From: Muribaculaceae bacterium Zag1
GTDB taxonomy: Bacteria; Bacteroidota; Bacteroidia; Bacteroidales; Muribaculaceae
Assembly (NCBI GenBank): GCA_002633115.1
Contig: NWBJ01000116.1
Span: 1 to 64,000 of the forward strand
Direction: 5' to 3'
Length of the DNA stretch: 64,000 nucleotides
Below, one piece after another: positions 1 through 64,000 of this stretch. Numbering within the stretch: the first letter of the stretch is position 1; each line of letters begins with the position of its first letter. The notes beneath the pieces were generated by a model. The model was not told the origin of the DNA, did no database searches, and worked only from the letters and a program-made list of their open reading frames with translations. Position numbers and translations under genes: made by a program.

Positions 1-106
1 CTCAAACTAATTGCGTGTTACTATATATCGTCCGCGCCATCGCCTGCGGAAAAGTGACGACACATAAACTCATCAAGAGATAACAACACTTTCAATAACA
101 AACTTT

Positions 107-1924
107 ATGAACAAATCTTTATTACTTTCTGTTGGTGTCATAGCTTCGGCTATGACATCAATGGCCCTCGAAACCTCAACGGTGAAGACTGGCGCCTTAG
201 TGAAACAAATTTCGGCAGATGGCACTTTTGCCGCAGGTACCAACCTCAGCAACGAAAGCATCACCCTCATCAATCTCACCGACCTTTCCTCAATCGCGCT
301 CAACACCGAGACGGCAAGCTATTCGCCCGGCAATGGAAACTTCGTGAGCAACGATGGCACTGTTGTGGGTTCACTCGACGCTACTGCGAGCCGTCCTTGC
401 TTCTACAGCTACGACAGCAAGGCATGGACCGAATTGTCGTTGTCGGCAAGCGATAGCCAAGGTGTGGCCAACGGCATCTCGGCCGACGGCAGCTACATTT
501 GTGGTCAAGTGACCAACCCCGCCGACGGCGAACTGATGGCGCGCCCTGTCCTTTGGTCGCGCTCGGGCAACGGCGCTTTTGGCGAGTATGTGGCCCTACC
601 TTGTCCCACTATCGACTTTTCGGGACGCACTCCCCAATATGTCACCGCCATTTCCATCAATAGAGACGGCACAGCCATTGTGGGACAAGTGCGCGACTAT
701 TCTGGCACTGTGACTCTGCCAATCCTCTACACCAAGGCTGCCAACGGCGAGTGGAGCTACAAATATCTGTGGGACGCCAACCCCAATGGCGTGGAGATCA
801 CTGCCGAGCCTGAATATCCTCAGTCAGTCAACGCCGAGGATTTTATGACCAGCGAAGAAATAGCTGCCTACAATGCCGCTGTAGCCGCCTACTATGCCAA
901 GCAAAAAGAGCGCCCTAGCCTCGAGGACTTTATGAGCCAGGAGCACCTCGACGCTTATAATGCCGCCATGGAAGAGTGGTGGAGCTCCTGGGCGGGCCCT
1001 TATCCCGAAGTCGAAAGCTATGCCAGCGATGAGGAAAAAGAGGCCTACAACGCAGCTTTTGAAAAATGGAAAGAAGAGTTGGGCGAATATCCCCAGATGA
1101 CGTCTTTCATGGCGGAGGAGGAACTTGCCGCCTATAATGCCGCTGTCGACGAATACAACCAAAAAATGGAAGCCTATGACAACTGGAGCGCTGTTTTTGA
1201 TTCGGTCAAAAATGAGATTCCTCAATTTGATTTCAACAATATCTTCCTCTCTTCCAAGGGTCTTTATGCTGTGAGCACCGAAGTCGTGGAGGGCGATTGG
1301 CGGTATAGCGTCGAAGACAGCAGCACGGTCTATCTGTTTGACCTTACAACTGGATCTTATAGCAAAATTGAGCCCGCCGTTGCAATGCAGGCAACCTATG
1401 TCAACGACGAGGGCGTGGTGCTTGCCGCAGCCCCTCTTTGGAGCAGCGACGCCACTGCCTACATCAAGACTGCCGATGCCAACGATTTTGTGGAATTGCT
1501 CTCTTATGTGCAAAACGTCGCCAACAACGAGGTCTATGAGTGGATGAAGGAGAATATGGAGCACACTTATTTTGAGACCGACTGGGAATGGAATGGCGAT
1601 ATTGGCGACTATGAGGAGGTGACCGTGACTATCAACGAAACCATCACTGGCACTCCCTGCGCCGACGCCAAACTCAATATCGTTGGCTCCTATGCCTACA
1701 ACAAATGGGACGAAGAGGCCGAACCACTCTATAGTTACTTTATGCTTTTGAATAAAGCCCACAGTGGTATCTCCGACATCGCTTCGAGCAAAGACAATAA
1801 GGTCGAGATTTATGATATCAATGGCCGCCGTTTGAGTGACACCCAAAATCTCGTGCCTGGTATCTACATTGTGCGTGCCACCGATGCCCAAGGCAACGTA
1901 ATCTCAAAGAAGGTAAAGTATTAG
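107..1924 (+). CDS. secreted repeat protein with C-terminal sorting domain
   Basis: The protein has 605 aa. Residues 1-20 form a typical signal peptide. Residues about 25-240 carry repeats such as DGTVVGSLD, SADGSYICGQV and RDGTAIVGQV, which resemble the HAF/extracellular beta-propeller type. Residues about 246-360 hold four tandem units of about 29 aa, each with the core AYNAA (FMTSEEIAAYNAA, FMSQEHLDAYNAA, YASDEEKEAYNAA, FMAEEELAAYNAA). They are Glu/Ala/Tyr-rich and probably helical. The last 50 residues (VEIYDINGRRLSD...PGIYIVRA...KKVKY) match the type A sorting domain of type IX secretion. The likely fate is export and attachment to or release from the cell surface. The substrate is unknown. 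It stands alone, and an intrinsic terminator follows directly. Confidence 0.8.
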   Translation: MNKSLLLSVGVIASAMTSMALETSTVKTGALVKQISADGTFAAGTNLSNESITLINLTDLSSIALNTETASYSPGNGNFVSNDGTVVGSLDATASRPCFYSYDSKAWTELSLSASDSQGVANGISADGSYICGQVTNPADGELMARPVLWSRSGNGAFGEYVALPCPTIDFSGRTPQYVTAISINRDGTAIVGQVRDYSGTVTLPILYTKAANGEWSYKYLWDANPNGVEITAEPEYPQSVNAEDFMTSEEIAAYNAAVAAYYAKQKERPSLEDFMSQEHLDAYNAAMEEWWSSWAGPYPEVESYASDEEKEAYNAAFEKWKEELGEYPQMTSFMAEEELAAYNAAVDEYNQKMEAYDNWSAVFDSVKNEIPQFDFNNIFLSSKGLYAVSTEVVEGDWRYSVEDSSTVYLFDLTTGSYSKIEPAVAMQATYVNDEGVVLAAAPLWSSDATAYIKTADANDFVELLSYVQNVANNEVYEWMKENMEHTYFETDWEWNGDIGDYEEVTVTINETITGTPCADAKLNIVGSYAYNKWDEEAEPLYSYFMLLNKAHSGISDIASSKDNKVEIYDINGRRLSDTQNLVPGIYIVRATDAQGNVISKKVKY

Positions 1925-1971
1925 TTTTCTCATATTTACTTAATCTCAACCTTGAAAAACTGATAAAAAAT

Positions 1972-2003
1972 GGGAGCAGCCAGTTCTGCTCCCTATTTTT
2001 TTG
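1972..2003. terminator. bidirectional intrinsic terminator
   Basis: The stem GGGAGCAG / CTGCTCCC has a 6-nt loop, is preceded by an A-run and followed by TATTTTTTT. It serves the convergent secreted-protein gene (plus strand) and transporter gene (minus strand). The transporter stop codon lies inside the T-run. Confidence 0.8.
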
Positions 2004-3147
2004 CTCTCATTGTCAATGCCAAGGTGATGACGGCGAGTGCAACAAACAGCCATGGAGTACTTGCGATCGGGTTGGCGAGGCTTTCGAGAAGCGTGGCAAC
2101 AGCACCCGCCAGATAGCCCATGACACCAAGCAGCGAGGAGGCCGAGCCTGTATGGAGCCTGCCACTCGCCATCGCCAAGGTCACTGTGGCCGTGTTGAGG
2201 CAACCAAGTCCGAGATACATTATCATCACACCACTCTCATAAAGCCAAAATACTGGAAAAAAACATAGCGAAACCACAATCACCACCACGCCCACTGCAA
2301 CTACTATGGCCGACAATCGCAGCACGCCACGCTGGTTGGCCACTCGAGAGCTAAGCAGCGCCGTCACTGCCAGAGCTATGGCATTGGCACCCAAGGCAAG
2401 GCTGATATGCATCTCGCTCATGCCCATTTGTGAAATTATAAAAGGCGACGACGACAAATTGACTATTATCAGCGACATCAACATCGCGTAGCATAGACAA
2501 GGCACAAGGAAATCCCTGCTGCAAAGTAGCGACTTGAATGTGCGCCCCAGCACTTTTGGCGACACCGTCACTCGATTCTCGCGGGCATGAGTCTCCCTGA
2601 AATGCATGGCGCAAGGCAGCATCATCACACCAACCAAAAACAATGACCAAAAAACGCCCTTCCAACCCCACATCACCGCCAGAAAACCGCCCACAAAAGG
2701 CGCCGCCACCGTGGCTGCGCTGTTTATTGTGCCCACGATGCCATACATCCGCGACAACTCTACGCCACTATAGCAGTCGGCCACTATCGACCGCGTTATC
2801 ACAACGCCACCTGATGCTGTTACGCCCTGCATAAACCGCAGTGTCACAAATAGTTTGATATTGGGAGCCGCTATGCAACCAGCCGTCACCGCTAAATAGG
2901 CTATCAGCGAAATTACCACAGGTTTCTTGCGTCCAACGCAATCACTGATTGGACCAAATGCCAGTTGACCAAAGGCGAGGCCTATGACGCAGGCAGCCAA
3001 CGAGATTTGCACGTTGGCTGCCGATGTAGCATAATATTCTGCCAATTCTGGCAGCGAGGCCAGATACATATCCATGACAAACGGCGCAAAGGCACTCAAT
3101 ATGCCAAGGTAGACCTCAAGAAAATGCCGATTATTTTTGTTTGGCAT
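1993..3147 (-). CDS. Bcr/CflA-type MFS drug efflux transporter
   Basis: The protein has 384 aa from the MPNKNNRHFLEVY start. That start was chosen because the longer reading frame runs back into the glycosidase remnant in another frame. It has about 12 hydrophobic segments. The segment FGPISDCVGRKKPV is the MFS loop 2-3 signature (G-x-x-x-D-x-x-G-R-[KR]), and PFVMDMYLASLPE is typical of the Bcr/CflA subfamily. The likely role is proton-driven export of small molecules across the inner membrane. The substrate cannot be told from sequence. Its start lies about 50 bp beyond the point where a GH2 gene is broken off, so the transporter and the deletion may have arrived together. Confidence 0.8.
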   Translation of the reverse strand: MPNKNNRHFLEVYLGILSAFAPFVMDMYLASLPELAEYYATSAANVQISLAACVIGLAFGQLAFGPISDCVGRKKPVVISLIAYLAVTAGCIAAPNIKLFVTLRFMQGVTASGGVVITRSIVADCYSGVELSRMYGIVGTINSAATVAAPFVGGFLAVMWGWKGVFWSLFLVGVMMLPCAMHFRETHARENRVTVSPKVLGRTFKSLLCSRDFLVPCLCYAMLMSLIIVNLSSSPFIISQMGMSEMHISLALGANAIALAVTALLSSRVANQRGVLRLSAIVVAVGVVVIVVSLCFFPVFWLYESGVMIMYLGLGCLNTATVTLAMASGRLHTGSASSLLGVMGYLAGAVATLLESLANPIASTPWLFVALAVITLALTMRAKK

Positions 3148-3195
3148 AGTATCTATTCTTTGCCGCATTTTTGCAACCTGCCCAGCCCGGCTGGC

Positions 3196-3484
3196 GCTGC
3201 GTGTTCCAGTCGCCGGGCACATTCAGCGTTTCGGCGTCGCAAAAGTCATATTCCGCATGCTCATAGTTGTCTGTGGGTTTGTAGTCGCGGAAGAAGCCGT
3301 TTGTGGTCTCATTCATGCGATAATCATAAAAACCCGTCTCAATCTGGTCGACAATCGTCTGCCACACCCCATTGAGCATGGTGTGCTGGCGAGAATACAC
3401 ATTCTGCAAAATCCGCTCACTCTGGGCATGCGACTGTAGCGCACCCACCGCGAGCAAAAGGCCAAAAATCAATTTCCTTCTCAT
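3196..3484 (-). pseudogene. 5' stump of a GH2 (beta-glucuronidase-like) gene
   Basis: The stretch from MRRKLIFGLLLAVGALQSHAQ (signal peptide) through RQHTMLNGVWQTIVDQIE, NETTNGFFRD and ETLNVPGDWNTQR looks like the N-terminus of a secreted family 2 glycoside hydrolase (sugar-binding jelly-roll domain, normally followed by a TIM barrel). Homology stops after NTQR. The frame then continues for about 20 unrelated residues into the transporter region. The catalytic domain is absent, so the product cannot be an active glycosidase. An alternative start lies 15 bp upstream at 3499. Confidence 0.7.
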
Positions 3485-3499
3485 CGTTTTATTCAGCAA

Positions 3500-3733
3500 A
3501 TTTTATAGAGACAATCCTCGATTGCAAAAATAACGTTTTATTATCAATCCACGCATGTTATTTCATGCCCATTTTTTTTCATTTTTGGAACAAAAATCAT
3601 CATGCAACACATTTATCACCTAAGCATCCCATTAATCATCTCCTTGAATGTCCTATTTTACGCCAAAGAACCGACTTCCTCTAAAAATGGGGAGTAAGAT
3701 ACCTAAAACCAAGAAACACACAAATTTTTGTTC
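3500..3733. other. intergenic, no gene seen
   Basis: AT-rich spacer between the GH2 stump and the Fic remnant. It probably holds the old GH2 promoter. No ORF, repeat or terminator stood out. Confidence 0.5.
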
Positions 3734-4167
3734 CTAAAATTTTAATTTAGACTCCAACGATTGAAGTGCATGGGTGAATAGCGGTTGGAAAATTTTTATT
3801 TCCAGAGGAGGTAGGAGCAGTTGGGTGGTCTCAAGTATTTCATAATAATGTTTCTTGTCCCGGTTGATCCATGTGGAGAGACAGAAGTGTCTGAATGGGG
3901 AATCGATGCTGCGAGCCAAGAACACATTTCCAATAATTCGCGCTAAGCGACCGTTGCCGTCTTCGAATGGATGGATGGTTAGGAACCAAAAGTAAGAAAT
4001 GGCTGATCTAACTTTCAGAGGTGGACTTCACCTTATCGTCAAAGCCAAAACCTGCCAATCGGCCATAAAGATTGGCCTGAAGCGCGATAGACTCTTCAAT
4101 CAAGGGTCTTACCCTTGGCTTCTTCCCAAGAGAAATGGGGCCAATTCGGGGATTCATGGATGTACAT
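3734..4167 (-). pseudogene. degraded DUF4172-Fic family gene
   Basis: On the minus strand the start at 4167 gives MYIHESPNWPHFSWEEAK, the typical N-terminus of DUF4172. A one-base shift follows, then EESIALQANLYGRLAGFGFD (still DUF4172) and a stop. A large internal deletion then joins this to AISYFWFLTIHPFEDGNGRL. The Fic active-site motif HPFxDGNGR is therefore intact, followed by IIGNVFLARS and HYYEILETTQ. The tail after ETTQ is replaced by residues encoded by the 31-bp repeat. Intact members are Fido-domain enzymes that usually AMPylate targets. This copy is missing its middle and is frameshifted. A -7-like TAATTTTG lies at 4206-4213 and a 33-bp-period repeat just upstream. Confidence 0.75.
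3790..3820. repeat. 31-bp direct repeat, left copy
   Basis: The copy ends in AGAGGAGGTAGGAGCAG and recurs at 6152-6182 with one mismatch (C/A). It marks the point where Fic homology is lost. Confidence 0.85.
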
Positions 4168-4243
4168 GCGTCGTTATTTTAAGAAAAACGTCTGATATTC
4201 TGCGACAAAATTACGCAAAAAACGTCAGATTTCCAAATCAAAT

Positions 4244-4292
4244 TTACACTTTTCAATCCTATTTCGGCCCCGAAAATTACACTTTTCAATCC
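4244..4292 (-). repeat. two direct repeats, 33-bp period, upstream of Fic remnant
   Basis: TTACACTTTTCAATCC occurs at 4244-4259 and 4277-4292, exactly 33 bp apart. In gene orientation the units read GGATTGAAAAGTGTAA and lie upstream of the Fic start and of its -7-like box. The 33-bp period is the same as at 38677-38762 and 40963-41018, where the core sequences differ. Confidence 0.8.
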
Positions 4293-4328
4293 AAGTTCTT
4301 TTTCGTAGACAACAATGTGAAAGAGGAA

Positions 4329-6065
4329 TTAAGGATGAGGGTATTCTCCCCGGGCAATGAGTCGGTTGTTGCGGAAAACCAGATAGAGAAGAGTGATCGG
4401 GGTATTTTTCAGAATGGGGCTCTTTTTAAGGTGAATGTCATTGGAATATTGGGCCAATTGGCTACAAGCCTCTTGGATATATTTTTCTACATTCTTTTCT
4501 CGGGCCTTCATGTATTTGAGCTCAATAACATAAGAATAGCGTGTTGGGCAATATTCCGTATTTTTAGGAATAAGGAGGATATCACTGTAGCCCAGGTTGA
4601 GTTCCAGTTCTGGCCATACATCAAAATATGGATTCAAACAAAGCAACCCTCGAGCAAAAGCTTGCACACTGTTTTCCTGACGATTGGAATTGCGTATGCT
4701 GGAATAATCCTGACACAGTTTCCCTATGGTGTCCACCATCGAAGCCCATTTGCCGTCGACGGCTGCGAGCTGGATTGCCTCCTCCAACTCTTTACGACGC
4801 CCGTTAAGATGAAAGCCCTCATCTTGCGCTACTTGCATCATATAATCCAAGTAGAGGTCGCCCATAGTCTTATTAGGTACTATGAGCTTAGGGAAGCCTA
4901 ATTCATCTCTGCCTCCGAAGGTTAAAGTGCCGTAATAAAAGAGCATACTCTTAAAATTCTTTTCCTCTCCTACATCACATGCGCGGAATTCCTCCTGGAC
5001 CTCTCCTACAGTAAAACCCTTAACACATATTTCTTGGATTATCCTTATTCTTTCCTCACGATTTTGAAGATCCTCTGACATCACCAGATAGTTCAAATTC
5101 TTTGGATCCGTACGTGCGGAATAATCAATCATATTATCCGGAGGAAAACCTAAAATGAGAGATTGCATATACCTTAACACCATTGAGGTGTTATAGATTG
5201 TGGGTTCTTTTCCATAGCTGCGCAGAGAGAAACAGAAATTATCATACCAAGGGCGTGTAGCCTCAATTATCTCATCTGCTGAAATAGAGATCGCCCCTTC
5301 CTGACGATAATATTCTATCATCTCACGATATTCATTCTCCGTTACTCCGATGGCTTGATTAAACCTGGGATTAAGAGATACTACTGTAGCAATGGAGAAA
5401 CCCGATGTAAGATCATCGTAAGTGGCTGGTGACACACCGGTCATATACACCCGATCAAACGTGTTCTTACAGCCCTTAAAGAAATTCTTATAAAACCCAT
5501 CGCCATGAGTTATCTCTTCATGAGCTTTAAGACCACGAGCAGCCAACACCATATTGGTGAAATTGTCATATTCATCTACGAACAGGTATATCTTTAAATC
5601 TTTAAGATGAGTGAGGGACACTAGATACACAATAGCATCCTTAATGGAATTGGATGTAAGCACATCTTGAACCTCGGTTTCGGTATAATAATGACCGTAT
5701 CGAAAGAAAAAGAGTTTCAACTGATTAAAACAATAATCCGAGAAATTGGACTTTAGGTTGTCTAAATCGCTGTCAATATGAGAGAAATCAAAACCTAAAA
5801 CTAAAAAGGAGTTGGCAAGAGGGGTTGGATTCTTTCCAATCTCAAGATTGCCAAAGAATTCATCAAACTGATCCTTATAAAGCACATCGTAATATGTCAT
5901 CAGCATACTTGTGAACAGGGACTTGCCCATGCGTCGTGGTCGAACGAAAAGAATAAAGTTCTTCTCATTCTCTACTGTGCGAATATAAGGTGTCTTATCA
6001 AAGAAATAGCAATTATCCTTGATTACAGTCACAAAATTTGATATGCCTTGAGGTATCTGTTTCAT
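4329..6065 (-). CDS. AAA-ATPase-like protein with PDDEXK_9 nuclease-like domain
   Basis: The protein has 578 aa and is full length for the Bacteroidetes AAA-ATPase_like/PDDEXK_9 family. Residues 1-30 (MKQIPQGISNF...FFDKTPYI) are the usual opening. The Walker A variant RPRRMGKSLF is at about 42-51, and the Walker B/DEYDNF motif is near 160 in LYIFVDEYD-type context. The C-terminal domain has YVIELKYMKAREK at about 515, the E-x-K of a PD-(D/E)xK fold. The biological role of the family is not established; links to DNA or mobile elements are inference. It is a single gene bracketed, together with the Fic remnant, by the 31-bp direct repeat. Two related genes (53982 and 60208) and one remnant (14234) lie in the same window. 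Confidence 0.8.
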   Translation of the reverse strand: MKQIPQGISNFVTVIKDNCYFFDKTPYIRTVENEKNFILFVRPRRMGKSLFTSMLMTYYDVLYKDQFDEFFGNLEIGKNPTPLANSFLVLGFDFSHIDSDLDNLKSNFSDYCFNQLKLFFFRYGHYYTETEVQDVLTSNSIKDAIVYLVSLTHLKDLKIYLFVDEYDNFTNMVLAARGLKAHEEITHGDGFYKNFFKGCKNTFDRVYMTGVSPATYDDLTSGFSIATVVSLNPRFNQAIGVTENEYREMIEYYRQEGAISISADEIIEATRPWYDNFCFSLRSYGKEPTIYNTSMVLRYMQSLILGFPPDNMIDYSARTDPKNLNYLVMSEDLQNREERIRIIQEICVKGFTVGEVQEEFRACDVGEEKNFKSMLFYYGTLTFGGRDELGFPKLIVPNKTMGDLYLDYMMQVAQDEGFHLNGRRKELEEAIQLAAVDGKWASMVDTIGKLCQDYSSIRNSNRQENSVQAFARGLLCLNPYFDVWPELELNLGYSDILLIPKNTEYCPTRYSYVIELKYMKAREKNVEKYIQEACSQLAQYSNDIHLKKSPILKNTPITLLYLVFRNNRLIARGEYPHP

Positions 6066-6151
6066 ATTCCTTTACTTAAAGTAAATATGCAAAGTTACTA
6101 TTTTTCCCCAACACTTACAAATTTTCCCATAGACAGGATGAAAATCTGCTT

Positions 6152-6182
6152 AAATTTTTATTTACAGAGGAGGTAGGAGCAG
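6152..6182. repeat. 31-bp direct repeat, right copy
   Basis: Second copy of the repeat at 3790-3820 (30/31 identical). It directly abuts the first recognisable codon of the MBL-fold remnant. Confidence 0.85.
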
Positions 6183-6352
6183 TATTCTTGGCACCGGCAC
6201 TTCAACAGGAGTGCCTCAGATAGGGTGCCATTGCGCTACGTGCAGTTCGACAGATGCGCGCGACAAGCGTTTGCGCTGAAACTTAGGGTAAAAGGATTCT
6301 GATCGACTGCGGGCCCGACTTGCGCACCCAATTTCTCACCAAACTGAAATAT
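6183..6352 (+). pseudogene. 5' remnant of an MBL-fold hydrolase (PhnP-like)
   Basis: From 6185 the plus strand encodes [20 protein letters not shown] and [12 protein letters not shown] frameshift follows, then LIDCGPDLRTQFLTK. These are the opening blocks of the PhnP/lipoate-associated branch of metallo-beta-lactamase-fold phosphodiesterases. The start codon is replaced by the 31-bp repeat. The HxHxDH metal site and everything downstream are missing. It is a dead fragment. Confidence 0.75.
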
Positions 6353-6393
6353 TAGTTTAATTGGGGTGAAATATTAATGAAACAATATCCCTC

Positions 6394-6401
6394 TACTTTT
6401 G
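6394..6401 (+). promoter_or_regulatory. Bacteroidetes -7 box of the porin gene
   Basis: TACTTTTG matches the TAnnTTTG consensus. It lies 28 bp before the chosen start codon, which argues against the upstream ATG at 6399. Confidence 0.6.
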
Positions 6402-6428
6402 CTGTGGATAATCAAACAGTGCAAAAGC

Positions 6429-7496
6429 ATGGATATGAGTTCGCTAAGAATCGGGGCAGCGGTGGCTGCTATGCTGCTTGCCTTTTGGGGCACCGCTCAA
6501 GAAACCACCAGTGCCCAGCAATCAGACCTCTACTCTGAATTGCAAACCAAGCTGTCATTGATGCCGCAAATCAACGGTACCATCAGAGCCAAATACGAGT
6601 ATGAACCCCAAATCGAGAAGGGACGCTTTGAGGTGCGCAATGCGCGCCTGAGCGTCACCGGTCGGGTAATCCCAAGCGTAGTCTACAAGGCCGAAATTGA
6701 CCTGTCAGACGAGGGAGCCATCAAGATGCTCGACGCTTACGTGCGCTATCGTCCTGACCGCTGGTCGGTGACAATTGGCCAGATGCGCGTGCCATTTACC
6801 ATTGATGCGCACCGCTCGCCCCATCAGCAGTACTTCGCCAACCGCTCATTCATTGCCAAGCAGGTGGGCAATGTCAGGGATGTGGGCTTGGCCGCCTCGT
6901 GGCTCCCAATCGATAGCAAAAACCTGGCTTGGACTATCGAGGGGGGCCTATTCAACGGGTCGGGCCTGACCGATCAGAAAGACTACTGGACTGATGCCTA
7001 CAATTTCTCGCTCAAGACCTACGCCACCGTGTGCCGTTGCATTACCTTGGAGATGAGTTGCCAGAAGACGCGCCCCGAGGCCGTTGACATTATGATGTGG
7101 GATGCCGGTGGATATTTTGATGATGGGCTGTGGCATATCGAGGGTGAATACTTGCGCAAGTGCTATCGCCACGGGGCCTTTCCGGCAGTCGATGCTTGGG
7201 ATGCATTCGCGGCATACCGATTTCCGCTGAAAGGCAATCTGAGAGGGATATCCGTGCTGGGCCGTTATGACTACATGTCAAACCACAGCAATGGCGTGGC
7301 CAATGATGAGGGATTTCTCTATGTCAACGACCCGGCGCGCCATCGAGCCACGGGAGGCGTGACCCTGCATTTCGGCGAGAAGAAGCTATGGGCCGACATA
7401 CGCATCAATTATGAGAAATATTTCTACCGCGCCTCGGCCACCGAGAGCGAATCGGGCAGGGACAAGTTTGTAGTCGAGGTAGTGGCGCGCTTCTAA
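6429..7496 (+). CDS. phosphate-selective porin O/P-like outer membrane protein
   Basis: The protein has about 355 aa. The start at 6429 (MDMSSLRIG; 6435 is also possible) gives a clean signal peptide ending in FWGTAQ. The mature part has many short amphipathic beta-strand patterns. It also has the features of the OprO/OprP-like porin family of Bacteroidetes: GRFEVRNARLSVTGRV near the N-terminus, then YKAEIDLSDEGAIKMLDAYV and WSVTIGQMRVPF. The last residues, VVEVVARF, end in Phe as expected for a beta-barrel. The likely role is a passive anion or nutrient channel. The substrate is unproven. It is followed 54 bp later by a DJ-1 family gene. Confidence 0.8.
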   Translation: MDMSSLRIGAAVAAMLLAFWGTAQETTSAQQSDLYSELQTKLSLMPQINGTIRAKYEYEPQIEKGRFEVRNARLSVTGRVIPSVVYKAEIDLSDEGAIKMLDAYVRYRPDRWSVTIGQMRVPFTIDAHRSPHQQYFANRSFIAKQVGNVRDVGLAASWLPIDSKNLAWTIEGGLFNGSGLTDQKDYWTDAYNFSLKTYATVCRCITLEMSCQKTRPEAVDIMMWDAGGYFDDGLWHIEGEYLRKCYRHGAFPAVDAWDAFAAYRFPLKGNLRGISVLGRYDYMSNHSNGVANDEGFLYVNDPARHRATGGVTLHFGEKKLWADIRINYEKYFYRASATESESGRDKFVVEVVARF

Positions 7497-7550
7497 CCGA
7501 ACTTATGGTCGCGCCCATGCGTTTTAAACAAATGAAAAACAGGAGAACGC

Positions 7551-8180
7551 ATGAAATCAAACTTATCCCTTTTGCCGCTTGCTGCGGCTTTGTTAATATC
7601 ATTTAATATGGATGCTAAGAAATCGTACATCTTCTATGCCGACGGCGTAGAGGAGGTTGAGGCCGTTGCCACTGTCGATGCATTGCGTCGCGGAGGCCTC
7701 GAGGTAGTGACTGTGTCAATCGAAGAGACGCCCGTTGTGACTGGAGCTACGGGTCAAAAACTCGTAGCCGATAGCCTGATTACGCAGATTGACCCCACTG
7801 GGGCCGAGTGGATAATCATTCCCGGCGGTGTGCCTGGCGCTCCCAATCTCCACGCCAATGAGCGTGTCAACGAAATCATCAAGCAGCAATGGGCTGCCGG
7901 AGGCAAGGTGGCTGGCATCTGCGCCGGTCCGGCAGTGGTGCTTGCGCCCACCGGGATACTCAAAGGCATGAAGGCTACTTGCTATCCCGGCCTTGAAAAG
8001 GACTTGGAGGACGCGGGCGCTACTTATGTGAAGCAACCCGTAGTGGTTGACGGCCGACTGATCACTTCGGAGGGCCCGGGCACTACTCTGCAATTCGCTG
8101 GCGCCATCATCGAGGCCACCAAGGGCGCCCAAGCTGCCACCGAGACTATGGATAGCATGCTCGTCCCCTACAAGGATTGA
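7551..8180 (+). CDS. DJ-1/PfpI (YajL-like) family protein
   Basis: The protein has 209 aa. From residue 25 it has the DJ-1 fold: SYIFYADGVEEVEAV (conserved Glu), then IIIPGGVPGAPNL, then the nucleophile elbow with Cys124 in GICAGPAVVL. The AGGAG ribosome site before 7551 supports the longer start. That start adds a hydrophobic stretch, LSLLPLAAALLISF, which is unusual for this mostly cytosolic family and could send the protein to the membrane or periplasm. A start at Met20 (7608) would give a cytosolic protein. Relatives act as chaperone/deglycase-like or redox-response proteins. The substrate cannot be inferred. Confidence 0.85.
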   Translation: MKSNLSLLPLAAALLISFNMDAKKSYIFYADGVEEVEAVATVDALRRGGLEVVTVSIEETPVVTGATGQKLVADSLITQIDPTGAEWIIIPGGVPGAPNLHANERVNEIIKQQWAAGGKVAGICAGPAVVLAPTGILKGMKATCYPGLEKDLEDAGATYVKQPVVVDGRLITSEGPGTTLQFAGAIIEATKGAQAATETMDSMLVPYKD

Positions 8181-8183
8181 CCC

Positions 8184-8470
8184 AAAACCACGGATTACTA
8201 CTTGGAGCATAAAAACCACGGATTACACGGATTGCTGGTTGGAGCATAAAAACCACGGATTACACGGATTACACGGATTGCTACTTGGAGCATAAAAAAC
8301 CACGGATTACACGGATTACACGGATTGCTGGTTGGAGCATAAAAACCACGGATTACACGGATTACACGGATTGCCATCCGGATGGTATCCGTGTAATCCG
8401 TGTAATCCGTGGTTTTTGATACTTTCGTGGTTTTTGAATACTTGCCGTAATTTTGGATACTGCCGTGGTT
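8184..8470. repeat. array of CCACGGATTACACGGATT units with terminal palindrome
   Basis: Five direct copies of AAAAACCACGGATTACACGG start near 8184, 8211, 8248, 8294 and 8341. They are separated by TGCTGGTTGGAGCAT or TGCTACTTGGAGCAT linkers. The last copy pairs with an inverted copy ending at 8417 (31-bp arms around CCATCCGGATGG), and degraded half-units follow to 8470. It is non-coding. The same element with the same CCATCCGGAT core recurs at 17985-18049. It could form a strong RNA hairpin and act as a terminator for the DJ-1 gene. There are no CRISPR-like unique spacers. Confidence 0.85.
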
Positions 8471-8566
8471 TAAGGTAGATGAAAAAATGGGGGGGGTCAA
8501 TGTGGAAAATGCATTAAATTATTGCGAATTTTTTTTTACAACGTCTCTGTATAGACGGATAATTAG

Positions 8567-8574
8567 TAATTTTG
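8567..8574 (+). promoter_or_regulatory. -7 box of the two-component operon
   Basis: TAATTTTG lies 26 bp before the response-regulator start. A small palindrome, CGTCTCTGTATAGACG, lies just upstream and could be an operator. Confidence 0.55.
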
Positions 8575-8599
8575 TCATCAAAAAAACCACGCATAGGAG

Positions 8600-9289
8600 A
8601 TGGATGACAAATTAGCTCGAATCTTAGTGGTGGAAGACGATGCCACCCTCTCGGAAATGCTCCAGTTCAACCTCGAAATAGAGGGCTATAAGGCCGATGT
8701 GGTCCATAGCGCCGAAGAGGCTTTGAATCTTGATTTGTCGCATTATTCCCTGATTCTGCTCGATGTGATGATGGGAGAGATGAGTGGATTCGCCTTTGCT
8801 CGCAAGCTTAAGGCGGACCCCTACACATCTCATGTGCCCATCATATTTTGCACAGCTCGCGACAATGAAGACGATATGGTCAAAGGCCTCGCTCTCGGCG
8901 CCGACGATTACATCTACAAGCCATATTCGCTGCGCAATGTGATGGCCAGGATTGAGGCAGTGCTTAGGCGCACGGCCCAACACTCCGTATCCGCCGCCTC
9001 AGAGGCCCTCAGCTACGAAGGGCTGCATATCGACCGCCGTTTCAAGCGCTGCATCGTCGATGGCCAAGAGGTCAAGCTGGTAAAGAAAGAATTTGAGATC
9101 CTCGAGCTGCTGATGAGTTATCCCGGCCGCATATTCAGCCGCGAAGAGATATTGCAGCGAGTGTGGAAAGGCGAGGTCGTAGTGCTTGAGCGCACCGTGG
9201 ATGTCAACATCACGCGCGTTAGGCAGAAAATCGCGCCTTATGGCGAGCATATAGTCACTCGCTCAGGATTCGGCTATGGCTTCATTTAA
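8600..9289 (+). CDS. OmpR/PhoB-type response regulator
   Basis: The protein has 229 aa. The receiver domain is residues 6-120: acidic pocket VEDD, phospho-acceptor Asp55 in LILLDVMMG, switch Thr in IIFCTARD, and Lys in DYIYKPYS. The C-terminal winged helix (about 135-229) has FEILELLMSYPGRIFSREEI and RTVDVNITRVRQKI, typical of OmpR/PhoB DNA-binding domains. Its end overlaps the kinase start by 14 bp, so the two are co-translated. No target gene can be named. The neighbours are a porin upstream and the fucose locus downstream. Confidence 0.95.
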   Translation: MDDKLARILVVEDDATLSEMLQFNLEIEGYKADVVHSAEEALNLDLSHYSLILLDVMMGEMSGFAFARKLKADPYTSHVPIIFCTARDNEDDMVKGLALGADDYIYKPYSLRNVMARIEAVLRRTAQHSVSAASEALSYEGLHIDRRFKRCIVDGQEVKLVKKEFEILELLMSYPGRIFSREEILQRVWKGEVVVLERTVDVNITRVRQKIAPYGEHIVTRSGFGYGFI

Positions 9290-10697
9290 ATTCTCATATC
9301 AATACCGACTATTCTTCTTGATATTGCTCTTCTCGTGGGTAATAGTAGGCTGCTTTTTGGCCTTTCAGTACCATCGCGAGAAGGAATTCAAGGCTCAACT
9401 GCTCAACGAGCAGCTCCAGCTAATCAATCGCGAGGTGGCCCAGGGGGTAGCCAATGGCAAGCCCATCGCCGAGTGCTTAGAGGGCTTGGCTCAGCCATTT
9501 GCCGACCTCAGAGTCACAGTGGTTGAGCAGAATGGGCATGTGGCATTTGACAACTCGCTCGACTCGCTGCCGCGCTCCAACCATTTGTCGCGTCCCGAGA
9601 TTGCCGCGGCCCTGCTCAACGGCTGGGGCTACACGGTGCGCCGCCACTCTGAGACCACTGATGGCACATATTTCTACTCGGCTATGATGCGCGACGGCAT
9701 GATTGTGCGTTCGGCCGTACCATATTCCATGCCGCTGAGCGAGATGCTGGCAGCCGACCGGGGATTCCTGTGGTTTATGCTTGCCGTGACTTTAGTGATG
9801 GGCGTCCTCGCTTGGGTAGCATCGCGCCAGGTGGGCATGACCATCTCGCGCCTCAACGCCTTTGCCAAGAGGGCCGAGCGCGGAGAAACTATCTATGGCG
9901 AGGAGGCATTCCCGGCCGATGAGCTGGGGGAAATCTCGAGCCATATAGTCAGTCTGTATTCGCGCTTGCAAGCCACGATGGCTGATCGCGACAAGCAGCA
10001 TGCCGAATCGATGCGCCAACAGCAAGAGAAAAACCGCATCAAGCGGCAACTCACCAACAATATCAACCACGAACTGAAAACTCCCATAGCCGCCATACAG
10101 ATTTGCATTGACACCCTCAGGCAACACCCCACGCTGCCCGATGCCAAGCGTCAGGAAATCATTGAGAAATGCTATGCCAACAGCCAGCGCTTGAATACCC
10201 TCATGACCGATGTGGCCACCCTCACCAGGCTTGACGAGGGTGGCAAGTCGATTGAGATGGAGCCCATCAGTCTGCGCAAGCTGGTCGAGGATGTCGAGGC
10301 GGAATTTCCATCATCACTGCCTATTGACAACCGGGTGCCAGAATCCATCACGGTGCATGGCAACCATAATTTATTGAGTTCGGTATTTCGCAACTTGATT
10401 CAGAATGCCAACTCATACTCGCAGGGGAGCATGATTGAGATTGATGCCGATGAGGCTAAAGGCCAGGTGCATGTTGCATTTTCCGACAATGGCATAGGGG
10501 TGCCAGCCGAACACTTGTCGCGCATTTTTGAGCGCTTTTATCGCATTGACAAGGGACGTTCGCGCACGCTCGGAGGCACTGGCCTTGGCCTCTCTATCGT
10601 AAAAAATGCCATCTCGGTGCATGGGGGCACAATCAAAGCCTCCCTCCGGCCAGAGGGAGGCCTCAGATTTGATTTCACTGTCAAGACAGAGGCTTAG
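9276..10697 (+). CDS. membrane sensor histidine kinase
   Basis: The protein has 473 aa. TM1 is at about 9-28 (LFFLILLFSWVIVGCFLAF) and TM2 at about 165-188 (FLWFMLAVTLVMGVLAWVA). They bracket a periplasmic sensor of about 135 aa. A HAMP-like linker and coiled coil follow, then the HisKA motif NNINHELKTPIAAIQ with phospho-acceptor His265. The ATPase has the N box RNLIQNANSYS, G1 DNGIGVP, F box FERFYR and G2 GGTGLGLSIVK. All catalytic boxes are intact. Its stop codon overlaps that of the convergent fucP gene, leaving no room for a terminator between them. Confidence 0.95.
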   Translation: MASFKFSYQYRLFFLILLFSWVIVGCFLAFQYHREKEFKAQLLNEQLQLINREVAQGVANGKPIAECLEGLAQPFADLRVTVVEQNGHVAFDNSLDSLPRSNHLSRPEIAAALLNGWGYTVRRHSETTDGTYFYSAMMRDGMIVRSAVPYSMPLSEMLAADRGFLWFMLAVTLVMGVLAWVASRQVGMTISRLNAFAKRAERGETIYGEEAFPADELGEISSHIVSLYSRLQATMADRDKQHAESMRQQQEKNRIKRQLTNNINHELKTPIAAIQICIDTLRQHPTLPDAKRQEIIEKCYANSQRLNTLMTDVATLTRLDEGGKSIEMEPISLRKLVEDVEAEFPSSLPIDNRVPESITVHGNHNLLSSVFRNLIQNANSYSQGSMIEIDADEAKGQVHVAFSDNGIGVPAEHLSRIFERFYRIDKGRSRTLGGTGLGLSIVKNAISVHGGTIKASLRPEGGLRFDFTVKTEA

Positions 10698-11998
10698 CGT
10701 CTCTGATTCCTGAGGCAACGCCAGGCGTAAGAGCCGATTACCACAAAGCAAATCAGCGATAATACGAACGAGGCATTGACAGCCGGCAGTCCGGCCACTG
10801 TGCCTTGGTCTATAATCATTCCTTGCAGCGGGGGCATGAGTGAACCGCCCACGATAGCCATCACCAAGAACGCTGCGCCGAGCGAGGCGTCTTCGCGGTC
10901 GACCCTCTCAAGAGCAATGCCGTAGATGGTGGGGAACATCAGCGACATGAAAGCCGAGGTAGCAATCAGGCAGTAGAGTCCGGCCATCGATTGCAAAAAG
11001 ATAGCCCCGGAAATGGTGATTGCTCCGCCGCAGGCGAATATCAGCAACAGTTTGCGGCCCGAGATGTATTTCATCAAGTAAGTACAAATAAAACGCGATG
11101 ACAGGAATAGCATCATGGCCACGATGTTGTAGTTTTGCGCTGTGGATTTGTTGATGCCGAGGCGGTCGGCGTATTGGATGATAAATGTCCAGCACATAAT
11201 CTGGGTGGCTATGTAGAATAGCTGCGCCACTACGCCGAGACGGTATTCTTTGTTGACCCACAGACGTCTGAGGGTGAGCGAAACGGGGATTTTTACCCTC
11301 TGGGTATCAGCCTTGGGCTGGTCTTGCTGCTTGACAAAGAGCAGAATAACAAAAAACATCAATACCACCACGCATCCGAGCGTCACATAAGGGTCGCGAA
11401 TCACAGCCAGGTCGTGGGTGCGGATTGCCATGCGCTCAGTCAAGGGCAGATTACTGAATCCGACCTCGCGCACGGCTGCAGTGTCGCAATCCAGGTGGGA
11501 TAGTACGAAATGCGAGGCAACAAACATGCCCATGAGAGAGCCTACGGGGTTGAACGACTGCGACAGGTTGAGCCTGCGAGTCGAGGTCTCTTTGGTACCG
11601 AGCGAGAGGATGTAGGGATTAGCGGTAGTCTCTAAGAAAGCGAGGCCGAAGGTCAGTACATACAGGGAAATGCAGAAGTATGTAAATTCTTGATATATAG
11701 CCGATGGAATGAACAGAAAGGCTCCTGCTGCATATAGCGACAGGCCGAGCAGAATGCCGCTCTTGTAGCTGAAGCGGCGTATGAAGAGGGCCGCTGGGAT
11801 TGCCATCGTGAAATAGCCGCCGTAGAAGGCGAACTGCACAAACGAGGCCTTGGTAGCCGATATCTCCATCACTGTCTGGAATGCCGACACCATGGGATTG
11901 GTGATGTCATTAGCAAATCCCCAGAGGGCGAACAGCGATGTGATCAATACGAAGGTGAGCAGATAGCGGCGCTCGATTACCTTGGGTTTCTTTGCCAT
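10694..11998 (-). CDS. fucP: L-fucose:H+ symporter
   Basis: The protein has 434 aa from MAKKPKVIERRYLL. The frame is open about 117 bp further upstream, but that part is low-complexity and holds the fucI-fucP hairpin. It has 12 predicted membrane segments. SLFALWGFANDITNPMV, the Asp-containing TM1 of FucP, and FAFYGGYFTMAIPAAL and GLAFLETTANPYIL identify the FHS/FucP branch of the MFS. The role is proton-coupled uptake of L-fucose. It lies 86 bp downstream of fucI on the same strand, forming a fucI-fucP operon for use of host mucin fucose. Confidence 0.92.
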   Translation of the reverse strand: MAKKPKVIERRYLLTFVLITSLFALWGFANDITNPMVSAFQTVMEISATKASFVQFAFYGGYFTMAIPAALFIRRFSYKSGILLGLSLYAAGAFLFIPSAIYQEFTYFCISLYVLTFGLAFLETTANPYILSLGTKETSTRRLNLSQSFNPVGSLMGMFVASHFVLSHLDCDTAAVREVGFSNLPLTERMAIRTHDLAVIRDPYVTLGCVVVLMFFVILLFVKQQDQPKADTQRVKIPVSLTLRRLWVNKEYRLGVVAQLFYIATQIMCWTFIIQYADRLGINKSTAQNYNIVAMMLFLSSRFICTYLMKYISGRKLLLIFACGGAITISGAIFLQSMAGLYCLIATSAFMSLMFPTIYGIALERVDREDASLGAAFLVMAIVGGSLMPPLQGMIIDQGTVAGLPAVNASFVLSLICFVVIGSYAWRCLRNQRR

Positions 11999-12013
11999 GC
12001 TTGGGGATTTACT

Positions 12014-12068
12014 CTCCGAGAGAGGAGAGGCCTCCATCTCGGCTATGAGATGGCCAGGCCTCTCGGAG
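12014..12068 (-). promoter_or_regulatory. hairpin between fucI and fucP
   Basis: Nested inverted repeats: an outer CTCCGAGAG...AGGCCT / AGGCCTCTCGGAG with a small bulge and an inner CCATCTC / GAGATGG. It lies in the 86-bp fucI-fucP gap and could attenuate or stabilise the mRNA. There is no T-run, so full termination is unlikely. Confidence 0.55.
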
Positions 12069-12084
12069 GGGGTTGACGGTCTCA

Positions 12085-13860
12085 TCATTTGTAGATTGGG
12101 CCGTAGTTTTTGCAAGCGCGATAGTCCGAGCCCTCGCGGTCCATGCCGAAGGCATTCCAGGCCGCCGGGCGGAATATCTTGTCGTCATCGCAATTGTGCA
12201 TGCATACAGGTATGCGCAGTATCGATGCCAGGGTGATCAGGTCTTGGCCGATGTGGCCGTAGGTGATGGCTCCGTGGTTGGCTCCCCAGTTGTTCATCAC
12301 TGAGTAGACATCCTTGAATGCGGGCTTGTCGCACAGGCGAGGCACAAACCAGGTGGTTGGCCAGGTGGGGTCGGTGCGCATATCCAGAATGCGGTTGATT
12401 TCGGGGTCGATGTCGACTGTCCAGCCCTCGGCGAGTTGCAGCACCGGGCCGAGCCCCTTGACCAGGTTGAGACGCATCATGGTCACGGGCATTCCGCCCT
12501 TGCTGAGGAAGTTGGATGAGAAGCCACCTCCGCGGAAGTAGTCGCGGTCGGCCGGATACCAGGTGGTAGCCTCAAGGCTTTGTTTTACATCTTCTTCGGT
12601 GATATTCCAAGGCTCTTTCATCACGGGGTTGCCCTCGGCATCGACCATGCGGCCAGCGCCGTCGAGGGTGGTGGCTCCTGAGTTGATGAGGTGGATAATG
12701 CCGTTGGCGGCGCGGCCGGTAAGTTCTTTGCCGGTGACGCGCTTTACGGCCTCGGGGCTCCAGTAGGTGCGCACGTCTGAGAATATCTGGGCGCGGTTGG
12801 TGAGCAGATGGCCGAATAGCATGGCCACGCCGTTGCAAGCATCGTTCTCGGTGGCAACTACAATGGCTTCGCGTATGCCGTTCCAGTCAAATGAGGTGTT
12901 GAGCAGAGCCTCGGCGTAGTCGCCGTTGGGGTAGTAGTCGGTCCATTGGCGCTGGCCTTGGAAACCGGCGGCAATGGCATTGTGGCCGAGCGCTTCTTCC
13001 TTGAATCCCATTTCTTTGAGCTTGGTGTTGCCCTTCATCAGGTCGCGCATGATGATCATCATCTTGACCACGAATTCCCAGTCGGCATCTTTCTGTTCGC
13101 GGTTTTTGCGCTTTTCGGGGCGGTTTTTGAAGTCGTCGCCTTCGTTGGGCTTGCAGTTGGCTACAGTCCAGGCGAGGGCTTTCTCGTATTCCTCCTTGTC
13201 GTAGATGCCTTCGGCCATGCGGCGGATTAGTTCACTGAGGTCGATCGATTCGTTGCGCATGCCCAGGTATTCTTGGAAGAAGTTGGGGTCGACGATCGAA
13301 CCGGCGATGCCCATCGAGCTGGAGCCCATTGACAGGTAGCTCTTGCCGCGCATGGTGGCCACGGCTTGGGCAGCGCGGGCAAAGCGCAGTATCTTCTCGG
13401 CCACATCGTCGGGGATGGTGTTGTCGTCGAGGTCCTGTACGTTGTGTCCGTAGATGCCAAATGCGGGCAATCCTTTTTGGGCGTGTGCAGCGAGCACGGC
13501 GGCGAGGTATACGGCGCCGGGGCGCTCTGTGCCGTTGAATCCCCATACTGCCTTGGGCCAATGGGGGTTCATATCCATTGTCTCAGCGCCGTAGCACCAG
13601 CATGAGGTGACGGTGATGGTTGAGCCAACGCCTTCGCGCTCAAATTTCTCGGCGCAAGCGGCAGTTTCGGCCACGCGGCCTATGGTTGAGTCGGCGATGA
13701 CGCACTCTACGGGGCTGCCGTCGCCGTTTCGGAGGTTTTTGGAGATGAGGTCGGCCACAGCCTGAGCCAGTTTCATGGTCTTCTCTTCGAGGCTCTCGCG
13801 CACGCCGCCTTGGCGGGCGTCGATTGTGGGCCGAATGCCAATTTTGGGATATTTGCTCAT
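12085..13860 (-). CDS. fucI: L-fucose isomerase
   Basis: The protein has 591 aa, the same length as the E. coli enzyme. It converts L-fucose to L-fuculose in the cytosol and needs a divalent metal, usually Mn2+. The start [21 protein letters not shown] and the middle [14 protein letters not shown] match FucI closely. The metal/catalytic residues are present as Glu338 (ATENDACNG) and Asp362 ([12 protein letters not shown]), one position off the E. coli numbering. It is the first gene of a fucI-fucP unit. A mutarotase gene starts about 620 bp away on the other strand. No fucK or fucA gene is in the window. Confidence 0.95.
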
Positions 13861-14097
13861 GATATATAGGTTTTATGGATATTTGTCGATTTAGGGCATG
13901 TATTTTTACTTACGCAAAATTATTACAATTTTCCCATTTCCCCTAAAAATTTTACGTCAAAAATTATCCCATTTGAGCAATTGACGCTTTCCCCTCCCCA
14001 AAATGATAAAAATACGTCAGACAGTGATATGCCTAAATAGGCTAAAGGCTATACTTACTTTCCATAATCTATAGTCATTTCTAATAATTACACCGTA
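13861..14097. other. fucI upstream region
   Basis: AT-rich and non-coding. It should hold the fucI promoter and any fucose operator. Two ACGTCA-type hexamers (TTACGTCAAAAATT near 13952 and ATACGTCAGACAG near 14013) stand out, but no regulator is identifiable. Confidence 0.4.
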
Positions 14098-14139
14098 AAG
14101 ATACGAAAAGTTTCTCAAACGAGAAACTTTTCGTATCTT
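14098..14139. repeat. 19-bp perfect inverted repeat upstream of nuclease remnant
   Basis: The arms AAGATACGAAAAGTTTCTC and GAGAAACTTTTCGTATCTT surround the loop AAAC. A shorter outer pair, ACCGTAAAG / CTTTACGGT, extends it. It lies upstream of the promoter of the PDDEXK remnant and resembles the palindromes before other ATPase-nuclease genes. Confidence 0.85.
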
Positions 14140-14198
14140 AATTTACATATTTCTTTACGGTAAAGTTGGAGATGGGAGGATAATTCCGAAATATTGTG

Positions 14199-14206
14199 TA
14201 TATTTG
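14199..14206 (+). promoter_or_regulatory. -7 box upstream of nuclease remnant and mutarotase
   Basis: TATATTTG, a good -7 match, lies 27 bp before the remnant start. It probably now drives the mutarotase gene as well. Confidence 0.55.
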
Positions 14207-14233
14207 CAGTGTTCAACTAAGTGACATGTCAAT

Positions 14234-14470
14234 ATGAAGTTGGTGACCTCTTTCCCGGCCATGGAGATAACCAACATCGAACTTAAGTGCGCCAAAAAGG
14301 ATGCTTCAGAAGCCGAAATCCAACGTCTCAAGGCTGAGGCTAAAGATCAAATAGCGCAGTATTCGGCTGATGCTAAGCTCCGCAAGGCCATTCAAGGTTG
14401 TCAACTACATGGCTTGATTCTAATATTCAGAGGCCTTATTTTAGAGGTTTGTGAAGAGGTGAACCAATAA
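14234..14470 (+). pseudogene. C-terminal remnant of AAA-ATPase/PDDEXK_9 gene
   Basis: It encodes 78 aa with ITNIELKCAKKDASEAEIQR, AEAKDQIAQYSADAKLRKA and LHGLILIFRGLILEVCEEV. This is the end of the PDDEXK_9 domain (E-x-K motif IELK), with the whole ATPase part deleted. The fragment still has a palindrome and a -7 box upstream and is open, so a small protein could be made. It sits in the fucI-mutarotase divergent region and ends 13 bp before the mutarotase start. Confidence 0.7.
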
Positions 14471-14483
14471 TAATCTATAGTGT

Positions 14484-14864
14484 ATGAAGACAGAAGGATA
14501 TAAGCAGAAAGAGTATGGGCAGCCGACAAAGCGGTATTGCCGGATGCTGGAGCTTGTGGATGATCCAGGATTGATCGAGAAATACAAGCAATGCCATGCC
14601 GAGGAGAATGTGTGGCCCGAGGTGATGGAGGGCATACGCCAGGTGGGAATACTCGAGATGGAGATTTACATCTTGGGTAATCGCCTGTTCATGATCGTGG
14701 AGACGCCCCTCGACTTTGACTGGGACGAGGCCATGGCGCGTCTCGCTACGCTGCCTCGCCAGCAAGAGTGGGAGAAATATGTGGCCCTATTCCAGGGCTG
14801 CGCCGCCGATGCCACTTCCGACCAGAAATGGCAGCTGATGGACAGGATGTTTCACCTGTACTAG
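14484..14864 (+). CDS. L-rhamnose/L-fucose mutarotase family (DUF718)
   Basis: The protein has 126 aa. RYCRMLELVDDPGLIEKYKQCH at the N-terminus, followed by WPEVMEGIRQVGILEMEIYILGNRLFMIVET, is the RhaM/DUF718 alpha/beta-barrel family. These proteins interconvert alpha and beta anomers of deoxy-hexoses. The neighbouring fucI and fucP make L-fucose the likely substrate here, as an anomer supply for FucI. It is divergent from fucI and probably transcribed from the promoter in front of the nuclease remnant. Confidence 0.85.
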   Translation: MKTEGYKQKEYGQPTKRYCRMLELVDDPGLIEKYKQCHAEENVWPEVMEGIRQVGILEMEIYILGNRLFMIVETPLDFDWDEAMARLATLPRQQEWEKYVALFQGCAADATSDQKWQLMDRMFHLY

Positions 14865-14877
14865 ACCACAAGGACGG

Positions 14878-14971
14878 AAAACGTAAGCACGTAAGCTTGA
14901 CGTAAGCACATCCCAAGTAAATTAATTCTTACCTTTGGAGTGCTTACGTCAAGCTTACGTGCTTACGTTTT
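14878..14971. repeat. 31-bp perfect inverted repeat of ACGTAAGCAC units
   Basis: The arms are at 14878-14908 and 14941-14971, with a 32-nt loop. Each arm holds ACGTAAGCAC, GTAAGCTTG and ACGTAAGCA. It lies between the convergent mutarotase and PiT genes and includes the PiT stop codon, so it is a plausible bidirectional terminator. A related half-copy lies upstream of the PiT gene at 17328-17358. Confidence 0.85.
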
Positions 14972-17231
14972 ATGCTAAGGCGGGGGTGAGGTATGCTGGG
15001 AGGGGTTGGGCGAGCTTGAGTCGGGCGCGGAGCATCTTGCGCAGGTTGCTCATCACCTCTTGCAGCTCCTGCAGCATATTGAGGTAGACGTAGAGGACGG
15101 CCATGTTGCCCTGCTCCTCCATGCGTATGCAGTTGTGCACCTCCTGGCACTTGACCGAAATCTGATCCTTAGCGGCGTCGCATCGCGAGCGGATTGCCGC
15201 AACCTCATCGGCCGATGTGGCGAGTATGGCATCGGTGAAAATGTCGTGGATGTCGCTCAGCAACGGTGCAGCATGTTTTGCCAGACGCTTGGGGAGCGGT
15301 CGGAAATTATTGTCGACATGCTCGTGGCAGACCTCGGCGATGCGCCTCAGATTGTAAAGCATCGACATCTGGCAGTTGGTAAGCAGGTGGAACCATGCGC
15401 TCTTCTCGATAGCCGTCACCGTATCGGCATGCTTGAGGCAGAGAGTGGCACGGCGGCGCTCATTTTTGAGCAGAGCCTTGTGCTTGGCCAGCGAATCGCA
15501 GCATTTGCCCAAGCCGCTGGCGTTGTCGCCAAAGAAAGTCTCGGCTGTGCGACGCAGTGTATCATCGGCGTAGCGCAGAAACTCCTTCTCATTCTCATTG
15601 AGGTAAACTTTGAGCATGGCCCAAGCCTGCTGCTTGTCTTCGGTCATGATGATCGACTGGAAGAGGGTATTGTCGGTGCCTTTTTCGGTCTCCTTCTTCT
15701 TAAGATTGCTGCGAATCAGGATGCCGATAGCTACTATGGCAACGATTACGATAGCCACGGCTCCGCCAGCATGCATCAGGCTGACAATCAGGGCTGCGCC
15801 GATAAAGGCCGCGCCAGCGGTGATAAACCATCCGCCAATCACAGAGATTACGCCCGTAATGCGGAACACTGCGCTCTCACGGCCCCAAGCGCGGTCGGCA
15901 AGCGAGGTACCCATCGCCACCATGAAGGTGACATAAGTTGTAGAAAGTGGTAATTTGAGGGAGGTGCCAAGGGCTATGAGCATGCCAGCGAGCACCAGAT
16001 TGATCGAGCCGCGCACGAGGTCGAAAGCCGCTCCATCGGCCATGATGGCGTGGGAGGAATCGAGGCGGCGCGAAGTCCAGGCACGGACGCTGCGAGGCGT
16101 GGCCTCGATGACCTTGTTTGAGGCCGTGAGCGACCAGCGCACCAAGCGGCGAGCTATCCTCGATGAGCCAAACATTTCATCCCCGGCATCCTGGCGCGAG
16201 AGGTTGACCGAAGTGTCAACCACCTTGCGAGCCTTTTTGGAGGTCGACAGGGCTATGATCATAATCACACCGGCTGCCAGCAGGAAATAAATCGGAGTTG
16301 AGGCCGAGCCTTGGAGCGAACTCATCAAGAAGCCCCGAGGGTCGCCGGCGCCGTTGGCGGCATAGTCCTGGAATGCGGCAAAGCCGGTGAGAGGCACGCC
16401 TATGAAGTTGACCAAGTCGTTGCCGGCAAAAGCCATGGCGAGAGCGAAGGTGCCGGTGAGCACAATCACCTTGAATACATTGACATGCAGCCAATGCAGC
16501 AACTGCATCAGCACGGTGAAGAAGGCAAAGCAGCCAAGCAGAATCAAGGCCGTGTGGCCCTGGATCCAAGCCTTGACGTCGGGAGTCATAAAGGTTAGGT
16601 CCTTGGCCCCCTTGAGCAGCAAGAAATAGATGATGGCAGTGATGGAGATGCCCCCAAAGATGCCAATCTTCCAGGCCAGATTCTTTTTGTAGTCAAATGA
16701 GAACCAGAGTCGGGACAGATACTGCACCAAGGTGCCGAATACAAAGGCGATTGCCACCGACAGGAAGATGCCTATGATTACGGATAGAGCCTTCTCGGTG
16801 TTGAGGAGTTGGGCCAGGGTAAGGCCGCTGTCGTCGGCAGCGAGTTTGAAGAGCGCCACGGCGAATGAGGCACCGAGCAGCTCAAACACCATCGACACGG
16901 TGGTCGAGGTGGGCATGCCCAGAGAGTTGAAAACGTCTAATAGTATTATGTCGGTGACCATCACCGCCATGAATATGCAAATCAGGTCGTAGAATGAAAA
17001 TTGTTCGGGTCGGAAGATGCCGTGTCGAGCAATGTCCATCATGCCGTTGCTCATCGCGGCGCCCAGAAACACACCCACGGAGGCGATAATGACAACCGTG
17101 CGGAACTGCGCGGCTCTCGAGCCGATCGCTGAATTGAGGAAGTTGACCGCATCATTGCTGACCCCCACAGATAGATCAAAAATAGCCAGCAAAAACAGAA
17201 AAACAATAATACCAATAAAAACATATTCCAT
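14970..17231 (-). CDS. PiT-family inorganic phosphate transporter with PhoU-like C-terminus
   Basis: The protein has 753 aa. Residues about 1-520 are the PiT permease, with GVSNDAVNFLNSAIGSRA (duplicated PiT signature, first copy), FAGNDLVNFIGVPLTG (second copy), SLKLPLSTTYVTFMVAMGTSLADRAWG, and about 11 hydrophobic segments. Residues about 540-740 are soluble and helical (TFFGDNASGLGKCCDSLAKHKALLKNERR..., LPKRLAKHAAPLLSDIHDIF) and resemble a PhoU-type regulatory domain. The predicted function is low-affinity phosphate uptake, coupled to cations, at the inner membrane. The fusion suggests in-cis control of the permease. It stands alone between repeats of the ACGTAAGCAC family. Confidence 0.85.
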   Translation of the reverse strand: MEYVFIGIIVFLFLLAIFDLSVGVSNDAVNFLNSAIGSRAAQFRTVVIIASVGVFLGAAMSNGMMDIARHGIFRPEQFSFYDLICIFMAVMVTDIILLDVFNSLGMPTSTTVSMVFELLGASFAVALFKLAADDSGLTLAQLLNTEKALSVIIGIFLSVAIAFVFGTLVQYLSRLWFSFDYKKNLAWKIGIFGGISITAIIYFLLLKGAKDLTFMTPDVKAWIQGHTALILLGCFAFFTVLMQLLHWLHVNVFKVIVLTGTFALAMAFAGNDLVNFIGVPLTGFAAFQDYAANGAGDPRGFLMSSLQGSASTPIYFLLAAGVIMIIALSTSKKARKVVDTSVNLSRQDAGDEMFGSSRIARRLVRWSLTASNKVIEATPRSVRAWTSRRLDSSHAIMADGAAFDLVRGSINLVLAGMLIALGTSLKLPLSTTYVTFMVAMGTSLADRAWGRESAVFRITGVISVIGGWFITAGAAFIGAALIVSLMHAGGAVAIVIVAIVAIGILIRSNLKKKETEKGTDNTLFQSIIMTEDKQQAWAMLKVYLNENEKEFLRYADDTLRRTAETFFGDNASGLGKCCDSLAKHKALLKNERRRATLCLKHADTVTAIEKSAWFHLLTNCQMSMLYNLRRIAEVCHEHVDNNFRPLPKRLAKHAAPLLSDIHDIFTDAILATSADEVAAIRSRCDAAKDQISVKCQEVHNCIRMEEQGNMAVLYVYLNMLQELQEVMSNLRKMLRARLKLAQPLPAYLTPALA

Positions 17232-17327
17232 ACTTTTTTGTAGTTTTGGTTTCCATTGGCAAAATTACTATGGGAATGTTTCACTATAATTTCACCCATA
17301 TTTCAAAAATGTGAAATTGTATTCTGG

Positions 17328-17358
17328 AAACGTAAGCACATAAGCTTTTACGTAAGCA
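17328..17358. repeat. half-copy of the ACGTAAGCAC repeat
   Basis: ACGTAAGCACATAAGC...TTACGTAAGCA differs at few positions from the left arm at 14878-14908. The PiT gene is thus flanked on both sides by this repeat. Confidence 0.75.
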
Positions 17359-17429
17359 CAAAAACAGAGAGATTGAATAATTTATAATTATTTCAAGGTT
17401 TTTACGTTAAGATTAGAAAAAATGCGATT

Positions 17430-17942
17430 ATGGATAAGATAATTGTTAAGCATTGGACCTCGCCGATAGGCGAGATGATTATAGGTTCGTACCGGGATGA
17501 ATTGTGTCTGGCCGATTGGATGGAGAGCCCGAAAAGGGAGCAGACCGATAGGCACCTGTGCGAGCGACTGTATGCCCAGATGCAAGAGGGCACCACGCCA
17601 GTGATAGAGGATGCCATCAAGCAGCTCGACGAGTATTTTCGTCGCGAGCGTCAGGAATTTGATTTGTCCTTGCGTATGGTTGGCACCGAATTTCAAGAGC
17701 GCGCATGGCGCGAATTGTTGCGGATTCCCTACGGCACCACCATATCTTATGGCGAGCAGGCTCGCCGCATGGGCGACCCGTCGGCCGTAAGGGCGGTGGC
17801 CAATGCCAACAGTTGCAACCCCGTCTGCATCATCGTGCCATGCCATCGGGTGATTGGCGCCAATCGCACCCTCACCGGCTACGCCGGGGGCCTCCACCTC
17901 AAACGCGCCCTCTTAGACCTCGAATCCGCCACCCTGCTGTGA
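17430..17942 (+). CDS. ogt: methylated-DNA--protein-cysteine methyltransferase
   Basis: The protein has 170 aa and is full length for Ogt. The N-terminal ribonuclease-like part (WTSPIGEMIIGSY) is followed by the winged-helix alkyl-transfer domain: FQERAWRELLRIPYGTTISYGEQA, RAVANANSCNPVCIIVPCHRVIG with acceptor Cys138 in the invariant PCHR, and GYAGGLHLKRALLDLE. It repairs O6-alkylguanine by a suicidal transfer to Cys138. It is monocistronic and is followed by a strong palindrome. Confidence 0.95.
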   Translation: MDKIIVKHWTSPIGEMIIGSYRDELCLADWMESPKREQTDRHLCERLYAQMQEGTTPVIEDAIKQLDEYFRRERQEFDLSLRMVGTEFQERAWRELLRIPYGTTISYGEQARRMGDPSAVRAVANANSCNPVCIIVPCHRVIGANRTLTGYAGGLHLKRALLDLESATLL

Positions 17943-17984
17943 ACCACTTAGATATCAACATTTGTTATTTCAATGACGATATCG

Positions 17985-18049
17985 AAAACCACGGATTTCA
18001 CGGATTCCATCCGGATGATATCCGTGATATCCGTGAAATCCGTGGTTTT
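17985..18049. repeat. CCACGGATT palindrome, second member
   Basis: AAAACCACGGATTTCACGG pairs with CCGTGAAATCCGTGGTTTT around CCATCCGGATG. It is the same element family and core as the array at 8184-8470. It lies between ogt and proB and ends in a T-run, so it can terminate ogt transcription. Confidence 0.8.
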
Positions 18050-18069
18050 TTACACATTACTTATCCAGT

Positions 18070-18882
18070 ATGAAACAATCCAACTACATATCCCGGTGGC
18101 GCAGGGTGGTAATCAAGATTGGCAGCAATGTGCTGACCCGCGATGACGACCATGCCCTCGATGTGTCGCGCCTGGCCGAGATTGTCGACCAGGTGGCGCG
18201 ACTGCGCCAAGCCGGCATCGAGACCGTGATAGTGAGCAGCGGCGCCGTGAGCAGCGGCCGAGGCGAACTGCGCCACTACCCGATGCCCGAACTCGGCGAG
18301 GTCGAGGAGCGGCAGCTATGCGCCGCCGTGGGCCAGACGCGCCTGATGGGCAGGTACTATGATTTCTTCAGGGAATACGACATGCATGTGGGCCAGGTGC
18401 TGACCACCAAGGAGAATTTCGCCGACCGCCAGCATTGCGACAACCAAGAGCGCTGCATGCGCGCCATGCTCCAGGCTGGGGTGATTCCAATTGTCAACGA
18501 AAACGACACTGTGAGCGTAACCGAACTGATGTTCACCGACAATGACGAGCTCTCGGGCCTTGTGGCCCAGATGGTCGGGGCCGATGCCTTGGTGATACTC
18601 TCCAATATCGACGGCCTCTACGACGGCGACCCAGCAAACCCCGAGAGCAAGATTATCCCCGAGGTGGCTCCTGGCCGCAATGTCGAGGAATACATCCAGG
18701 CCAAGCGCAGCTCGGCTGGCCGAGGGGGAATGGTCAGCAAATGCGCCACTGCGCAGCGATTGGCTGCCGAGGGCATAGATGTGCTGATTGCCAATGGCAA
18801 GCGCCCATCGATATTGCTCGACCTGCTATTGCCAACCTCAGGTAATACCGTAGTCCCCCATACCCATTTCAAAAGTAAATAA
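18070..18882 (+). CDS. proB: glutamate 5-kinase
   Basis: The protein has 270 aa. It performs ATP-dependent phosphorylation of L-glutamate, the first step of proline synthesis. RRVVIKIGSNVLTRDD is the amino-acid-kinase phosphate loop. VIVSSGAVSSGRGEL, GVIPIVNENDTVSV and MFTDNDELSGLVAQMVGADALVILSNIDGLYDGDP follow, all diagnostic for ProB. It lacks the C-terminal PUA domain of the E. coli enzyme (367 aa), as in other short ProB forms. It precedes proA on the same strand, separated by a 351-bp palindromic element. Confidence 0.95.
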   Translation: MKQSNYISRWRRVVIKIGSNVLTRDDDHALDVSRLAEIVDQVARLRQAGIETVIVSSGAVSSGRGELRHYPMPELGEVEERQLCAAVGQTRLMGRYYDFFREYDMHVGQVLTTKENFADRQHCDNQERCMRAMLQAGVIPIVNENDTVSVTELMFTDNDELSGLVAQMVGADALVILSNIDGLYDGDPANPESKIIPEVAPGRNVEEYIQAKRSSAGRGGMVSKCATAQRLAAEGIDVLIANGKRPSILLDLLLPTSGNTVVPHTHFKSK

Positions 18883-18887
18883 TTATC

Positions 18888-19238
18888 ATAAATAAGGGTT
18901 CACTTTGTTTTTAAACTTAACCACGAAGGACACGAAGATCTCACGAAGGCCACGAAGGCTTCTTTATCCCCATTGGGCATTGAGGCGCAAGGCCACGAAG
19001 TCGGCGAAGCTTCTAGAAGGCCACGAAGAAGCGGATACGTCGCTCCTCGCTTCCTACACTGGCGTATCCGGAGGGCCTTCGTGGCCTTCACTAAGCCTTG
19101 CGCCTTCGTGGCCTTGCGCTCCTCTATAACGCAAAATGAGAGAGACAGAAAAACCTTCGTGACCTTCGTGAGATCTTCGTGCCCTTCGTGGTTAAGCTTC
19201 CATATCATAGTTAAATTTTAAATTGACACTTTACTTAA
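18888..19238. mobile_element. MITE-like element M1 (CACGAAGG type)
   Basis: 351 bp, non-coding, between proB and proA. The ends are inverted copies: ATAAATAAGGGTTCACTTTG on the left, and on the right the complement TTAAGTAAAGTGTCAATTTA. Inside is a large imperfect palindrome built from CCACGAAGG / CACGAAGAT 9-mers (AACCACGAAGGACACGAAG at the left, CTTCGTGCCCTTCGTGGTT at the right). The same ends are found at 20563-20934 and 41023-41376 with different interiors. It encodes no transposase, so movement in trans is inference. Confidence 0.75.
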
Positions 19239-19281
19239 CCGGATGAATCAGGTTAAAACCACAGATTTTAGTATTCATAGT

Positions 19282-20532
19282 ATGAACTCCCTCCAACAAA
19301 TCCAAGCTGCTCACCGCGCTTCAGTGGCCCTGCGCAGCCTCACTCCCAAGCAAATTGACAATGCTCTGCTCATCGCTGCCGATGCCTTAGAGAGCGCCCA
19401 ACCCGAGATACTCGAGGCTAACCGCCTGGACTGCGAGGCCTTCAGGGGGTCGGCCTCATTGCTCGACCGGCTGCTGCTCACCCCTGAGCGGCTCCGTGGC
19501 ATGGCTCAGGATATGAGGCATGTGGCCGAATTGCCATCGCCACTGGGCCAGGTGCTCGAGGAGCGCACTCTCGACAATGGCCTTAGGCTGCGCCGGGTGA
19601 GCGCGCCATTTGGCGTGATAGGTGTCATCTACGAGGCTCGGCCCAATGTCACCAGCGATGTATTCAGCCTATGTCTCAAGGCTGGCAGCGCGTGCGTGCT
19701 CAAGGGTGGCAAGGATGCCGAGTGCACGAGCCGAACGATTGCTCGGGTGTTGCGCCAAGCCCTCAGGGATAGCGGACTGCCCGAGGATGCATGCGTGTTG
19801 CTGCCCGCTACGCACGAGGCGGCTTCTGATTTGCTGCATGCTCGCGGACTGGTGGATGTGGTGATACCTCGGGGCAGCCGAGGGCTCATCGACTTTGTGC
19901 GCACCGAGGCATCGGTGCCAGTGATTGAGACTGGCGCTGGGGTGTGTCATACTTATTTTGACCGCGATGGCGATGTGGAGATAGGGCAGCGGTGCGTGCT
20001 CAACGGCAAGACGCGTCGTGTGAGCGTGTGTAATGCTCTCGACTGTCTGCTCGTGCATGCCGACCGCATCGATGCGCTGCCAGTGATTACTGAGGGACTG
20101 TCTGATAAGAGGGTAGAACTTTATTGCGATGAACGCTCCCTTGAGATGATGCGCCGAGCATCGTATCCCGCTCAGCTGCTGCATGAGGCTGTCGATGAGG
20201 ACTATGGGCGCGAGTTTATGGATTATAAGATGGCGGTGAGGGTGGTGAATAGTTTTGATGAGGCTATTGAGCATATCGCGCGCTATGGCTCGGGGCATAG
20301 CGAGAGCATCATCACTGAGGATGATGACCGCGCAGCCCGCTTCGGGCTGATGGTTGATGCGGCGTGTGTCTACCACAATGCGCCGACCTCGTTCACCGAC
20401 GGCGCTCAATTCGGCCTTGGGGCCGAGATTGGCATCTCCACCCAGAAGCTCCATGCTCGCGGCCCCATGGGCCTCCGCGAGATCACCACCTACAAATGGC
20501 TCATCACCGGCCGCGGCCAAATCCGCCCATAG
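19282..20532 (+). CDS. proA: gamma-glutamyl phosphate reductase
   Basis: The protein has 416 aa from MNSLQQIQAAHRAS, the usual family length. A longer start at 19243 is possible. It performs NADPH-dependent reduction of glutamyl-5-phosphate to the semialdehyde, the second proline step. PFGVIGVIYEARPNVTSDVF, CLKAGSACVLKGGKDA, VIETGAGVCHTYFDRDGD and the catalytic Cys250 in RVSVCNALD are all present, as is EIGISTQKLHARGPMGL near the end. It is functionally paired with proB upstream. The M1 element between them could weaken read-through. Confidence 0.95.
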   Translation: MNSLQQIQAAHRASVALRSLTPKQIDNALLIAADALESAQPEILEANRLDCEAFRGSASLLDRLLLTPERLRGMAQDMRHVAELPSPLGQVLEERTLDNGLRLRRVSAPFGVIGVIYEARPNVTSDVFSLCLKAGSACVLKGGKDAECTSRTIARVLRQALRDSGLPEDACVLLPATHEAASDLLHARGLVDVVIPRGSRGLIDFVRTEASVPVIETGAGVCHTYFDRDGDVEIGQRCVLNGKTRRVSVCNALDCLLVHADRIDALPVITEGLSDKRVELYCDERSLEMMRRASYPAQLLHEAVDEDYGREFMDYKMAVRVVNSFDEAIEHIARYGSGHSESIITEDDDRAARFGLMVDAACVYHNAPTSFTDGAQFGLGAEIGISTQKLHARGPMGLREITTYKWLITGRGQIRP

Positions 20533-20562
20533 CAGAGGCATCCATAAATTAAACTTTTCGAC

Positions 20563-20934
20563 ATAAGTAAAGGGTCAATTTGAAATTAAACTGTGATGAG
20601 AATAAATAAAACATGGAGAGCACGGAGGGCCATGGAGTTCACGGAGATTTCTCACTCTCTGTCTCTTGCGTTCTCAATTCGGTCACTGAGGCGGCGAAGC
20701 CGCAGCAGAGGTCACGGAGCGCGAGGAAAAGCGGCGGAGGAGGGCCTGGCGCCCTCGCCGGTCCCGAAATCAAAAGGACACCGCCCACACTCCGCGACCT
20801 CTGGCACCGCTTCAGCGGTCTCCGTGACCGATTCCAGATCGCAAATAAAGCAGAGAAAGAAAAGTCTCCGTGGCCTCCGTGAATCTCTGTGCCCTCCGTG
20901 TTTTTGTTTAACTTCAAAGTGACCACTTGCTTAC
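20563..20934. mobile_element. MITE-like element M2 (CACGGAGG type)
   Basis: 372 bp, 30 bp after proA. The terminal inverted repeats are ATAAGTAAAGGGTCAATTTG (left) and the complement of GTAAGCAAGTGGTCACTTTG (right). The interior is made of GAGCACGGAGGGCCATGG and CACGGAG words on the left and their complements CCTCCGTG on the right. Inner palindromes are GTCACGGAG / CTCCGTGAC. Small ORFs across it are chance readings of the repeat. Confidence 0.75.
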
Positions 20935-21010
20935 AGGACGAAAAATTAATTTTGTCTACCATAGAGCCAAGAAAATGCATCAGTGCACTTTGTTATTCAA
21001 TAAAAAGAAG

Positions 21011-21018
21011 TAGCTTTG
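21011..21018 (+). promoter_or_regulatory. -7 box of the nucleotidyltransferase gene
   Basis: TAGCTTTG ends 4 bp before the ATG at 21023, so the transcript would be nearly or fully leaderless. Confidence 0.5.
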
Positions 21019-21022
21019 CAGT

Positions 21023-21346
21023 ATGGATACAGATAATAGCCTCCACATAGTGACTGACCGCCAAAAAGATATCGCTAAGGTTTGTAAAGACCTTGGGGTT
21101 AAGAAGCTTTTTGTCTTTGGCTCTGTGCTCACATCACGTTTTAGGGATGAGAGTGATTTGGATTTCGCTGTGGAATTCAAGCAAGAAGGCATTGAAAATC
21201 TCTACCATAATTTCTTTGACCTTTACGAGGCCCTAAGCGCAATATTTAATCGAAAGATTGATTTGGTAGACCAAAAAGGAGTACGTAATCCATTTTTCTT
21301 AAATCAACTTCTCAATACTCGTCACTTGATATATGGATCTGCTTAA
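21023..21346 (+). CDS. MNT-type nucleotidyltransferase (antitoxin-like)
   Basis: The protein has 107 aa. It has the minimal nucleotidyltransferase motif G33-S34-x10-D-x-D (GSVLTSRFRDESDLDF) and a later conserved Asp in RKIDLVDQ, so the active site looks complete. Proteins of this type usually pair with a HEPN RNase: MNT is the antitoxin and AMPylates the toxin. The end overlaps the start of a truncated HEPN gene by 14 bp, as in such operons. Because the partner is broken, its present role is uncertain. Confidence 0.8.
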   Translation: MDTDNSLHIVTDRQKDIAKVCKDLGVKKLFVFGSVLTSRFRDESDLDFAVEFKQEGIENLYHNFFDLYEALSAIFNRKIDLVDQKGVRNPFFLNQLLNTRHLIYGSA

Positions 21347-21500
21347 TCCTAAAATTCCAATCACTAATGCTAAGAAGATCGTAGGAACGCGTAATTTTGT
21401 CATTCATGGATATGATAGTTTGAGTCCAGAGATTATTTGGGCTATAGTCATTAAAGATCTTCCATTGCTTGAAAAGGAGATCAGTAATTTTGTGGGATAA
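21333..21500 (+). pseudogene. truncated HEPN toxin gene
   Basis: It encodes 55 aa. After MDLLN the reading frame jumps to the C-terminal half of a HEPN/DUF86 protein: PITNAKKIVGTRNFVIHGYD and LSPEIIWAIVIKDLPLLEKE. Intact partners have about 110-120 aa, so roughly half is missing, including the first helices. The RNase motif R-x4-H (R20 to H25) is retained. The frame is open with a clean stop. An in-frame internal deletion best explains it. Activity is doubtful because the four-helix bundle cannot form normally. Confidence 0.7.
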
Positions 21501-21587
21501 GGGGTCTTATCCTGAAAAGGTGACCAGTAAAGATAAGCCTCTTCCAATGTAATGACCGACGGCATCAGGAAATGGCTTCGTGAGGGT

Positions 21588-22001
21588 TCACATTGCGACC
21601 CAACCAAATCTCTTTACAATTGACCTAAGAAGGGAGTGATCAGCTCTGGGGAGGGTTATGGTTACTGTTTCTTTTTCTTCTGGCGATAAATAAAACCCTT
21701 CATCGGGGAGCCATTCTTCTGAGATTTCTGAAGCCCTTATTGGACGCATCTCAAAATTCTCAGATGTGGTATTTAGAATAAAATATTCTTTTCCCTTCTC
21801 TGGATTTAGAAATACAGAACGCAGGTCAATAAGCCCATTCTCAAAAGAGGTTAGTTTTGACAAGGATATAGGGATAGTGAGATATTCATTTTCTTTAGGC
21901 GAGGCCAGAGATAAGTACAATGTGTCAAATGGATCTCTGACGGTGAATATCTGAGGACCATCACAATAATCTAATATCTTGTCAATCTTAACTGGTATCA
22001 T
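21588..22001 (-). CDS. DUF6575-like protein, second gene of an overlapping pair
   Basis: The protein has 137 aa. ILDYCDGPQIFTVRDPFDTLYLSLAS, EYLTIPISLSKL and LIDLRSVFLNPEKGKEYF resemble the DUF6575 domain, recalled from similar proteins and not checked. There is no signal peptide or membrane segment. Its ATG overlaps the stop of the upstream gene by 4 bp (ATGA), so the pair is translationally coupled. Function is unknown. The gene neighbourhood (MNT-HEPN, HigBA, restriction island) hints at a toxin-antitoxin or defence role, but that is inference. Confidence 0.6.
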   Translation of the reverse strand: MIPVKIDKILDYCDGPQIFTVRDPFDTLYLSLASPKENEYLTIPISLSKLTSFENGLIDLRSVFLNPEKGKEYFILNTTSENFEMRPIRASEISEEWLPDEGFYLSPEEKETVTITLPRADHSLLRSIVKRFGWVAM

Positions 22002-22375
22002 AACTTATCTATTACTTTAGTTTGGGTTATATCAAATTTGACGCTTCTCCACCAAGAATGGTGAAATGGGCCAAAAGTCTTTTTCTCTTTACCGTCTTTT
22101 GGCCTCCAAATTATTTCTACTATATGGGCTTTACGGAATTTTGGTAGTTTGCGTCGTTTATGAGCTTCGTTAAAATCGGAAAATACCGATAGCGAACGAC
22201 ATATACACTCATCTACCCCTTCAAAGATTTTCAAAGGTTGGAGATGTCTTTGGGAAAAGAAATCTGAGGGTGATGCAGGATTACCATTTGCAATCCTGTA
22301 TACAGTCCCTTGGCATTCCGAAGCGTCGGTAGGTGGGCATTTGGCTGGTAAATCTTCGAACCATTTATATTCCAT
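21998..22375 (-). CDS. hypothetical protein, first gene of an overlapping pair
   Basis: The protein has 125 aa and is soluble. It has SECQGTVYRIANGNPASPSDFFSQR and ECICRSLSVFSDFNEAHKRRK, then a basic stretch and a Trp-rich end (HHSWWRSVKF). Family not recognised. The YRIANGNPASPSDFFSQRH pattern followed by a CICRSLSVF segment suggests a small enzyme-like fold rather than a DNA-binding domain. It starts the two-gene unit with the DUF6575-like protein. Its promoter (22417-22447) closely resembles the one before the gene at 38819-40057. Confidence 0.55.
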   Translation of the reverse strand: MEYKWFEDLPAKCPPTDASECQGTVYRIANGNPASPSDFFSQRHLQPLKIFEGVDECICRSLSVFSDFNEAHKRRKLPKFRKAHIVEIIWRPKDGKEKKTFGPFHHSWWRSVKFDITQTKVIDKL

Positions 22376-22416
22376 TATACCAAGTCAAGATTAGTAGATC
22401 TGTTTTGTTGTAAGTG

Positions 22417-22447
22417 CAAATTTAATCATTATAATTGTAACTACCAA
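22417..22447 (-). promoter_or_regulatory. promoter of the overlapping unknown pair
   Basis: On the minus strand TTGGT (-33) and TAAATTTG (-7) flank GTTACAATTATAATGA. Nearly the same 31 bp recur at 40075-40105, which suggests a shared regulator. Confidence 0.55.
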
Positions 22448-22581
22448 AAGAAGAAAGTAGTCAATCATGATGGTTTTTCTCCAATTTCCGCCAAAAATCT
22501 ATCAGAAATCAGAAAAAACTTCTCTTTATGATTGTAAATCGTCTCCTTAGTATATGCGATTTCCAAGAACTTAGAGCTGCC

Positions 22582-23082
22582 TTACTCTTTTATCCAAGCG
22601 TGGGTGATTTTGCCGATGAAGCGAGTGTGGAAATCGTTGTCGTACCACTTTTCAATCAGTGATTGGTCAAGGAAAGCTTCTGGCTTGAAACGGTCGGCAT
22701 AAATTACCTCGCATTCTATCACCAGCCATGCCTCCTCAAAGGCCATCTGGCCTGAGGGCAGCTCCAAGGCAGTCAGTCCGGGATAGTGCATCTTGTCGAT
22801 CTCGCGCCCGCTCTTGGTGCCCATCACTCCGAGCACCTTCTTCATGTACTTGTGGAAAAACGATAGGGTATACCGGCCAGTCTTCTCGATGAAGCCGTAG
22901 GTGTAGCGCTGAGGGCGCACCACAGTCTCAGCGACGGGGAGCCCCCACATCTCGCCAAGCATGCCCCAAGAGGCAGTCATGGTGTTGAAATTGTCCTTGT
23001 CGCCCGCTGTCACGAGCATCCAGTCGGTGCCAATTAGCTCTATGGCATTGCCCGGTATCTCTGTTGGCTTTATCTCTTTCAT
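22582..23082 (-). CDS. flavin reductase-like (flavoredoxin) protein
   Basis: The protein has 166 aa. NAIELIGTDWMLVTAGDKDNFNTMTASWGMLGEMWGLPVAE is the FMN-binding split barrel of the flavin reductase-like family. RYTYGFIEKTGRYTLSFF and VMGTKSGREIDK continue it. It probably binds FMN and transfers electrons or reduces flavin, in the cytosol. It is a single gene. A 370-bp spacer to the next gene holds a palindrome and a promoter. Confidence 0.85.
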   Translation of the reverse strand: MKEIKPTEIPGNAIELIGTDWMLVTAGDKDNFNTMTASWGMLGEMWGLPVAETVVRPQRYTYGFIEKTGRYTLSFFHKYMKKVLGVMGTKSGREIDKMHYPGLTALELPSGQMAFEEAWLVIECEVIYADRFKPEAFLDQSLIEKWYDNDFHTRFIGKITHAWIKE

Positions 23083-23355
23083 GGCTCAATGTGTTTTAAT
23101 GTTATTTTTTTTGTACAACCTTCATTCTCGGTTGGGTAGATTTCCGACATCAAAATTAGCAATAATTCCTAAGATTACCAAATCAATCTTTCATTTCTTA
23201 TTTGAAATTCTTCCGCTCATCACAGTTTCTTTGCGACTCCGATGCAATTTGTCCAAGTCAAATCGCTTACCTCAGCTGCGGCGACATCCTGGAATTGTAA
23301 CTGCTTAATATCACGTCTCGAAGAAGTACAAACTATACATTGTATTTTACCCTCT

Positions 23356-23401
23356 AATCCGCATAAAGAACCAAAGTATACTTTGGTTCTTTATGCGGAT
23401 T
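23356..23401. repeat. 46-bp perfect palindrome upstream of DUF4143 ATPase
   Basis: AATCCGCATAAAGAACCAAAGTA is followed at once by its exact complement, with 23-bp arms and no loop. It ends 2 bp before the -33 TTTG of the ATPase promoter, the position expected for an operator. A third, partial copy (TCAAAGTATA) follows at about 23413. Confidence 0.9.
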
Positions 23402-23403
23402 CC

Positions 23404-23435
23404 TTTGGAAAATCAAAGTATATTTCGTAAATTTG
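23404..23435 (+). promoter_or_regulatory. promoter of the DUF4143 ATPase
   Basis: -33 TTTG is at 23404-23407 and -7 TAAATTTG at 23428-23435. The start codon is 20 bp downstream. Confidence 0.6.
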
Positions 23436-23454
23436 CTGACATAAAAGTTATGGT

Positions 23455-24665
23455 ATGGAAAATATAATGCGCCCCATATATCTAAAACAAGTGCTCAGTC
23501 ATCTCGACCGAGGGGTAATGCTTGTGCTCGTGGGCCAAAGGCGTGTTGGCAAAAGCATACTGTTGAAACTATTGAGACAGCATCTCGAAGACACTATTCC
23601 CGATGCTAATGTCATTTACATCAACAAAGAGTATAAGGAATTTGACCCGATAAAAGATTCCGATTCCCTATACAAATATGTTGATGAGCGTCTTGCCCCC
23701 CAGAAATGTAATTACTTATTGATTGATGAGGTGCAGGATGTGGATGAGTATGAATTGGCGTTGCGGAGTCTTAATGCGGAAGATAAGTGTCAAATAGTTG
23801 CAACCGGAAGTAATGCATATATATTTTCTTCGGAACTGAGTACCAAATTGGTGGGTAGATATGTGGAGATTCCGATTCATTCTCTTACTTATAGGGAATT
23901 TTTAACCTTGCACAGGCTGCCAGATTCGCAAGAGTCGCTTCTGACTTATCTTAAGGTTGGGGGCTGCCGGGTCTGTCACGGTATGACCTCAAAGACTTGG
24001 ACTCCGTCAAGGATTATCTGATGAGCGTGTACAACACTGTGATGATGCGCGATGTGATAGCGCGTGCGCAGATTAGGAATGTAACTTTTTTGGAGAATTT
24101 GGTTGCTTTCGTCGCTGACAATATTGGCAAACCGATTTCCATAAAGAGTATCTCCCGATACATGAAGTCGGTAGGCGTGCAAGTCTCTGAGCCCTTGATT
24201 ACATCCTATCTCGAGCATCTATGCTCAGCATTGATAATGTCACCGATGCGTCGATACAGTCTGCACGGAAAGGGCCTTTTGGATCCCAATGGTACATATT
24301 ATTTCGCCGACCATGGCCTCCGAAATTTGCTTACAGGATTCAATCTGCAGCAGAGCATTGAAAAAAATATGGAGAATGTTGTACGTACCCACATGTTGGC
24401 GCAGGGATTCACTCTTGATATAGGGTTGCTGCGGCGAGGAGAAATCGACTTTGTGGCCACAAAAAGCGACAACCGCATCTACCTGCAGGTGACCTATTTG
24501 TTGGATTCAGAGAGTACAATAGCTCGCGAATTCGGTAATCTCTTTTCCATCCCTGACAACTTTCCTAAATACGTAGTCTTGATGGACCCTCTCGGAGGCA
24601 CACCGGCCCAATATCCTGGCATCATCCCTATTCATCTCCGCGACTTCCTCAAAACTGATTTCTAA
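23455..24665 (+). pseudogene. DUF4143 ATPase, split by a one-base frameshift
   Basis: Two frames (23455-24021 and 23997-24665) join into one protein of about 403 aa. The first has Walker A VGQRRVGKSILLKLL, Walker B LLIDEVQDV, sensor VATGSNAYIFSSEL and LVGRYVEIPIHSLTYREF. The second has SVKDYLMSVYNTVMMRDVIAR and the DUF4143 nuclease-like end GEIDFVATKSDNRIYLQVTYLL and IHLRDFL. The shift falls in the GGGGG run at 23959-23963, where one more G restores VGGLPGLSRYDL. It may be a true mutation, an assembly error or slippage. Otherwise the gene is well preserved. Confidence 0.75.
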
Positions 24666-24726
24666 GAATCCATCACCAGGACACGCCTTGCAGGCATCAA
24701 CAACTCGGCTTTCATGGCTGGCTTTT

Positions 24727-24830
24727 TCATATCACCATCACCGCGCCTCTCTCCCTGAGCCGCTGCAGCGAGCTGCCGGGGTGGAGGGAGGCGAGTACCA
24801 GCTCATCGGCCACTGAGGCGATGTAATCGC
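24727..24830. repeat. duplicated 3' end of the SLOG-like gene, left copy
   Basis: 104 bp that align without gaps to 25621-25724 (about 92% identity). It encodes on the minus strand the same C-terminus (DYIASVADELVLASLHPG). The HigBA module lies between the copies. Confidence 0.85.
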
Positions 24831-24894
24831 ATCGGCGCTATCAATTTTCCTTCAAGAATTTTCACACTTGGTGTCGAGTTATGGAAACTTTTTG

Positions 24895-24902
24895 TAACTT
24901 TG
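24895..24902 (+). promoter_or_regulatory. -7 box of the higBA module
   Basis: TAACTTTG lies 13 bp before the toxin start. Confidence 0.55.
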
Positions 24903-24915
24903 CAACGTTAAAACT

Positions 24916-25299
24916 ATGTATATGAAGAAAAAGCCCCTAAAAGTTGATCATAGGATTCGAGTAATTCTAAGTGATGAAGTTGATGAATTTCTATCTACCC
25001 TCCCTCTTGAAGCGAAAAAGAAAATAATCTTCAATGTCGATAAGGTTGCTGCCAATGAGAAAGATTCCGAAATATTCAGCAAATTGGGCGGGACCGATGA
25101 CATCTGGGAGTTTCGTACTCTTTACAATCGAATAAAATATCGTCTACTTGCATTTTGGGATACTGAGGAGGAAACTTTGATTATTACTACTCATGGTTTC
25201 ATCAAAAAGACCCAAAAAACGCCTCTTAAGGAAATCAACCATGCTGAATCGGTTAAGAAGCAGTATTTTGAGACCAAACAGAAAAATCAGAAAAAGTAA
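24916..25299 (+). CDS. HigB/RelE-type toxin
   Basis: The protein has 127 aa. LSDEVDEFLSTLPLEAKKKIIFNVDKV, FSKLGGTDDIWEFRTLYNRIKYRLLAFWD and IITTHGFIKKTQKTPLKEI match the phage-derived Gp49-like/HigB branch of the RelE superfamily, normally a ribosome-dependent mRNA interferase. The basic/aromatic set Arg-Tyr-Lys-Thr expected in the catalytic strand and tail (TTHGFIKKTQKTP) is present. It comes first, and the antitoxin start overlaps its stop (TAATG), the order typical of higBA. Confidence 0.88.
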   Translation: MYMKKKPLKVDHRIRVILSDEVDEFLSTLPLEAKKKIIFNVDKVAANEKDSEIFSKLGGTDDIWEFRTLYNRIKYRLLAFWDTEEETLIITTHGFIKKTQKTPLKEINHAESVKKQYFETKQKNQKK

Positions 25300-25613
25300 T
25301 GAAAGAACTTAAATTTTATACTCTTGATGAAATCAAGGATAAGCATATTGGTAAAATAGGTACTCCAGAGCGAGACGAGTATGAAGCTGAACTCCAATCT
25401 TATCTTATTGGAGAGGCCATAAAGCGAGCCCGTGAGGCTAAACAGCTCACCCAAGAGCAATTGGGAGAATTAATGGGAGTACAAAAAGCTCAAGTTTCAA
25501 AGATTGAGAGTGGGCGTAATCTTACCTTTGCTACCATTCGCCGAGCCTTTAAAGCTATGAATATCAATGCCACCCTCGATATGGGCCAGTATGGTACTGT
25601 AGTATTGTGGTAA
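25299..25613 (+). CDS. HigA-type XRE antitoxin
   Basis: The protein has 104 aa. The C-terminal helix-turn-helix RAREAKQLTQEQLGELMGVQKAQVSKIESGRNLTFATIRRAFKAM is a clear Cro/C1 domain. The N-terminal 50 residues should bind the toxin. It is probably an autorepressor of the module. It ends 7 bp before the right-hand 104-bp repeat. Confidence 0.9.
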   Translation: MKELKFYTLDEIKDKHIGKIGTPERDEYEAELQSYLIGEAIKRAREAKQLTQEQLGELMGVQKAQVSKIESGRNLTFATIRRAFKAMNINATLDMGQYGTVVLW

Positions 25614-25620
25614 TCTCTTT

Positions 25621-25724
25621 TCATATCACTATCACCGCGCCTCTCTCCTTGAGCCGCTGAAGGAAACTGCCGGGGTGGAGGGAGGCGAGCACCAGCTCGT
25701 CGGCCACTGAGGCGATGTAATCGC
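25621..25724. repeat. duplicated 3' end of the SLOG-like gene, right copy
   Basis: This is the intact gene end. It matches 24727-24830 over 104 bp with about eight mismatches. Confidence 0.85.
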
Positions 25725-26082
25725 TGCGCCGCTCCGCATCGAATGGGGTAGGGCGATGCATACGCTCAGAGAGCGATATGAATAGCACCCTCCCCGCGTC
25801 AAAGACTGGACGTAATAGCTCCGGCACTTGCTTATAGACGGGGCGCAACTGTACCATCGCTATGCCGCACTTGCCATCCAATAGCAATCTTAAGGCCTCC
25901 TTCTCCAATTTGCTTTGGAATCCGCTGATGATGGTCACATCTTCGTGCCGAGCCACATCAGCCGCCCAATCAAGCATAGGCAGCACCGACCCATAGTCCA
26001 CCCTCCTCGATGCGAAAAAGCCAATTTTATGCCTCTGCATCAAGTCTTGATTTCCATGGAAGTATGCCTGTGGCAACGTCAT
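25621..26082 (-). CDS. SLOG/DprA-like Rossmann protein
   Basis: The protein has 153 aa. RHKIGFFASRRVDYGSVLPMLDWAADVARHEDVTIISGFQSKLEKEALRLLLDGK follows the SLOG (DprA/SMF-like) pattern: a first strand with a small-residue loop, then a GFxSxxE nucleotide-site-like segment. It is shorter than DprA and lacks the winged helix. It is the last gene of the restriction island, overlapping the upstream gene by 4 bp (ATGA). SLOG proteins in defence islands often sense nucleotide signals. Whether this one does is inference. Its 3' end is duplicated beyond the HigBA module. Confidence 0.6.
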   Translation of the reverse strand: MTLPQAYFHGNQDLMQRHKIGFFASRRVDYGSVLPMLDWAADVARHEDVTIISGFQSKLEKEALRLLLDGKCGIAMVQLRPVYKQVPELLRPVFDAGRVLFISLSERMHRPTPFDAERRSDYIASVADELVLASLHPGSFLQRLKERGAVIVI

Positions 26083-27206
26083 GAATCTCCCTCTTCTTCA
26101 GCTTCGGCGGCGAATAGAGCCCCACACTCAGGGAACAGCCCTCCAATATTTTTAGGGCGATTGCAAGCACGTTGAACTAACTCTACCTTAGCACCAAACT
26201 GATCCAAATTATGGAGGATGGTACGGATATGGATCATCTTATCCTCATTAGACCAATCGGTTACCAAATATTGGTCATCGCTTAATAGCTTTTGACGCTT
26301 AGAATAGAGTTCCTCTACCTTAGGTCCTATCAAAGGTACTTTTCCTCGAAACATGATGTCAGCTGCGTCAGCAGCCAATTTAGCCATATCTGGGCCAACA
26401 TGCTCTACTAATTTCACAAAGCTCTCCACCCCATCTTTCCCTTGAATCACAGTGCCATCCTCCATAGTGACACGGATAGTGGCTTTCTTTGAATCCACCT
26501 CGCTTTCATCGGATTCATCATCAGAAGAATCCGTCAAATCATCTGGATTTTCCGACATGTTAATCACCACCTCCACACCTAAATGCTTGGCTATGGCTTC
26601 CATCAAATCCTTTTTATCTGGATTGGAGTCATTGACCATAAGGAACTCCCCATTGCTCAATACCCTATAGTGGGCTTCTGAGCCTTTAGGCACAGTAGGG
26701 GTTATATACAGGATATCATTGCGTGTCTTATTGAGAGCCTTGATGGCATCGGCAGCTTTGTAAGGTCCGATGGTTTCAATAAACTCCACCAGAGTCTCTA
26801 CGCCTTTTTTGCCCTCTATGACTTTTCCATTCAGGAAATCCACCTTAAGGTGCTTTGTGGGCCCTTTAGTCTTTTTGCCTTCTTTCTTGGTTGGTTTTTG
26901 TTGAGTGGTTTTCTTATTCTTCCACTCAAATATTGTTTCCATCTGAGGCACCTCGTCAATCAATCCTATTTGGATTGATTTGCTTGGCTCATAGCTTATG
27001 GCTAAAGTTAACGGCTCTCCCTCATCCTTGATACAAGGCACAAGATTATTCTTTATGACTGCCTCAAGTTTCTTTACCAGATTAGCACGCATCTTAATCT
27101 GAAGTTGCTTCTTCAGCTCCGTAGTATCTCCACCAGCCTTCTCAGTCAATTTGATAAACTGGCGCAAATCTTCTACTGTAAATTTTCCGATATTCAGATT
27201 ATCCAT
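26079..27206 (-). CDS. duplicated-domain protein of the restriction island
   Basis: The protein has 375 aa, is acidic, and has no membrane segment. Residues about 120-220 and 240-350 are two copies of one domain. Copy 1 opens VDFLNGKVIEGKKGVETLVE FIETIGP and holds YRVLSNGEFLMVNDSNPDKK; copy 2 opens VTMEDGTVIQGKDGVESFVK LVEHVGP and holds DDQYLVTDWSNEDK. They are joined by an Asp/Ser-rich linker (DDLTDSSDDESDESEVDSKK). A Lys-rich linker (TTQQKPTKKEGKKTKGPTK) separates them from an N-terminal helical part. I cannot name the family, although similar domains are found beside restriction genes. It is tightly packed between the zinc-finger and SLOG-like genes. A DNA- or nucleotide-sensing accessory is a guess. 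Confidence 0.6.
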   Translation of the reverse strand: MDNLNIGKFTVEDLRQFIKLTEKAGGDTTELKKQLQIKMRANLVKKLEAVIKNNLVPCIKDEGEPLTLAISYEPSKSIQIGLIDEVPQMETIFEWKNKKTTQQKPTKKEGKKTKGPTKHLKVDFLNGKVIEGKKGVETLVEFIETIGPYKAADAIKALNKTRNDILYITPTVPKGSEAHYRVLSNGEFLMVNDSNPDKKDLMEAIAKHLGVEVVINMSENPDDLTDSSDDESDESEVDSKKATIRVTMEDGTVIQGKDGVESFVKLVEHVGPDMAKLAADAADIMFRGKVPLIGPKVEELYSKRQKLLSDDQYLVTDWSNEDKMIHIRTILHNLDQFGAKVELVQRACNRPKNIGGLFPECGALFAAEAEEEGDS

Positions 27207-27225
27207 GATTATAGTTTTTCAGTTT

Positions 27226-27819
27226 TTAAGAATCCAAGAGCCCATATTCATCCTCCTTTGATTTAGGCTTATAGACCGTACTCTTTTCTTGCTCATTATA
27301 ATGGGGGCTTTTCCATTTTCGAGAATATATTTTCTTTCCTGTTCTAGTTAGATAGAATGGCTCTTCTTTCTGACGCAAGCGAAACATAGCATTTACCTTA
27401 TCATAATGCATTTGCTTGACATGAGCCATGGCTTCCTTATCACATTTGAAAGTCGCTCCACACCATTTGCATCGCCATCTCTTTGATTTTGTATGGATTG
27501 TTTCTTTAGGGTCTTTACGGGAGCATTTCTCATTCGCGCCTTGTGCACTTGGAGGAGGGGTACTTGGTGCTTTTTGAGGCGATTTGCTTGATTTACTCTT
27601 CTCAGACTTCAATAAACGTTTTTGAGATAATGCTTTTATTAGGGTATTCTTTTTGGGTTTAGATTTCAATTGACGTTTCTTCCGCAACAAATCTCTAACC
27701 TGAATGCCTTCGAGGTAGCATCTGTGAGCTGATAATTGATGATCTACCAATTCTAACTCTGTGTCAAACTTACACAGACAAATTGGGCAAACTTTCTCAT
27801 ATAGGGCATTTGTTTTCAT
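27226..27819 (-). CDS. C2H2 zinc-finger protein
   Basis: The protein has 197 aa from MKTNALYEK. A GGGAGA ribosome site favours this start over the ATG at 27837. It has two classical C2H2 fingers. CPICLCKF...DHQLSAH starts at residue 11 (C-x2-C, H-x4-H). CKWCGATF...AHVKQMH is near residue 118. They are separated by a Lys/Ser/Pro-rich basic linker. C2H2 fingers of this form are uncommon in bacteria and would bind DNA or RNA. The protein lies directly behind a fragment of the methyltransferase 3' end and 19 bp before the duplicated-domain gene, so it belongs to the restriction operon. Confidence 0.75.
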   Translation of the reverse strand: MKTNALYEKVCPICLCKFDTELELVDHQLSAHRCYLEGIQVRDLLRKKRQLKSKPKKNTLIKALSQKRLLKSEKSKSSKSPQKAPSTPPPSAQGANEKCSRKDPKETIHTKSKRWRCKWCGATFKCDKEAMAHVKQMHYDKVNAMFRLRQKEEPFYLTRTGKKIYSRKWKSPHYNEQEKSTVYKPKSKEDEYGLLDS

Positions 27820-27823
27820 AAAC

Positions 27824-27942
27824 TTAATCTCCCTCATTATTTAGCTCGTCACCCATGCGATATTTGATATCGTATTTGACTTCTTCAGTAAAACCATAGT
27901 GTTCCGCAAGCGCCTTATCGATTTCATCGATGATGGGCTTAG
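27824..27942 (-). pseudogene. detached 3' fragment of a second methyltransferase allele
   Basis: It encodes KPIIDEIDKALAEHYGFTEE and KYDIKYRMGDELNNEGD-stop. The intact gene at 30106 ends KPIIDEIDKVLAEHYGFTEE...NYDIKYRMGDELNNDDTE. A 15-bp in-frame deletion and scattered changes separate them. The fragment shows that another allele once ended here, overlapping the zinc-finger gene. Confidence 0.85.
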
Positions 27943-28140
27943 TGCTTCATTACTCTCCACATAGCGTAAGCATTCTTTTTGTTTCATGGCTTCCTTTCGT
28001 CTTAAAATCAATCTTATACCTGATTCAGATGCAAAGATAGTTAGTTTTTGTGAATTTCCAAACTGAAGTTTAAAAATTCTTTATTCCATCACTCTATTGC
28101 TTCCCTCCTCAAAAGGAAGTCCTCTTTATCCATTGAAAAC
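27943..28140. other. spacer below the 650-aa gene
   Basis: AT-rich. On the minus strand a short open stretch MKQKECLRYVESNEAL runs into the methyltransferase fragment out of frame. Nothing else is supported. Confidence 0.4.
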
Positions 28141-30093
28141 TCAAGAAGAATTAACCACAAAATAGTGACTCAATGCATCCCTAAATTTAGGATAGCGTTG
28201 ACGTTTATTAGGGAGGGTTGATGTGAAATATTTTACATAGGCCAGGAGGGCGAATTCTTTAAACTCTTTAGGCACCCATTGGATGTATTCTTTACTGGCC
28301 AAATCAGAGGGAGACATATGTAACCGTCCCTTTTCCCACCAGAGATAGGATATAAACTCATCCTTTGCTGGATTCAATTTATACCAATCACTATTCCAAG
28401 CATAATTTTCCCATATCATATAGATATCTCTATCGGGTGACCATATATTACAAATATGAGCCTCCTTATGCTCGGGATAATCCAAATAAAAAGAAGTTAC
28501 TCTCACTACCTCATTTACAGTATAATCAAGCATTTGCTTATACTCTGAATCTTTCTTGAATTCTATAGCAAGATAGACCTCAACAAATGCTCCGACCTGC
28601 TTAATTACGGATTGTTGAAAACTTACATGGTCTCCCAACACCCAATAATTAGTGTTGACATAGTGTTGAAAACGTGTCAACGGAGAATCAAAAGGCTTCT
28701 TAAGAAAATAACAATTGCGTCCAAAAAAGACTGTGCTAATTGTCCTATCTCCTTCTCCATATATGGGAACGGCCTGGTCGCAAATTTTAAATTCTCCTGA
28801 TACAAAATACACAGGCAATTTGTCCACTCCATTAAGAAGCAGATGGGTATTGGAAGAGGACAAACCCGTATATAGAGTAATCTTTCTTTGAAACAAATTC
28901 CTCAGAATCGGAATCAGATATTCATCTAACTTCTCTTCTATAGCCTCACTTTCTTCGTATGAGAAAAGACACCTATATGGCTTAGACACCCTTTCGAATA
29001 TTTCTTCTAAGGTATGCTTTGTCTCAATCCATTTTACGTTGGCATTCTCATTGGAAAATATGATATAGCCATCATATATTTGACTTTTTTTGGTGTCGAG
29101 TTCACAATAATATGCGGCTGCCAACTCCTCCTCTATCTGATTAGTTACCTCTTTGATTACTACGGCCTTTATCTTATCTCTTACACTAATAAAGCGATTT
29201 AGCAACTCTCTTTCTTTACTAAATTGCCAGATATAAAGAGCCATTTTTTCTGGAGTATCGTTGAGGCTTTTTTTATCCCCAAAGACCACAGCATCTTTAA
29301 ATATAGTATGCATAAGCGGTCCTGAGGTACCCTTAACCAATCCCAATAACTCATCATAAGAAATCTCTAACTCCACGCTAAGACTTCTTAATTCATTCTC
29401 TATAGTGGTATATATAGGATCAAACTTTATCCCTTCAGTAGCCTTGAGAACTTTCTCCACCTTATCTTTAGCCACAGAAATCTTATATCTAAAAATCTGT
29501 AACGGATCCTCTAGCCACTCTCCGCCTTGAGGATTATTTACATAGGCCTCACAAACTGACAGAAATTTAGTTAATCCCTTGTTTTCTGTAAAAGCAAAAG
29601 TATTATTGCTCACTAATACTATTTCAAACTCCCTATCAAGCCCCTGGAGGGAGGCTTTAGGGTAAGCTCTTAGGATTTTCTTAGAAGAAATGTAAAAACC
29701 TAAGTCATGTTTTATCAACCCAGGAGTAATAGTGAAGTCAGTGGCTTTACACACCAGCTTCATCCCTTTTCTTGAAACTTTAGTGGAGTCTTCTTTTGAA
29801 CTCTTCTTATTTCCTTTTTTGTTCCCTTTTTTGTTCCCTTTTGTTTTTACTTTTTTATTATTTTTCGTAGAATCAGGAGTTATCTCTATACTCTTGTTAT
29901 GGTATTCTACAGCCATGGTCCCATATCCTCTGATATCTGGCGCAGAGTGGCTTTCTATAAAGCCCTTTATGCCTTTGGGTATGATGCGAGATGAGTATTT
30001 TTTAGATATCCATCTATCTATCTGAGCCTCCTTATAAAACCACAATCCCCTATCTTGAACATAGTGCTTAGGGGTCATATACATACTTGCCAT
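28141..30093 (-). CDS. 650-aa orphan protein of the restriction island
   Basis: The family is not recognised. The protein is soluble, with no signal peptide. The N-terminus (MYMTPKHYVQDRGLWFYKEAQIDRWIS) is followed at about 85-105 by a low-complexity KGNKKGNKKGNKK tract coded by 12-bp repeats. The remaining 550 residues are well mixed, with YIIFSNENANVKWIETKHTLEEIF and DHVSFQQSVIKQVGAFVEVY. The Lys/Ile/Tyr-rich composition reflects AT-rich codons unlike the neighbouring core genes. It starts 12 bp after the methyltransferase stop, so it is co-transcribed, and it is bracketed by two copies of the methyltransferase 3' end. It is most likely a swapped-in accessory of the restriction system. Confidence 0.6.
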   Translation of the reverse strand: MASMYMTPKHYVQDRGLWFYKEAQIDRWISKKYSSRIIPKGIKGFIESHSAPDIRGYGTMAVEYHNKSIEITPDSTKNNKKVKTKGNKKGNKKGNKKSSKEDSTKVSRKGMKLVCKATDFTITPGLIKHDLGFYISSKKILRAYPKASLQGLDREFEIVLVSNNTFAFTENKGLTKFLSVCEAYVNNPQGGEWLEDPLQIFRYKISVAKDKVEKVLKATEGIKFDPIYTTIENELRSLSVELEISYDELLGLVKGTSGPLMHTIFKDAVVFGDKKSLNDTPEKMALYIWQFSKERELLNRFISVRDKIKAVVIKEVTNQIEEELAAAYYCELDTKKSQIYDGYIIFSNENANVKWIETKHTLEEIFERVSKPYRCLFSYEESEAIEEKLDEYLIPILRNLFQRKITLYTGLSSSNTHLLLNGVDKLPVYFVSGEFKICDQAVPIYGEGDRTISTVFFGRNCYFLKKPFDSPLTRFQHYVNTNYWVLGDHVSFQQSVIKQVGAFVEVYLAIEFKKDSEYKQMLDYTVNEVVRVTSFYLDYPEHKEAHICNIWSPDRDIYMIWENYAWNSDWYKLNPAKDEFISYLWWEKGRLHMSPSDLASKEYIQWVPKEFKEFALLAYVKYFTSTLPNKRQRYPKFRDALSHYFVVNSS

Positions 30094-30105
30094 ATCTCCT
30101 ATCTC

Positions 30106-33100
30106 TTATTCAGTGTCATCATTGTTTAGCTCGTCACCCATACGATATTTGATATCATAGTTGATGATAAAATCCAACTCTTCTTCCGTAAAGCCATAGT
30201 GCTCCGCAAGCACCTTATCGATTTCATCGATGATAGGCTTGGAAAGGCGAGGCTTGAATGTCTGCATGGACAAACGTCCATATTTTTTATATTCAGCTTC
30301 TACAAAGACAGAATTCCTCTGCAAGTCCTCGTTTATCAGCTTACCAAGGGAGAAAAGTGATGATAAATCATTTCCCATTAGATCTAATGGGAAGGATTCA
30401 ACTTCTCTATTGTTTAGATTCCTACAATCAGATAAACCGATAAAGAACCAAAAGAATATGTCTGAAAGATATATAGCATTGGATCGATATAAAAGATCCT
30501 CAGTAGAGAAATATTGAGTCTTTAGTTCTGACGTCACTCTTAATTTATTCTTCGCATCATATATTTTGGGAGGTGTGTCAAGGAATTGAACAAAGTATCT
30601 AAGCTTACGAGTATGGTATAGAACATGCTCTGATCCATTGATAGTATACATACTCATTTTTGAATTAGAGAGAATCTTACTTAGAATACTCTTTTCGTAA
30701 TCAGTAGATATTTTGGGTATAGTATTCAGATAGTGAAGGGTTTTATTCACTATAGTATACTCAATTCCCTTAAATAATCTCTCTCGATTTACCGAGTACC
30801 ATCTATAGTACTTGCTAGAGAGGATTTCAGGGCTGCCAGGTCTGCCAAGAAGAATACAAAGATGCTTTTCTGCCCCCTCAAACAACTTACTCGGCCGCAT
30901 GGAATAATTAGAGTAATAGAGGGTAGACTTTTCCTTAGAGAGGATATTTCTCAGAGATAGAAATCCGTCAGTACTATTCGCCGATATAGGTAGAATCATT
31001 CCAAAAGAGGAAATATTTTTAGAGATTTGTAGAGACCGTTCAATTACCATTGCATATAAATCTCGACACTCTAAGGTGTTGAACCCTGTAACTAAGTAGT
31101 CAAAAGTGGCCTTATTGTATACTACATACGGTGGGTTGCCTATGATGACATCGAAGCCGCCATTGTCATTGATGATTTCGTAGAATTCGGCAATCCAGTG
31201 GAATGGTTGATGAGAGGCCAGCCAATGCTTATAACCAAATTGGCTGTATATGGAATGCTTATAGAGATGATGATTGAGATCCTTGTTGAGGATGTCAAGA
31301 CGCAGTTTCAGTTCGAGCTTATTTTTCTTGTACACATCGAGCTGGTCAGGGGCTTGGGATAGTTGGGCATCACGGAATGTGCGATAGATGGCAGCAATCT
31401 TTACCATCTGAGGCTTTATCTTTGCATCATATTCCTCCTGAGCAAACATATTGCCAGGGTCGGCATCAATCACTGCTTGCTCGTTGGCATACCCTACCAG
31501 CGTATTGCCGCAGCGGATGTTGAAATCAATATCGGGCAGAGGGTCAAGGCCCAGGTTGGGCGCGTAGGGGTCAGCATCGACAACTGCTACCATCTTAAGG
31601 AAGAGGCGCAACTTGGCAATCTCAGTGGCCTCGGCCATGATATCCACACCATAAAGATTGCGGAGAATAATCGACTTGAAGATGAAATAATGGTCATTGC
31701 TCCGGTAATGGGCTGAAATCTCATCCATCGCTACCTTGACAACAGGGATGTTTTGTCCCTTGGCGCGTAGAATCTGTATGCAGTCGTAGTAGAGAGGCTC
31801 GAGTATATTCATGGCTGCGAACAAGAATGCTCCCGACCCACAGGTCGGGTCAAGGATAGTGACCGTGCGCAGCGCATCGTAGAAATGATATACCCACATC
31901 ACATCGCCTCGCTTTGATGCCTCAGCAATGAGGTCGGTAGCAAATTGGCGAATATCAAGATTGTAGGTGATAAAATCGTTGATGCTATGGATTTCGCCAT
32001 TGCGAATCTTGCCAAGGATATCATCGCAACGCTCAAGCCTCTCGATGGTCTCTCGCCATATTTCTGTAGGGAGGGCCCAAGGTGCCGGAGTCGGTGTATT
32101 CCAAAGCCGACGACGCTCAAGCAGATTAAGATGACTTTCGGTCACTGGCAGCTGGGCCTCCTCGCGCTCTTCGGGGCGCAAGATGCCCACCGAAATCTCC
32201 TCCGGGATTTCCTCTCGCCAATTAGGAGTGTGGCCCTGCTGTACTGCATCAAAGATGTACCGCTTGCCGCTGTTGCGCAACATCTCCCATACCCAACCTC
32301 GCTGCGGATCAAAGGATTCTGCCATTTTCTTATTAGCGCGTGCTGCCTTGTCGAGCAAGAACGGCACAATCGTATTGCGACCGATGTATTCGGTAATGTC
32401 CTCTTTTGTATAATAGGCACCCATCTGAGCGCGGTCGTTGATATACTGCTCGAAGATATAGCCCAGCACATCGGGGTTGATGTCGCGACCCGTAGCTGTG
32501 ATGCGGGTATCGAGGTGCCACTGCCATTTGTTGAAGAAATCAAACAGATTCGCAAAGGCTAAATCGGGTATGTCAATATCGGGGTAATCGCGCTCAAGCT
32601 TATGCTTGTCAAACATACCACCATTCAAATATGGAATTTGCCCATATTGGCGCTCAAACTCTATATCATGCTGGGGTTTGTTGAGACCATCGGAGAATAG
32701 CTTGGTCAGGAAGCCTTTATAGAAGGTATGATAAAATCGATTCGCTCCTCTCTCCTCCTGCACCCAACGCAGTTTGTTTGACAAATAATCCTTGTCGTCA
32801 TCAAGAAATCCTTTTTTCTGGATGAAATAGCAGAACATTAAGCGATTGAGCATCACTGATGAATACCAATCCCTATCCTCCAGATCATCGATACCTTGAA
32901 TCAAGGCCGCAAACTCCTTATGATGCTTCTTGAACTTGGCATAAAACTCTTTGGTAATCTTTTCAGAGTTGACCAAGAAAGCACGATGCACAGCCTCCTT
33001 GACATCCACAATTGTCAACTGAGCGCCCATCGGGAACGTGATGGCATCGATTTTTGAGTATAGGAAATCAGCCTGAGCCCCTGATGAGAACTCAACAGTG

Positions 33101-33441
33101 ACCAAGTCGCGCTTGTCGACATTCTTTACCGGCACAACCCATTGCTGATGCCCTGGATGGCCCTCAACTAAGAATATCAAAATGTAATCAGCCGCTTGCT
33201 TGCGCAACTCAACATCGATGCGGCGCAGCATTGAGGTCGGGGGCAGATGATCAATCTGGCAAGTGACAATCTGAAAGCCCTCTCTCACGGCAATTTCTGA
33301 CATTCTGTAGAGTTTGTCGCCCACTTCGAGCAAAATCGGAGTGTTGCGTCTCGGTCGATTCCAACCGAGATGACCGATAAACAACTCTTTGAGGTTGCCT
33401 TCGCCTATCAGTGATGTGAAGTCTCTTTTGTCCATAATCAA
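30106..33441 (-). CDS. Eco57I-type N6-adenine DNA methyltransferase
   Basis: The protein has 1111 aa. SAM-binding motif I is TILDPTCGSGAFLFAAMNIL (Asp531). Motif IV is GGFDVIIGNPPYVVYNK (Asn769-Tyr772), the adenine-N6 signature. About 400 N-terminal residues (GNLKELFIGHLGWNRPRR, MLNRLMFCYFIQKKGFLDDD, GAYYTKEDITEYIGRN) and a 300-residue target-recognition region follow the style of PglX/type IIG enzymes. There is no N-terminal PD-(D/E)xK motif that I can see, so cutting would rest on the helicase partner. The GC-richer first two thirds give way to an AT-rich target-recognition part after about residue 790, typical of specificity swapping. ATGA overlap with the helicase gene. Confidence 0.85.
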   Translation of the reverse strand: MIMDKRDFTSLIGEGNLKELFIGHLGWNRPRRNTPILLEVGDKLYRMSEIAVREGFQIVTCQIDHLPPTSMLRRIDVELRKQAADYILIFLVEGHPGHQQWVVPVKNVDKRDLVTVEFSSGAQADFLYSKIDAITFPMGAQLTIVDVKEAVHRAFLVNSEKITKEFYAKFKKHHKEFAALIQGIDDLEDRDWYSSVMLNRLMFCYFIQKKGFLDDDKDYLSNKLRWVQEERGANRFYHTFYKGFLTKLFSDGLNKPQHDIEFERQYGQIPYLNGGMFDKHKLERDYPDIDIPDLAFANLFDFFNKWQWHLDTRITATGRDINPDVLGYIFEQYINDRAQMGAYYTKEDITEYIGRNTIVPFLLDKAARANKKMAESFDPQRGWVWEMLRNSGKRYIFDAVQQGHTPNWREEIPEEISVGILRPEEREEAQLPVTESHLNLLERRRLWNTPTPAPWALPTEIWRETIERLERCDDILGKIRNGEIHSINDFITYNLDIRQFATDLIAEASKRGDVMWVYHFYDALRTVTILDPTCGSGAFLFAAMNILEPLYYDCIQILRAKGQNIPVVKVAMDEISAHYRSNDHYFIFKSIILRNLYGVDIMAEATEIAKLRLFLKMVAVVDADPYAPNLGLDPLPDIDFNIRCGNTLVGYANEQAVIDADPGNMFAQEEYDAKIKPQMVKIAAIYRTFRDAQLSQAPDQLDVYKKNKLELKLRLDILNKDLNHHLYKHSIYSQFGYKHWLASHQPFHWIAEFYEIINDNGGFDVIIGNPPYVVYNKATFDYLVTGFNTLECRDLYAMVIERSLQISKNISSFGMILPISANSTDGFLSLRNILSKEKSTLYYSNYSMRPSKLFEGAEKHLCILLGRPGSPEILSSKYYRWYSVNRERLFKGIEYTIVNKTLHYLNTIPKISTDYEKSILSKILSNSKMSMYTINGSEHVLYHTRKLRYFVQFLDTPPKIYDAKNKLRVTSELKTQYFSTEDLLYRSNAIYLSDIFFWFFIGLSDCRNLNNREVESFPLDLMGNDLSSLFSLGKLINEDLQRNSVFVEAEYKKYGRLSMQTFKPRLSKPIIDEIDKVLAEHYGFTEEELDFIINYDIKYRMGDELNNDDTE

Positions 33442-36400
33442 ATCCTATTTCTCAGGCCCATTGAGCAGATTATCTTATGTTCTTTTTCTCGCGTCTCATC
33501 TTCCTCGATGATGCAGAGCTGGCCATTGCGGCGCAACTCGAGCACATAATCGAGGATTTCGTCATCCATAGCTCTGCCGCCTTTGCGCAGCATTCGGCTT
33601 AAGGCTCTCTTTGAAGCCTCTTGCAGAGGATACTTGTAGATGTCATCGATGGCGTATTTCAGTTCCTCTTTGGTCTCGGGAGTGAAAATCAGATTGTTGG
33701 CCTGACCATAGAGGGCCTCTAACAGGTTGACTAATTGCAATCGAGTGGAGAATCGTCCGCCAAGCATCCCCTCGGTCGAGGTTTGCTCTTGCTCGCGCAC
33801 TTCTTCCACAGCTTTCTTTACAAGTTCATGGTGGTTGTCAAGCGCAGGCGCGGCAGGGGTGTTGGGTTCGCAAGCCAAAGCCGACAGGATGCGTTGCTGG
33901 CTCTGAGTCACTACCTCGCCATCAGCATTTATCCAAGTGAGGATGTCAAAGTCGCTGGCTGTGCGAGCATAGGTGATTACGCCCTCTCGACCCTCAGTAT
34001 CGGTGGCTTTGGTGGAATAGACCATGTTTTGCAGATTGGGAATCTTCTCCTTAAGGCTCTTGTCGGCCTTGATGGCTTTGGTCCAAATCTGGTAGGCTTG
34101 AGACACAAGGTCAACCTCGTTGTCCTCTTCCTCATCATCGAGCACTCCGGCTCGTTCGTTGAACATATCCCTCAGATTCTGCTCATTGCCCTCAAAGAAT
34201 ATCTCATCGGAACCAACAACATTGGCATTCTTGTTTATGCGCTCGTTGAGACGTCCGCGCAGGTTGATAATCTCCTCAACGCCTTCGGCTGGGAAGAAGG
34301 AATAGCAGTGTATCTGCTCGGCTTTTTGCCCGATACGGTCGACACGTCCAGCCCTCTGTATCAAGCGAATGATAGCCCAAGGCAGGTCGTAATTGATTAT
34401 GACATGGGCATCCTGCAGGTTCTGGCCCTCAGAGAGCACGTCAGTGGCCACAAGCACACGCGTTTGCTCATCGATAGTCAAATTTTTCCCATTACTATTT
34501 GGCGAGAACTTATCAACAATAGCTGTAGGGTTTTGGCTATTGCCAGTAGCGATATCGATATGAGTGATACCGCGCTTTTTGAGTTGATTGTAGATATAGC
34601 GGGCGGTATCGGAATATTGTGTGAAAATCACTGCCTTGTCCTTGCCGTGCAGCTTATGTTCGGGGTGGGTGCCGTCCAATAGTAGCTCGAGCTCATTGAG
34701 CTTTTGATCTTCCTTTTGCTTCCATTTGCCGCATAGCTCGATCATCTTTATCACAATCTCACAGTCCTTCTTTAGTTGCTGCTTAAGAGTACGCTTGAAA
34801 TATTTGCCTTCAATCCACGCCACATTGTTTTTCTGAGATAGGATATCATAGTACTCTTTAGCCTTGCGCATATATACTGCCATATCGGTAGGTATATTCA
34901 ATTCGCCATCAATAGGGAGGTCGATGCGCTCGTCATCGCCGAACACTCCTCCTGATTCGTTATCCATATCTTCGGAATAGTCCTCTGGCAGATTATTGTC
35001 ATCACCAACAGGAAGCTCCAATTTATTGTCGAGCGCATAGAGATATACACAGTTGCGCAGGATATGGCGATAGAGGGAGAGAAGGAATGAGAAGCCGCTG
35101 GAATCCATTCGCTTGAAAAGTGTACTCTTGCAAAAGCCCATCATTCTGGCTCCTGCTTTCGATAGGTTCTTGAGGATAATCTGTTGATTTGTGGAGGCCT
35201 CTGTGGCTGCTTTTTCATTCACGAAATTACTCAAGCCATATCGGGGCAGTGAGAGGGATTCCAACAGGTCGACCATCTCCTCAGAATAGAGGCGGCTATA
35301 CTGGTCGCCAGGACGAGTGGGGAATTTTATAGAACGGGGTACTCGGTCGGGAAAATATGAGCGAGTGCCATCGTTGAACTCCAAATATTTGCGACCATTC
35401 TTGGGGTCAGTCTTGGCATAATACTGCTTGATGAATGAGCGGGTGCGCCTTACCAGGAACATGCGCATCAATTCATTCCAATCGTCAACGTCTTCGCTCT
35501 TTTGGAAAGCTCCGATGGTGCGGATATGGGTGTCGCCATGACGCTTCATAAACTCGCGTTCACCACCTATCGATTGGATATATTTCTCAGGTCTGATTCC
35601 TAAGTCTTGATTCTCATCTACAAACAGTCGCAACTGGTTGGCCAAGTCGTTGTAATGCTTATTGTATGGGGTAGCGGTCAAGAGCAATACTCTTGACGAC
35701 TGCGCATCAATCAACTTCTTGATATCCTCATATCTCTTACCGCCATTTCTGAGGTTGTGACTCTCATCGATGATGATAAGGCGGTAATAACGCATGGTTT
35801 CGATATCGATTCTCTTGGCCATCGACATCACCTCGGCCTTCAGGTTGAAATCGCGGATATATTTACCCCACATTTCCTGCAGGTTAGCCGGACAGATAAT
35901 CAGCGTACTCGATGCGTAGGCCATCTCAAAGATCTTGGCTACGGCACAAGCGGTGATGGTCTTGCCAAGGCCCACCACATCGCCTATCATTGCGCCTCGG
36001 CGTTTGTCATTGTTGAGATGGCGAGCCACCATCTTCACAGCATTTTGCTGGAAGTCAAAAAGTATTGACTGGAATTCTGGAGGCAACACAAATTCTTTGG
36101 CTCCATTTCTTGCCTCTTCGCTCAAATGGTAAGCGACTTTGAGGTAAATCCAGTAGGGTGGAATGTCACGGTCGGCAGCCCAACTCTCGTTGATGGCCTC
36201 TTCGAGCTCTTGGGTGATATCGACGCTGAAAATGTCGTTCCAATGTTCTTCAAACCAGCGGTTGAATTTCTCGGCTTGGTCGCGGTCGGCAAACTCTGCA
36301 TTTAGTTCGCCATTCTTAGTCAAGCCAGCATAAGTGAGGTTGCTGCTACCCATCAATGCGAGGATGGGATTGAAGCGGTCCTCAGGACGATGGGCCAGAT

Positions 36401-36851
36401 ATAACTTGGCATGTAGGGGTTCGCGGGCCGATAGCTTCACTACCACTTTCTTGTCGCGGAGCTGGGCGCTGAGTCGGCGCAGTGTCCACTCGTCTTGCTT
36501 GCTGGGAAGGCCAATGAGTAATTGTTTGCGGAAGTCTTGGGCTATCTGCCTTTTCAAGCGTTGCACCAAATCGGAATCGGCAATGAATTCCTTACTGGAA
36601 TAGAGTTGGCGTAGGATGTCATTAGGAGCTTGATGCATGCCCACGAGCAAACGGCAGACTCTATGTTCGCGAGTACGGCCCTCGGTGACGAAATCGCCCT
36701 CGAGGCTGTCTACGTCGTCGAGCACGAGTTTCCAACCGCGCAGATTGAAATACCCCACGCAGAAATCTACGCGCTTCACCCCTGGGCTCTCAATTATCTC
36801 TTTGAGTCCGTCTTCAAATTTAATATCTCTGTTGTCGTATATGCGAGCCAT
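33438..36851 (-). CDS. PLD-nuclease / SNF2 helicase fusion
   Basis: The protein has 1137 aa from MARIYDNRDIKFEDGLKEII. The longer frame to 36980 has no family support. Residues about 10-215 are a phospholipase D-like nuclease domain with the HKD motif H147-A-K...GSSNLTYAGL. Residues about 265-520 are SF2 helicase domain 1: Walker A GDVVGLGKT at 290-298, IIIDESHNLRN, and LLTATPYN. Domain 2 carries VIFTQYSDTARYIYNQL, VLVATDVLSEGQNLQDA and IRLIQRAGRVDRIGQ. All core motifs are intact. It is a DNA translocase that could cut with its own PLD domain. It is the first gene of the island and overlaps the methyltransferase by 4 bp, so it is probably the restriction subunit. Confidence 0.85.
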   Translation of the reverse strand: MARIYDNRDIKFEDGLKEIIESPGVKRVDFCVGYFNLRGWKLVLDDVDSLEGDFVTEGRTREHRVCRLLVGMHQAPNDILRQLYSSKEFIADSDLVQRLKRQIAQDFRKQLLIGLPSKQDEWTLRRLSAQLRDKKVVVKLSAREPLHAKLYLAHRPEDRFNPILALMGSSNLTYAGLTKNGELNAEFADRDQAEKFNRWFEEHWNDIFSVDITQELEEAINESWAADRDIPPYWIYLKVAYHLSEEARNGAKEFVLPPEFQSILFDFQQNAVKMVARHLNNDKRRGAMIGDVVGLGKTITACAVAKIFEMAYASSTLIICPANLQEMWGKYIRDFNLKAEVMSMAKRIDIETMRYYRLIIIDESHNLRNGGKRYEDIKKLIDAQSSRVLLLTATPYNKHYNDLANQLRLFVDENQDLGIRPEKYIQSIGGEREFMKRHGDTHIRTIGAFQKSEDVDDWNELMRMFLVRRTRSFIKQYYAKTDPKNGRKYLEFNDGTRSYFPDRVPRSIKFPTRPGDQYSRLYSEEMVDLLESLSLPRYGLSNFVNEKAATEASTNQQIILKNLSKAGARMMGFCKSTLFKRMDSSGFSFLLSLYRHILRNCVYLYALDNKLELPVGDDNNLPEDYSEDMDNESGGVFGDDERIDLPIDGELNIPTDMAVYMRKAKEYYDILSQKNNVAWIEGKYFKRTLKQQLKKDCEIVIKMIELCGKWKQKEDQKLNELELLLDGTHPEHKLHGKDKAVIFTQYSDTARYIYNQLKKRGITHIDIATGNSQNPTAIVDKFSPNSNGKNLTIDEQTRVLVATDVLSEGQNLQDAHVIINYDLPWAIIRLIQRAGRVDRIGQKAEQIHCYSFFPAEGVEEIINLRGRLNERINKNANVVGSDEIFFEGNEQNLRDMFNERAGVLDDEEEDNEVDLVSQAYQIWTKAIKADKSLKEKIPNLQNMVYSTKATDTEGREGVITYARTASDFDILTWINADGEVVTQSQQRILSALACEPNTPAAPALDNHHELVKKAVEEVREQEQTSTEGMLGGRFSTRLQLVNLLEALYGQANNLIFTPETKEELKYAIDDIYKYPLQEASKRALSRMLRKGGRAMDDEILDYVLELRRNGQLCIIEEDETREKEHKIICSMGLRNRI

Positions 36852-37027
36852 AGGCGCAGCCTTCCATGGAATCCGCTGTGCCCGTGCGGGGTGTGATATT
36901 TGACTGATTGGCAAAAAGAAAAAGCGCAGGCACAAATCCTTGTTGCTGCCTGCTCTTGGGGCTCCGGAATTGCCCAACATCTCAGACGAGCAACGCAGAA
37001 GCCTACGCTATGGTACAGACCAAAAAT

Positions 37028-37060
37028 CCGTATTCGCCATATCAGATATGGAGAATACGG
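37028..37060. repeat. palindrome in the upstream region of the helicase
   Basis: CCGTATTC-G-CCATATC / GATATGG-A-GAATACGG. It lies in a 373-bp non-coding stretch (36852-37224) between the duplicated promoter copy and the helicase start. The rest of the stretch shows no credible gene. Confidence 0.6.
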
Positions 37061-37224
37061 TTGGCATGGATATACCAACCGTAAAGCAATCTACCGTTGC
37101 AAAGCCTTTGAAGATGTTTTGAAATTTTCCGGATTTCAAGAGTCAAAGACAAAGCGCAAGTATACGCCTTTTCGTTATGTTAGCGTGGGGAGTCGCCTCT
37201 GCGACGGGGTGATAGTAGCCCACG

Positions 37225-37280
37225 CTACGGCAAAGTTAAGAGTTTTTTCCCAATTCCACAAGAATATCGGGAGAAAAATG
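37225..37280 (-). repeat. 56-bp promoter-bearing direct repeat, helicase side
   Basis: Four or so mismatches to 38763-38818. On the minus strand it contains TAACTTTG (-7) followed by CCGTAG, so it is likely the promoter now facing the helicase operon. The plus-strand end GAATATCGGGAGAAAAATG is identical in both copies. Confidence 0.8.
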
Positions 37281-37290
37281 CGAATCATTA

Positions 37291-38673
37291 TTAATTCGCT
37301 TCCGTTGGGGGCTCTGGGGAGGGGAGGCCGTTATGCTTCTCTTTCAAGTAAGAGCGATAGCGTTGGAGCAAGAAGGTGCAATAATAAGGGATTGTGAGGA
37401 CATTGTTGGCGAAGCCTATATTGGCCATAGCCAATTTAATGCCCCAATGGATATCAGAATATTTGTCTGACTCTATAACGGTTTTTAGTGACTTATTCTG
37501 ATTGTTATTAGCTTTGACTTCAATGGGTATTAAGGATTCAAAATCACGCGTAAAGAAATCAATCTCCAATGAAGAATCTTGACGCTTGTAGTAGAATAGT
37601 GGCATACCAGCCTTTACCATGGCCTCGGCTACAATATTCTCATAGAGGCCACCTTTGTAGGTGCCGAGATTTTTATTTGCTCTTAAGTCATACTGCGATT
37701 CTTCGTCGAGCTGCGCTACCAGCAATCCGGTGTCGGCAATGTAGAGCTTATATTTAGTAGGGTCATAATTGCCCTTAAGGGGCAATTCGGGGAAATTCAT
37801 ACAATAGCAGATATTTATAATACCAGCATCCATGAGCCATTCGACGCATCCCCAATAATCTTTGGTTTTTGCACCAGAAGCTACCTTGGATATCTGGAAT
37901 TTCTTATTCTCTTGGGCCAGCTGCACGGGTATACGGTTGTATACATTGAGTATGCGTGTCTGGTCTATGCCCTCGACATATTTTCTAATGTCTTCTTTAT
38001 AGTCTTCAATAATCTGCAGTTGCAATTCGAGGATGCCTTGGAAATTTTTGTTTTCTACAAACTTTGCTACGGCAGCAGGCATTCCACCTATCACACAATA
38101 ATCTCTAAAGTGAGAGAAAAATACGTCTTGATGTAGAGCACTGAAAGGTTCTCTTTTGACCAAGTGCTCAAACATCTCATCTATCACCTCTTGAGCGTAC
38201 CCGATAGCCCAAAGGTATTCTTCAAAATCCATAGAGAACATTTGATAGTCGATCTTATAACCGACGCTGACACTCTCTATGCGTTTATAATGAATGCCAA
38301 GGAGAGAACCGCTGCATATCACATCATAGTTGCCGTCTTGATTAAAGAATTTTAGAGCGGTTGCTATTTCGGGAAACTCTTGCAACTCATCAAAGAAAAT
38401 CAATGTGTTGCCCGGCGTAAACTTCACCTCTGGCCATAGCAAAGAGATTCTCTTCATAATGGCTTGAGGAGAGTATCCGTCTAAGATTATGTCCTTGAAT
38501 TGGGGATTTTCGACAAAGTTGATTTCTACAAAGTGTTCGTAGTTAGCCTCGGCAAACTGCCTAATCGAAACAGTCTTGCCTGTCTGCCGCGCTCCCTTTA
38601 CAATGAGGGGCTTATGATTGGGAGTAGCCTTCCAATCTGCTAAATATTTGTCTATGTGACGCTTAAGATACAT
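37291..38673 (-). CDS. AAA ATPase with DUF4143 nuclease-like domain
   Basis: The protein has 460 aa from MYLKRHIDKYLADWK. The frame is open 258 bp further but only through the tandem leader repeats. Walker A is at 26-34 (KGARQTGKT), Walker B is NTLIFFDELQEFP, and sensor-1 region is VICSGSLLGIHYKR. SVSVGYKIDYQMFSMDFEEYLWA is a family block. The C-terminal DUF4143 part has SSLEIDFFTRD and IPIEVKANNNQNKSL, a D...E-x-K nuclease-like core. The family is widespread in Bacteroidetes and archaea. Function is not established. It is bracketed by the 56-bp repeat, and its 5' leader holds three 33-bp units. Confidence 0.85.
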   Translation of the reverse strand: MYLKRHIDKYLADWKATPNHKPLIVKGARQTGKTVSIRQFAEANYEHFVEINFVENPQFKDIILDGYSPQAIMKRISLLWPEVKFTPGNTLIFFDELQEFPEIATALKFFNQDGNYDVICSGSLLGIHYKRIESVSVGYKIDYQMFSMDFEEYLWAIGYAQEVIDEMFEHLVKREPFSALHQDVFFSHFRDYCVIGGMPAAVAKFVENKNFQGILELQLQIIEDYKEDIRKYVEGIDQTRILNVYNRIPVQLAQENKKFQISKVASGAKTKDYWGCVEWLMDAGIINICYCMNFPELPLKGNYDPTKYKLYIADTGLLVAQLDEESQYDLRANKNLGTYKGGLYENIVAEAMVKAGMPLFYYKRQDSSLEIDFFTRDFESLIPIEVKANNNQNKSLKTVIESDKYSDIHWGIKLAMANIGFANNVLTIPYYCTFLLQRYRSYLKEKHNGLPSPEPPTEAN

Positions 38674-38676
38674 ATT

Positions 38677-38762
38677 CCTAAAATTAGAGCCACTTTTTAT
38701 CGATTCAACCCTAAAATTAGAGCCACTTTTGAGGCGTTTTACCCTAAAATTAGAGCCACTTT
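38677..38762 (-). repeat. three direct repeats, 33-bp period, in the leader of the DUF4143 gene
   Basis: CCTAAAATTAGAGCCACTTT occurs at 38677, 38710 and 38743, exactly 33 bp apart with variable 13-bp spacers. In gene sense it reads AAAGTGGCTCTAATTTTAGG and ends 4 bp before the start codon. The -7 box TAACTTTG (38769-38776) lies upstream, so the units are in the 5' UTR and the last one supplies the AGGA ribosome site. Confidence 0.9.
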
Positions 38763-38818
38763 CTACGGCAAAGTTAAGTGTTTTTCCCCAATCCCCCAAG
38801 AATATCGGGAGAAAAATG
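38763..38818 (-). repeat. 56-bp promoter-bearing direct repeat, ATPase side
   Basis: Partner of 37225-37280. It contains the -7 box of the DUF4143 gene and abuts the stop codon of the upstream gene. Confidence 0.8.
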
Positions 38819-40057
38819 TTACTTGCGGAGGCGGGAGATGGCTTTTTCGAGGGATTCGGTGGGCTCGATGATGTTGTAGCCTTTCCAAAAATCGGGGTCC
38901 CAGAATAGGAGGGCTTTGTCGGAGAAGGCATCGTTGGAGCGAAAAGCGTCGCTGCGCGAGATGTTGTCGGCTACCCCGACCTCACGATCGACGGTGACCA
39001 TCTCGGCCACGGCTGTATAGCCCGAGGCGAAGAGGCGCCTCTTCCAGTCGCACTTGAATCTCATCTCATTTTTGATATAGCTGAGATATGTCATGCCATC
39101 GCTTCCTTGGCGATAGGCCACAGTGAAGCCAACCTTTTGCAAGCTGAATCTCAACCCTGCGGGCTTTTTGCGCAGTATAGTCTTGACGGCCAAGGCCTTG
39201 TCGCTGAGGTCGAGGTCGAGTTCAGCGCGAGTGAAAGCCAGCTCTTGCGCATCGACATACACTATGCCCTGCATCAGCGGATAGGACAATTTCTGTACTG
39301 GCTTGATACTGATGGCGTATTGGGGGCGCCCGTCAAACTCAACCATCGGCTCCATCTTGAGCTCATAAGCGTCAAGCTCCGTTTCGCTCAGGAAGAAGTC
39401 GGGATTCTTTACAAAGTCGAGCATGATTGACAGGTTGGGCCCACCCGTAATCTTGACAGCGAGGGTGTCAGAGGCGTTCTGGCTCATGATCTTGCGCGCC
39501 TTGAGCACTTGGGCTCGGTCATTGCCGGGTGTGCGCATCCGATAGGCCGACTTGCTCACGCCCATGATGGCCTCGGACACCTCGGTGTATTTCTTTCCCT
39601 TTTGTATAGTCTCGCGATAGAAGACTGAGAGGCGGTCGCGGGTCTGGGGATAGTTGTTGGGTATCTTCCTGAGAGCTTGGCGTATGATGTCGTCAGGGTT
39701 GCCCCAGTAGACAATCATTTCTCCGAGCAGCATTGAAGCGCGCTCGAGCATTATCGCCGACTGCCCGGCAGCCTTGGCAATTGGCAGCGAGGCGTTGCTG
39801 TATCCGAGCATCGAGATTACTATTGCCTCATTGGCCAGGCTATCGGGCACTGTGAGCGAGAATGCGCCATCGGCGTTGGTGATGGTGCCGATATTATGGC
39901 CGTCGACACCGACATTGGCGTTTGCCACTGGCTTTTTGCTCTTGGCATCTTTCACCACGCCTGATACCACAATCCCCTCGCATACTTGCGCATGAAGCGG
40001 CACCCCAGCCCCCGCCAGGACCCATAATATTAATATGGCGCAAATCATCTGCCTCAT
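38819..40057 (-). CDS. exported carboxypeptidase-regulatory-like domain protein
   Basis: The protein has 412 aa. The signal peptide is residues 1-24 (ending PLHAQ). CarboxypepD_reg-like beta-sandwich is at about 28-105: VVSGVVKDAKSKKPVANANVGVDGHNIGTITNADGAFSL and ISMLGYSNASLPI. The remaining 300 residues (IIRQALRKIPNNYPQ, LSVFYRETIQKGKKYTEVSEAI) match a family often seen in Bacteroidetes envelope proteins near DUF5686. It is likely periplasmic or outer-membrane-facing. Role unknown. It has its own promoter at 40075-40105. Confidence 0.75.
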   Translation of the reverse strand: MRQMICAILILWVLAGAGVPLHAQVCEGIVVSGVVKDAKSKKPVANANVGVDGHNIGTITNADGAFSLTVPDSLANEAIVISMLGYSNASLPIAKAAGQSAIMLERASMLLGEMIVYWGNPDDIIRQALRKIPNNYPQTRDRLSVFYRETIQKGKKYTEVSEAIMGVSKSAYRMRTPGNDRAQVLKARKIMSQNASDTLAVKITGGPNLSIMLDFVKNPDFFLSETELDAYELKMEPMVEFDGRPQYAISIKPVQKLSYPLMQGIVYVDAQELAFTRAELDLDLSDKALAVKTILRKKPAGLRFSLQKVGFTVAYRQGSDGMTYLSYIKNEMRFKCDWKRRLFASGYTAVAEMVTVDREVGVADNISRSDAFRSNDAFSDKALLFWDPDFWKGYNIIEPTESLEKAISRLRK

Positions 40058-40074
40058 GCCTCACTCAATTTCCA

Positions 40075-40105
40075 CAAAATTAGTCATTTTAATTGTAACC
40101 ACCAA
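40075..40105 (-). promoter_or_regulatory. promoter of the carboxypeptidase-regulatory-like gene
   Basis: TTGGT (-33), GTTACAATTAAAATGA and TAATTTTG (-7) on the minus strand. Only a few positions differ from 22417-22447. Confidence 0.6.
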
Positions 40106-40175
40106 GAAAAAAGTCGGTTTTGGATTTCGTGATTCAACAAAAAGCCGTAACTTTGTAGAGTAATTTGAATAATCT

Positions 40176-40922
40176 ATGAAGTATATTTTACTGTTTTTGA
40201 TGGGGATGATTGCTGTGGGCGCTATGGGGCGCACACAGGTGGTGGCGCATCGAGGATATTGGGATTGCGAGGGCAGTGCGCAAAATTCCATAAGGGCGCT
40301 GGTGAAGGCTGATTCCATCGGCTGCGATGCCGTGGAGCTTGACGTGTGGCTGACGGCCGACAGCCAGTTGGTGGTAAACCATGATCCATCGATTCAAGGC
40401 ATAGAGATTGAGACTGCTACGATGCAAGATTTGGCAGAGGTTAGGCTTAAGAATGGCGAGGCGCTGCCTCGCTTGGATGCCTATCTCAATTCTGCCATGG
40501 CGCTCAAAATCGACCTTGTGGTAGAACTTAAACCTCACTCCGCGCCTGAGCGCGAGGACTTGGCCGCATCTGAGATAATCCGCATGATAGGGGAGCGAGG
40601 CCTTACCGACCGCACCACCTATATTTCTTTCTCCAACCATGCCGTAAAATATTTCGCCGACTATACCGACAATCCCGTCTATGCCCTCACATCGATGGCT
40701 CCCGCCGAACTCATCGCCCTGGGTGCCACCGGCGCGGATTTCAACCTCTCATCCCTAAGGGCCCATCCCGAATGGGTGGAGGAACTCAAGGCCCTCGGTC
40801 TTCCCATCAATGCCTGGACTGTCAACGACCCCGCCGACCTGCAATGGTGCATCGACCAAGGCTTCGACTTCATCACCACCAACGCTCCCGAGACCCTAAT
40901 CCAGCTCCAATCTTTACAGTAG
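40176..40922 (+). CDS. glycerophosphodiester phosphodiesterase
   Basis: The protein has 248 aa. The N-terminal hydrophobic stretch ILLFLMGMIAVGAMG is a signal peptide, so the enzyme is periplasmic or lipid-facing. The GDPD TIM barrel is complete: VVAHRGYWDCEGSAQNSIRAL (catalytic His and Arg), AVELDVWLTADSQLVVNHDPSI (metal Glu/Asp and second His), VVELKPH, and INAWTVNDPADLQWCIDQGFDFITTNAPE. It hydrolyses glycerophosphodiesters to glycerol-3-phosphate and an alcohol. It is a single gene. Confidence 0.9.
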   Translation: MKYILLFLMGMIAVGAMGRTQVVAHRGYWDCEGSAQNSIRALVKADSIGCDAVELDVWLTADSQLVVNHDPSIQGIEIETATMQDLAEVRLKNGEALPRLDAYLNSAMALKIDLVVELKPHSAPEREDLAASEIIRMIGERGLTDRTTYISFSNHAVKYFADYTDNPVYALTSMAPAELIALGATGADFNLSSLRAHPEWVEELKALGLPINAWTVNDPADLQWCIDQGFDFITTNAPETLIQLQSLQ

Positions 40923-40962
40923 CGAAAAAATTGGGATTTCGCTTATGTAAAGATAATAGATA

Positions 40963-41018
40963 CTTTTGTAAAGGCGAAATTTGGGGTGAATTTCACTTTT
41001 GCAAAAGTGAAATTTGGG
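40963..41018 (+). repeat. two direct repeats, 33-bp period, no gene attached
   Basis: CTTTTGTAAAGGCGAAATTT and CTTTTGCAAAAGTGAAATTT (each followed by GGG) start at 40963 and 40996, 33 bp apart. The layout is the same as the leaders at 38677 and 4244, but only the MITE-like element M3 follows. It may be an orphan leader of a deleted gene. Confidence 0.7.
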
Positions 41019-41022
41019 TCCA

Positions 41023-41376
41023 ATAAGTAATGGGTCAGATTAAAGTTAAGCAATATTTATAGATTGGAGTGTCCGGATGGCAAGTGCGGTAGCACGGTTC
41101 TTGTCTGTTAACCCCACATGGAGTGCGATAGCACGGAATGTGGGGTCCAAGAGGAAATTCCTCGTGATGATGAGTGCGATAGCACGGCTCTCGCTATCAG
41201 AGGGTTGCTCCACGCCTGACAAGAGCCGTGCTACCGCACTCATCCCTACAGGGTAATCAGTTCGCCTACCCCACATTCCGTGCTATCGCACTCCATGTGG
41301 GGTTAACAGACAAGAGTCGTGCTTCGCACTGATAAATGATTCTCTTTATTTAATTTCAAAATGACAACTTACTTAG
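41023..41376. mobile_element. MITE-like element M3 (AGTGCGATAGCACGG type)
   Basis: 354 bp. The ends are ATAAGTAATGGGTCAGATTA and the complement of CTAAGTAAGTTGTCATTTTG. The interior holds AGTGCGATAGCACGG words and a 36-bp inverted pair (CCCCACATGGAGTGCG...ATGTGGGG near 41110 and its complement near 41270). The right end lies 5 bp from the stop codon of the ATPase gene. Non-coding. Confidence 0.75.
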
Positions 41377-41381
41377 GGAGG

Positions 41382-42536
41382 TTATCTTACAAAGAGGTCC
41401 TCTAGGGTGAGAGATGTGTCAATGATAGAGTTGTGCTTGCTCGGTTTGAGGCCAAAGGTGGTGAGCATTATTTGGGTGGCGTAGCCAGTCCATGCCCTGC
41501 GTTCGGGACTGTCAATATTATGAGACCAGAAATCTTCTTCAGTATGGTCCTCTAAGAATCTGAAATAGAAGAGAGTGTAGAGGTCAGATAGGCGATAGAC
41601 TACATTATTCTTCTTGCCCATCTGTGGGTATACCATCACGAAATCACAATTACACAAGTCATTTAGGTATTTGGTCAAATCTCCATTGGCCGGGATGCCA
41701 GTCCCCTTGGAGATTTCTTCGCGCGTAAACCCTTCGCGACGGGTACTCAGCAGCCGCACTATCTGAATATATTTCTCATTTTCAGAGAATAGAGTCTGGT
41801 AGAGATGCCTAAATTCATCCCAAAGCAACCCACGACGTTTGAAGAAGATCTGGTCAATATTCTGAGCCACGCTCTTGCCGCGCTGTATCTTATCCAGATA
41901 GTAAGGGATGCCACCCATCACCATATAATATTCAGCGATTTCATACCGCGATGCATGTATGCCTTTGTTAAGCAGAAATTGCTCGGACTCGGCTAAGGTG
42001 AATGGACTCAGATACAGTCGCATAGTATCACGGTTGAATAGACCACCCTTATCGCCGAGGAGTTTGTCAGTAATCCACCCAGTGGCGCTGCCGCATAGCA
42101 CTAACATCAACTGGTCGTGATTGTTGCCCCAACCGTTCCAGAATAGGTCGATAGCCTCAAGCAAGTCGCTCCGCTTGGTGTCAAGCCATGGGAGCTCATC
42201 TATGAACACTACTTTTCGTCCTGGCACATCCAAGGTTTTGAGATAGTCCTTCAAGCGTCGGAAAGCCTCAGTCCAGTTTTCGGGCAATGGCTCATCATTG
42301 CCAGTATATTCCGATAGGCTGTAGGCGAAATTGGCCAATTGTCTCTTCTTTTGCCCCTTGTATATGCCCGTCATATAGAAAGCAAAGTCATCACCCAGAA
42401 GCTTCTTCACCAAGTAAGTTTTACCCACGCGGCGCCGACCATACACAATCACCATCTCGGGCTTGCCCGAATCATAGCAATTGCGGAGGAGCTCAATTTC
42501 CTCCTTTCGGCCTATTATGTTGACATTATCTTGCAT
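41382..42536 (-). CDS. ATPase_2/DUF234-type ATPase lacking its nuclease core
   Basis: The protein has 384 aa from MQDNVNIIGRKEEIELL. The longer frame crosses the palindrome and promoter. Walker A is YGRRRVGKT (32-40), Walker B is KVVFIDELPWLD, sensor is LMLVLCGSATGWI. LSPFTLAESEQFLL, YYMVMGGIPYYLDKI and a winged-helix part GFTREEISKGTGIPANG follow. Normal relatives (about 460-480 aa) then have a PD-(D/E)xK segment (GAQIDLLIDR...EIKY). Here RRAWTGYA jumps straight to LTTFGLKPSKHNSIIDTSLTLEDLF, the usual last block. About 80 residues are thus deleted in frame, removing the nuclease core and keeping both ends. Confidence 0.8.
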   Translation of the reverse strand: MQDNVNIIGRKEEIELLRNCYDSGKPEMVIVYGRRRVGKTYLVKKLLGDDFAFYMTGIYKGQKKRQLANFAYSLSEYTGNDEPLPENWTEAFRRLKDYLKTLDVPGRKVVFIDELPWLDTKRSDLLEAIDLFWNGWGNNHDQLMLVLCGSATGWITDKLLGDKGGLFNRDTMRLYLSPFTLAESEQFLLNKGIHASRYEIAEYYMVMGGIPYYLDKIQRGKSVAQNIDQIFFKRRGLLWDEFRHLYQTLFSENEKYIQIVRLLSTRREGFTREEISKGTGIPANGDLTKYLNDLCNCDFVMVYPQMGKKNNVVYRLSDLYTLFYFRFLEDHTEEDFWSHNIDSPERRAWTGYATQIMLTTFGLKPSKHNSIIDTSLTLEDLFVR

Positions 42537-42559
42537 ATCTATCCTTTTGTGTCGGTATG

Positions 42560-42567
42560 CAAAGTTA
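42560..42567 (-). promoter_or_regulatory. -7 box of the nuclease-less ATPase
   Basis: TAACTTTG on the minus strand. A TTTG at 42590-42593, inside the near palindrome arm, is a candidate -33. Confidence 0.55.
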
Positions 42568-42588
42568 ATGATTATTTTCCATCCCACC

Positions 42589-42641
42589 ACAAACTTAGAG
42601 GATTTTCCGCGATTTTGGGTCGGAAAATCCTCTAAGTTTGT
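42589..42641. repeat. 21-bp perfect inverted repeat upstream of the ATPase
   Basis: ACAAACTTAGAGGATTTTCCG and its exact complement are separated by 11 bp (arm starts 32 bp apart). It lies directly over the candidate -33, so an operator role is plausible. Confidence 0.9.
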
Positions 42642-42676
42642 TGTCATTCGACGGAAAGAGGGTAAATAAATTAGGC

Positions 42677-43885
42677 CTAATTGGCTTGAGGCGCTTCGAC
42701 AGGCTGAGGCTGCTTGGCGGGAGCCTTGGTGCGGCGCAACCAGTGATCGGTGAGCCATTGGCGCAGAGGCAGGTCGTAGAGTTTGAGGGTGGCCCAGGCG
42801 ATAGCCACCACGATGATGAAGATGGACACTGCTACGAAAATGTGGTGGCCGAGGGGTGCATCTTTGTGGTCGGCAGCCCACTTAATCTGCAGATATACCC
42901 AGGGGTAGTGAGTGATGTAGAGAGGATAGGAAATGGCCCCGAGCCATTTGCAGATAGCCATCGAGCGATTATCGGTGAGGAAACTCCCTGAGCCCATCAC
43001 CACCAACAACGGACACATTACCAGGATGACGCCGACATTGTAGAGGCCATCGAGCCAAGGGTGAGCCTCAGTGCCGGCATAGGGGCAGCATAACATAATG
43101 GCGAGCAGCAATGAACACCACCAGAAGCCGCCTCTGACCCGCAAGCGCAGCGACGGGATGCGCGAGATAAGCAATCCCATAAAGAACGGGTACAAGAGTC
43201 GGGCTATGCCAATGTAAATTTGGTCGGGCGAGAGGCCAAAGCCGCCAATCACTGTATACTGCGCGTAAGAGCGAGGACTAAGGAGCATGAAAGTGTCAAT
43301 ATCCATCGCCACATCGATAGTGAGGAGAGCGGAGAATCCGACAAATACGCCGAGCAAGAGAGTTGGGAATCGGCGGATCACCAATGCATAGAGTATATTA
43401 GCCACATATTCCCACATCAGCGACCAAGCAGCGCCATTAAGAGGATTGACTTCTTGCCAGCCTCTGATATCCCACCAAGGCACCAAAGGAATCATGCAAC
43501 AACCGAGCAACGTCACCAGCATCAGTGTGCCTATTGAGGTCTGACCCACAAGTTCGAATCCCGGCGCATCGCCAAAGAAGAAAAGCAGTGCGCCTATCAA
43601 TGTGCCCATTATCAGCATAGGATGCAATCTCACGAGGCGCCGCTTGAAGAATCCGCCAAGCGACATGCGTCCCCAGCGGTCATCGTAAGCATATCCAATT
43701 ACAAAACCAGAGAGTACGAAAAAGAAATCCACCGCCAGATAGCCGTGGTTGAGGATTTGGAATCGAGGTCCGGCGCTATAGGTCTCAAACAGGTGGAAAG
43801 CCACCACAATCATTGCGGCCACGCCGCGCAGTCCGTCAAGGATCTCGTAGCGCGGCTTTGATGCCAAGGGTATGTATGTTGCCAT
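42677..43885 (-). CDS. acyltransferase family 3 membrane protein
   Basis: The protein has 402 aa and about 10 hydrophobic segments. KPRYEILDGLRGVAAMIVVAFHLFE is the N-terminal acyltransferase-3 motif with the conserved Arg and His. GYLAVDFFFVLSGFVIGYAYDDRWG and LGAISYPLYITHYPWVYL are further family blocks. It is probably an O-acyl (often acetyl) transferase modifying a surface or secreted glycan. The acceptor is unknown. It is a single gene, divergent from the AraC regulator. Confidence 0.85.
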   Translation of the reverse strand: MATYIPLASKPRYEILDGLRGVAAMIVVAFHLFETYSAGPRFQILNHGYLAVDFFFVLSGFVIGYAYDDRWGRMSLGGFFKRRLVRLHPMLIMGTLIGALLFFFGDAPGFELVGQTSIGTLMLVTLLGCCMIPLVPWWDIRGWQEVNPLNGAAWSLMWEYVANILYALVIRRFPTLLLGVFVGFSALLTIDVAMDIDTFMLLSPRSYAQYTVIGGFGLSPDQIYIGIARLLYPFFMGLLISRIPSLRLRVRGGFWWCSLLLAIMLCCPYAGTEAHPWLDGLYNVGVILVMCPLLVVMGSGSFLTDNRSMAICKWLGAISYPLYITHYPWVYLQIKWAADHKDAPLGHHIFVAVSIFIIVVAIAWATLKLYDLPLRQWLTDHWLRRTKAPAKQPQPVEAPQAN

Positions 43886-44038
43886 AGTGGGTCTTGGGTA
43901 TTTAGTTTTAGAAATAATACTTTTTCTGTTGTACGATTGGAATAATTGGTTGGGATTTTAAATATTGCGCAAAGGTACATAATAAAAATTTGTCGGATTT
44001 GTTGGTTATATTCAAATTTTTGTCGTAAATTTGTGCCT

Positions 44039-44872
44039 ATGGACTGTGGATACGATTATAAGTTTGTCGAAATTGCGCCAGAGCATCAAATCGGACAGCA
44101 TACTCAAGCCGAATGGGAGCTCTCGGCGGTGCTGTGTGGCTGCGGAGAGCGTACCCTTGGCAGCGACACCGCGCCATTCGGTCCCGGTGATGTAGTGCTT
44201 GTGCCTCCGCGATTTCCCCATCGCTGGGACTTTGACCCCACATCAGCCAATACTGATGGAAATATTGTCAATGCCACACTGGTATTCACCACTGATTGGG
44301 CCAGAGGATTGTCCAATATTTTCCCAAACCTCAAATCGACAATCGACCGCATACTTGAATTAGAAAATGCCGTCGTATTTTCCTTGCCCGCATCAAGTCG
44401 CATCGCAGCCCTTATGACCACAATGTCTCTATTATCGGCTGAAGAAATAGCTCCCCGATTGATAGAATTGCTAATCATGGCATCTGAGTCGATCGGCACT
44501 GGCACAGTTACTGGCACAATGTCTAACCTTGACCCAATTGCCCAGAAAATCAAGAAGGTAGAAGTGTACGCAGTCTGTAATTTCGACAGAGTAATAACCG
44601 TGAGCGAGGTAGCCAGGCTGGTGGGAATGAATCCATCGTCATTCTGCTCGATGTTTCGCCGAGCCAAAGGGGTGACGTTTGTCACCTATCTCAATCAGCT
44701 GCGTCTGCGCCACGCCCAGCATCTCCTTGCATCCAATCCCCACGAATCTATTTCTGGAATAGCCTACGCTTGCGGATTCCAGACTGTCTCTCATTTCAAT
44801 CACCTCTTCTCCGCAGCTTTCAACCTCACCCCCTCGCAATGGCGCTTACGGCAGCAGGCTATCGGGGCGTAG
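44039..44872 (+). CDS. AraC-family regulator with cupin sensor
   Basis: The protein has 277 aa from MDCGYDYKF. A longer frame upstream lacks family features. The N-terminal cupin (HTQAEWELSAVLCGCGERTLG, FGPGDVVLVPPRFPHRW) should bind a small ligand. The C-terminal 100 residues are two AraC helix-turn-helix units: ITVSEVARLVGMNPSSFCSMFRRAKG and ISGIAYACGFQTVSHFNHLFSAAFNLTPSQWR. A TAAATTTG box ends only 6 bp before this ATG, so the mRNA may be leaderless. It is divergent from the acyltransferase gene, a possible target. Confidence 0.88.
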   Translation: MDCGYDYKFVEIAPEHQIGQHTQAEWELSAVLCGCGERTLGSDTAPFGPGDVVLVPPRFPHRWDFDPTSANTDGNIVNATLVFTTDWARGLSNIFPNLKSTIDRILELENAVVFSLPASSRIAALMTTMSLLSAEEIAPRLIELLIMASESIGTGTVTGTMSNLDPIAQKIKKVEVYAVCNFDRVITVSEVARLVGMNPSSFCSMFRRAKGVTFVTYLNQLRLRHAQHLLASNPHESISGIAYACGFQTVSHFNHLFSAAFNLTPSQWRLRQQAIGA

Positions 44873-44882
44873 CCATGATGGG

Positions 44883-45701
44883 TCACCAGTGCTTGCTGTG
44901 TTTGGAGACGAGGTTGCGGAGCAGCTCGAGGACGATGGGGCCAGTGTCGATTTGGAGCTTGACTTTGCCGATCTTGGCGTAGGGGGCCACGATGGGTTGG
45001 GTCACCAGGCTGTGGCTGTAGGAATCGTAGTAGCTCTGCGCTCCGAGGTCGATGCCGAAATGGTCAGAGAATTCCACTGTGAAGTAACCTCCGAAGTTGG
45101 TAACATCCATATAGGGATAGGCGCGGATGCCGAGGAAGGGATCCTGCCAGTATCCTGGCCCATAAGGCGCTCGGTTGTAATAGGCTCCAAAGGCCGTGAG
45201 GCTGAGCTTCTCTGAGAAGCGGTAACTCATCCTGCCGCCAAAGCCGTAGTTGGTGGTGACGTTGCGGTATGACCCGTATTTGTTGGCTGCGGCATAGGCC
45301 GAGAAGCTGAAGTCGCCAAACTCTCGCGAGATACCCACTCGACCCTGGTCAACCTCAAGCATACCCGGATAGAGATTTGTGGCTCCAGATGCGTAGAACC
45401 ATCCATTGACCCATACGCCATCGGCCATCGACCCCAGCACCGGGCGCCCCATGGCGCGCACCAGTGGGCTGGGCTCGGGCATGTCGAGCAGGCTGGGCGC
45501 AAGATGCTCGGGAGCGCTCAGTGATTTGTCGCCCGAAAACTCGTAGATCGGCCTCGACTGCAGCACTCCGGGCGTCACGTACTCATCGAGCATAAAGCTC
45601 TTGATCCCGCTGTCGGTCTTGACCACCACAGTGTCCATCTCGCTCTGAGCCATTGCCCCAATAGCCCACACCGCCAATATTAAGGAGAGCACTCGTTTCA
45701 T
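44883..45701 (-). CDS. outer-membrane-like hypothetical protein
   Basis: The protein has 272 aa. The signal peptide ends in AIGAMAQ. The mature part has alternating aromatic/polar strands (FGDFSFSAYAAANKYGSYRN, GGRMSYRFSEKLSLTAFGAYYNRAPYGPGYWQD, NFGGYFTVEFSDHFGIDLGAQSYYDSY), which suggests a small beta-barrel. Family not named. It is the last of three minus-strand genes here but is separated by an intrinsic terminator from the adhesin gene. Confidence 0.7.
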   Translation of the reverse strand: MKRVLSLILAVWAIGAMAQSEMDTVVVKTDSGIKSFMLDEYVTPGVLQSRPIYEFSGDKSLSAPEHLAPSLLDMPEPSPLVRAMGRPVLGSMADGVWVNGWFYASGATNLYPGMLEVDQGRVGISREFGDFSFSAYAAANKYGSYRNVTTNYGFGGRMSYRFSEKLSLTAFGAYYNRAPYGPGYWQDPFLGIRAYPYMDVTNFGGYFTVEFSDHFGIDLGAQSYYDSYSHSLVTQPIVAPYAKIGKVKLQIDTGPIVLELLRNLVSKHSKHW

Positions 45702-45762
45702 AATCTATCAAATTCATTATCACCTCGCAAATATACGACTTTTCCCCCAATATTCAAAATGT

Positions 45763-45797
45763 AAAAAGCCGCATTGCCCCGGGCAATGCGGCTTTTT
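45763..45797. terminator. intrinsic terminator after the giant adhesin gene
   Basis: AAAAGCCGCATTGCCC / GGGCAATGCGGCTTTT, a near-perfect 16-bp stem with A/T runs on both sides. Confidence 0.9.
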
Positions 45798-45814
45798 TAA
45801 AGATGCCGAAAGAT

Positions 45815-48800
45815 TTATTTCACTGCAACCTTGTAGGTTGTGCCAGAAACATTGACAAGATAGACGCCATGCGGCATTTGACGAGTTTGATGGTCAGAGG
45901 CTGTGAATGAGTCTACCAAGCGTCCAGTCAAATCATAGATAGAGACTGGTTGACCATCCATGCCATTTACCATTATAGCTCCGTTGAGACCTCTTACTAT
46001 AGCTTTAGAAGAAGCTAAATCGTCAGCGATGCCTGAGGTAGAATCGATGCGGAGGTTGTCGATGTAAAGTACATCGTTGTAACCGCTGGTCTTGCCAGTA
46101 AGCAAGAGACAAATGGTGGGGTCATCCTTATAGGCCGAGAGGTCAATTTCATATTTCTGCCAACCTTGGAGAGTGCCATCACTTACGGTAATAATCTCCA
46201 ATAGATCAAAGTTGACTTCGTCGGTTGTCACTTGCATCAACAATTGTGGCGCTTGTGAATATACGCTTGCGTCTAGATGGAGAACCCATAGGCTAAGAGT
46301 TGCCTCCTTACCGCCCAATGTAATCTTAGGCGAAGCGATAGTAGCTCCAGAGAAGGTTTCGTAATATGATCCGTTGTAGAAGTAGAAGGCTCCATTATCT
46401 CCATCTTGAGGCTCTGCTGAATAGTTGGTCATGCCCTCGCCAGCCACAGGCGAAGCAGAGGTTACATAAGCTGTGTAGTCAGTGACTAACCAGGGGGACG
46501 TGGTAAGTTCGCCTTGAGGGAAGGATTCTGCAAATGGCAATTCGTATGGTTGACCAAGGATGGTATAAGCATAATTAAGAGCACTCATGCCTTGATTGGT
46601 CATGGCAATTACACCATAGTACTCAATGGCTTGGTAGTCAGTAGGAGTACGGTCTACTGTCAACGATGTGCTTGTGGTAGTTGCCAGAATTGAGAGCATA
46701 TCGGCCTCGTCGGTTGCATTGGGATCCATCTGTATCACGTAGTACACTAGATTGTCAGTATCGATAAGTCCGCCATTGATACCAATTGTAGGAGCCGTCC
46801 AACTCAGTTGGGGCTTCTGATTGTCGGTAGTCGGGGTAATCGATAGGTCAGTTACTGCATTAGGAATATCATATCCGACATAAACAGTATCTGCATAAGA
46901 TTTTCCACGACCATATTCATTGGTAGCTACTAAGGTATAAACATTGTTTCCGCTGAGGGCCTCTTCGTCAAGCCAGCTTAGAGATTCTCCAGGGGAGGGG
47001 TTCTCAAATGTAGCTACGGGTATAGCATTATTACCCCGATAAATATTCAAGGAAGTAATGGAGCTTATATCACGTCCAACATAGTCGACCTTTGGAGCCT
47101 TGAAAGTAAGGGTTGCTTTGTTAAGACCGGTTGCGTCTGGCTTAGCCGAGAATTCGGTAATAGAATACGGAGCTAATGCAGAAGCCTCACGCTGCAGACT
47201 GATGTTGTTGATAGCCATATCGATGTAATGCCATTCTTTATTTGTCCTCACATACCATGACAGATGTTTTTTGCCTGCCTCTGCTACCACTATTTCACAT
47301 TCCTGAGGTAGGAAACTGTAGCTGGTTGAGGCCACCAATGGTTGTTGCTTCTCAAAACCATCGATAGTGCCGTCGCTCAGGCCAAATCCGTATTCCCAAA
47401 GGTCAGAGTCTTCGTAATTGCCATTGTACAGATCAAATGCAACAGTGTAGACTGTTTCGTCTTCAAGTTTCACGGCTGGTGAATACATCATAAATTCAAC
47501 AGGCAGAGATGAGGCATAGTAACTGAGGCACAAACCATCGCGCCAACTCTTACCGAATGTTACACTACTTTCTGAGCCTTCGGGGACGCCTTCCATGGCG
47601 ACCGACCAAAGGGTATAGTCTTCATCATTAACAAACGAGGCACTGTAGGGGGCAGTGTAAACGCTGATAAAAGCTTCTGCTTCAGCCTTCTTTCCAGCCC
47701 CAAACTCATTTTCTGGTACTACTGCGTAAGTATGCATGCCCACCGTTGGAACTTCAGTGTCAATCCATGAAGCTTGTGTGCCAGCTGTGAGTGCACCAAA
47801 TGTATAGACTGGCTCAGTGGCTCCGTCCCGGTAAACTTTGGCTGAGGTTATTCCAGTGATTGAATTCCCATCAAGGCTGGTAGCAGGCACTGTGAATTGT
47901 ATGGTGGCAGCCAATGCGTCATCTGCATCAGGAATGATGACAAGGTCGGACACGGCATCCGGAGCCTGGACGTAACCTACCTCTTCTACTGCTACTGATG
48001 CGAGTCTTATCATTGATCCAACACTTGGGTCTGAAATGTAGTGTAAGCCGATATTGTAATCACCATCAGACTCGACTAAGAAATACTCTGCTTTGTCAGT
48101 GAATTCTCCTAAGAACAGGCCCTCCCAAGTGGCGAATACTGTAAATCCATCACCTGTCTCTTTGTCATAGCTGGTAGCATAAGCCAATTCCAGAGTTTCA
48201 GGCCATCCCTGAGCGTAAGTACGCAGATTAGCGGTGAATTTATACATCTTACCCCCTTCGAGACGGATAACTGGGGTTATCAACCAGTCGTCAGATGGTA
48301 CGCTGCTACCGTAGGTAGTGGAAATATCATATTCAGGATTCCAACTTGAGAGAGTCCATGTGTTACCCCCATCAAGATTGAGAATAGTGAATAGGTCGCC
48401 CGAGGTGGTGCTGTCAAATGCCTGAGTATAAGGAGTGGGGAAGGCCGTGCCGTAAAGGATTGCCTCAGTCTCGGTTGCCTTGCTCTTTTTCTCTGCGCCA
48501 TTGCATGCCACTATTTTATAGCTGTAAGGCTGCATCTCGGTGGGTAGGGTCTCAGAGAAATTAGTTGCCTTAAGATTGTCGGCTACTAAAGTCTCGCCTG
48601 GAAGGCGCACGACTTGATAATAAAGGGCATCCGTATCGAGGTATCCGCCATTTACACCTGCGGCTGGGGCTTCCCATTTGAGATTAGCTACTCCATCAAC
48701 AATGGCATACTCGACATTAGTTACAGGCAGGGGAGCATCCCAACCTGCGTATTCATAGAGATATGTGTAGGGTGAGTAACCGCTGTCATTATTGATGACC

Positions 48801-49981
48801 ACGCAATAATAATGGTTGTCATTGGTCAAATCCATGGATACTGATACACTCTGACCTGGTTGGCATTGGCTTTCGTATTGGATTTCGCCATCTACCAACA
48901 ATTGGGTGCCAACGTTGCCAGATAAAGTGCCAAGGGCGTAAGTCTTGTTGGGCACATTGAAAGAGATAGTTGCTGAGGTAGCTCCGGGCTGCGAGTAAGA
49001 AACAGCCAAGTTGCTAACGGCTGCTGGAGCATCGGCTGGAGCGCCGTTATCCAGGGAATAAATACCCACTATTTCTTGACCATTAGGTAAAGACTGAACT
49101 AATGAGGCCTCGCCAGTCTCAACATCTACCAGATATAGAGCGGCTCCTTGGTCAGTGATAGCTGCCCATACTAAAGAATTAGTAAGCCCATCATAAATAG
49201 CCGACTGATTGTAACCAAGTACATTCACACCAGTGGAACCTACATAGGATGTCACGCCGTTTTTCTTGTTCACCTTGTAGAGGTCCCCGTCAGCACTGAT
49301 GCCGTAGATGGAGCCATTTGGATGGGCAGCCATTGCGTAAATCTGGAATTTGCTGCGCCAGCTTGCTATGATTTCGAGCTCAAGAGTCTCGCGATTGAAA
49401 GTTGACCAATATAGGCCAGTAAGATCTTCGTTGTACTGTAGAGTATAAATGGTATCATCAAGAGGGTCATAACACATCACTGATGGGATGAGTTCGTAAG
49501 TGCCATTAGCCTCCACCATATTTTGACGACGTTCTACATAGTTTTCAACATCGAAATCATAATAACATACAGCATTGATGTAGCCGAAAACCGAGGCAAC
49601 ACGGCCCCCGTAGAATCCAGTACGAGCATAAGTGCCAGCATAAAGATCGTAGGCGAAATTAGTGAGCAGTGGAGTGTCGGTTACTCCATCGCTGGATATG
49701 TCAAACTTGTAGATACCCATGGGTATCTCGGTCTGAGAATAGTTGTTGAAATCGACATGGCTGATTAGATTGCCGTAGAAGGTGCGACCATTGAGAGCAC
49801 CAAGAGATTGGGCTTGGGCTTTTGCCGCCACAGCCTTTGGCTGGGAGACAGGTGCTGTTGTGCGCAAGGCATAGTGCTCGCTTAAGTCCGCTCTCATCGC
49901 GGTGCTTTTCGGCACCAGCATAGCCAGGGCAGGAAGCGATACTGCCACCAACCCGGTGATTGCTAAAGATTTAAGTTTCAT
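45815..49981 (-). CDS. giant secreted fibronectin/adhesin-type protein, T9SS-sorted
   Basis: The protein has 1388 aa with a signal peptide (ending about residue 28, ALAMLVPKSTAMRA region). An N-terminal beta-propeller-like part (YDPLDDTIYTLQYNEDLTGLYW, AMAAHPNGSIYGISADGDLYKV) is followed by alternating fibronectin type III-like modules (AVSNLAVSYSQPGATSATISF, AVSDLVIIPDADDALAATIQF, TDLSITPTTDNQKPQLSWTAP) and cleaved-adhesin/choice-of-anchor-J-like jelly rolls. The C-terminus (VSIYDLTGRLVDSF, MPHGVYLVNVSGTTYKVAVK) is a type A sorting domain. It starts 11 bp after the C10 protease stop, so the two are co-expressed. It is probably a surface-bound binding protein. Confidence 0.85.
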   Translation of the reverse strand: MKLKSLAITGLVAVSLPALAMLVPKSTAMRADLSEHYALRTTAPVSQPKAVAAKAQAQSLGALNGRTFYGNLISHVDFNNYSQTEIPMGIYKFDISSDGVTDTPLLTNFAYDLYAGTYARTGFYGGRVASVFGYINAVCYYDFDVENYVERRQNMVEANGTYELIPSVMCYDPLDDTIYTLQYNEDLTGLYWSTFNRETLELEIIASWRSKFQIYAMAAHPNGSIYGISADGDLYKVNKKNGVTSYVGSTGVNVLGYNQSAIYDGLTNSLVWAAITDQGAALYLVDVETGEASLVQSLPNGQEIVGIYSLDNGAPADAPAAVSNLAVSYSQPGATSATISFNVPNKTYALGTLSGNVGTQLLVDGEIQYESQCQPGQSVSVSMDLTNDNHYYCVVINNDSGYSPYTYLYEYAGWDAPLPVTNVEYAIVDGVANLKWEAPAAGVNGGYLDTDALYYQVVRLPGETLVADNLKATNFSETLPTEMQPYSYKIVACNGAEKKSKATETEAILYGTAFPTPYTQAFDSTTSGDLFTILNLDGGNTWTLSSWNPEYDISTTYGSSVPSDDWLITPVIRLEGGKMYKFTANLRTYAQGWPETLELAYATSYDKETGDGFTVFATWEGLFLGEFTDKAEYFLVESDGDYNIGLHYISDPSVGSMIRLASVAVEEVGYVQAPDAVSDLVIIPDADDALAATIQFTVPATSLDGNSITGITSAKVYRDGATEPVYTFGALTAGTQASWIDTEVPTVGMHTYAVVPENEFGAGKKAEAEAFISVYTAPYSASFVNDEDYTLWSVAMEGVPEGSESSVTFGKSWRDGLCLSYYASSLPVEFMMYSPAVKLEDETVYTVAFDLYNGNYEDSDLWEYGFGLSDGTIDGFEKQQPLVASTSYSFLPQECEIVVAEAGKKHLSWYVRTNKEWHYIDMAINNISLQREASALAPYSITEFSAKPDATGLNKATLTFKAPKVDYVGRDISSITSLNIYRGNNAIPVATFENPSPGESLSWLDEEALSGNNVYTLVATNEYGRGKSYADTVYVGYDIPNAVTDLSITPTTDNQKPQLSWTAPTIGINGGLIDTDNLVYYVIQMDPNATDEADMLSILATTTSTSLTVDRTPTDYQAIEYYGVIAMTNQGMSALNYAYTILGQPYELPFAESFPQGELTTSPWLVTDYTAYVTSASPVAGEGMTNYSAEPQDGDNGAFYFYNGSYYETFSGATIASPKITLGGKEATLSLWVLHLDASVYSQAPQLLMQVTTDEVNFDLLEIITVSDGTLQGWQKYEIDLSAYKDDPTICLLLTGKTSGYNDVLYIDNLRIDSTSGIADDLASSKAIVRGLNGAIMVNGMDGQPVSIYDLTGRLVDSFTASDHQTRQMPHGVYLVNVSGTTYKVAVK

Positions 49982-49992
49982 ATAGATATATT

Positions 49993-51996
49993 TTATTGTT
50001 GAATATATTTGCTGATTTGGTATTTGTCGCCCACCCTTTCTACCATGATGTATATTCCTGGGGCTGGAGTGGAATTGGTAGGTATAAGTCGTCCATCAAG
50101 GGAGAAAATCTCTATTATCCTATCAGGATTAGCCAAAATAGATTCTATTGAGGCATAAGGTAAGATTTCAACCTCAATATAATCGTGAAGACGCATATTG
50201 TCTTCGTCGATAACTGAGAGTAACCACATTCCAGGATCCACATCAAATTCATCCTCAAAATCGATAGTGTCACTTTGGCCTGGCATCAAATCGATTATGT
50301 AGGCTGCGCCTTCGGCCGCTTTCTTTCGTGTAGTGGCATCGTAGAGCGCCAGTTTCACTGAACCGTAATACTCGCTTTCCCCTTGATTGGTTATTACTGC
50401 CGTCACCGAACTATAATCGTTCTGCATAATAGGGGCATTCACTGTCAGACTCTCTGCAGCCAGAGAATAATATCCAGGTGATGAAAATTTTATCACATTG
50501 TCAGAGACTGACATGTTTAACGCATTAGGGAGCCCTACGTAGGTATCGTGTATTTTTTCCCAAGTGGCACCGCCAGTCCAACGGCAGATAGGATGCAACT
50601 TATACTTGCCCTCGGTAATCTCGGAGAAGTAAACTTGACCGTAATCAACCGTAAACATCGCTTCGTCTTGAGATAGAGAGAAATCAGTAGGCCCCTCGAT
50701 TACCTCTAAGAGAAAACCATCCTCAGTGTATATGCCTAGCCCCAGGTCAAATTGGGCATCTCTCCAACCTGCGTTGTAGATACGGCCATTAAGTTTGACA
50801 GCAGTCGACTCTCCAATTTCTATCTTTGATGGAGTACAACGCAAAGCTTCATCTGACACGAGCGATAGGGCTGGTTCTGAACCATCAACTGCTGGTTTGA
50901 TTCCCGTAATCACAAGCTGCTTGGAGTTAAAACCTCCAGCTGACCCACCAATTCCTAATTCATAAGGAGTGAGGGCTGTGGTGCGGAAATATCCATTGGC
51001 CATACCACTCCATCCCCAGTTTACATGGAATAAACCCTGATTGTCATAGCCATCAAAAACGAATGCATGTCCACCCTCTGGAGTATATCCTGTGACGTAC
51101 ACAGGTAGTCCTTGGTTGAGGTCATCACGGATAGCGGCTTCCCAGTCTACAATTGAATAATTGTTGCGCAGGCGGTAGTGCACGCCTTGGTCATAACGAA
51201 AATGAGAGGTCAGGGCTTCACACCAATTGATGGAATAGGCACCGCTCTCTTCGCCATAATCCATGCTTATGGCTACGCCGCAATCATACATTAGCTTAGC
51301 AACAGCTAATCGAGCCTCTTCAGGACTGTCATCGTCATAGGTGGGTAGCATTGCATCCCACGCATATTGGCTTTGGCTATAGTCGACTGTAAGCTCTCCA
51401 ATTGATGAATTTACCAGAGGCGTATAGGCATGGATACCTTCGCCCACATCAGGCCAGCGATGGTAGTACATGATTTGAGCCATTGCCGTGGCAGCGCATC
51501 CTGTGGCAGCCCTTACATTTCCATAGTAGGTCGGACATAAATCGTTGTAGGGTGAATCTTGATCCCAGGCGATTTGACCCAGCAGAGGTGCCACTGACGA
51601 TTCTAATGAGAACTCCGATGAATAGGGCGATGAGCCATTTTCTCTCATCATTTGGATTTCTTGGGAGTATGCCTCTAAGGTTAAAACCATTGCCTCAGGG
51701 AGAACGTCTGGCCAAAAGCGTTCATCTCCGTAAGCCAGCATTGGCGCTGTGGAATCCTCAGCGCTCAATATTATCCATCCAGTCTGTTGGGAAAGGTTCA
51801 CAGCGTAAAACGCTGCATCCCCATTAGTGTCGAGAAATGTTTTGGCAAGTTGGTATTTGTCACCGGCTACAAAGGCTGGTCCATTGCTACGCATACGGGC
51901 CATAGCCTCATCAATCGTAAGCGCTTTAGCTTGGCTCAGTAGGGGCATAAGGCCCAATATCAATGCAGTCGTGTAAGGTAAGATGAAATTCTTCAT
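49993..51996 (-). CDS. C10 (streptopain-like) cysteine protease
   Basis: The protein has 667 aa. It has a signal peptide, then a Spi-like propeptide (about 25-130). The C10 catalytic domain contains nucleophile Cys167 in RAATGCAATAMAQIMYYHRWP and His310 in GGHAFVFDGYDNQGLFHVNWGWSG. A beta-sandwich part follows. The C-terminus (IIEIFSLDGRLIP, PAPGIYIMVERVG) is a sorting domain for type IX secretion. The fold and residues match SpeB, interpain and prtT-type proteases. It is likely a surface protease that acts on host or microbial proteins, in an operon with the giant adhesin. Confidence 0.9.
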   Translation of the reverse strand: MKNFILPYTTALILGLMPLLSQAKALTIDEAMARMRSNGPAFVAGDKYQLAKTFLDTNGDAAFYAVNLSQQTGWIILSAEDSTAPMLAYGDERFWPDVLPEAMVLTLEAYSQEIQMMRENGSSPYSSEFSLESSVAPLLGQIAWDQDSPYNDLCPTYYGNVRAATGCAATAMAQIMYYHRWPDVGEGIHAYTPLVNSSIGELTVDYSQSQYAWDAMLPTYDDDSPEEARLAVAKLMYDCGVAISMDYGEESGAYSINWCEALTSHFRYDQGVHYRLRNNYSIVDWEAAIRDDLNQGLPVYVTGYTPEGGHAFVFDGYDNQGLFHVNWGWSGMANGYFRTTALTPYELGIGGSAGGFNSKQLVITGIKPAVDGSEPALSLVSDEALRCTPSKIEIGESTAVKLNGRIYNAGWRDAQFDLGLGIYTEDGFLLEVIEGPTDFSLSQDEAMFTVDYGQVYFSEITEGKYKLHPICRWTGGATWEKIHDTYVGLPNALNMSVSDNVIKFSSPGYYSLAAESLTVNAPIMQNDYSSVTAVITNQGESEYYGSVKLALYDATTRKKAAEGAAYIIDLMPGQSDTIDFEDEFDVDPGMWLLSVIDEDNMRLHDYIEVEILPYASIESILANPDRIIEIFSLDGRLIPTNSTPAPGIYIMVERVGDKYQISKYIQQ

Positions 51997-52107
51997 AGAG
52001 GGTAGCTGGAATTGTTGTTTGAGTGTTGATGAGGCAAAATTACGAATTTATATAGGCAAAAGCCTAGTAAAAACTTAAGATATGTTACAGATTCAAGAAT
52101 TTGATAT

Positions 52108-52135
52108 TAAAAAAACCACGAATTTCGTGGTTTTT
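52108..52135 (-). terminator. intrinsic terminator after the TPR/AraC regulator
   Basis: CCACGAA / TTCGTGG stem flanked by A and T runs in the 169-bp gap to the protease start. Confidence 0.75.
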
Positions 52136-52164
52136 AATAATGATATGGAGTATAGCGTGGTATA

Positions 52165-53634
52165 TTAGACTGGTATATCCTCTTTTGCCATCTTTTGATA
52201 ATAGGCTGGGGTGAGGCCTGTGATTTTCTTGAACGCTGCGATGAAGTTGGCCGAGGATTTATATCCTACGCTCTCGGCTATGGCTTGTATGGTATAGTTG
52301 GCGTATGCTGCTTCATCTGTCAAGCGTTGGCGTGCTTTCTTCACGCGATACTCATTGACAAGGCTTCTGAAATTTTGTCCCAAACAATCATTGATGGCTT
52401 GGGATAGGTATTTTGTGTTGGTATTGAGCAGTTGGGCCAGAGATTGCAAAGAGAAGTCAGGGTTGCAATATTCCTCAGTAGTATCCATAAGTCTTATGAT
52501 ACGACGACTGAGATCTGAAATCGCTTCGTCTGATTTCTGACGTTCTCTGGATTCTTCCTCTTCTGGATGCGCTGCATTGGCGATCTCTCTACGGCGCTCC
52601 ATGTCTACGAGTTCGCGATTACGCTCGTAAATCTCTTTGTTCTTTTGTCGCAAGGATAGTTTTTGGCGATAGATGAGCCACGTTATTCCGAGAGCAAGGA
52701 TTAGAATAGCGGTCAATCCCCATAAGAGGACTTTCTGTAGAGAGATTTTGCTTTCCAATCCATGTATGCGTTGCTTGGAGTCCTGTCTTAGCAAATCGTT
52801 CCAATTGCTTGTGGCTTCAAGAAATGTTGAAGTCTTCATCAACGAGTCGGAAAGTACCACATACATCTTTTGATGATAGGCGGCAGAATCATACTCACCT
52901 TTGAGAGTATAGAGTTGCATGAGATATTTATGACTGTCTACAAGCATATTGTGGACTTTGCCTTCCTCAGCTATTTCATGATAGAGTAGTGCGTAGTGTA
53001 GGGCTGAGTCAAACTGATGTTGAGCTTGGTACATCTCAGTGAGTTCAGAATATGGAGTGCTGAGGTAACGAATATCAAGATGACTATTGATAACCTCGGC
53101 TTTTGCGCGCTTGAAAGCCTCTATGGCATTGATTTTGGAGCCGAACTCTTTTTCAAAGTAAGCCTCCTGAATCATTAAATAATAGGGGCGCGTAGGGTCT
53201 ATATCGGGGTATGCCCGAATCAAGCTGTCGCATCTTAAGGTTTCTTCGCGATGATGCATTAAACAATGGACTACGCCAAGATTGTAGAGAATGCCCAGCT
53301 CCTTCCGGTCACCCAGTTCATGGGCTAGTTTATAACCATTTTCATAATATCGGAGAGCGGAGGCCAAATCATTGTAAAAGAGATATAGGTTTCCCAATCT
53401 TTTCTGTGCTATGATGAGGTGGTCTGTTTCAGCATCAGGGTTATTCTCGTCAAGGCGCAGATACTGCAGGAGATGGCAGATCGCCGCTACTTGCTCATTG
53501 CGCTTTATGGCATCTAATCCTAATTGGTAATGTTCTTCGGCTGTGATTTCATCATCAATCATAGTTTGCCCCCAAGTATTGGACCAAACCATAACAATGA
53601 CAAATATGAGAGATATTAAAGTCTTCAATTGCAA
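52165..53634 (-). CDS. TPR-containing membrane AraC regulator
   Basis: The protein has 489 aa. The signal/anchor is residues 1-22. TPR-like helical repeats are at about 30-290 (EEHYQLGLDAIKRNEQVAAICHLLQYLRLD, DLASALRYYENGYKLAHELGDRKELGILYNLGVVH). A single TM is at about 297-318 (LLWGLTAILILALGITWLIY), then a coiled coil. The C-terminal AraC domain has FSLQSLAQLLNTNTKYLSQAIND and YTIQAIAESVGYKSSANFIAAFKKITGLTPAYYQK. The topology suggests a periplasmic TPR sensor linked across the membrane to DNA binding. The C10 protease and adhesin operon next to it is the obvious target. Confidence 0.85.
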   Translation of the reverse strand: MQLKTLISLIFVIVMVWSNTWGQTMIDDEITAEEHYQLGLDAIKRNEQVAAICHLLQYLRLDENNPDAETDHLIIAQKRLGNLYLFYNDLASALRYYENGYKLAHELGDRKELGILYNLGVVHCLMHHREETLRCDSLIRAYPDIDPTRPYYLMIQEAYFEKEFGSKINAIEAFKRAKAEVINSHLDIRYLSTPYSELTEMYQAQHQFDSALHYALLYHEIAEEGKVHNMLVDSHKYLMQLYTLKGEYDSAAYHQKMYVVLSDSLMKTSTFLEATSNWNDLLRQDSKQRIHGLESKISLQKVLLWGLTAILILALGITWLIYRQKLSLRQKNKEIYERNRELVDMERRREIANAAHPEEEESRERQKSDEAISDLSRRIIRLMDTTEEYCNPDFSLQSLAQLLNTNTKYLSQAINDCLGQNFRSLVNEYRVKKARQRLTDEAAYANYTIQAIAESVGYKSSANFIAAFKKITGLTPAYYQKMAKEDIPV

Positions 53635-53981
53635 TTTCGTAGGATATTTTAAATTCTACGGCAAAGTTAAAATTTTTTCACCAATTTACCAAATTTATTT
53701 ACAGAGCCTGGTACACCCTTGGGCCTAAAATGGAAACAAATTTGGTAAGGAAAGTTGAACTATAAGGGAATATTCTAATAATGCAAATAAAATTAGCATT
53801 ATATACCTCGAAAATCTGTCAAAACTCCCAGAAATCCATTTTATAAAATTCTAATAAATGCAAAAGATAGTGTCTCTGGGAGGATAGACAAGGGAGTGGG
53901 AAATAGGAAACAAGATAATAATTTGGTGGAATGGAATAAAATTATTACATTTGCGTATGATTTCGTATTTCAATAATAGAC
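53635..53981. other. divergent intergenic region
   Basis: AT-rich. It holds the minus-strand -7 TAACTTTG at 53662-53669 in the same CTACGGCAAAGTTAA context as the 56-bp repeats. No clear 20-bp leader repeat precedes the plus-strand ATPase. Confidence 0.5.
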
Positions 53982-55607
53982 ATGACCATGATTGAGAATA
54001 GAGTTAGATATCCAATCGGAGAGCAAGACTTCAAGAAGCTGCGCGAAAATGGATGCGTGTATGTCGATAAGACTTACCTTATTCCAGAGTTGACTTGGGG
54101 CGGAGGATTTTTATTCCTGGCGCGACCCCGACGCTTTGGCAAGAGTCTGCTGCTGTCTACTCTGCATTACTATTTCGACGGAGCCAAAGAGCTTTTTGAG
54201 GGTCTTTGGATTGGCGAGCATGAAAAGGAATGGAAGCGTTATCCCGTGCTCCATTTCGACATGAGTCGTTGCGCTGCTCAGAGCGCAGATGAGATGAAAG
54301 GCTTTCTGCATCGTCGTCTCGAAGAATATGAAAAGAAGTATGAAATTGGGCCCAACGGTAACATTGAGGATGTCGGAGAGAGATTTAGCATCCTTATTCA
54401 ATCAATAAGTGAAAAAGCAGAGTGCAATGTAGTCATTCTCATAGATGAATACGACAAAGGCATTCTCGAGACCATGGATGATCCGGCGCGCCTTGAGGAT
54501 ATGAGCATTATACTTCGAGCTTTCTTTTCTCAGCCGAAGGCTATGAGCAAGTATGTGCATTTCTGTATGGTGACAGGTGTGGCCAGATTTCCAAATTATA
54601 CTTTATTTTCTGGCCCTAACAATCTGAGCGACATCTCTATGAATCGTCGATTCGCCTCAATCTGCGGAATCACCCAGCAAGAATTGGTTGATAATTTCCA
54701 GCCAGGCATTGCCGAACTCGGAGAATTCAATGACTGGACTAAAGAGGAGACGATTGAGGCATTGAGACTGAAATACGACAGCTATCGCTTCACTCCCTCG
54801 CAGGAGAAAGTATACAACCCTTTCAGCCTTCTCAATGCTTTCTATCATGGCGAACTTGATAACTATTGGATTAAATCCGGAATTTCAAGGGTATTTGTAA
54901 AATATCTCTCGCGTAGCGAATTTGACTTGCTTGAGCTTCAAGACCTTTGGGTGGATAAGAAGCGTATGGAGGATATCTTCCGCAAGGAAGATTCCATACC
55001 CTTGCTTTTCCAAACCGGGTATCTGACAATTGTCGAAACAAAAGGACAGAGTCTTTTTCGTTTAGCTATACCTAACGGTGAGGTGCGTAGTGCCCTTGTA
55101 GATCAATTATTGCCACGTTATCTGGGTATAAATGTAGATCGATTGCCAATGTTGTTGGAAGATCTTAAAGAAAAAGTCCTTTCGGCTGACATTGATGGTT
55201 GGATCAAAGAGCTTCAACAACTTGTGTCAAAGGTACCCTATCATCTGTATGGTAAAACTTCTGATGAAGGGGAAGAAGATACCAATGTAAATTCTATAGA
55301 GCGTTTTGAACGTACCTATCATATAATTGTCCATATAATCTTCCAGTTGCTCAGCCTCGATGCTCGCAGCGAGATATGCGTCAGCGGAGGCAGAATAGAT
55401 ATGGTGGTTGAGACCAGCAAGTTGATCTACGTAATAGAATTCAAGCTTGACGGTAAGCCACAGGAGGCTATTGCTCAAATTGACAGCAAGAGCTACTTGC
55501 TCAGTTGGAGCGCTGATGGGCGCGCAGTCTACAAGATCGGCATTGTCTTCAGCTCCCAGAATCGCTCGATATCAGATTGGGAGTACATTACAGGGTTGAG
55601 GCAGTGA
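53982..55607 (+). CDS. AAA-ATPase-like protein with PDDEXK_9 domain (second copy)
   Basis: The protein has 541 aa (an ATG at 53988 is also possible). VRYPIGEQDFKKLRENGCVYVDKTYLI is the family opening. The ATPase loop is ARPRRFGKSLLLS (about 47-59), and Walker B is VVILIDEYDKGIL (about 150). KYVHFCMVTGVARF and ISMNRRFASICGITQQEL are family blocks. The nuclease-like end is LIYVIEFKLDGKPQEAIAQI (near 482), then AVYKIGIVFSS. It is apparently intact. Its stop overlaps a DUF4143 remnant on the other strand by 20 bp. Confidence 0.85.
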   Translation: MTMIENRVRYPIGEQDFKKLRENGCVYVDKTYLIPELTWGGGFLFLARPRRFGKSLLLSTLHYYFDGAKELFEGLWIGEHEKEWKRYPVLHFDMSRCAAQSADEMKGFLHRRLEEYEKKYEIGPNGNIEDVGERFSILIQSISEKAECNVVILIDEYDKGILETMDDPARLEDMSIILRAFFSQPKAMSKYVHFCMVTGVARFPNYTLFSGPNNLSDISMNRRFASICGITQQELVDNFQPGIAELGEFNDWTKEETIEALRLKYDSYRFTPSQEKVYNPFSLLNAFYHGELDNYWIKSGISRVFVKYLSRSEFDLLELQDLWVDKKRMEDIFRKEDSIPLLFQTGYLTIVETKGQSLFRLAIPNGEVRSALVDQLLPRYLGINVDRLPMLLEDLKEKVLSADIDGWIKELQQLVSKVPYHLYGKTSDEGEEDTNVNSIERFERTYHIIVHIIFQLLSLDARSEICVSGGRIDMVVETSKLIYVIEFKLDGKPQEAIAQIDSKSYLLSWSADGRAVYKIGIVFSSQNRSISDWEYITGLRQ

Positions 55608-55745
55608 GGAAGTCGCGTATATGCATGTGGATGATGCCGGGGTAGCCTTCGACTTCGCCGGGGACAGGGTCCATTGAGATGACATACTTAGGATAGTTGT
55701 CATCGATGGCCTTGAGGTTGCCAAATTCGCGCATAAACCGTTGCA
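55588..55745 (-). pseudogene. 3' remnant of a DUF4143 ATPase gene
   Basis: On the minus strand it encodes REFGNLKAIDDNYPKYVISM and DPVPGEVEGYPGIIHMHIRD-FL, nearly the same ending as the gene at 23455 (REFGNLFSIPDNFPKYVVLM, IHLRDFL). The ATPase and most of DUF4143 are gone. A palindrome upstream (55776-55805) appears to be the leftover leader. Confidence 0.75.
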
Positions 55746-55775
55746 AGTCAGCTGATAGCAGAATCGATAAAAACA

Positions 55776-55805
55776 AGTAGGCGTAAAAATATTTTTACGC
55801 CTACT
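55776..55805. repeat. 30-bp perfect palindrome upstream of DUF4143 remnant
   Basis: AGTAGGCGTAAAAAT followed directly by its complement. Position and form match the 46-bp palindrome before the DUF4143 gene at 23455, but the sequence is unrelated. It could also serve as a terminator. Confidence 0.85.
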
Positions 55806-55842
55806 GTACAGAAATTTTACACTATATTGAATTTACCAATGC

Positions 55843-57330
55843 CTAATCCAATTCCACCTGGCGCGCTGGGCTTGCGATAGCCTCCATCAGTTCGCGCTTG
55901 GTGTATCTGACCGGCTCAGCCATAAATTCGGGTATGTTGTAGCTCTTAAACAGCTGTCGGTTCTGGTCTGGGTCGCGCTGGGGCAGCAGGAATGGCTTGC
56001 GGGCATGGCCATCCTTGTCGAAATATGCGATGTAGAGGCGCGTATAGGAGCCATCGTCGCGGCGACTGCTGAAGAGTATCCATCGGCCATTGCTCGAGAA
56101 ACTGTGATAACTCTCAACGTCGGGACTGTTTACCTCGTCCAACGGGCGCACCTCGCGAGTAGCGAGATCCATTAGATACAGGTCGGCATCGTGGTGCCAA
56201 ATATGGAAGGTGCCATATTCGCCCATGGTGAAGAGCAGGTAGCGACCATCGGGCGATTCGCGTGGGAATGTCGCCGACTGGCCGATGGCTGAGGCAGAGA
56301 ATACGGTATCGGTGGCTCCAAAAGCCATCTTGTCGGCATCAAAAGGCTTGCGATAGATGTCGTATTTGAAGTCCTTATAACGCGACTTTTTGTAGACCGA
56401 CATCATGCTGTCGCTCAGGCATGGCACTGTGGCCGACACATAATAGAGGCTTTTGCCATCGGCGCTCCAGTAGGGGAAGGTTTCAAGTTCGGTGCTGTCG
56501 TTGGCGATGATTTGGATTTTGTCTTTCTCGACATTATATAGGATTATGTCGGATGCTCCGTCTTGCACCTCTACCTTGTTGCGGTTGGCCGAATGGAAAT
56601 TCTGGGTAGTGGTGTTGTTGGAGTATGCGATCAGCGGCAGTGTGGGGTGCCAAGAGGGGTAAACGCCGGCCGAAACGGTTTGGTCGGTCTTGAGATTAAT
56701 CTTCTTGAGCTCGCCATTGTGGGCGATCAGGGTACCGCCATTGTTGAGGCGTATGTGCATCTGCATGTTGCCTTGGCGGTTGTAGGCTTGGTAGCTGTGG
56801 CAATTGATGCACTGGCCGCTATTGTCCTCAGCCATTGAGCAGTTGTTGAATATCTCGCGCTCATCAAAACTCTCGAGGTGGCGCTGGCAGATGCGCATCA
56901 CCTCAAATCCGATATATGAGGGTTCGATCTGGCGGTAGGAGATGTAGGGGTCAATCTCCTCGGCCACAGCGATCTTGAGCGAGGGATGGCGCAGCCAGGT
57001 GTCGGCCGTGCGGGCAAACACATCGATAAGCACAGTATCGCCTTCGGCTTGGCTCAGGAGTTGGCTCCAGCGGTCGGCAGGGATGTCGACAGTGGCTCCC
57101 GGCACCACTATTCCTTTTTGACCCTTGAGGTGTATATGGCTCACGTATTCGTCGGCATCGTCGAGAATTGAGAAATTGAGGGGTGCGATGTTGCGCGGCA
57201 CGGTCACTCCTGAGTAGTCAGGGTAAATCTTTGCTTGGTCGGCTACGGCGCGGGCTCCGTCAGGCACCGAGGTCGAGCAGGCGCTAAGAATAGCGCCCAT
57301 GGCTATAGGGATTAGGCGAGATGGTTTCAT
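55843..57330 (-). CDS. TolB-like beta-propeller lipoprotein with CxxCH motif
   Basis: The protein has 495 aa from MKPSRLIPIAMGAILSAC, a lipoprotein signal with lipobox Cys18. The earlier frame start is unsupported. Residues about 170-180 read SGQCINCHSYQ: Cys174-x2-Cys177-His178, a c-type haem site. The rest has TolB/WD40-like blades (YPSWHPTLPLIAYSNN, FPYWSADGKSLYYVSA, FPRESPDGRYLLFTMG, YHSFSSNGRWILFSSRRDDG). It is likely a periplasm- or surface-facing lipoprotein. Haem loading is inference from the motif. Its start overlaps the DUF6057 gene by 4 bp, so the two are coupled. Confidence 0.8.
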   Translation of the reverse strand: MKPSRLIPIAMGAILSACSTSVPDGARAVADQAKIYPDYSGVTVPRNIAPLNFSILDDADEYVSHIHLKGQKGIVVPGATVDIPADRWSQLLSQAEGDTVLIDVFARTADTWLRHPSLKIAVAEEIDPYISYRQIEPSYIGFEVMRICQRHLESFDEREIFNNCSMAEDNSGQCINCHSYQAYNRQGNMQMHIRLNNGGTLIAHNGELKKINLKTDQTVSAGVYPSWHPTLPLIAYSNNTTTQNFHSANRNKVEVQDGASDIILYNVEKDKIQIIANDSTELETFPYWSADGKSLYYVSATVPCLSDSMMSVYKKSRYKDFKYDIYRKPFDADKMAFGATDTVFSASAIGQSATFPRESPDGRYLLFTMGEYGTFHIWHHDADLYLMDLATREVRPLDEVNSPDVESYHSFSSNGRWILFSSRRDDGSYTRLYIAYFDKDGHARKPFLLPQRDPDQNRQLFKSYNIPEFMAEPVRYTKRELMEAIASPARQVELD

Positions 57331-59201
57331 AAGGTCTTGAGTCCGTTGACGTAGAAGAAATAATACCAATACGTATTGCCAAATGTGTCTTTGCATCGGG
57401 CAGCTGCCTCCTCAGGAGGCAGATTCTTGAGCGAATCATTGAGGCGCACAAAATTGTCAAACCTTTTTTTGATTGCCGGGTCGATATGCACATGCTTGAA
57501 AGCGGCCTTCTGATTGAGCAGCGACCACAGCAGCACTGCCTCTTGGTAATGGGTAGGCACGCGGTCATAATTGGTATAGTTTGACAGGAAGCGCTTCATG
57601 AAAGCATCGAGGTTGCGCAGTATCAGGTTGCACTGCATCGAGGCCTCAAGCAATTCCGGGCTTCCGCCCCTCAGACCGGCCACCATCGGCACAAGATACC
57701 CCTCGACCTTGGCACCATCGCCGCCGAGATGGTCGCGGAAATACGATAAGGGCTTGATTTGGCGCATCTCCGGGTCTTGCTCGACCATGCGCGGATTGTC
57801 GGCGTAGGCTAGATATTTCTCAGCCCACTCGCGATGATAGCGGGTCTGAGCCAGGGTGGAGAGGTATTTGCGAGCCAATTCGTATTCGCCATTGATCAGC
57901 GCGGTCTTGGCCATGTATTTGAAATATTCTGATTTCTTACCATATTCCACCATATATTCTACGCCCCAGCGGTAGGTGTTGTAGATGCGGCCGAAATGAT
58001 AGTTGAGCATCATCGTGCCAGCATCGCGCATGGTCATGTGGTAGCGCGGCGACTGGTAGGGGGCGCTCCCGATGGGGTAGGTGAACATCACATCACCGGC
58101 TGTGCCGAGGCGCATAAGGGCGATGTCGCAGAGCAGCACGTTGAGGCGCGTGGGTTCGGCTGGCATATCGCGCGCTATGTCGGCAGCCTTTTGCCAGTCG
58201 CCATCCTGCAGGGCACGGTCCATCGCGATGGTGGCGCGGAAATTTGGATCATCCATCTTGAAAACCACTACCAGCACCAGCGCTATTGCCATGGCCGCGC
58301 TGCTGATGCTGAGCCACCGAGCCGAGACGCGGCTGTTAGGCTGCAGATTAGCCAAGGCCAATCCCACCAAAGCCACGGCTATGACGATGTGGGGCCATAT
58401 CAGGCTCCACTCGCCAGCGTAGATGGCCGGGAGGCCCGAGGTATAGAGGTTTGTGCCCATCAGCAACGATGGCACATACAGATAGTGGAGCATCGGCACG
58501 GCTATAACCGTGATCAACCCCAGGTCGATTACGTCGGGACTGTTGGCTTGGCGCTGCCGAGCCTCCCAAGCCATGCACATTACGGCCGAAAGCAAAGCGT
58601 AAAATCCCATCAGCGGATATCCACCGGCCACAATCGCCACAAGCACGATGGCGCGCCAGCCTATCAGCCTGATGCGGCTATAGGCCCAGAATAGAGCCAC
58701 GGCGCCCATTAGGCCTATGAGCGAGGAATATCCAAATCCGGGAGTCTTGAGCGAATAGATGACATAGCCGGGCAATATCAGCCATAGCAACAGCATAGCC
58801 GATGGTACGGCTGCCAAGGGCCACAACCGCCCCGGCAAACGGAATGCTCGACCCACCATCCACACTAAGGCTGTAGAGAGCAAGGTGAAGATTACGATGC
58901 CCATCCAGGGGTGGAAGAAGAATTGGGTGAAAAACGACCCAGCCCAATGCAAGGCACCGCCAGGCACCTGCATGCACTCTGAGAGATAGGCGCTGGTGGG
59001 CAGAAACAGGTTCAGGTCATCGAGTTTGCGCACATAGTCGAGATTGCCAGCGAGGATGGCGATAGAGAAGACGGCAAACACAGCCATCACCGCCGCTATT
59101 ATCCCGGTGTTGGAGCGCGGATGGGGCGCTTGGCCAGTAGCCCGACGAGTTTTCGGCTTGGCTGGAGCCGCTACGGGAGCATGGATATCAGATTGTGACA
59201 T
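57327..59201 (-). CDS. DUF6057 family membrane protein
   Basis: The protein has 624 aa. A Pro/Ala-rich cytosolic N-terminus is followed by about 10 membrane segments (36-330). A soluble helical, TPR-like C-terminal half contains DWQKAADIARDMPAEPTRLNVLLCDIALMRLG, GEYELARKYLSTLAQTRYHREWAEKYL and NYDRVPTHYQEAVLLWSLLN. The arrangement and DPEMRQIKPLSYFRDHLGG-type blocks fit the DUF6057 family of Bacteroidetes (family name from memory). Function is unknown. It is co-expressed with the CxxCH lipoprotein. Confidence 0.75.
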   Translation of the reverse strand: MSQSDIHAPVAAPAKPKTRRATGQAPHPRSNTGIIAAVMAVFAVFSIAILAGNLDYVRKLDDLNLFLPTSAYLSECMQVPGGALHWAGSFFTQFFFHPWMGIVIFTLLSTALVWMVGRAFRLPGRLWPLAAVPSAMLLLWLILPGYVIYSLKTPGFGYSSLIGLMGAVALFWAYSRIRLIGWRAIVLVAIVAGGYPLMGFYALLSAVMCMAWEARQRQANSPDVIDLGLITVIAVPMLHYLYVPSLLMGTNLYTSGLPAIYAGEWSLIWPHIVIAVALVGLALANLQPNSRVSARWLSISSAAMAIALVLVVVFKMDDPNFRATIAMDRALQDGDWQKAADIARDMPAEPTRLNVLLCDIALMRLGTAGDVMFTYPIGSAPYQSPRYHMTMRDAGTMMLNYHFGRIYNTYRWGVEYMVEYGKKSEYFKYMAKTALINGEYELARKYLSTLAQTRYHREWAEKYLAYADNPRMVEQDPEMRQIKPLSYFRDHLGGDGAKVEGYLVPMVAGLRGGSPELLEASMQCNLILRNLDAFMKRFLSNYTNYDRVPTHYQEAVLLWSLLNQKAAFKHVHIDPAIKKRFDNFVRLNDSLKNLPPEEAAARCKDTFGNTYWYYFFYVNGLKTL

Positions 59202-59553
59202 GTTTCAGTAGGATAATGTTGATTTTAAACGCGAAGATAGTCACTTTTTTTCTGATTATAAGAAAAATTTCTGCCTTTAACATTTGTGATGTCACGCTCG
59301 GGCCGAGCTTTAACATTGTAATTTTGCAGTGTTCACAATTGTGACATTTTTGTAATAATTTGTAACATTTCTAACTGCTTGATAATCAATGTGTAATTTA
59401 AAAAATATTAAATTTCTGATTTTGTTAACATTTGTTTGCTTTAAAAAATTTTAGAAATGACTTTTGTGGCTTAAATTTGCAATGTCAAAATTTCGGAAAC
59501 GGAATTTGGCAGAGATAACATAATTGTTGAACACCTAGTAACACCTAAGCTTT
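59202..59553. other. divergent promoter region of DUF6057 and sigma factor genes
   Basis: Very AT-rich. A good -7 box, TAAATTTG, is at 59472-59479 on the plus strand, about 75 bp before the sigma start, giving a long leader. Several GTAACATTT / TTAACATTTGT repeats lie upstream (59345-59435). No gene. Confidence 0.5.
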
Positions 59554-60057
59554 ATGAGAGCTACAGACTTCCAAACCAATCTGATGAGCATGCAAAGCAA
59601 TCTGCTGAACTTTGCCTATATGCTGACCGCTAACCGCGACGATGCCTACGACCTGCTGCAAGACACCACACTCAAGGCTCTTGACAACCAGGACAAATTC
59701 GCCGACAACACCAATTTCAAGGGCTGGGTGTTCACTATCATGCGCAACATCTTCATCAACAATTATCGCCGCGCCTCGCGAGCCGCCACGATTGTTGACA
59801 CCACTGATACCCTCTTCCATCTCAACCTTAGCCAGGATTCCGGCATTGCCGCTCCCGAGGGCTCGTTCACTGCCCAGGAGATCACTGCCGCCATCAACTC
59901 ATTCAGCGATGAATACCGTGTGCCCTTCTCGATGCACGTGGCCGGCTACAAATACAACGAGATAGCCGAGAAGATGAATCTGCCTCTTGGCACAGTCAAG
60001 AGCCGCATCTTCTTTGCCCGCAAGCGCCTGCAGGAGCGTTTCTCCGACTACCGCTAA
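59554..60057 (+). CDS. ECF-type RNA polymerase sigma factor
   Basis: The protein has 167 aa. Region 2 is SMQSNLLNFAYMLTANRDDAYDLLQDTTLKALDNQDKF and NFKGWVFTIMRNIFINNYRR. Region 4 is INSFSDEYRVPFSMHVAGYKYNEIAEKMNLPLGTVKSRIFFARKRLQ. It is a compact ECF sigma without an adjacent anti-sigma gene, common in Bacteroidetes. Targets are unknown. Confidence 0.93.
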   Translation: MRATDFQTNLMSMQSNLLNFAYMLTANRDDAYDLLQDTTLKALDNQDKFADNTNFKGWVFTIMRNIFINNYRRASRAATIVDTTDTLFHLNLSQDSGIAAPEGSFTAQEITAAINSFSDEYRVPFSMHVAGYKYNEIAEKMNLPLGTVKSRIFFARKRLQERFSDYR

Positions 60058-60152
60058 GTCTCCCTCTCTCTCCATATCTCTCATAAACAATCTTGTGCGC
60101 CCATAAGCACGCACCCCCCCTCATTACCGTTATTACCCATCATAAAATTATG

Positions 60153-60205
60153 CGTCATCAAAGCAGCGGCTCCCGCCCCAGGCGAGAGCCGCTGCTTTGA
60201 TGACG
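60153..60205. terminator. strong bidirectional stem-loop
   Basis: CGTCATCAAAGCAGCGGCTC and its complement form a 20-bp perfect stem with a 13-nt GC-rich loop between the convergent sigma and ATPase genes. No long T-run. Confidence 0.7.
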
Positions 60206-60207
60206 GT

Positions 60208-61779
60208 CTATGCTTTTTCTATCTCACAAGTGTGCATTTTTGAATCTACATCATAATTGATGCCTACATATATGATGTCGGTTGTATACTGGCACACTTT
60301 CGCCGCATAGTTTTTGGCCTTGATCTGCTGCAGGGCTGTGGCGGTATCTTTGTTGCATTTAAGTTCCATTATTATGCCTGGCTTGTCGACATTAGGCCGA
60401 GGGATGAAAGTGAGGTCGGCAAAACCTTTACCAGTAGCTAATTCGCGATGAATAATATAGTCATCTTGAGCTGAGTAGAAGGCCAGTTTCATTACGCACG
60501 CCAACGAATTTTCATCATTATAGGAGAGGATGCTCGTCTCGTTTTCGTGCACTTCTTCTAATCCTTTGGCTACAGCCATTGCGTCACCGTCAAGAAGAGA
60601 TTGCAGTAGGGCATCAGAAGCTTCTATGGCTTTAGTGACCACTGGCCAATTTACATCCTCAACGGCATGGCGCATTTCTTCTCTAACTTCAAGATTTGGA
60701 ATATAACATTTCTTATCTGTTGAGTCATAGGACAAATATCCAAGATGGATTAGTACTGTCAATACGTCATCCTTAGATTTTATGACCTCTAAGTCGTTGC
60801 TGAACTTAGTGTAGTCAACCTTGCAGCGCCCTCCGGCGAGCATAGAGATTATGTCGTCTTTTAGACCCTCGAAGTTCTTCTTTATATATTTTGTGATGGC
60901 TTCATAGGCTCCGGTAGAACACCAATAATTTCGACATTTATTTCGTTTGATGGCGGATATTACCGAATTGGGATTGTACATCGATGGCTCATCTCCTATT
61001 TGATATCCGTCATACCATTTTTTCATTTCGTTAATGTCCATTCCGTGCTTAAGGCATAGCGCCTTGACCTCTTCAGAGGTAAATCCAAAATGCCGAGCGA
61101 ATTGATCGGCCTCAATCATGGTGTATTCATCAAAATTATTAAGAGCTGATTGAGTCCAATCTTTCATTATAGGAAGAATTCCAGTGAGGTATGCGCCAAC
61201 AAAAACCCTGCTGGTAATAGGGTCTTTAAATAGGCGTCGGAGGAATTTGACGTAGTGCACCATAACTGTGTCGCTATTGCGAAACTCACGCATTATCGCA
61301 TCCCACTCATCAATAATCATGAAGAATTTTTCACCCTTGGATTGGGCTATTCTTGAAAGCAAATCCATAAGATCGTCTTGAGGGCGCATCTCCACATCAG
61401 GGAAGTCGCCATGGATGTCGTGCATGAGAGTCTGCTCCATCTTCTTCACTATCTCAGGATCGTGGTCAAATTTAGTGGTAAAAGTGGCGAGGCTCACAAA
61501 TATTACGGAGTATTTGTTGAGATGCTTTTCAAAGGTAGGATCGGCCTCTATGGATAAGCCCCTAAAAAGATCTCGTGAATCGCATGATTTATCATAATAG
61601 GCGCATAGCATATCAGCGGCCGTTGATTTGCCAAATCGGCGGCTACGGGTCACGCATATCCTTTTGTTCTTGGTGCCAAGGGTGGAGTTGACCTCAGCTA
61701 TTAAGGAAGATTTGTCAATAAATCCCCCTTCCCTGGCCTCCTTAAAACTGCTATTGCCTATGTTTATGTAGTTGCCCAT
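60208..61779 (-). CDS. AAA-ATPase-like protein with PDDEXK_9 domain (third copy)
   Basis: The protein has 523 aa from MGNYINIGNSSFKEAREGGFIDKS. A longer frame upstream crosses the promoter and is rejected. The ATPase loop is VTRSRRFGKSTAADML (about 43-58). Walker B is FFMIIDEWDAIM (about 150). VGAYLTGILPIMKDWTQSAL and MIEADQFARHFGFTSEEV follow. The C-terminus has GIIMELKCNKDTATALQQI (near 470), the E-x-K nuclease-like motif. A -7 box TATCTTTG lies at 61808-61815 (minus). It appears intact. No leader repeat is seen. Confidence 0.85.
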   Translation of the reverse strand: MGNYINIGNSSFKEAREGGFIDKSSLIAEVNSTLGTKNKRICVTRSRRFGKSTAADMLCAYYDKSCDSRDLFRGLSIEADPTFEKHLNKYSVIFVSLATFTTKFDHDPEIVKKMEQTLMHDIHGDFPDVEMRPQDDLMDLLSRIAQSKGEKFFMIIDEWDAIMREFRNSDTVMVHYVKFLRRLFKDPITSRVFVGAYLTGILPIMKDWTQSALNNFDEYTMIEADQFARHFGFTSEEVKALCLKHGMDINEMKKWYDGYQIGDEPSMYNPNSVISAIKRNKCRNYWCSTGAYEAITKYIKKNFEGLKDDIISMLAGGRCKVDYTKFSNDLEVIKSKDDVLTVLIHLGYLSYDSTDKKCYIPNLEVREEMRHAVEDVNWPVVTKAIEASDALLQSLLDGDAMAVAKGLEEVHENETSILSYNDENSLACVMKLAFYSAQDDYIIHRELATGKGFADLTFIPRPNVDKPGIIMELKCNKDTATALQQIKAKNYAAKVCQYTTDIIYVGINYDVDSKMHTCEIEKA

Positions 61780-61847
61780 GTCAATTGATCTTTTGAGAGG
61801 TATAATGCAAAGATAGCAATAAATTTTGATAGTAAAGTAATCTTTCG

Positions 61848-61855
61848 TAACTTTG
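61848..61855 (+). promoter_or_regulatory. -7 box of the MBOAT gene
   Basis: TAACTTTG on the plus strand, divergent from the ATPase promoter. Confidence 0.5.
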
Positions 61856-61906
61856 CCGATAATTATTAATAGGAAGTTAAGAATAGGTAAGTAAAAAGTG
61901 AGGTTT

Positions 61907-62005
61907 ATGGAAAATTTATTCATCTTTGGAAAAGACTTTCCTATGTCTCCTGAGCGTTTAGAGGAGCGTGGGAGTGGGCTTCCGATTAGAGCCGTGGCTG
62001 ATTAA
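61907..62005 (+). CDS. possible 32-aa leader peptide
   Basis: ATG with a GTGAGG site upstream. It encodes MENLFIFGKDFPMSPERLEE and RGSGLPIRAVAD-stop, ending 14 bp before the MBOAT start. No family is known to me. It could be a leader, a fragment or chance. Confidence 0.3.
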   Translation: MENLFIFGKDFPMSPERLEERGSGLPIRAVAD

Positions 62006-62019
62006 AGTCATATATTTTA

Positions 62020-63465
62020 ATGATTGAGTTGCTGAAATATGATCCACAGGCCCCGATGCTCTTTTCGAGCGGGATGTTTTGGGCGCTGTTTTTGATATTT
62101 CTGCCCATTTTTGCCCTGATAAGGCAGAGATTGTGGCAAATGCTGGGGTTTGTAGTGGCCTTCAGCTTTTATTTCTATTACAAGTCGAGCGGAATGTTTT
62201 TCTTGATGCTGGCTGGCACTTCGCTGGTCGACTGGCTGCTGTCGCGCGCCATAGTGACCACCGACCAGCGATGGAAAAAGAGGCTTTGCGTCGGATTATC
62301 GCTCACCCTGTCGCTTGGAATATTGGGGTATTTCAAGTATGCCAACTTCTTCCTGTGGAATTGGAACCAGATGGTCGAGGGCAACTTCCAGCCCTTAGAT
62401 TTGGTGCTGCCCGTGGGCATATCTTTCTATACTTTCCAGTCGGTGAGCTACATAATCGATGTCTACAAGGGCAGGGTGCAACCAACGCCCACTTGGCTCG
62501 AGTATGCCTTCTTCCTATCCTTCTTTCCGGCTCTGGTGGCTGGTCCTATTGTCAGGGCCGACTATTTCATCCCTCAGATACGCCAGAGCAAGCATGCTAC
62601 GCTTGGCGAGATGTTTGCCGGCTTGTGGCTTATAATTATAGGAATACTCAAAAAGGCCGTCATCGCCGACTACATAGCGCAGTACAATGACTTGATTTAC
62701 AGTTCGCCCGGCGCTTACAGCGGCTTTGAGACGCTGATGGGGGTCTTGGGTTATACGATGCAGATATATTGCGATTTCTCGGGATATTCCGACATGGCCA
62801 TAGGCATTGCCATGGTGATGGGATTCAAGTTGGCCAAGAATTTCAACTTCCCCTACAAGTCGCGCAATCTCACCGACTTCTGGCGCCGATGGCACATCTC
62901 GCTCTCTACTTGGCTGCGCGATTACATTTACATACCCCTCGGGGGCAATCGCAAGGGTGTGGCGCGCACCTACGTCAACAATTTTCTGACCATGCTGATA
63001 GGCGGCTTGTGGCATGGCGCAGCCTGGAAGTTTGTGTTTTGGGGCGCGATGCACGGCGTGGGCCTGGCTATCCATAAGGCTTGCAAGCCTTGGCTCGACC
63101 GCATCCCAGATACCTGGTCAGTGAGGGCTGTGTCTTGGGGCTTGACTATGCTTACGGTGTCGCTGCTGTGGGTGTATTTCCGCGCCGCGACATTCCATGA
63201 CTCATGGGTGATAATCCGCACGATTTTCACCGACTTCCATCTGTCGATGTTTTGGCCCTTTGTCGAGGCTCGCTGGGAGTGGGTGGCTATGATGTGCGCC
63301 ATCATGCTGGCTCATGCGGTGCCCACGCGGTGGTGGGACCGGGCCGGCCGCTGGTTCGTGATGGCTCCGTGGGGCGTGAAGCTGCTGATTTTTGTGATTG
63401 TGGTGCAGCTGGTGGTGCAATTCCAGAGCGAAGACGTGGCCCCGTTTATCTATTTTCAGTTCTGA
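62020..63465 (+). CDS. MBOAT O-acyltransferase (AlgI/DltB-like)
   Basis: The protein has 481 aa and about 11 membrane segments. LPVGISFYTFQSVSYIIDVYKG, FFPALVAGPIVRADYFIPQI, YCDFSGYSDMAIGIAMVMGF and NLTDFWRRWHISLSTWLRDYIYIPLGGNRKG are MBOAT blocks. The catalytic His is His332 in IGGLWHGAAWKFVFWG. It transfers acyl (usually acetyl) groups across the membrane to an exopolysaccharide or envelope glycan. The partner AlgX/SGNH-type gene is not in the window; the gene converges with a channel gene. Confidence 0.92.
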   Translation: MIELLKYDPQAPMLFSSGMFWALFLIFLPIFALIRQRLWQMLGFVVAFSFYFYYKSSGMFFLMLAGTSLVDWLLSRAIVTTDQRWKKRLCVGLSLTLSLGILGYFKYANFFLWNWNQMVEGNFQPLDLVLPVGISFYTFQSVSYIIDVYKGRVQPTPTWLEYAFFLSFFPALVAGPIVRADYFIPQIRQSKHATLGEMFAGLWLIIIGILKKAVIADYIAQYNDLIYSSPGAYSGFETLMGVLGYTMQIYCDFSGYSDMAIGIAMVMGFKLAKNFNFPYKSRNLTDFWRRWHISLSTWLRDYIYIPLGGNRKGVARTYVNNFLTMLIGGLWHGAAWKFVFWGAMHGVGLAIHKACKPWLDRIPDTWSVRAVSWGLTMLTVSLLWVYFRAATFHDSWVIIRTIFTDFHLSMFWPFVEARWEWVAMMCAIMLAHAVPTRWWDRAGRWFVMAPWGVKLLIFVIVVQLVVQFQSEDVAPFIYFQF

Positions 63466-64000
63466 GTATCTTGGTCGGGCGAAATCACTGGGGCTGTGCC
63501 GTAATAGGGTACTCCCTCGGCTGGCGAGGCTCCGATATTGTAGACTGCGCGTCCCGACGGCTGCTCATATACGCTGAGGCCGAAAGTCGGGGCAATGGCA
63601 GTGATATGCTCGAGAATGTCAGCCATGATGCCTTCGTAAGCTCCCCAGTCAGCGGTGGTCAGATAGCAAAATAGCTGCATCGGGAATCCGGTAGGGGTGG
63701 GGTCGAGGATGCGCACCATGTGTATCTTTTGCTTGTCGATGTAGGGATGGCGGTCGACATAGATATTGTAGTAGGCGCGCAGCAGGCCCAGGTTGGTCTC
63801 GATTGTGCCGTCGGCTCCAGCCTCCTTGTTGAATACATTCTGTATCTTCCCCTCTTCGCGCTGCTTGAGCTTGATGTCGATGTAGTCCTTGAGCATTGGC
63901 ACCTCTTTTTGCATCGTAGCGAGTTCGGCATCCGACAATGGCCTAACGGTGTTGATGTCGATCAGCACCGAGGTTTGGATCTGTCGGCTGCCGGTATCCT
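63456..64000 (-). CDS. MscS-family mechanosensitive channel, C-terminal part
   Basis: Partial: the 5' end lies beyond the right edge and the frame stays open to 64000. GSRQIQTSVLIDINTVRPLS is followed by LGLLRAYYNIYVDRHPYIDK, MVRILDPTPTGFPMQLFCYLTT and WGAYEGIMADILEHITAIAPTFGLSVYEQPSG. This matches the cytosolic alpha/beta cage of the YbdG branch of MscS channels. The pore helices are outside the window. Its 3' end overlaps that of the MBOAT gene by 10 bp. Confidence 0.8.
   Translation of the reverse strand, partial: DTGSRQIQTSVLIDINTVRPLSDAELATMQKEVPMLKDYIDIKLKQREEGKIQNVFNKEAGADGTIETNLGLLRAYYNIYVDRHPYIDKQKIHMVRILDPTPTGFPMQLFCYLTTADWGAYEGIMADILEHITAIAPTFGLSVYEQPSGRAVYNIGASPAEGVPYYGTAPVISPDQDTQN

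Follow-up and report, generated by a model that had tools for sequence, protein, structure and literature searches.

The window analysed here, a stretch of 64,000 nucleotides from contig NWBJ01000116.1 of the gut bacterium Zag1 (Muribaculaceae), carries a recurrent trio of genes, encoding a PLD-SNF2 helicase (HEL), an N6-adenine methylase (MTASE) and a small DprA-fold protein (SLOG), that apparently constitutes a restriction–modification (R-M) core without a name in the literature searched. The reading that we favor, at somewhat better than even confidence, is a three-gene ATP-dependent R-M system in which specificity and cargo are both exchangeable. An earlier note on this DNA had instead joined six genes into one system with a SLOG/zinc-finger sensing branch. 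That proposal is not supported, since SLOG belongs to the core and the zinc-finger and orphan genes (ZNF, ORPH) accompany the helicase–methylase pair at none of the 87 other loci.

Organization of the locus

The locus comprises six minus-strand open reading frames (ORFs; 25621–36980 in the ORF list of the window). From HEL to SLOG, consecutive genes lie -4, 12, 303, 19 and -4 bp apart; as only one gap is large, the run contains a single spacer, and the tight packing described previously is confirmed.

33438..36851, minus: HEL (core gene 1), SNF2 helicase with a fused PLD nuclease (ORF, domain profiles; start by alignment, n = 79)
33438–36980, minus: longest ORF of HEL (ORF list)
36240..36590, minus: PLD domain of HEL (Pfam PLDc_2 and conservation)
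34329..36050, minus: SNF2/Helicase_C motor of HEL (Pfam; conservation of motor motifs)
30106..33441, minus: MTASE, N6-adenine methylase of the PADLOC REase_MTase_IIG family, core gene 2 (PDLC03628)
30292..31041, minus: hypervariable region of MTASE, residues 801–1050, presumed target-recognition domain (conservation profile)
30119..30240, minus: 3′ end of MTASE, original copy of a direct repeat (repeat comparison)
28141..30093, minus: ORPH, 650-residue cargo protein, relatives not found (profile and genome searches)
27834..27940, minus: scar in the spacer, a remnant repeat of the MTASE 3′ end (91–92% identity, two blocks)
27226..27837, minus: ZNF, C2H2-type zinc-finger cargo protein (Pfam)
26079..27206, minus: DUP, N-terminal helices and two SeqA-like domain copies (family profile, fold search)
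26520..26852, minus: first SeqA-like domain of DUP (fold/domain comparison)
26148..26480, minus: second, diverged domain copy of DUP (sequence repeat; model of this copy of low confidence)
25621..26082, minus: SLOG, small DprA-fold protein, core gene 3 (fold)
25299..25613, plus: HTH antitoxin-like gene (Pfam HTH_3)
24916..25299, plus: Gp49/HigB-like toxin gene beyond SLOG (Pfam PF05973)
24724..24845, minus: scar beyond the toxin–antitoxin-like pair, a remnant repeat of the SLOG 3′ end (repeat alignment)

A recurrent three-gene core

We selected 88 loci on the methylase alone and counted all predicted genes up to 10 kb from it. More than 12 of the 88 loci contained HEL (83), SLOG (68) and, by selection, MTASE (88); no fourth family exceeded that number within that distance. 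Among the 77 loci having a SLOG match or at least 4 kb of downstream sequence, SLOG was present in 69. The expectation that the accessory genes recur with the helicase–methylase pair thus stands for SLOG and falls for ZNF and ORPH (0/87 other loci each); the DUP family takes an intermediate place, with 11 of 87.

Pfam PLD and SNF2/Helicase_C domains in HEL bear out the description of a helicase with its own PLD nuclease. Residues H190, K192, N214 and E225 of the PLD domain (longest-ORF numbering) and K340/T341 and D405-E406 of the motor are present in 79/79 aligned sequences. The H-K-N-E pattern resembles that of BfiI. A single-sequence search of the PDB with the PLD domain returned nothing at E 1 or better. 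At the position of Met44 of the longest ORF, 76 of 79 aligned sequences, Zag1 included, have a methionine, and on this conservation HEL most likely starts at 36851, the coordinate given in the earlier note.

MTASE possesses the Pfam Eco57I domain expected of the large N6-adenine methylase first described; N769-P770-P771 is invariant (80/80 aligned sequences) and Y772 is found in 79/80. It also matches the type IIG methylase profile (PDLC03628, PADLOC REase_MTase_IIG) at 888.7 bits over residues 16–1106. The endonuclease motif of type IIG enzymes was absent from the same chain at the level of motifs, as residues 1–180 held no conserved D...(D/E)XK set across 80 methylases at a 93% threshold, and the view of a methylase with no visible nuclease holds at that level, which a divergent nuclease could escape. 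The 22 closest locus pairs (of 1830) share 89–97% in HEL and 79–97% in MTASE residues 1–300, and MTASE residues 800–1050 show 20–34% identity in 20 of the 22. Residues 801–1050 are presumed, from this sequence variation, to be the target-recognition domain. No Pfam specificity-domain match (HsdS) was found in the six genes, and specificity presumably sits in the methylase chain.

The product of the third core gene adopts the DprA Rossmann fold, with ShosA as the nearest fold, in agreement with its description as SLOG-like. Specific co-divergence of SLOG with HEL was not found.

Variable cargo between MTASE and SLOG

MTASE and SLOG flank a slot, which recurs inside the operon mostly at this one place. 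Of 69 loci, 27 are empty, SLOG directly following MTASE without an intervening same-strand ORF of at least 75 residues, and 42 are filled. The contents, which include toxin, abortive-infection and R-M-accessory genes, vary by locus, and most of the closest locus pairs have cargo that is partly or entirely different.

In Zag1 the slot holds ORPH, ZNF and DUP. The C2H2-type fingers of ZNF are supported, as the note had it, by a best match of 24.8 bits, just under the Pfam threshold of 27. ZNF has no relative among the neighborhood proteins (best E 1.2), and neither ZNF nor ORPH was found in any other of the 198 genomes searched from their order. For ORPH, no relative beyond itself was detected in 296 Bacteroidota genomes or in the 198 genomes of the order, nor was one found in plasmids or, by a pattern-based search, in viral contigs. 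Up to E 1, ORPH matched nothing in Pfam, NCBIfam or PADLOC, and its best matches were E 0.33 in the PDB and E 0.09 in PHROGs. Its lone R-x4-H (residues 638–643) is at chance level for one motif and is not claimed as a HEPN motif.

In the spacer the 3′ end of MTASE is repeated, 91–92% identical in two blocks with a 15-bp deletion; this repeat had gone unnoticed in the earlier note. Judged from the scar, the true start of ZNF is likely the ATG at 27819. The repeated 3′ end of SLOG is identical to 25618–25744 at 111 of 127 aligned columns. Repeats of the MTASE 3′ end occur in 6/88 loci (long in Zag1, L030 and L053, 40 nt in L061, short in L084 and L103), those of its middle in 2/88 (short) and of its start in 0/88. 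HEL repeats were seen at the end in 1/83 loci and at the middle or start in none; SLOG repeats were seen at the end in 2/69, the middle in 3/69 and the start in 4/69. Scars are thus not universal, and the repeats of core-gene ends suggest that cargo is swapped by recombination in the slot.

A probable SeqA-like accessory

The DUP family is the commonest accessory, and its profile matches DUP twice, which verifies the duplicated domain. Relatives also lie beside other N6-adenine R-M genes, of type III (L105), type I (L109), an HSDR_N-fused kind (L110) and a sister PLD-SNF2/Eco57I-methylase operon (L119); in these four contexts all the relatives found outside the operon are in or beside R-M genes. 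SeqA ranked first in the fold search. Like E. coli SeqA, DUP is predicted to have N-terminal helices that a linker joins to a C-terminal domain, whose fold matches, and the TNTNTGRK region of SeqA aligns with a conserved stretch of the family; the residues of SeqA include N150 and N152. DUP differs in its duplicated domain and its place beside R-M genes in Bacteroidota. Profile searches against the PDB did not list SeqA for the whole protein, and for the domain listed it non-significantly, behind unrelated chains. A SeqA HMM run against 1352 neighborhood proteins ranked a family member (L089) first at E 0.15, with the other members in or below the noise. A CARF assignment (PADLOC, E 0.0024) was set aside. 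We regard DUP as a probable DNA-binding protein of the SeqA-like kind; its fold is moderately supported, and we infer that it senses adenine-methylation state.

Comparison with known systems

By the tests made, the locus is not of the BREX, DISARM or DUF499/Hma kind, and the exclusion of BREX and DISARM agrees with the earlier note. Neither PglZ nor BrxC was among the matches listed for the six genes (best 25 each for MTASE and HEL). PglZ-domain proteins are encoded on other contigs of the genome, with matches above the cut-off on C45 and C24 and a weaker one, below it, on C92, and not on that of the locus, C116; PglZ also occurs in PorX of Bacteroidota. None of the six genes is a separate DrmA or DrmB; DrmA and DrmD matches fall on the helicase region of HEL itself, DrmD at 152.6 bits versus an NCBIfam cut-off of 610. 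DUF499 had no match in the Zag1 genome, with Thermotoga maritima as positive control.

Type I and type ISP R-M systems share the motor, the nuclease, N6-adenine methylation and a shuffled target-recognition region; unlike them, the present operon lacks HsdS, uses a PLD nuclease and adds a DprA-like protein. In ShosTA, PsyrTA and RqlHI, too, a protein with the DprA fold is the neighbor of an enzyme whose action on DNA is dangerous. A PRTase or RecQ-like toxin partner was not seen here, as Pfam finds PLD and SNF2 and no PRTase in HEL, and the core adds a methylase and PLD nuclease. The R-linked ORFs rloA and rloB and the RhuM/Fic genes of type I hsd loci reflect the same idea of defense genes in an R-M operon, partly with the same families (as described in PMC3710099, PMC2928727). 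Here, the host operon is the trio of PLD-SNF2 helicase, IIG-like methylase and DprA-fold protein; the slot keeps mostly to a single position, and the repeat scars point to exchange.

Discussion

The anatomy of the locus supports the original proposal of ATP-dependent restriction by PLD cleavage, with N6-adenine methylation as the mark. Judging by family and motifs, MTASE would recognize a DNA sequence by means of its variable C-terminal part and methylate adenine where that sequence occurs in the host; HEL, judging by its anatomy, would engage unmarked DNA, translocate by its SNF2 motor and cut with the PLD domain. The DprA-like RqlI restrains the helicase RqlH (PMC4670107), and by analogy SLOG may restrain or license HEL, perhaps setting it free on single-stranded or phage DNA. 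Slot contents would be swapped by recombination, and DUP would sense adenine-methylation state. We give little credence to a bolder extension, whereby SLOG licenses HEL, the SeqA-like reader tells slot toxins whether methylation is intact, and loss or inhibition of R-M fires a suicide back-up.

The composition of the core could be drawn differently. That MTASE is a stand-alone type IIG enzyme with chance neighbors in a defense island, as its full-length PADLOC label might imply, is very improbable given that HEL and SLOG recur at loci chosen on the methylase alone and that no conserved nuclease motif was seen in the first 180 residues. Descent from the BREX-related Type-2 BR/Hma kind with loss of DUF499 draws on a likeness in architecture, as these systems, as outlined in PMC12839542, carry an SNF2 helicase with an HKD/PLD nuclease at its N-terminus, alongside an N6-adenine methylase. 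They also have a DUF499 ATPase and DUF3780, and the third place is held here by a DprA-fold protein instead. DUF499 is absent from the genome, no fourth family recurs in more than 12 of the 88 loci, and HEL scores 81.3 bits with HmaA against 182.3 with the PADLOC HKD+Snf2 model, leaving this origin rather improbable. Alternatively, the core might be two genes, and SLOG might serve the cargo as its antitoxin, sensor or loader and just happen to close the operon. SLOG lies just after the cargo, DprA homologues are the antitoxins of shosTA, syrTA and rqlHI (PMC9122126), and the cargo-bearing sister operon L119 has no SLOG match; the 27 loci with an empty slot indicate, however, that SLOG is kept without a payload, and we consider this arrangement unlikely.

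A more substantial challenge to coupling between cargo and core is that a recombination-prone operon end merely gathers independently acting defense genes. The cargo is very diverse, and some of it, DarTG and PARIS, is known to act alone elsewhere. Against such parking stand the recurrence of the slot inside the operon and the company that DUP relatives keep with R-M genes, and R-M-linked toxin genes have been described as multi-level defense (PMC3710099); we regard parking as a real possibility, at clearly less than even odds.

In the favored three-gene system, a DprA-like protein would be placed inside an R-M operon. If our reading of DUP is true, the protein is a candidate for a reader of methylation that does not belong to the SeqA lineage. 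Loci with empty and full slots offer a natural comparison for asking if exchangeable toxins serve R-M operons as a means of self-protection.

Operon architecture and domain content

The six minus-strand genes that the earlier note had read as a restriction island were recovered at window positions 25621–36980, spaced by −4, 12, 303, 19 and −4 bp (negative values being overlaps). Met44 of the helicase is conserved in 76 of the 79 sequences aligned, which places the most likely gene start at 36851. In reading order, the genes are:

HEL, PLD nuclease-SNF2 helicase: PLDc_2 domain and SNF2/Helicase_C (Pfam); PADLOC match 'HKD+Snf2' at 182.3 bits, DrmD behind at 131.7
MTASE, N6-adenine methylase: Eco57I domain (Pfam); type IIG family at 888.7 bits (PADLOC)
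ORPH, 650-aa orphan: no Pfam match above cut-off
ZNF, zinc-finger protein: C2H2-type finger slightly below the Pfam cut-off
DUP, two putative SeqA-like domains: no Pfam match above cut-off
SLOG, small protein with a DprA fold shown by modelling: no Pfam match above cut-off

A three-gene core

Of 395 Bacteroidota genomes, 11 encoded relatives of MTASE, the genome of the window being one of them. The comparison set comprised 88 loci (the window, 7 others and 80 from species genomes, two duplicates removed); the 80 were the best by methylase alignment of at least 496 relatives, which biases the set to close relatives, and many of the 88 are interrupted by contig ends. Clustering of every predicted protein placed MTASE, the selection criterion, in 88/88 loci, HEL in 83 and SLOG in 68, and only these three families exceeded 12 loci; the catalytic residues of HEL and MTASE are conserved. 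By profile, 69 loci have SLOG, 8 that extend 4 kb or more downstream lack it, and the remaining 11 could not be assessed. The next commonest families, named from Pfam scans of single members, were DUP (12 loci), tyrosine recombinase (10), RhuM (9), DUF1016 (9) and AlbA/Schlafen-like (8). ZNF and ORPH, both previously proposed as system members, occurred in none of the 87 other loci, and their membership was not borne out. Of the 12 DUP genes, ten are located between MTASE and SLOG (the slot) or directly after SLOG; one follows MTASE where SLOG is missing (L093), and one is more distant on the opposite strand (L069). Tyrosine-recombinase family genes shortly upstream of HEL in L052 (confirmed by Pfam), L058, L077, L085 and L087 may mobilise or shuffle the system.

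Variable cargo in the slot

Among the 69 loci with SLOG after MTASE, the slot was empty (no same-strand ORF of at least 75 aa) in 27 and filled in 42, with 77 proteins. Of 107 proteins in or directly after the slot, 40 were scanned, hand-picked and mostly one per cluster; 28 had a Pfam match above cut-off and 12, including two DUP members, had none. Matched families besides those itemised exist among them.

Cargo families matched by Pfam
L016: DarT and Macro
L020: Fic
L021: MTaX1-HNH
L025: SLFN_AlbA_2
L025: AAA_15 with DUF4435, a pair that is PARIS-like by its PADLOC matches (AriA 113 bits, AriB 58.5 bits)
L026: NYN
L029: YhcG nuclease
L042: RloB with AAA_21 ATPase (PADLOC AbiLi 207.8 bits, AbiLii 53.9 bits)
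L061: RelB and PIN
L072: KAP
L086: DUF3644
L087: RhuM

Probable exchange of specificity and cargo

The presumed target-recognition region and the cargo both vary between closely related loci. We compared 61 loci pairwise (1830 pairs), the 22 closest sharing 89–97% HEL identity. Across these, MTASE residues 1–300 were 79–97% identical and SLOG 57–87%; residues 800–1050 were 20–34% identical in 20 pairs and 63% and 55% identical in the remaining ones, and the last 60 residues 62–92%, with a single exception at 18%. Among the five closest pairs, L025/L077 carried mostly unlike cargo with one AlbA-cluster member in common, L086/L048 and L076/L065 each had one locus with cargo and one without, L038/L059 held unlike short genes, and L051/L071 shared the DUP family. 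A close HEL (at least 61% identity) was found in 4 of 49 genomes of the window's genus, the window counted; of the others, L128 has an empty slot and a split methylase frame, L129 an SLFN_AlbA_2 gene after MTASE, and L127 is interrupted by a contig end.

Repeat scars are suggestive of cargo and core-end exchange. The MTASE 3′ end (30119–30240) is copied at 27834–27940 with 91–92% identity, inside the operon's only spacer, which suggests an older order HEL-MTASE-ZNF-DUP-SLOG, with ORPH arriving with, or adjoining, a new methylase end. The SLOG 3′ end is repeated beyond SLOG at 24724–24845 (111/127 aligned columns), and the Gp49/HTH pair at 24916–25613 is therefore likewise bracketed. Across the 88 loci, six including the window have such MTASE 3′-end repeats (two of them short); repeats of the MTASE middle occur in two, both short, and of its start in none. 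In two loci SLOG occurs twice, the additional copy (L030:13619-19699, L053:19046-20090) coming after a fragment of the methylase C-terminus and resembling a spare cassette located downstream of the operon.

A 56-nt direct repeat (93%; 37225–37280 and 38763–38818) may be a further insertion scar upstream of the operon. One copy closely flanks a DUF4143 ATPase ORF (37291–38931) and the other falls within its 5′ part, beside three tandem 33-nt repeats (38677–38775). A perfect 23-nt inverted repeat without spacer (23356–23401) lies upstream of an AAA_14-type gene (23455–24665) split into two overlapping frames. Three window genes look alike: 60208–61923 (AAA-ATPase_like and PDDEXK_9 by Pfam) and, by eye only, 4329–6065 and 53982–55607.

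Relation to known systems and proposed working

By architecture, the nearest system is Type-2 BR/Hma; unlike that kind, DUF499 was not found in the window's own genome. A profile search of this genome gave no PglZ match in this locus, the matches lying on other contigs (C45:54095-54679 and C24:44593-45015 above the Pfam cut-off, C92:4277-4450 below). ARMADA (PMC12458937) has a YprA helicase, whereas no fourth family exceeds 12 of 88 loci here. A literature search of mostly open-access papers found no name for the PLD-SNF2/IIG-methylase/DprA trio.

Related genes occur elsewhere. The window's own genome encodes one more HEL-type helicase, distantly related at 30% identity (L130:5562-11598, contig C110), followed by a 230-aa gene and, by eye, an apparent type III methylase. 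A sister operon on a Parabacteroides distasonis plasmid (L119:389-12422) encodes a PLD-SNF2 protein, an Eco57I-type methylase, a TIR-domain protein and a member of the DUP family; SLOG had no match there.

In the working that we propose, self would be protected by methylation, unmarked DNA would be cut by HEL, and HEL would be restrained by SLOG; cargo would act as a back-up, with DUP a putative reader of methylation. Such multi-level defence has precedent, since comparable genes are described in R-M operons with HEPN, Fic/Doc and RhuM genes (PMC3710099), in a Campylobacter hsd region with rloA/rloB (PMC2928727), and as auxiliary effectors that accompany BREX and BR systems (PMC12839542). We file the system as a variant of ATP-dependent R-M that carries a known kind of R-M-linked cargo.
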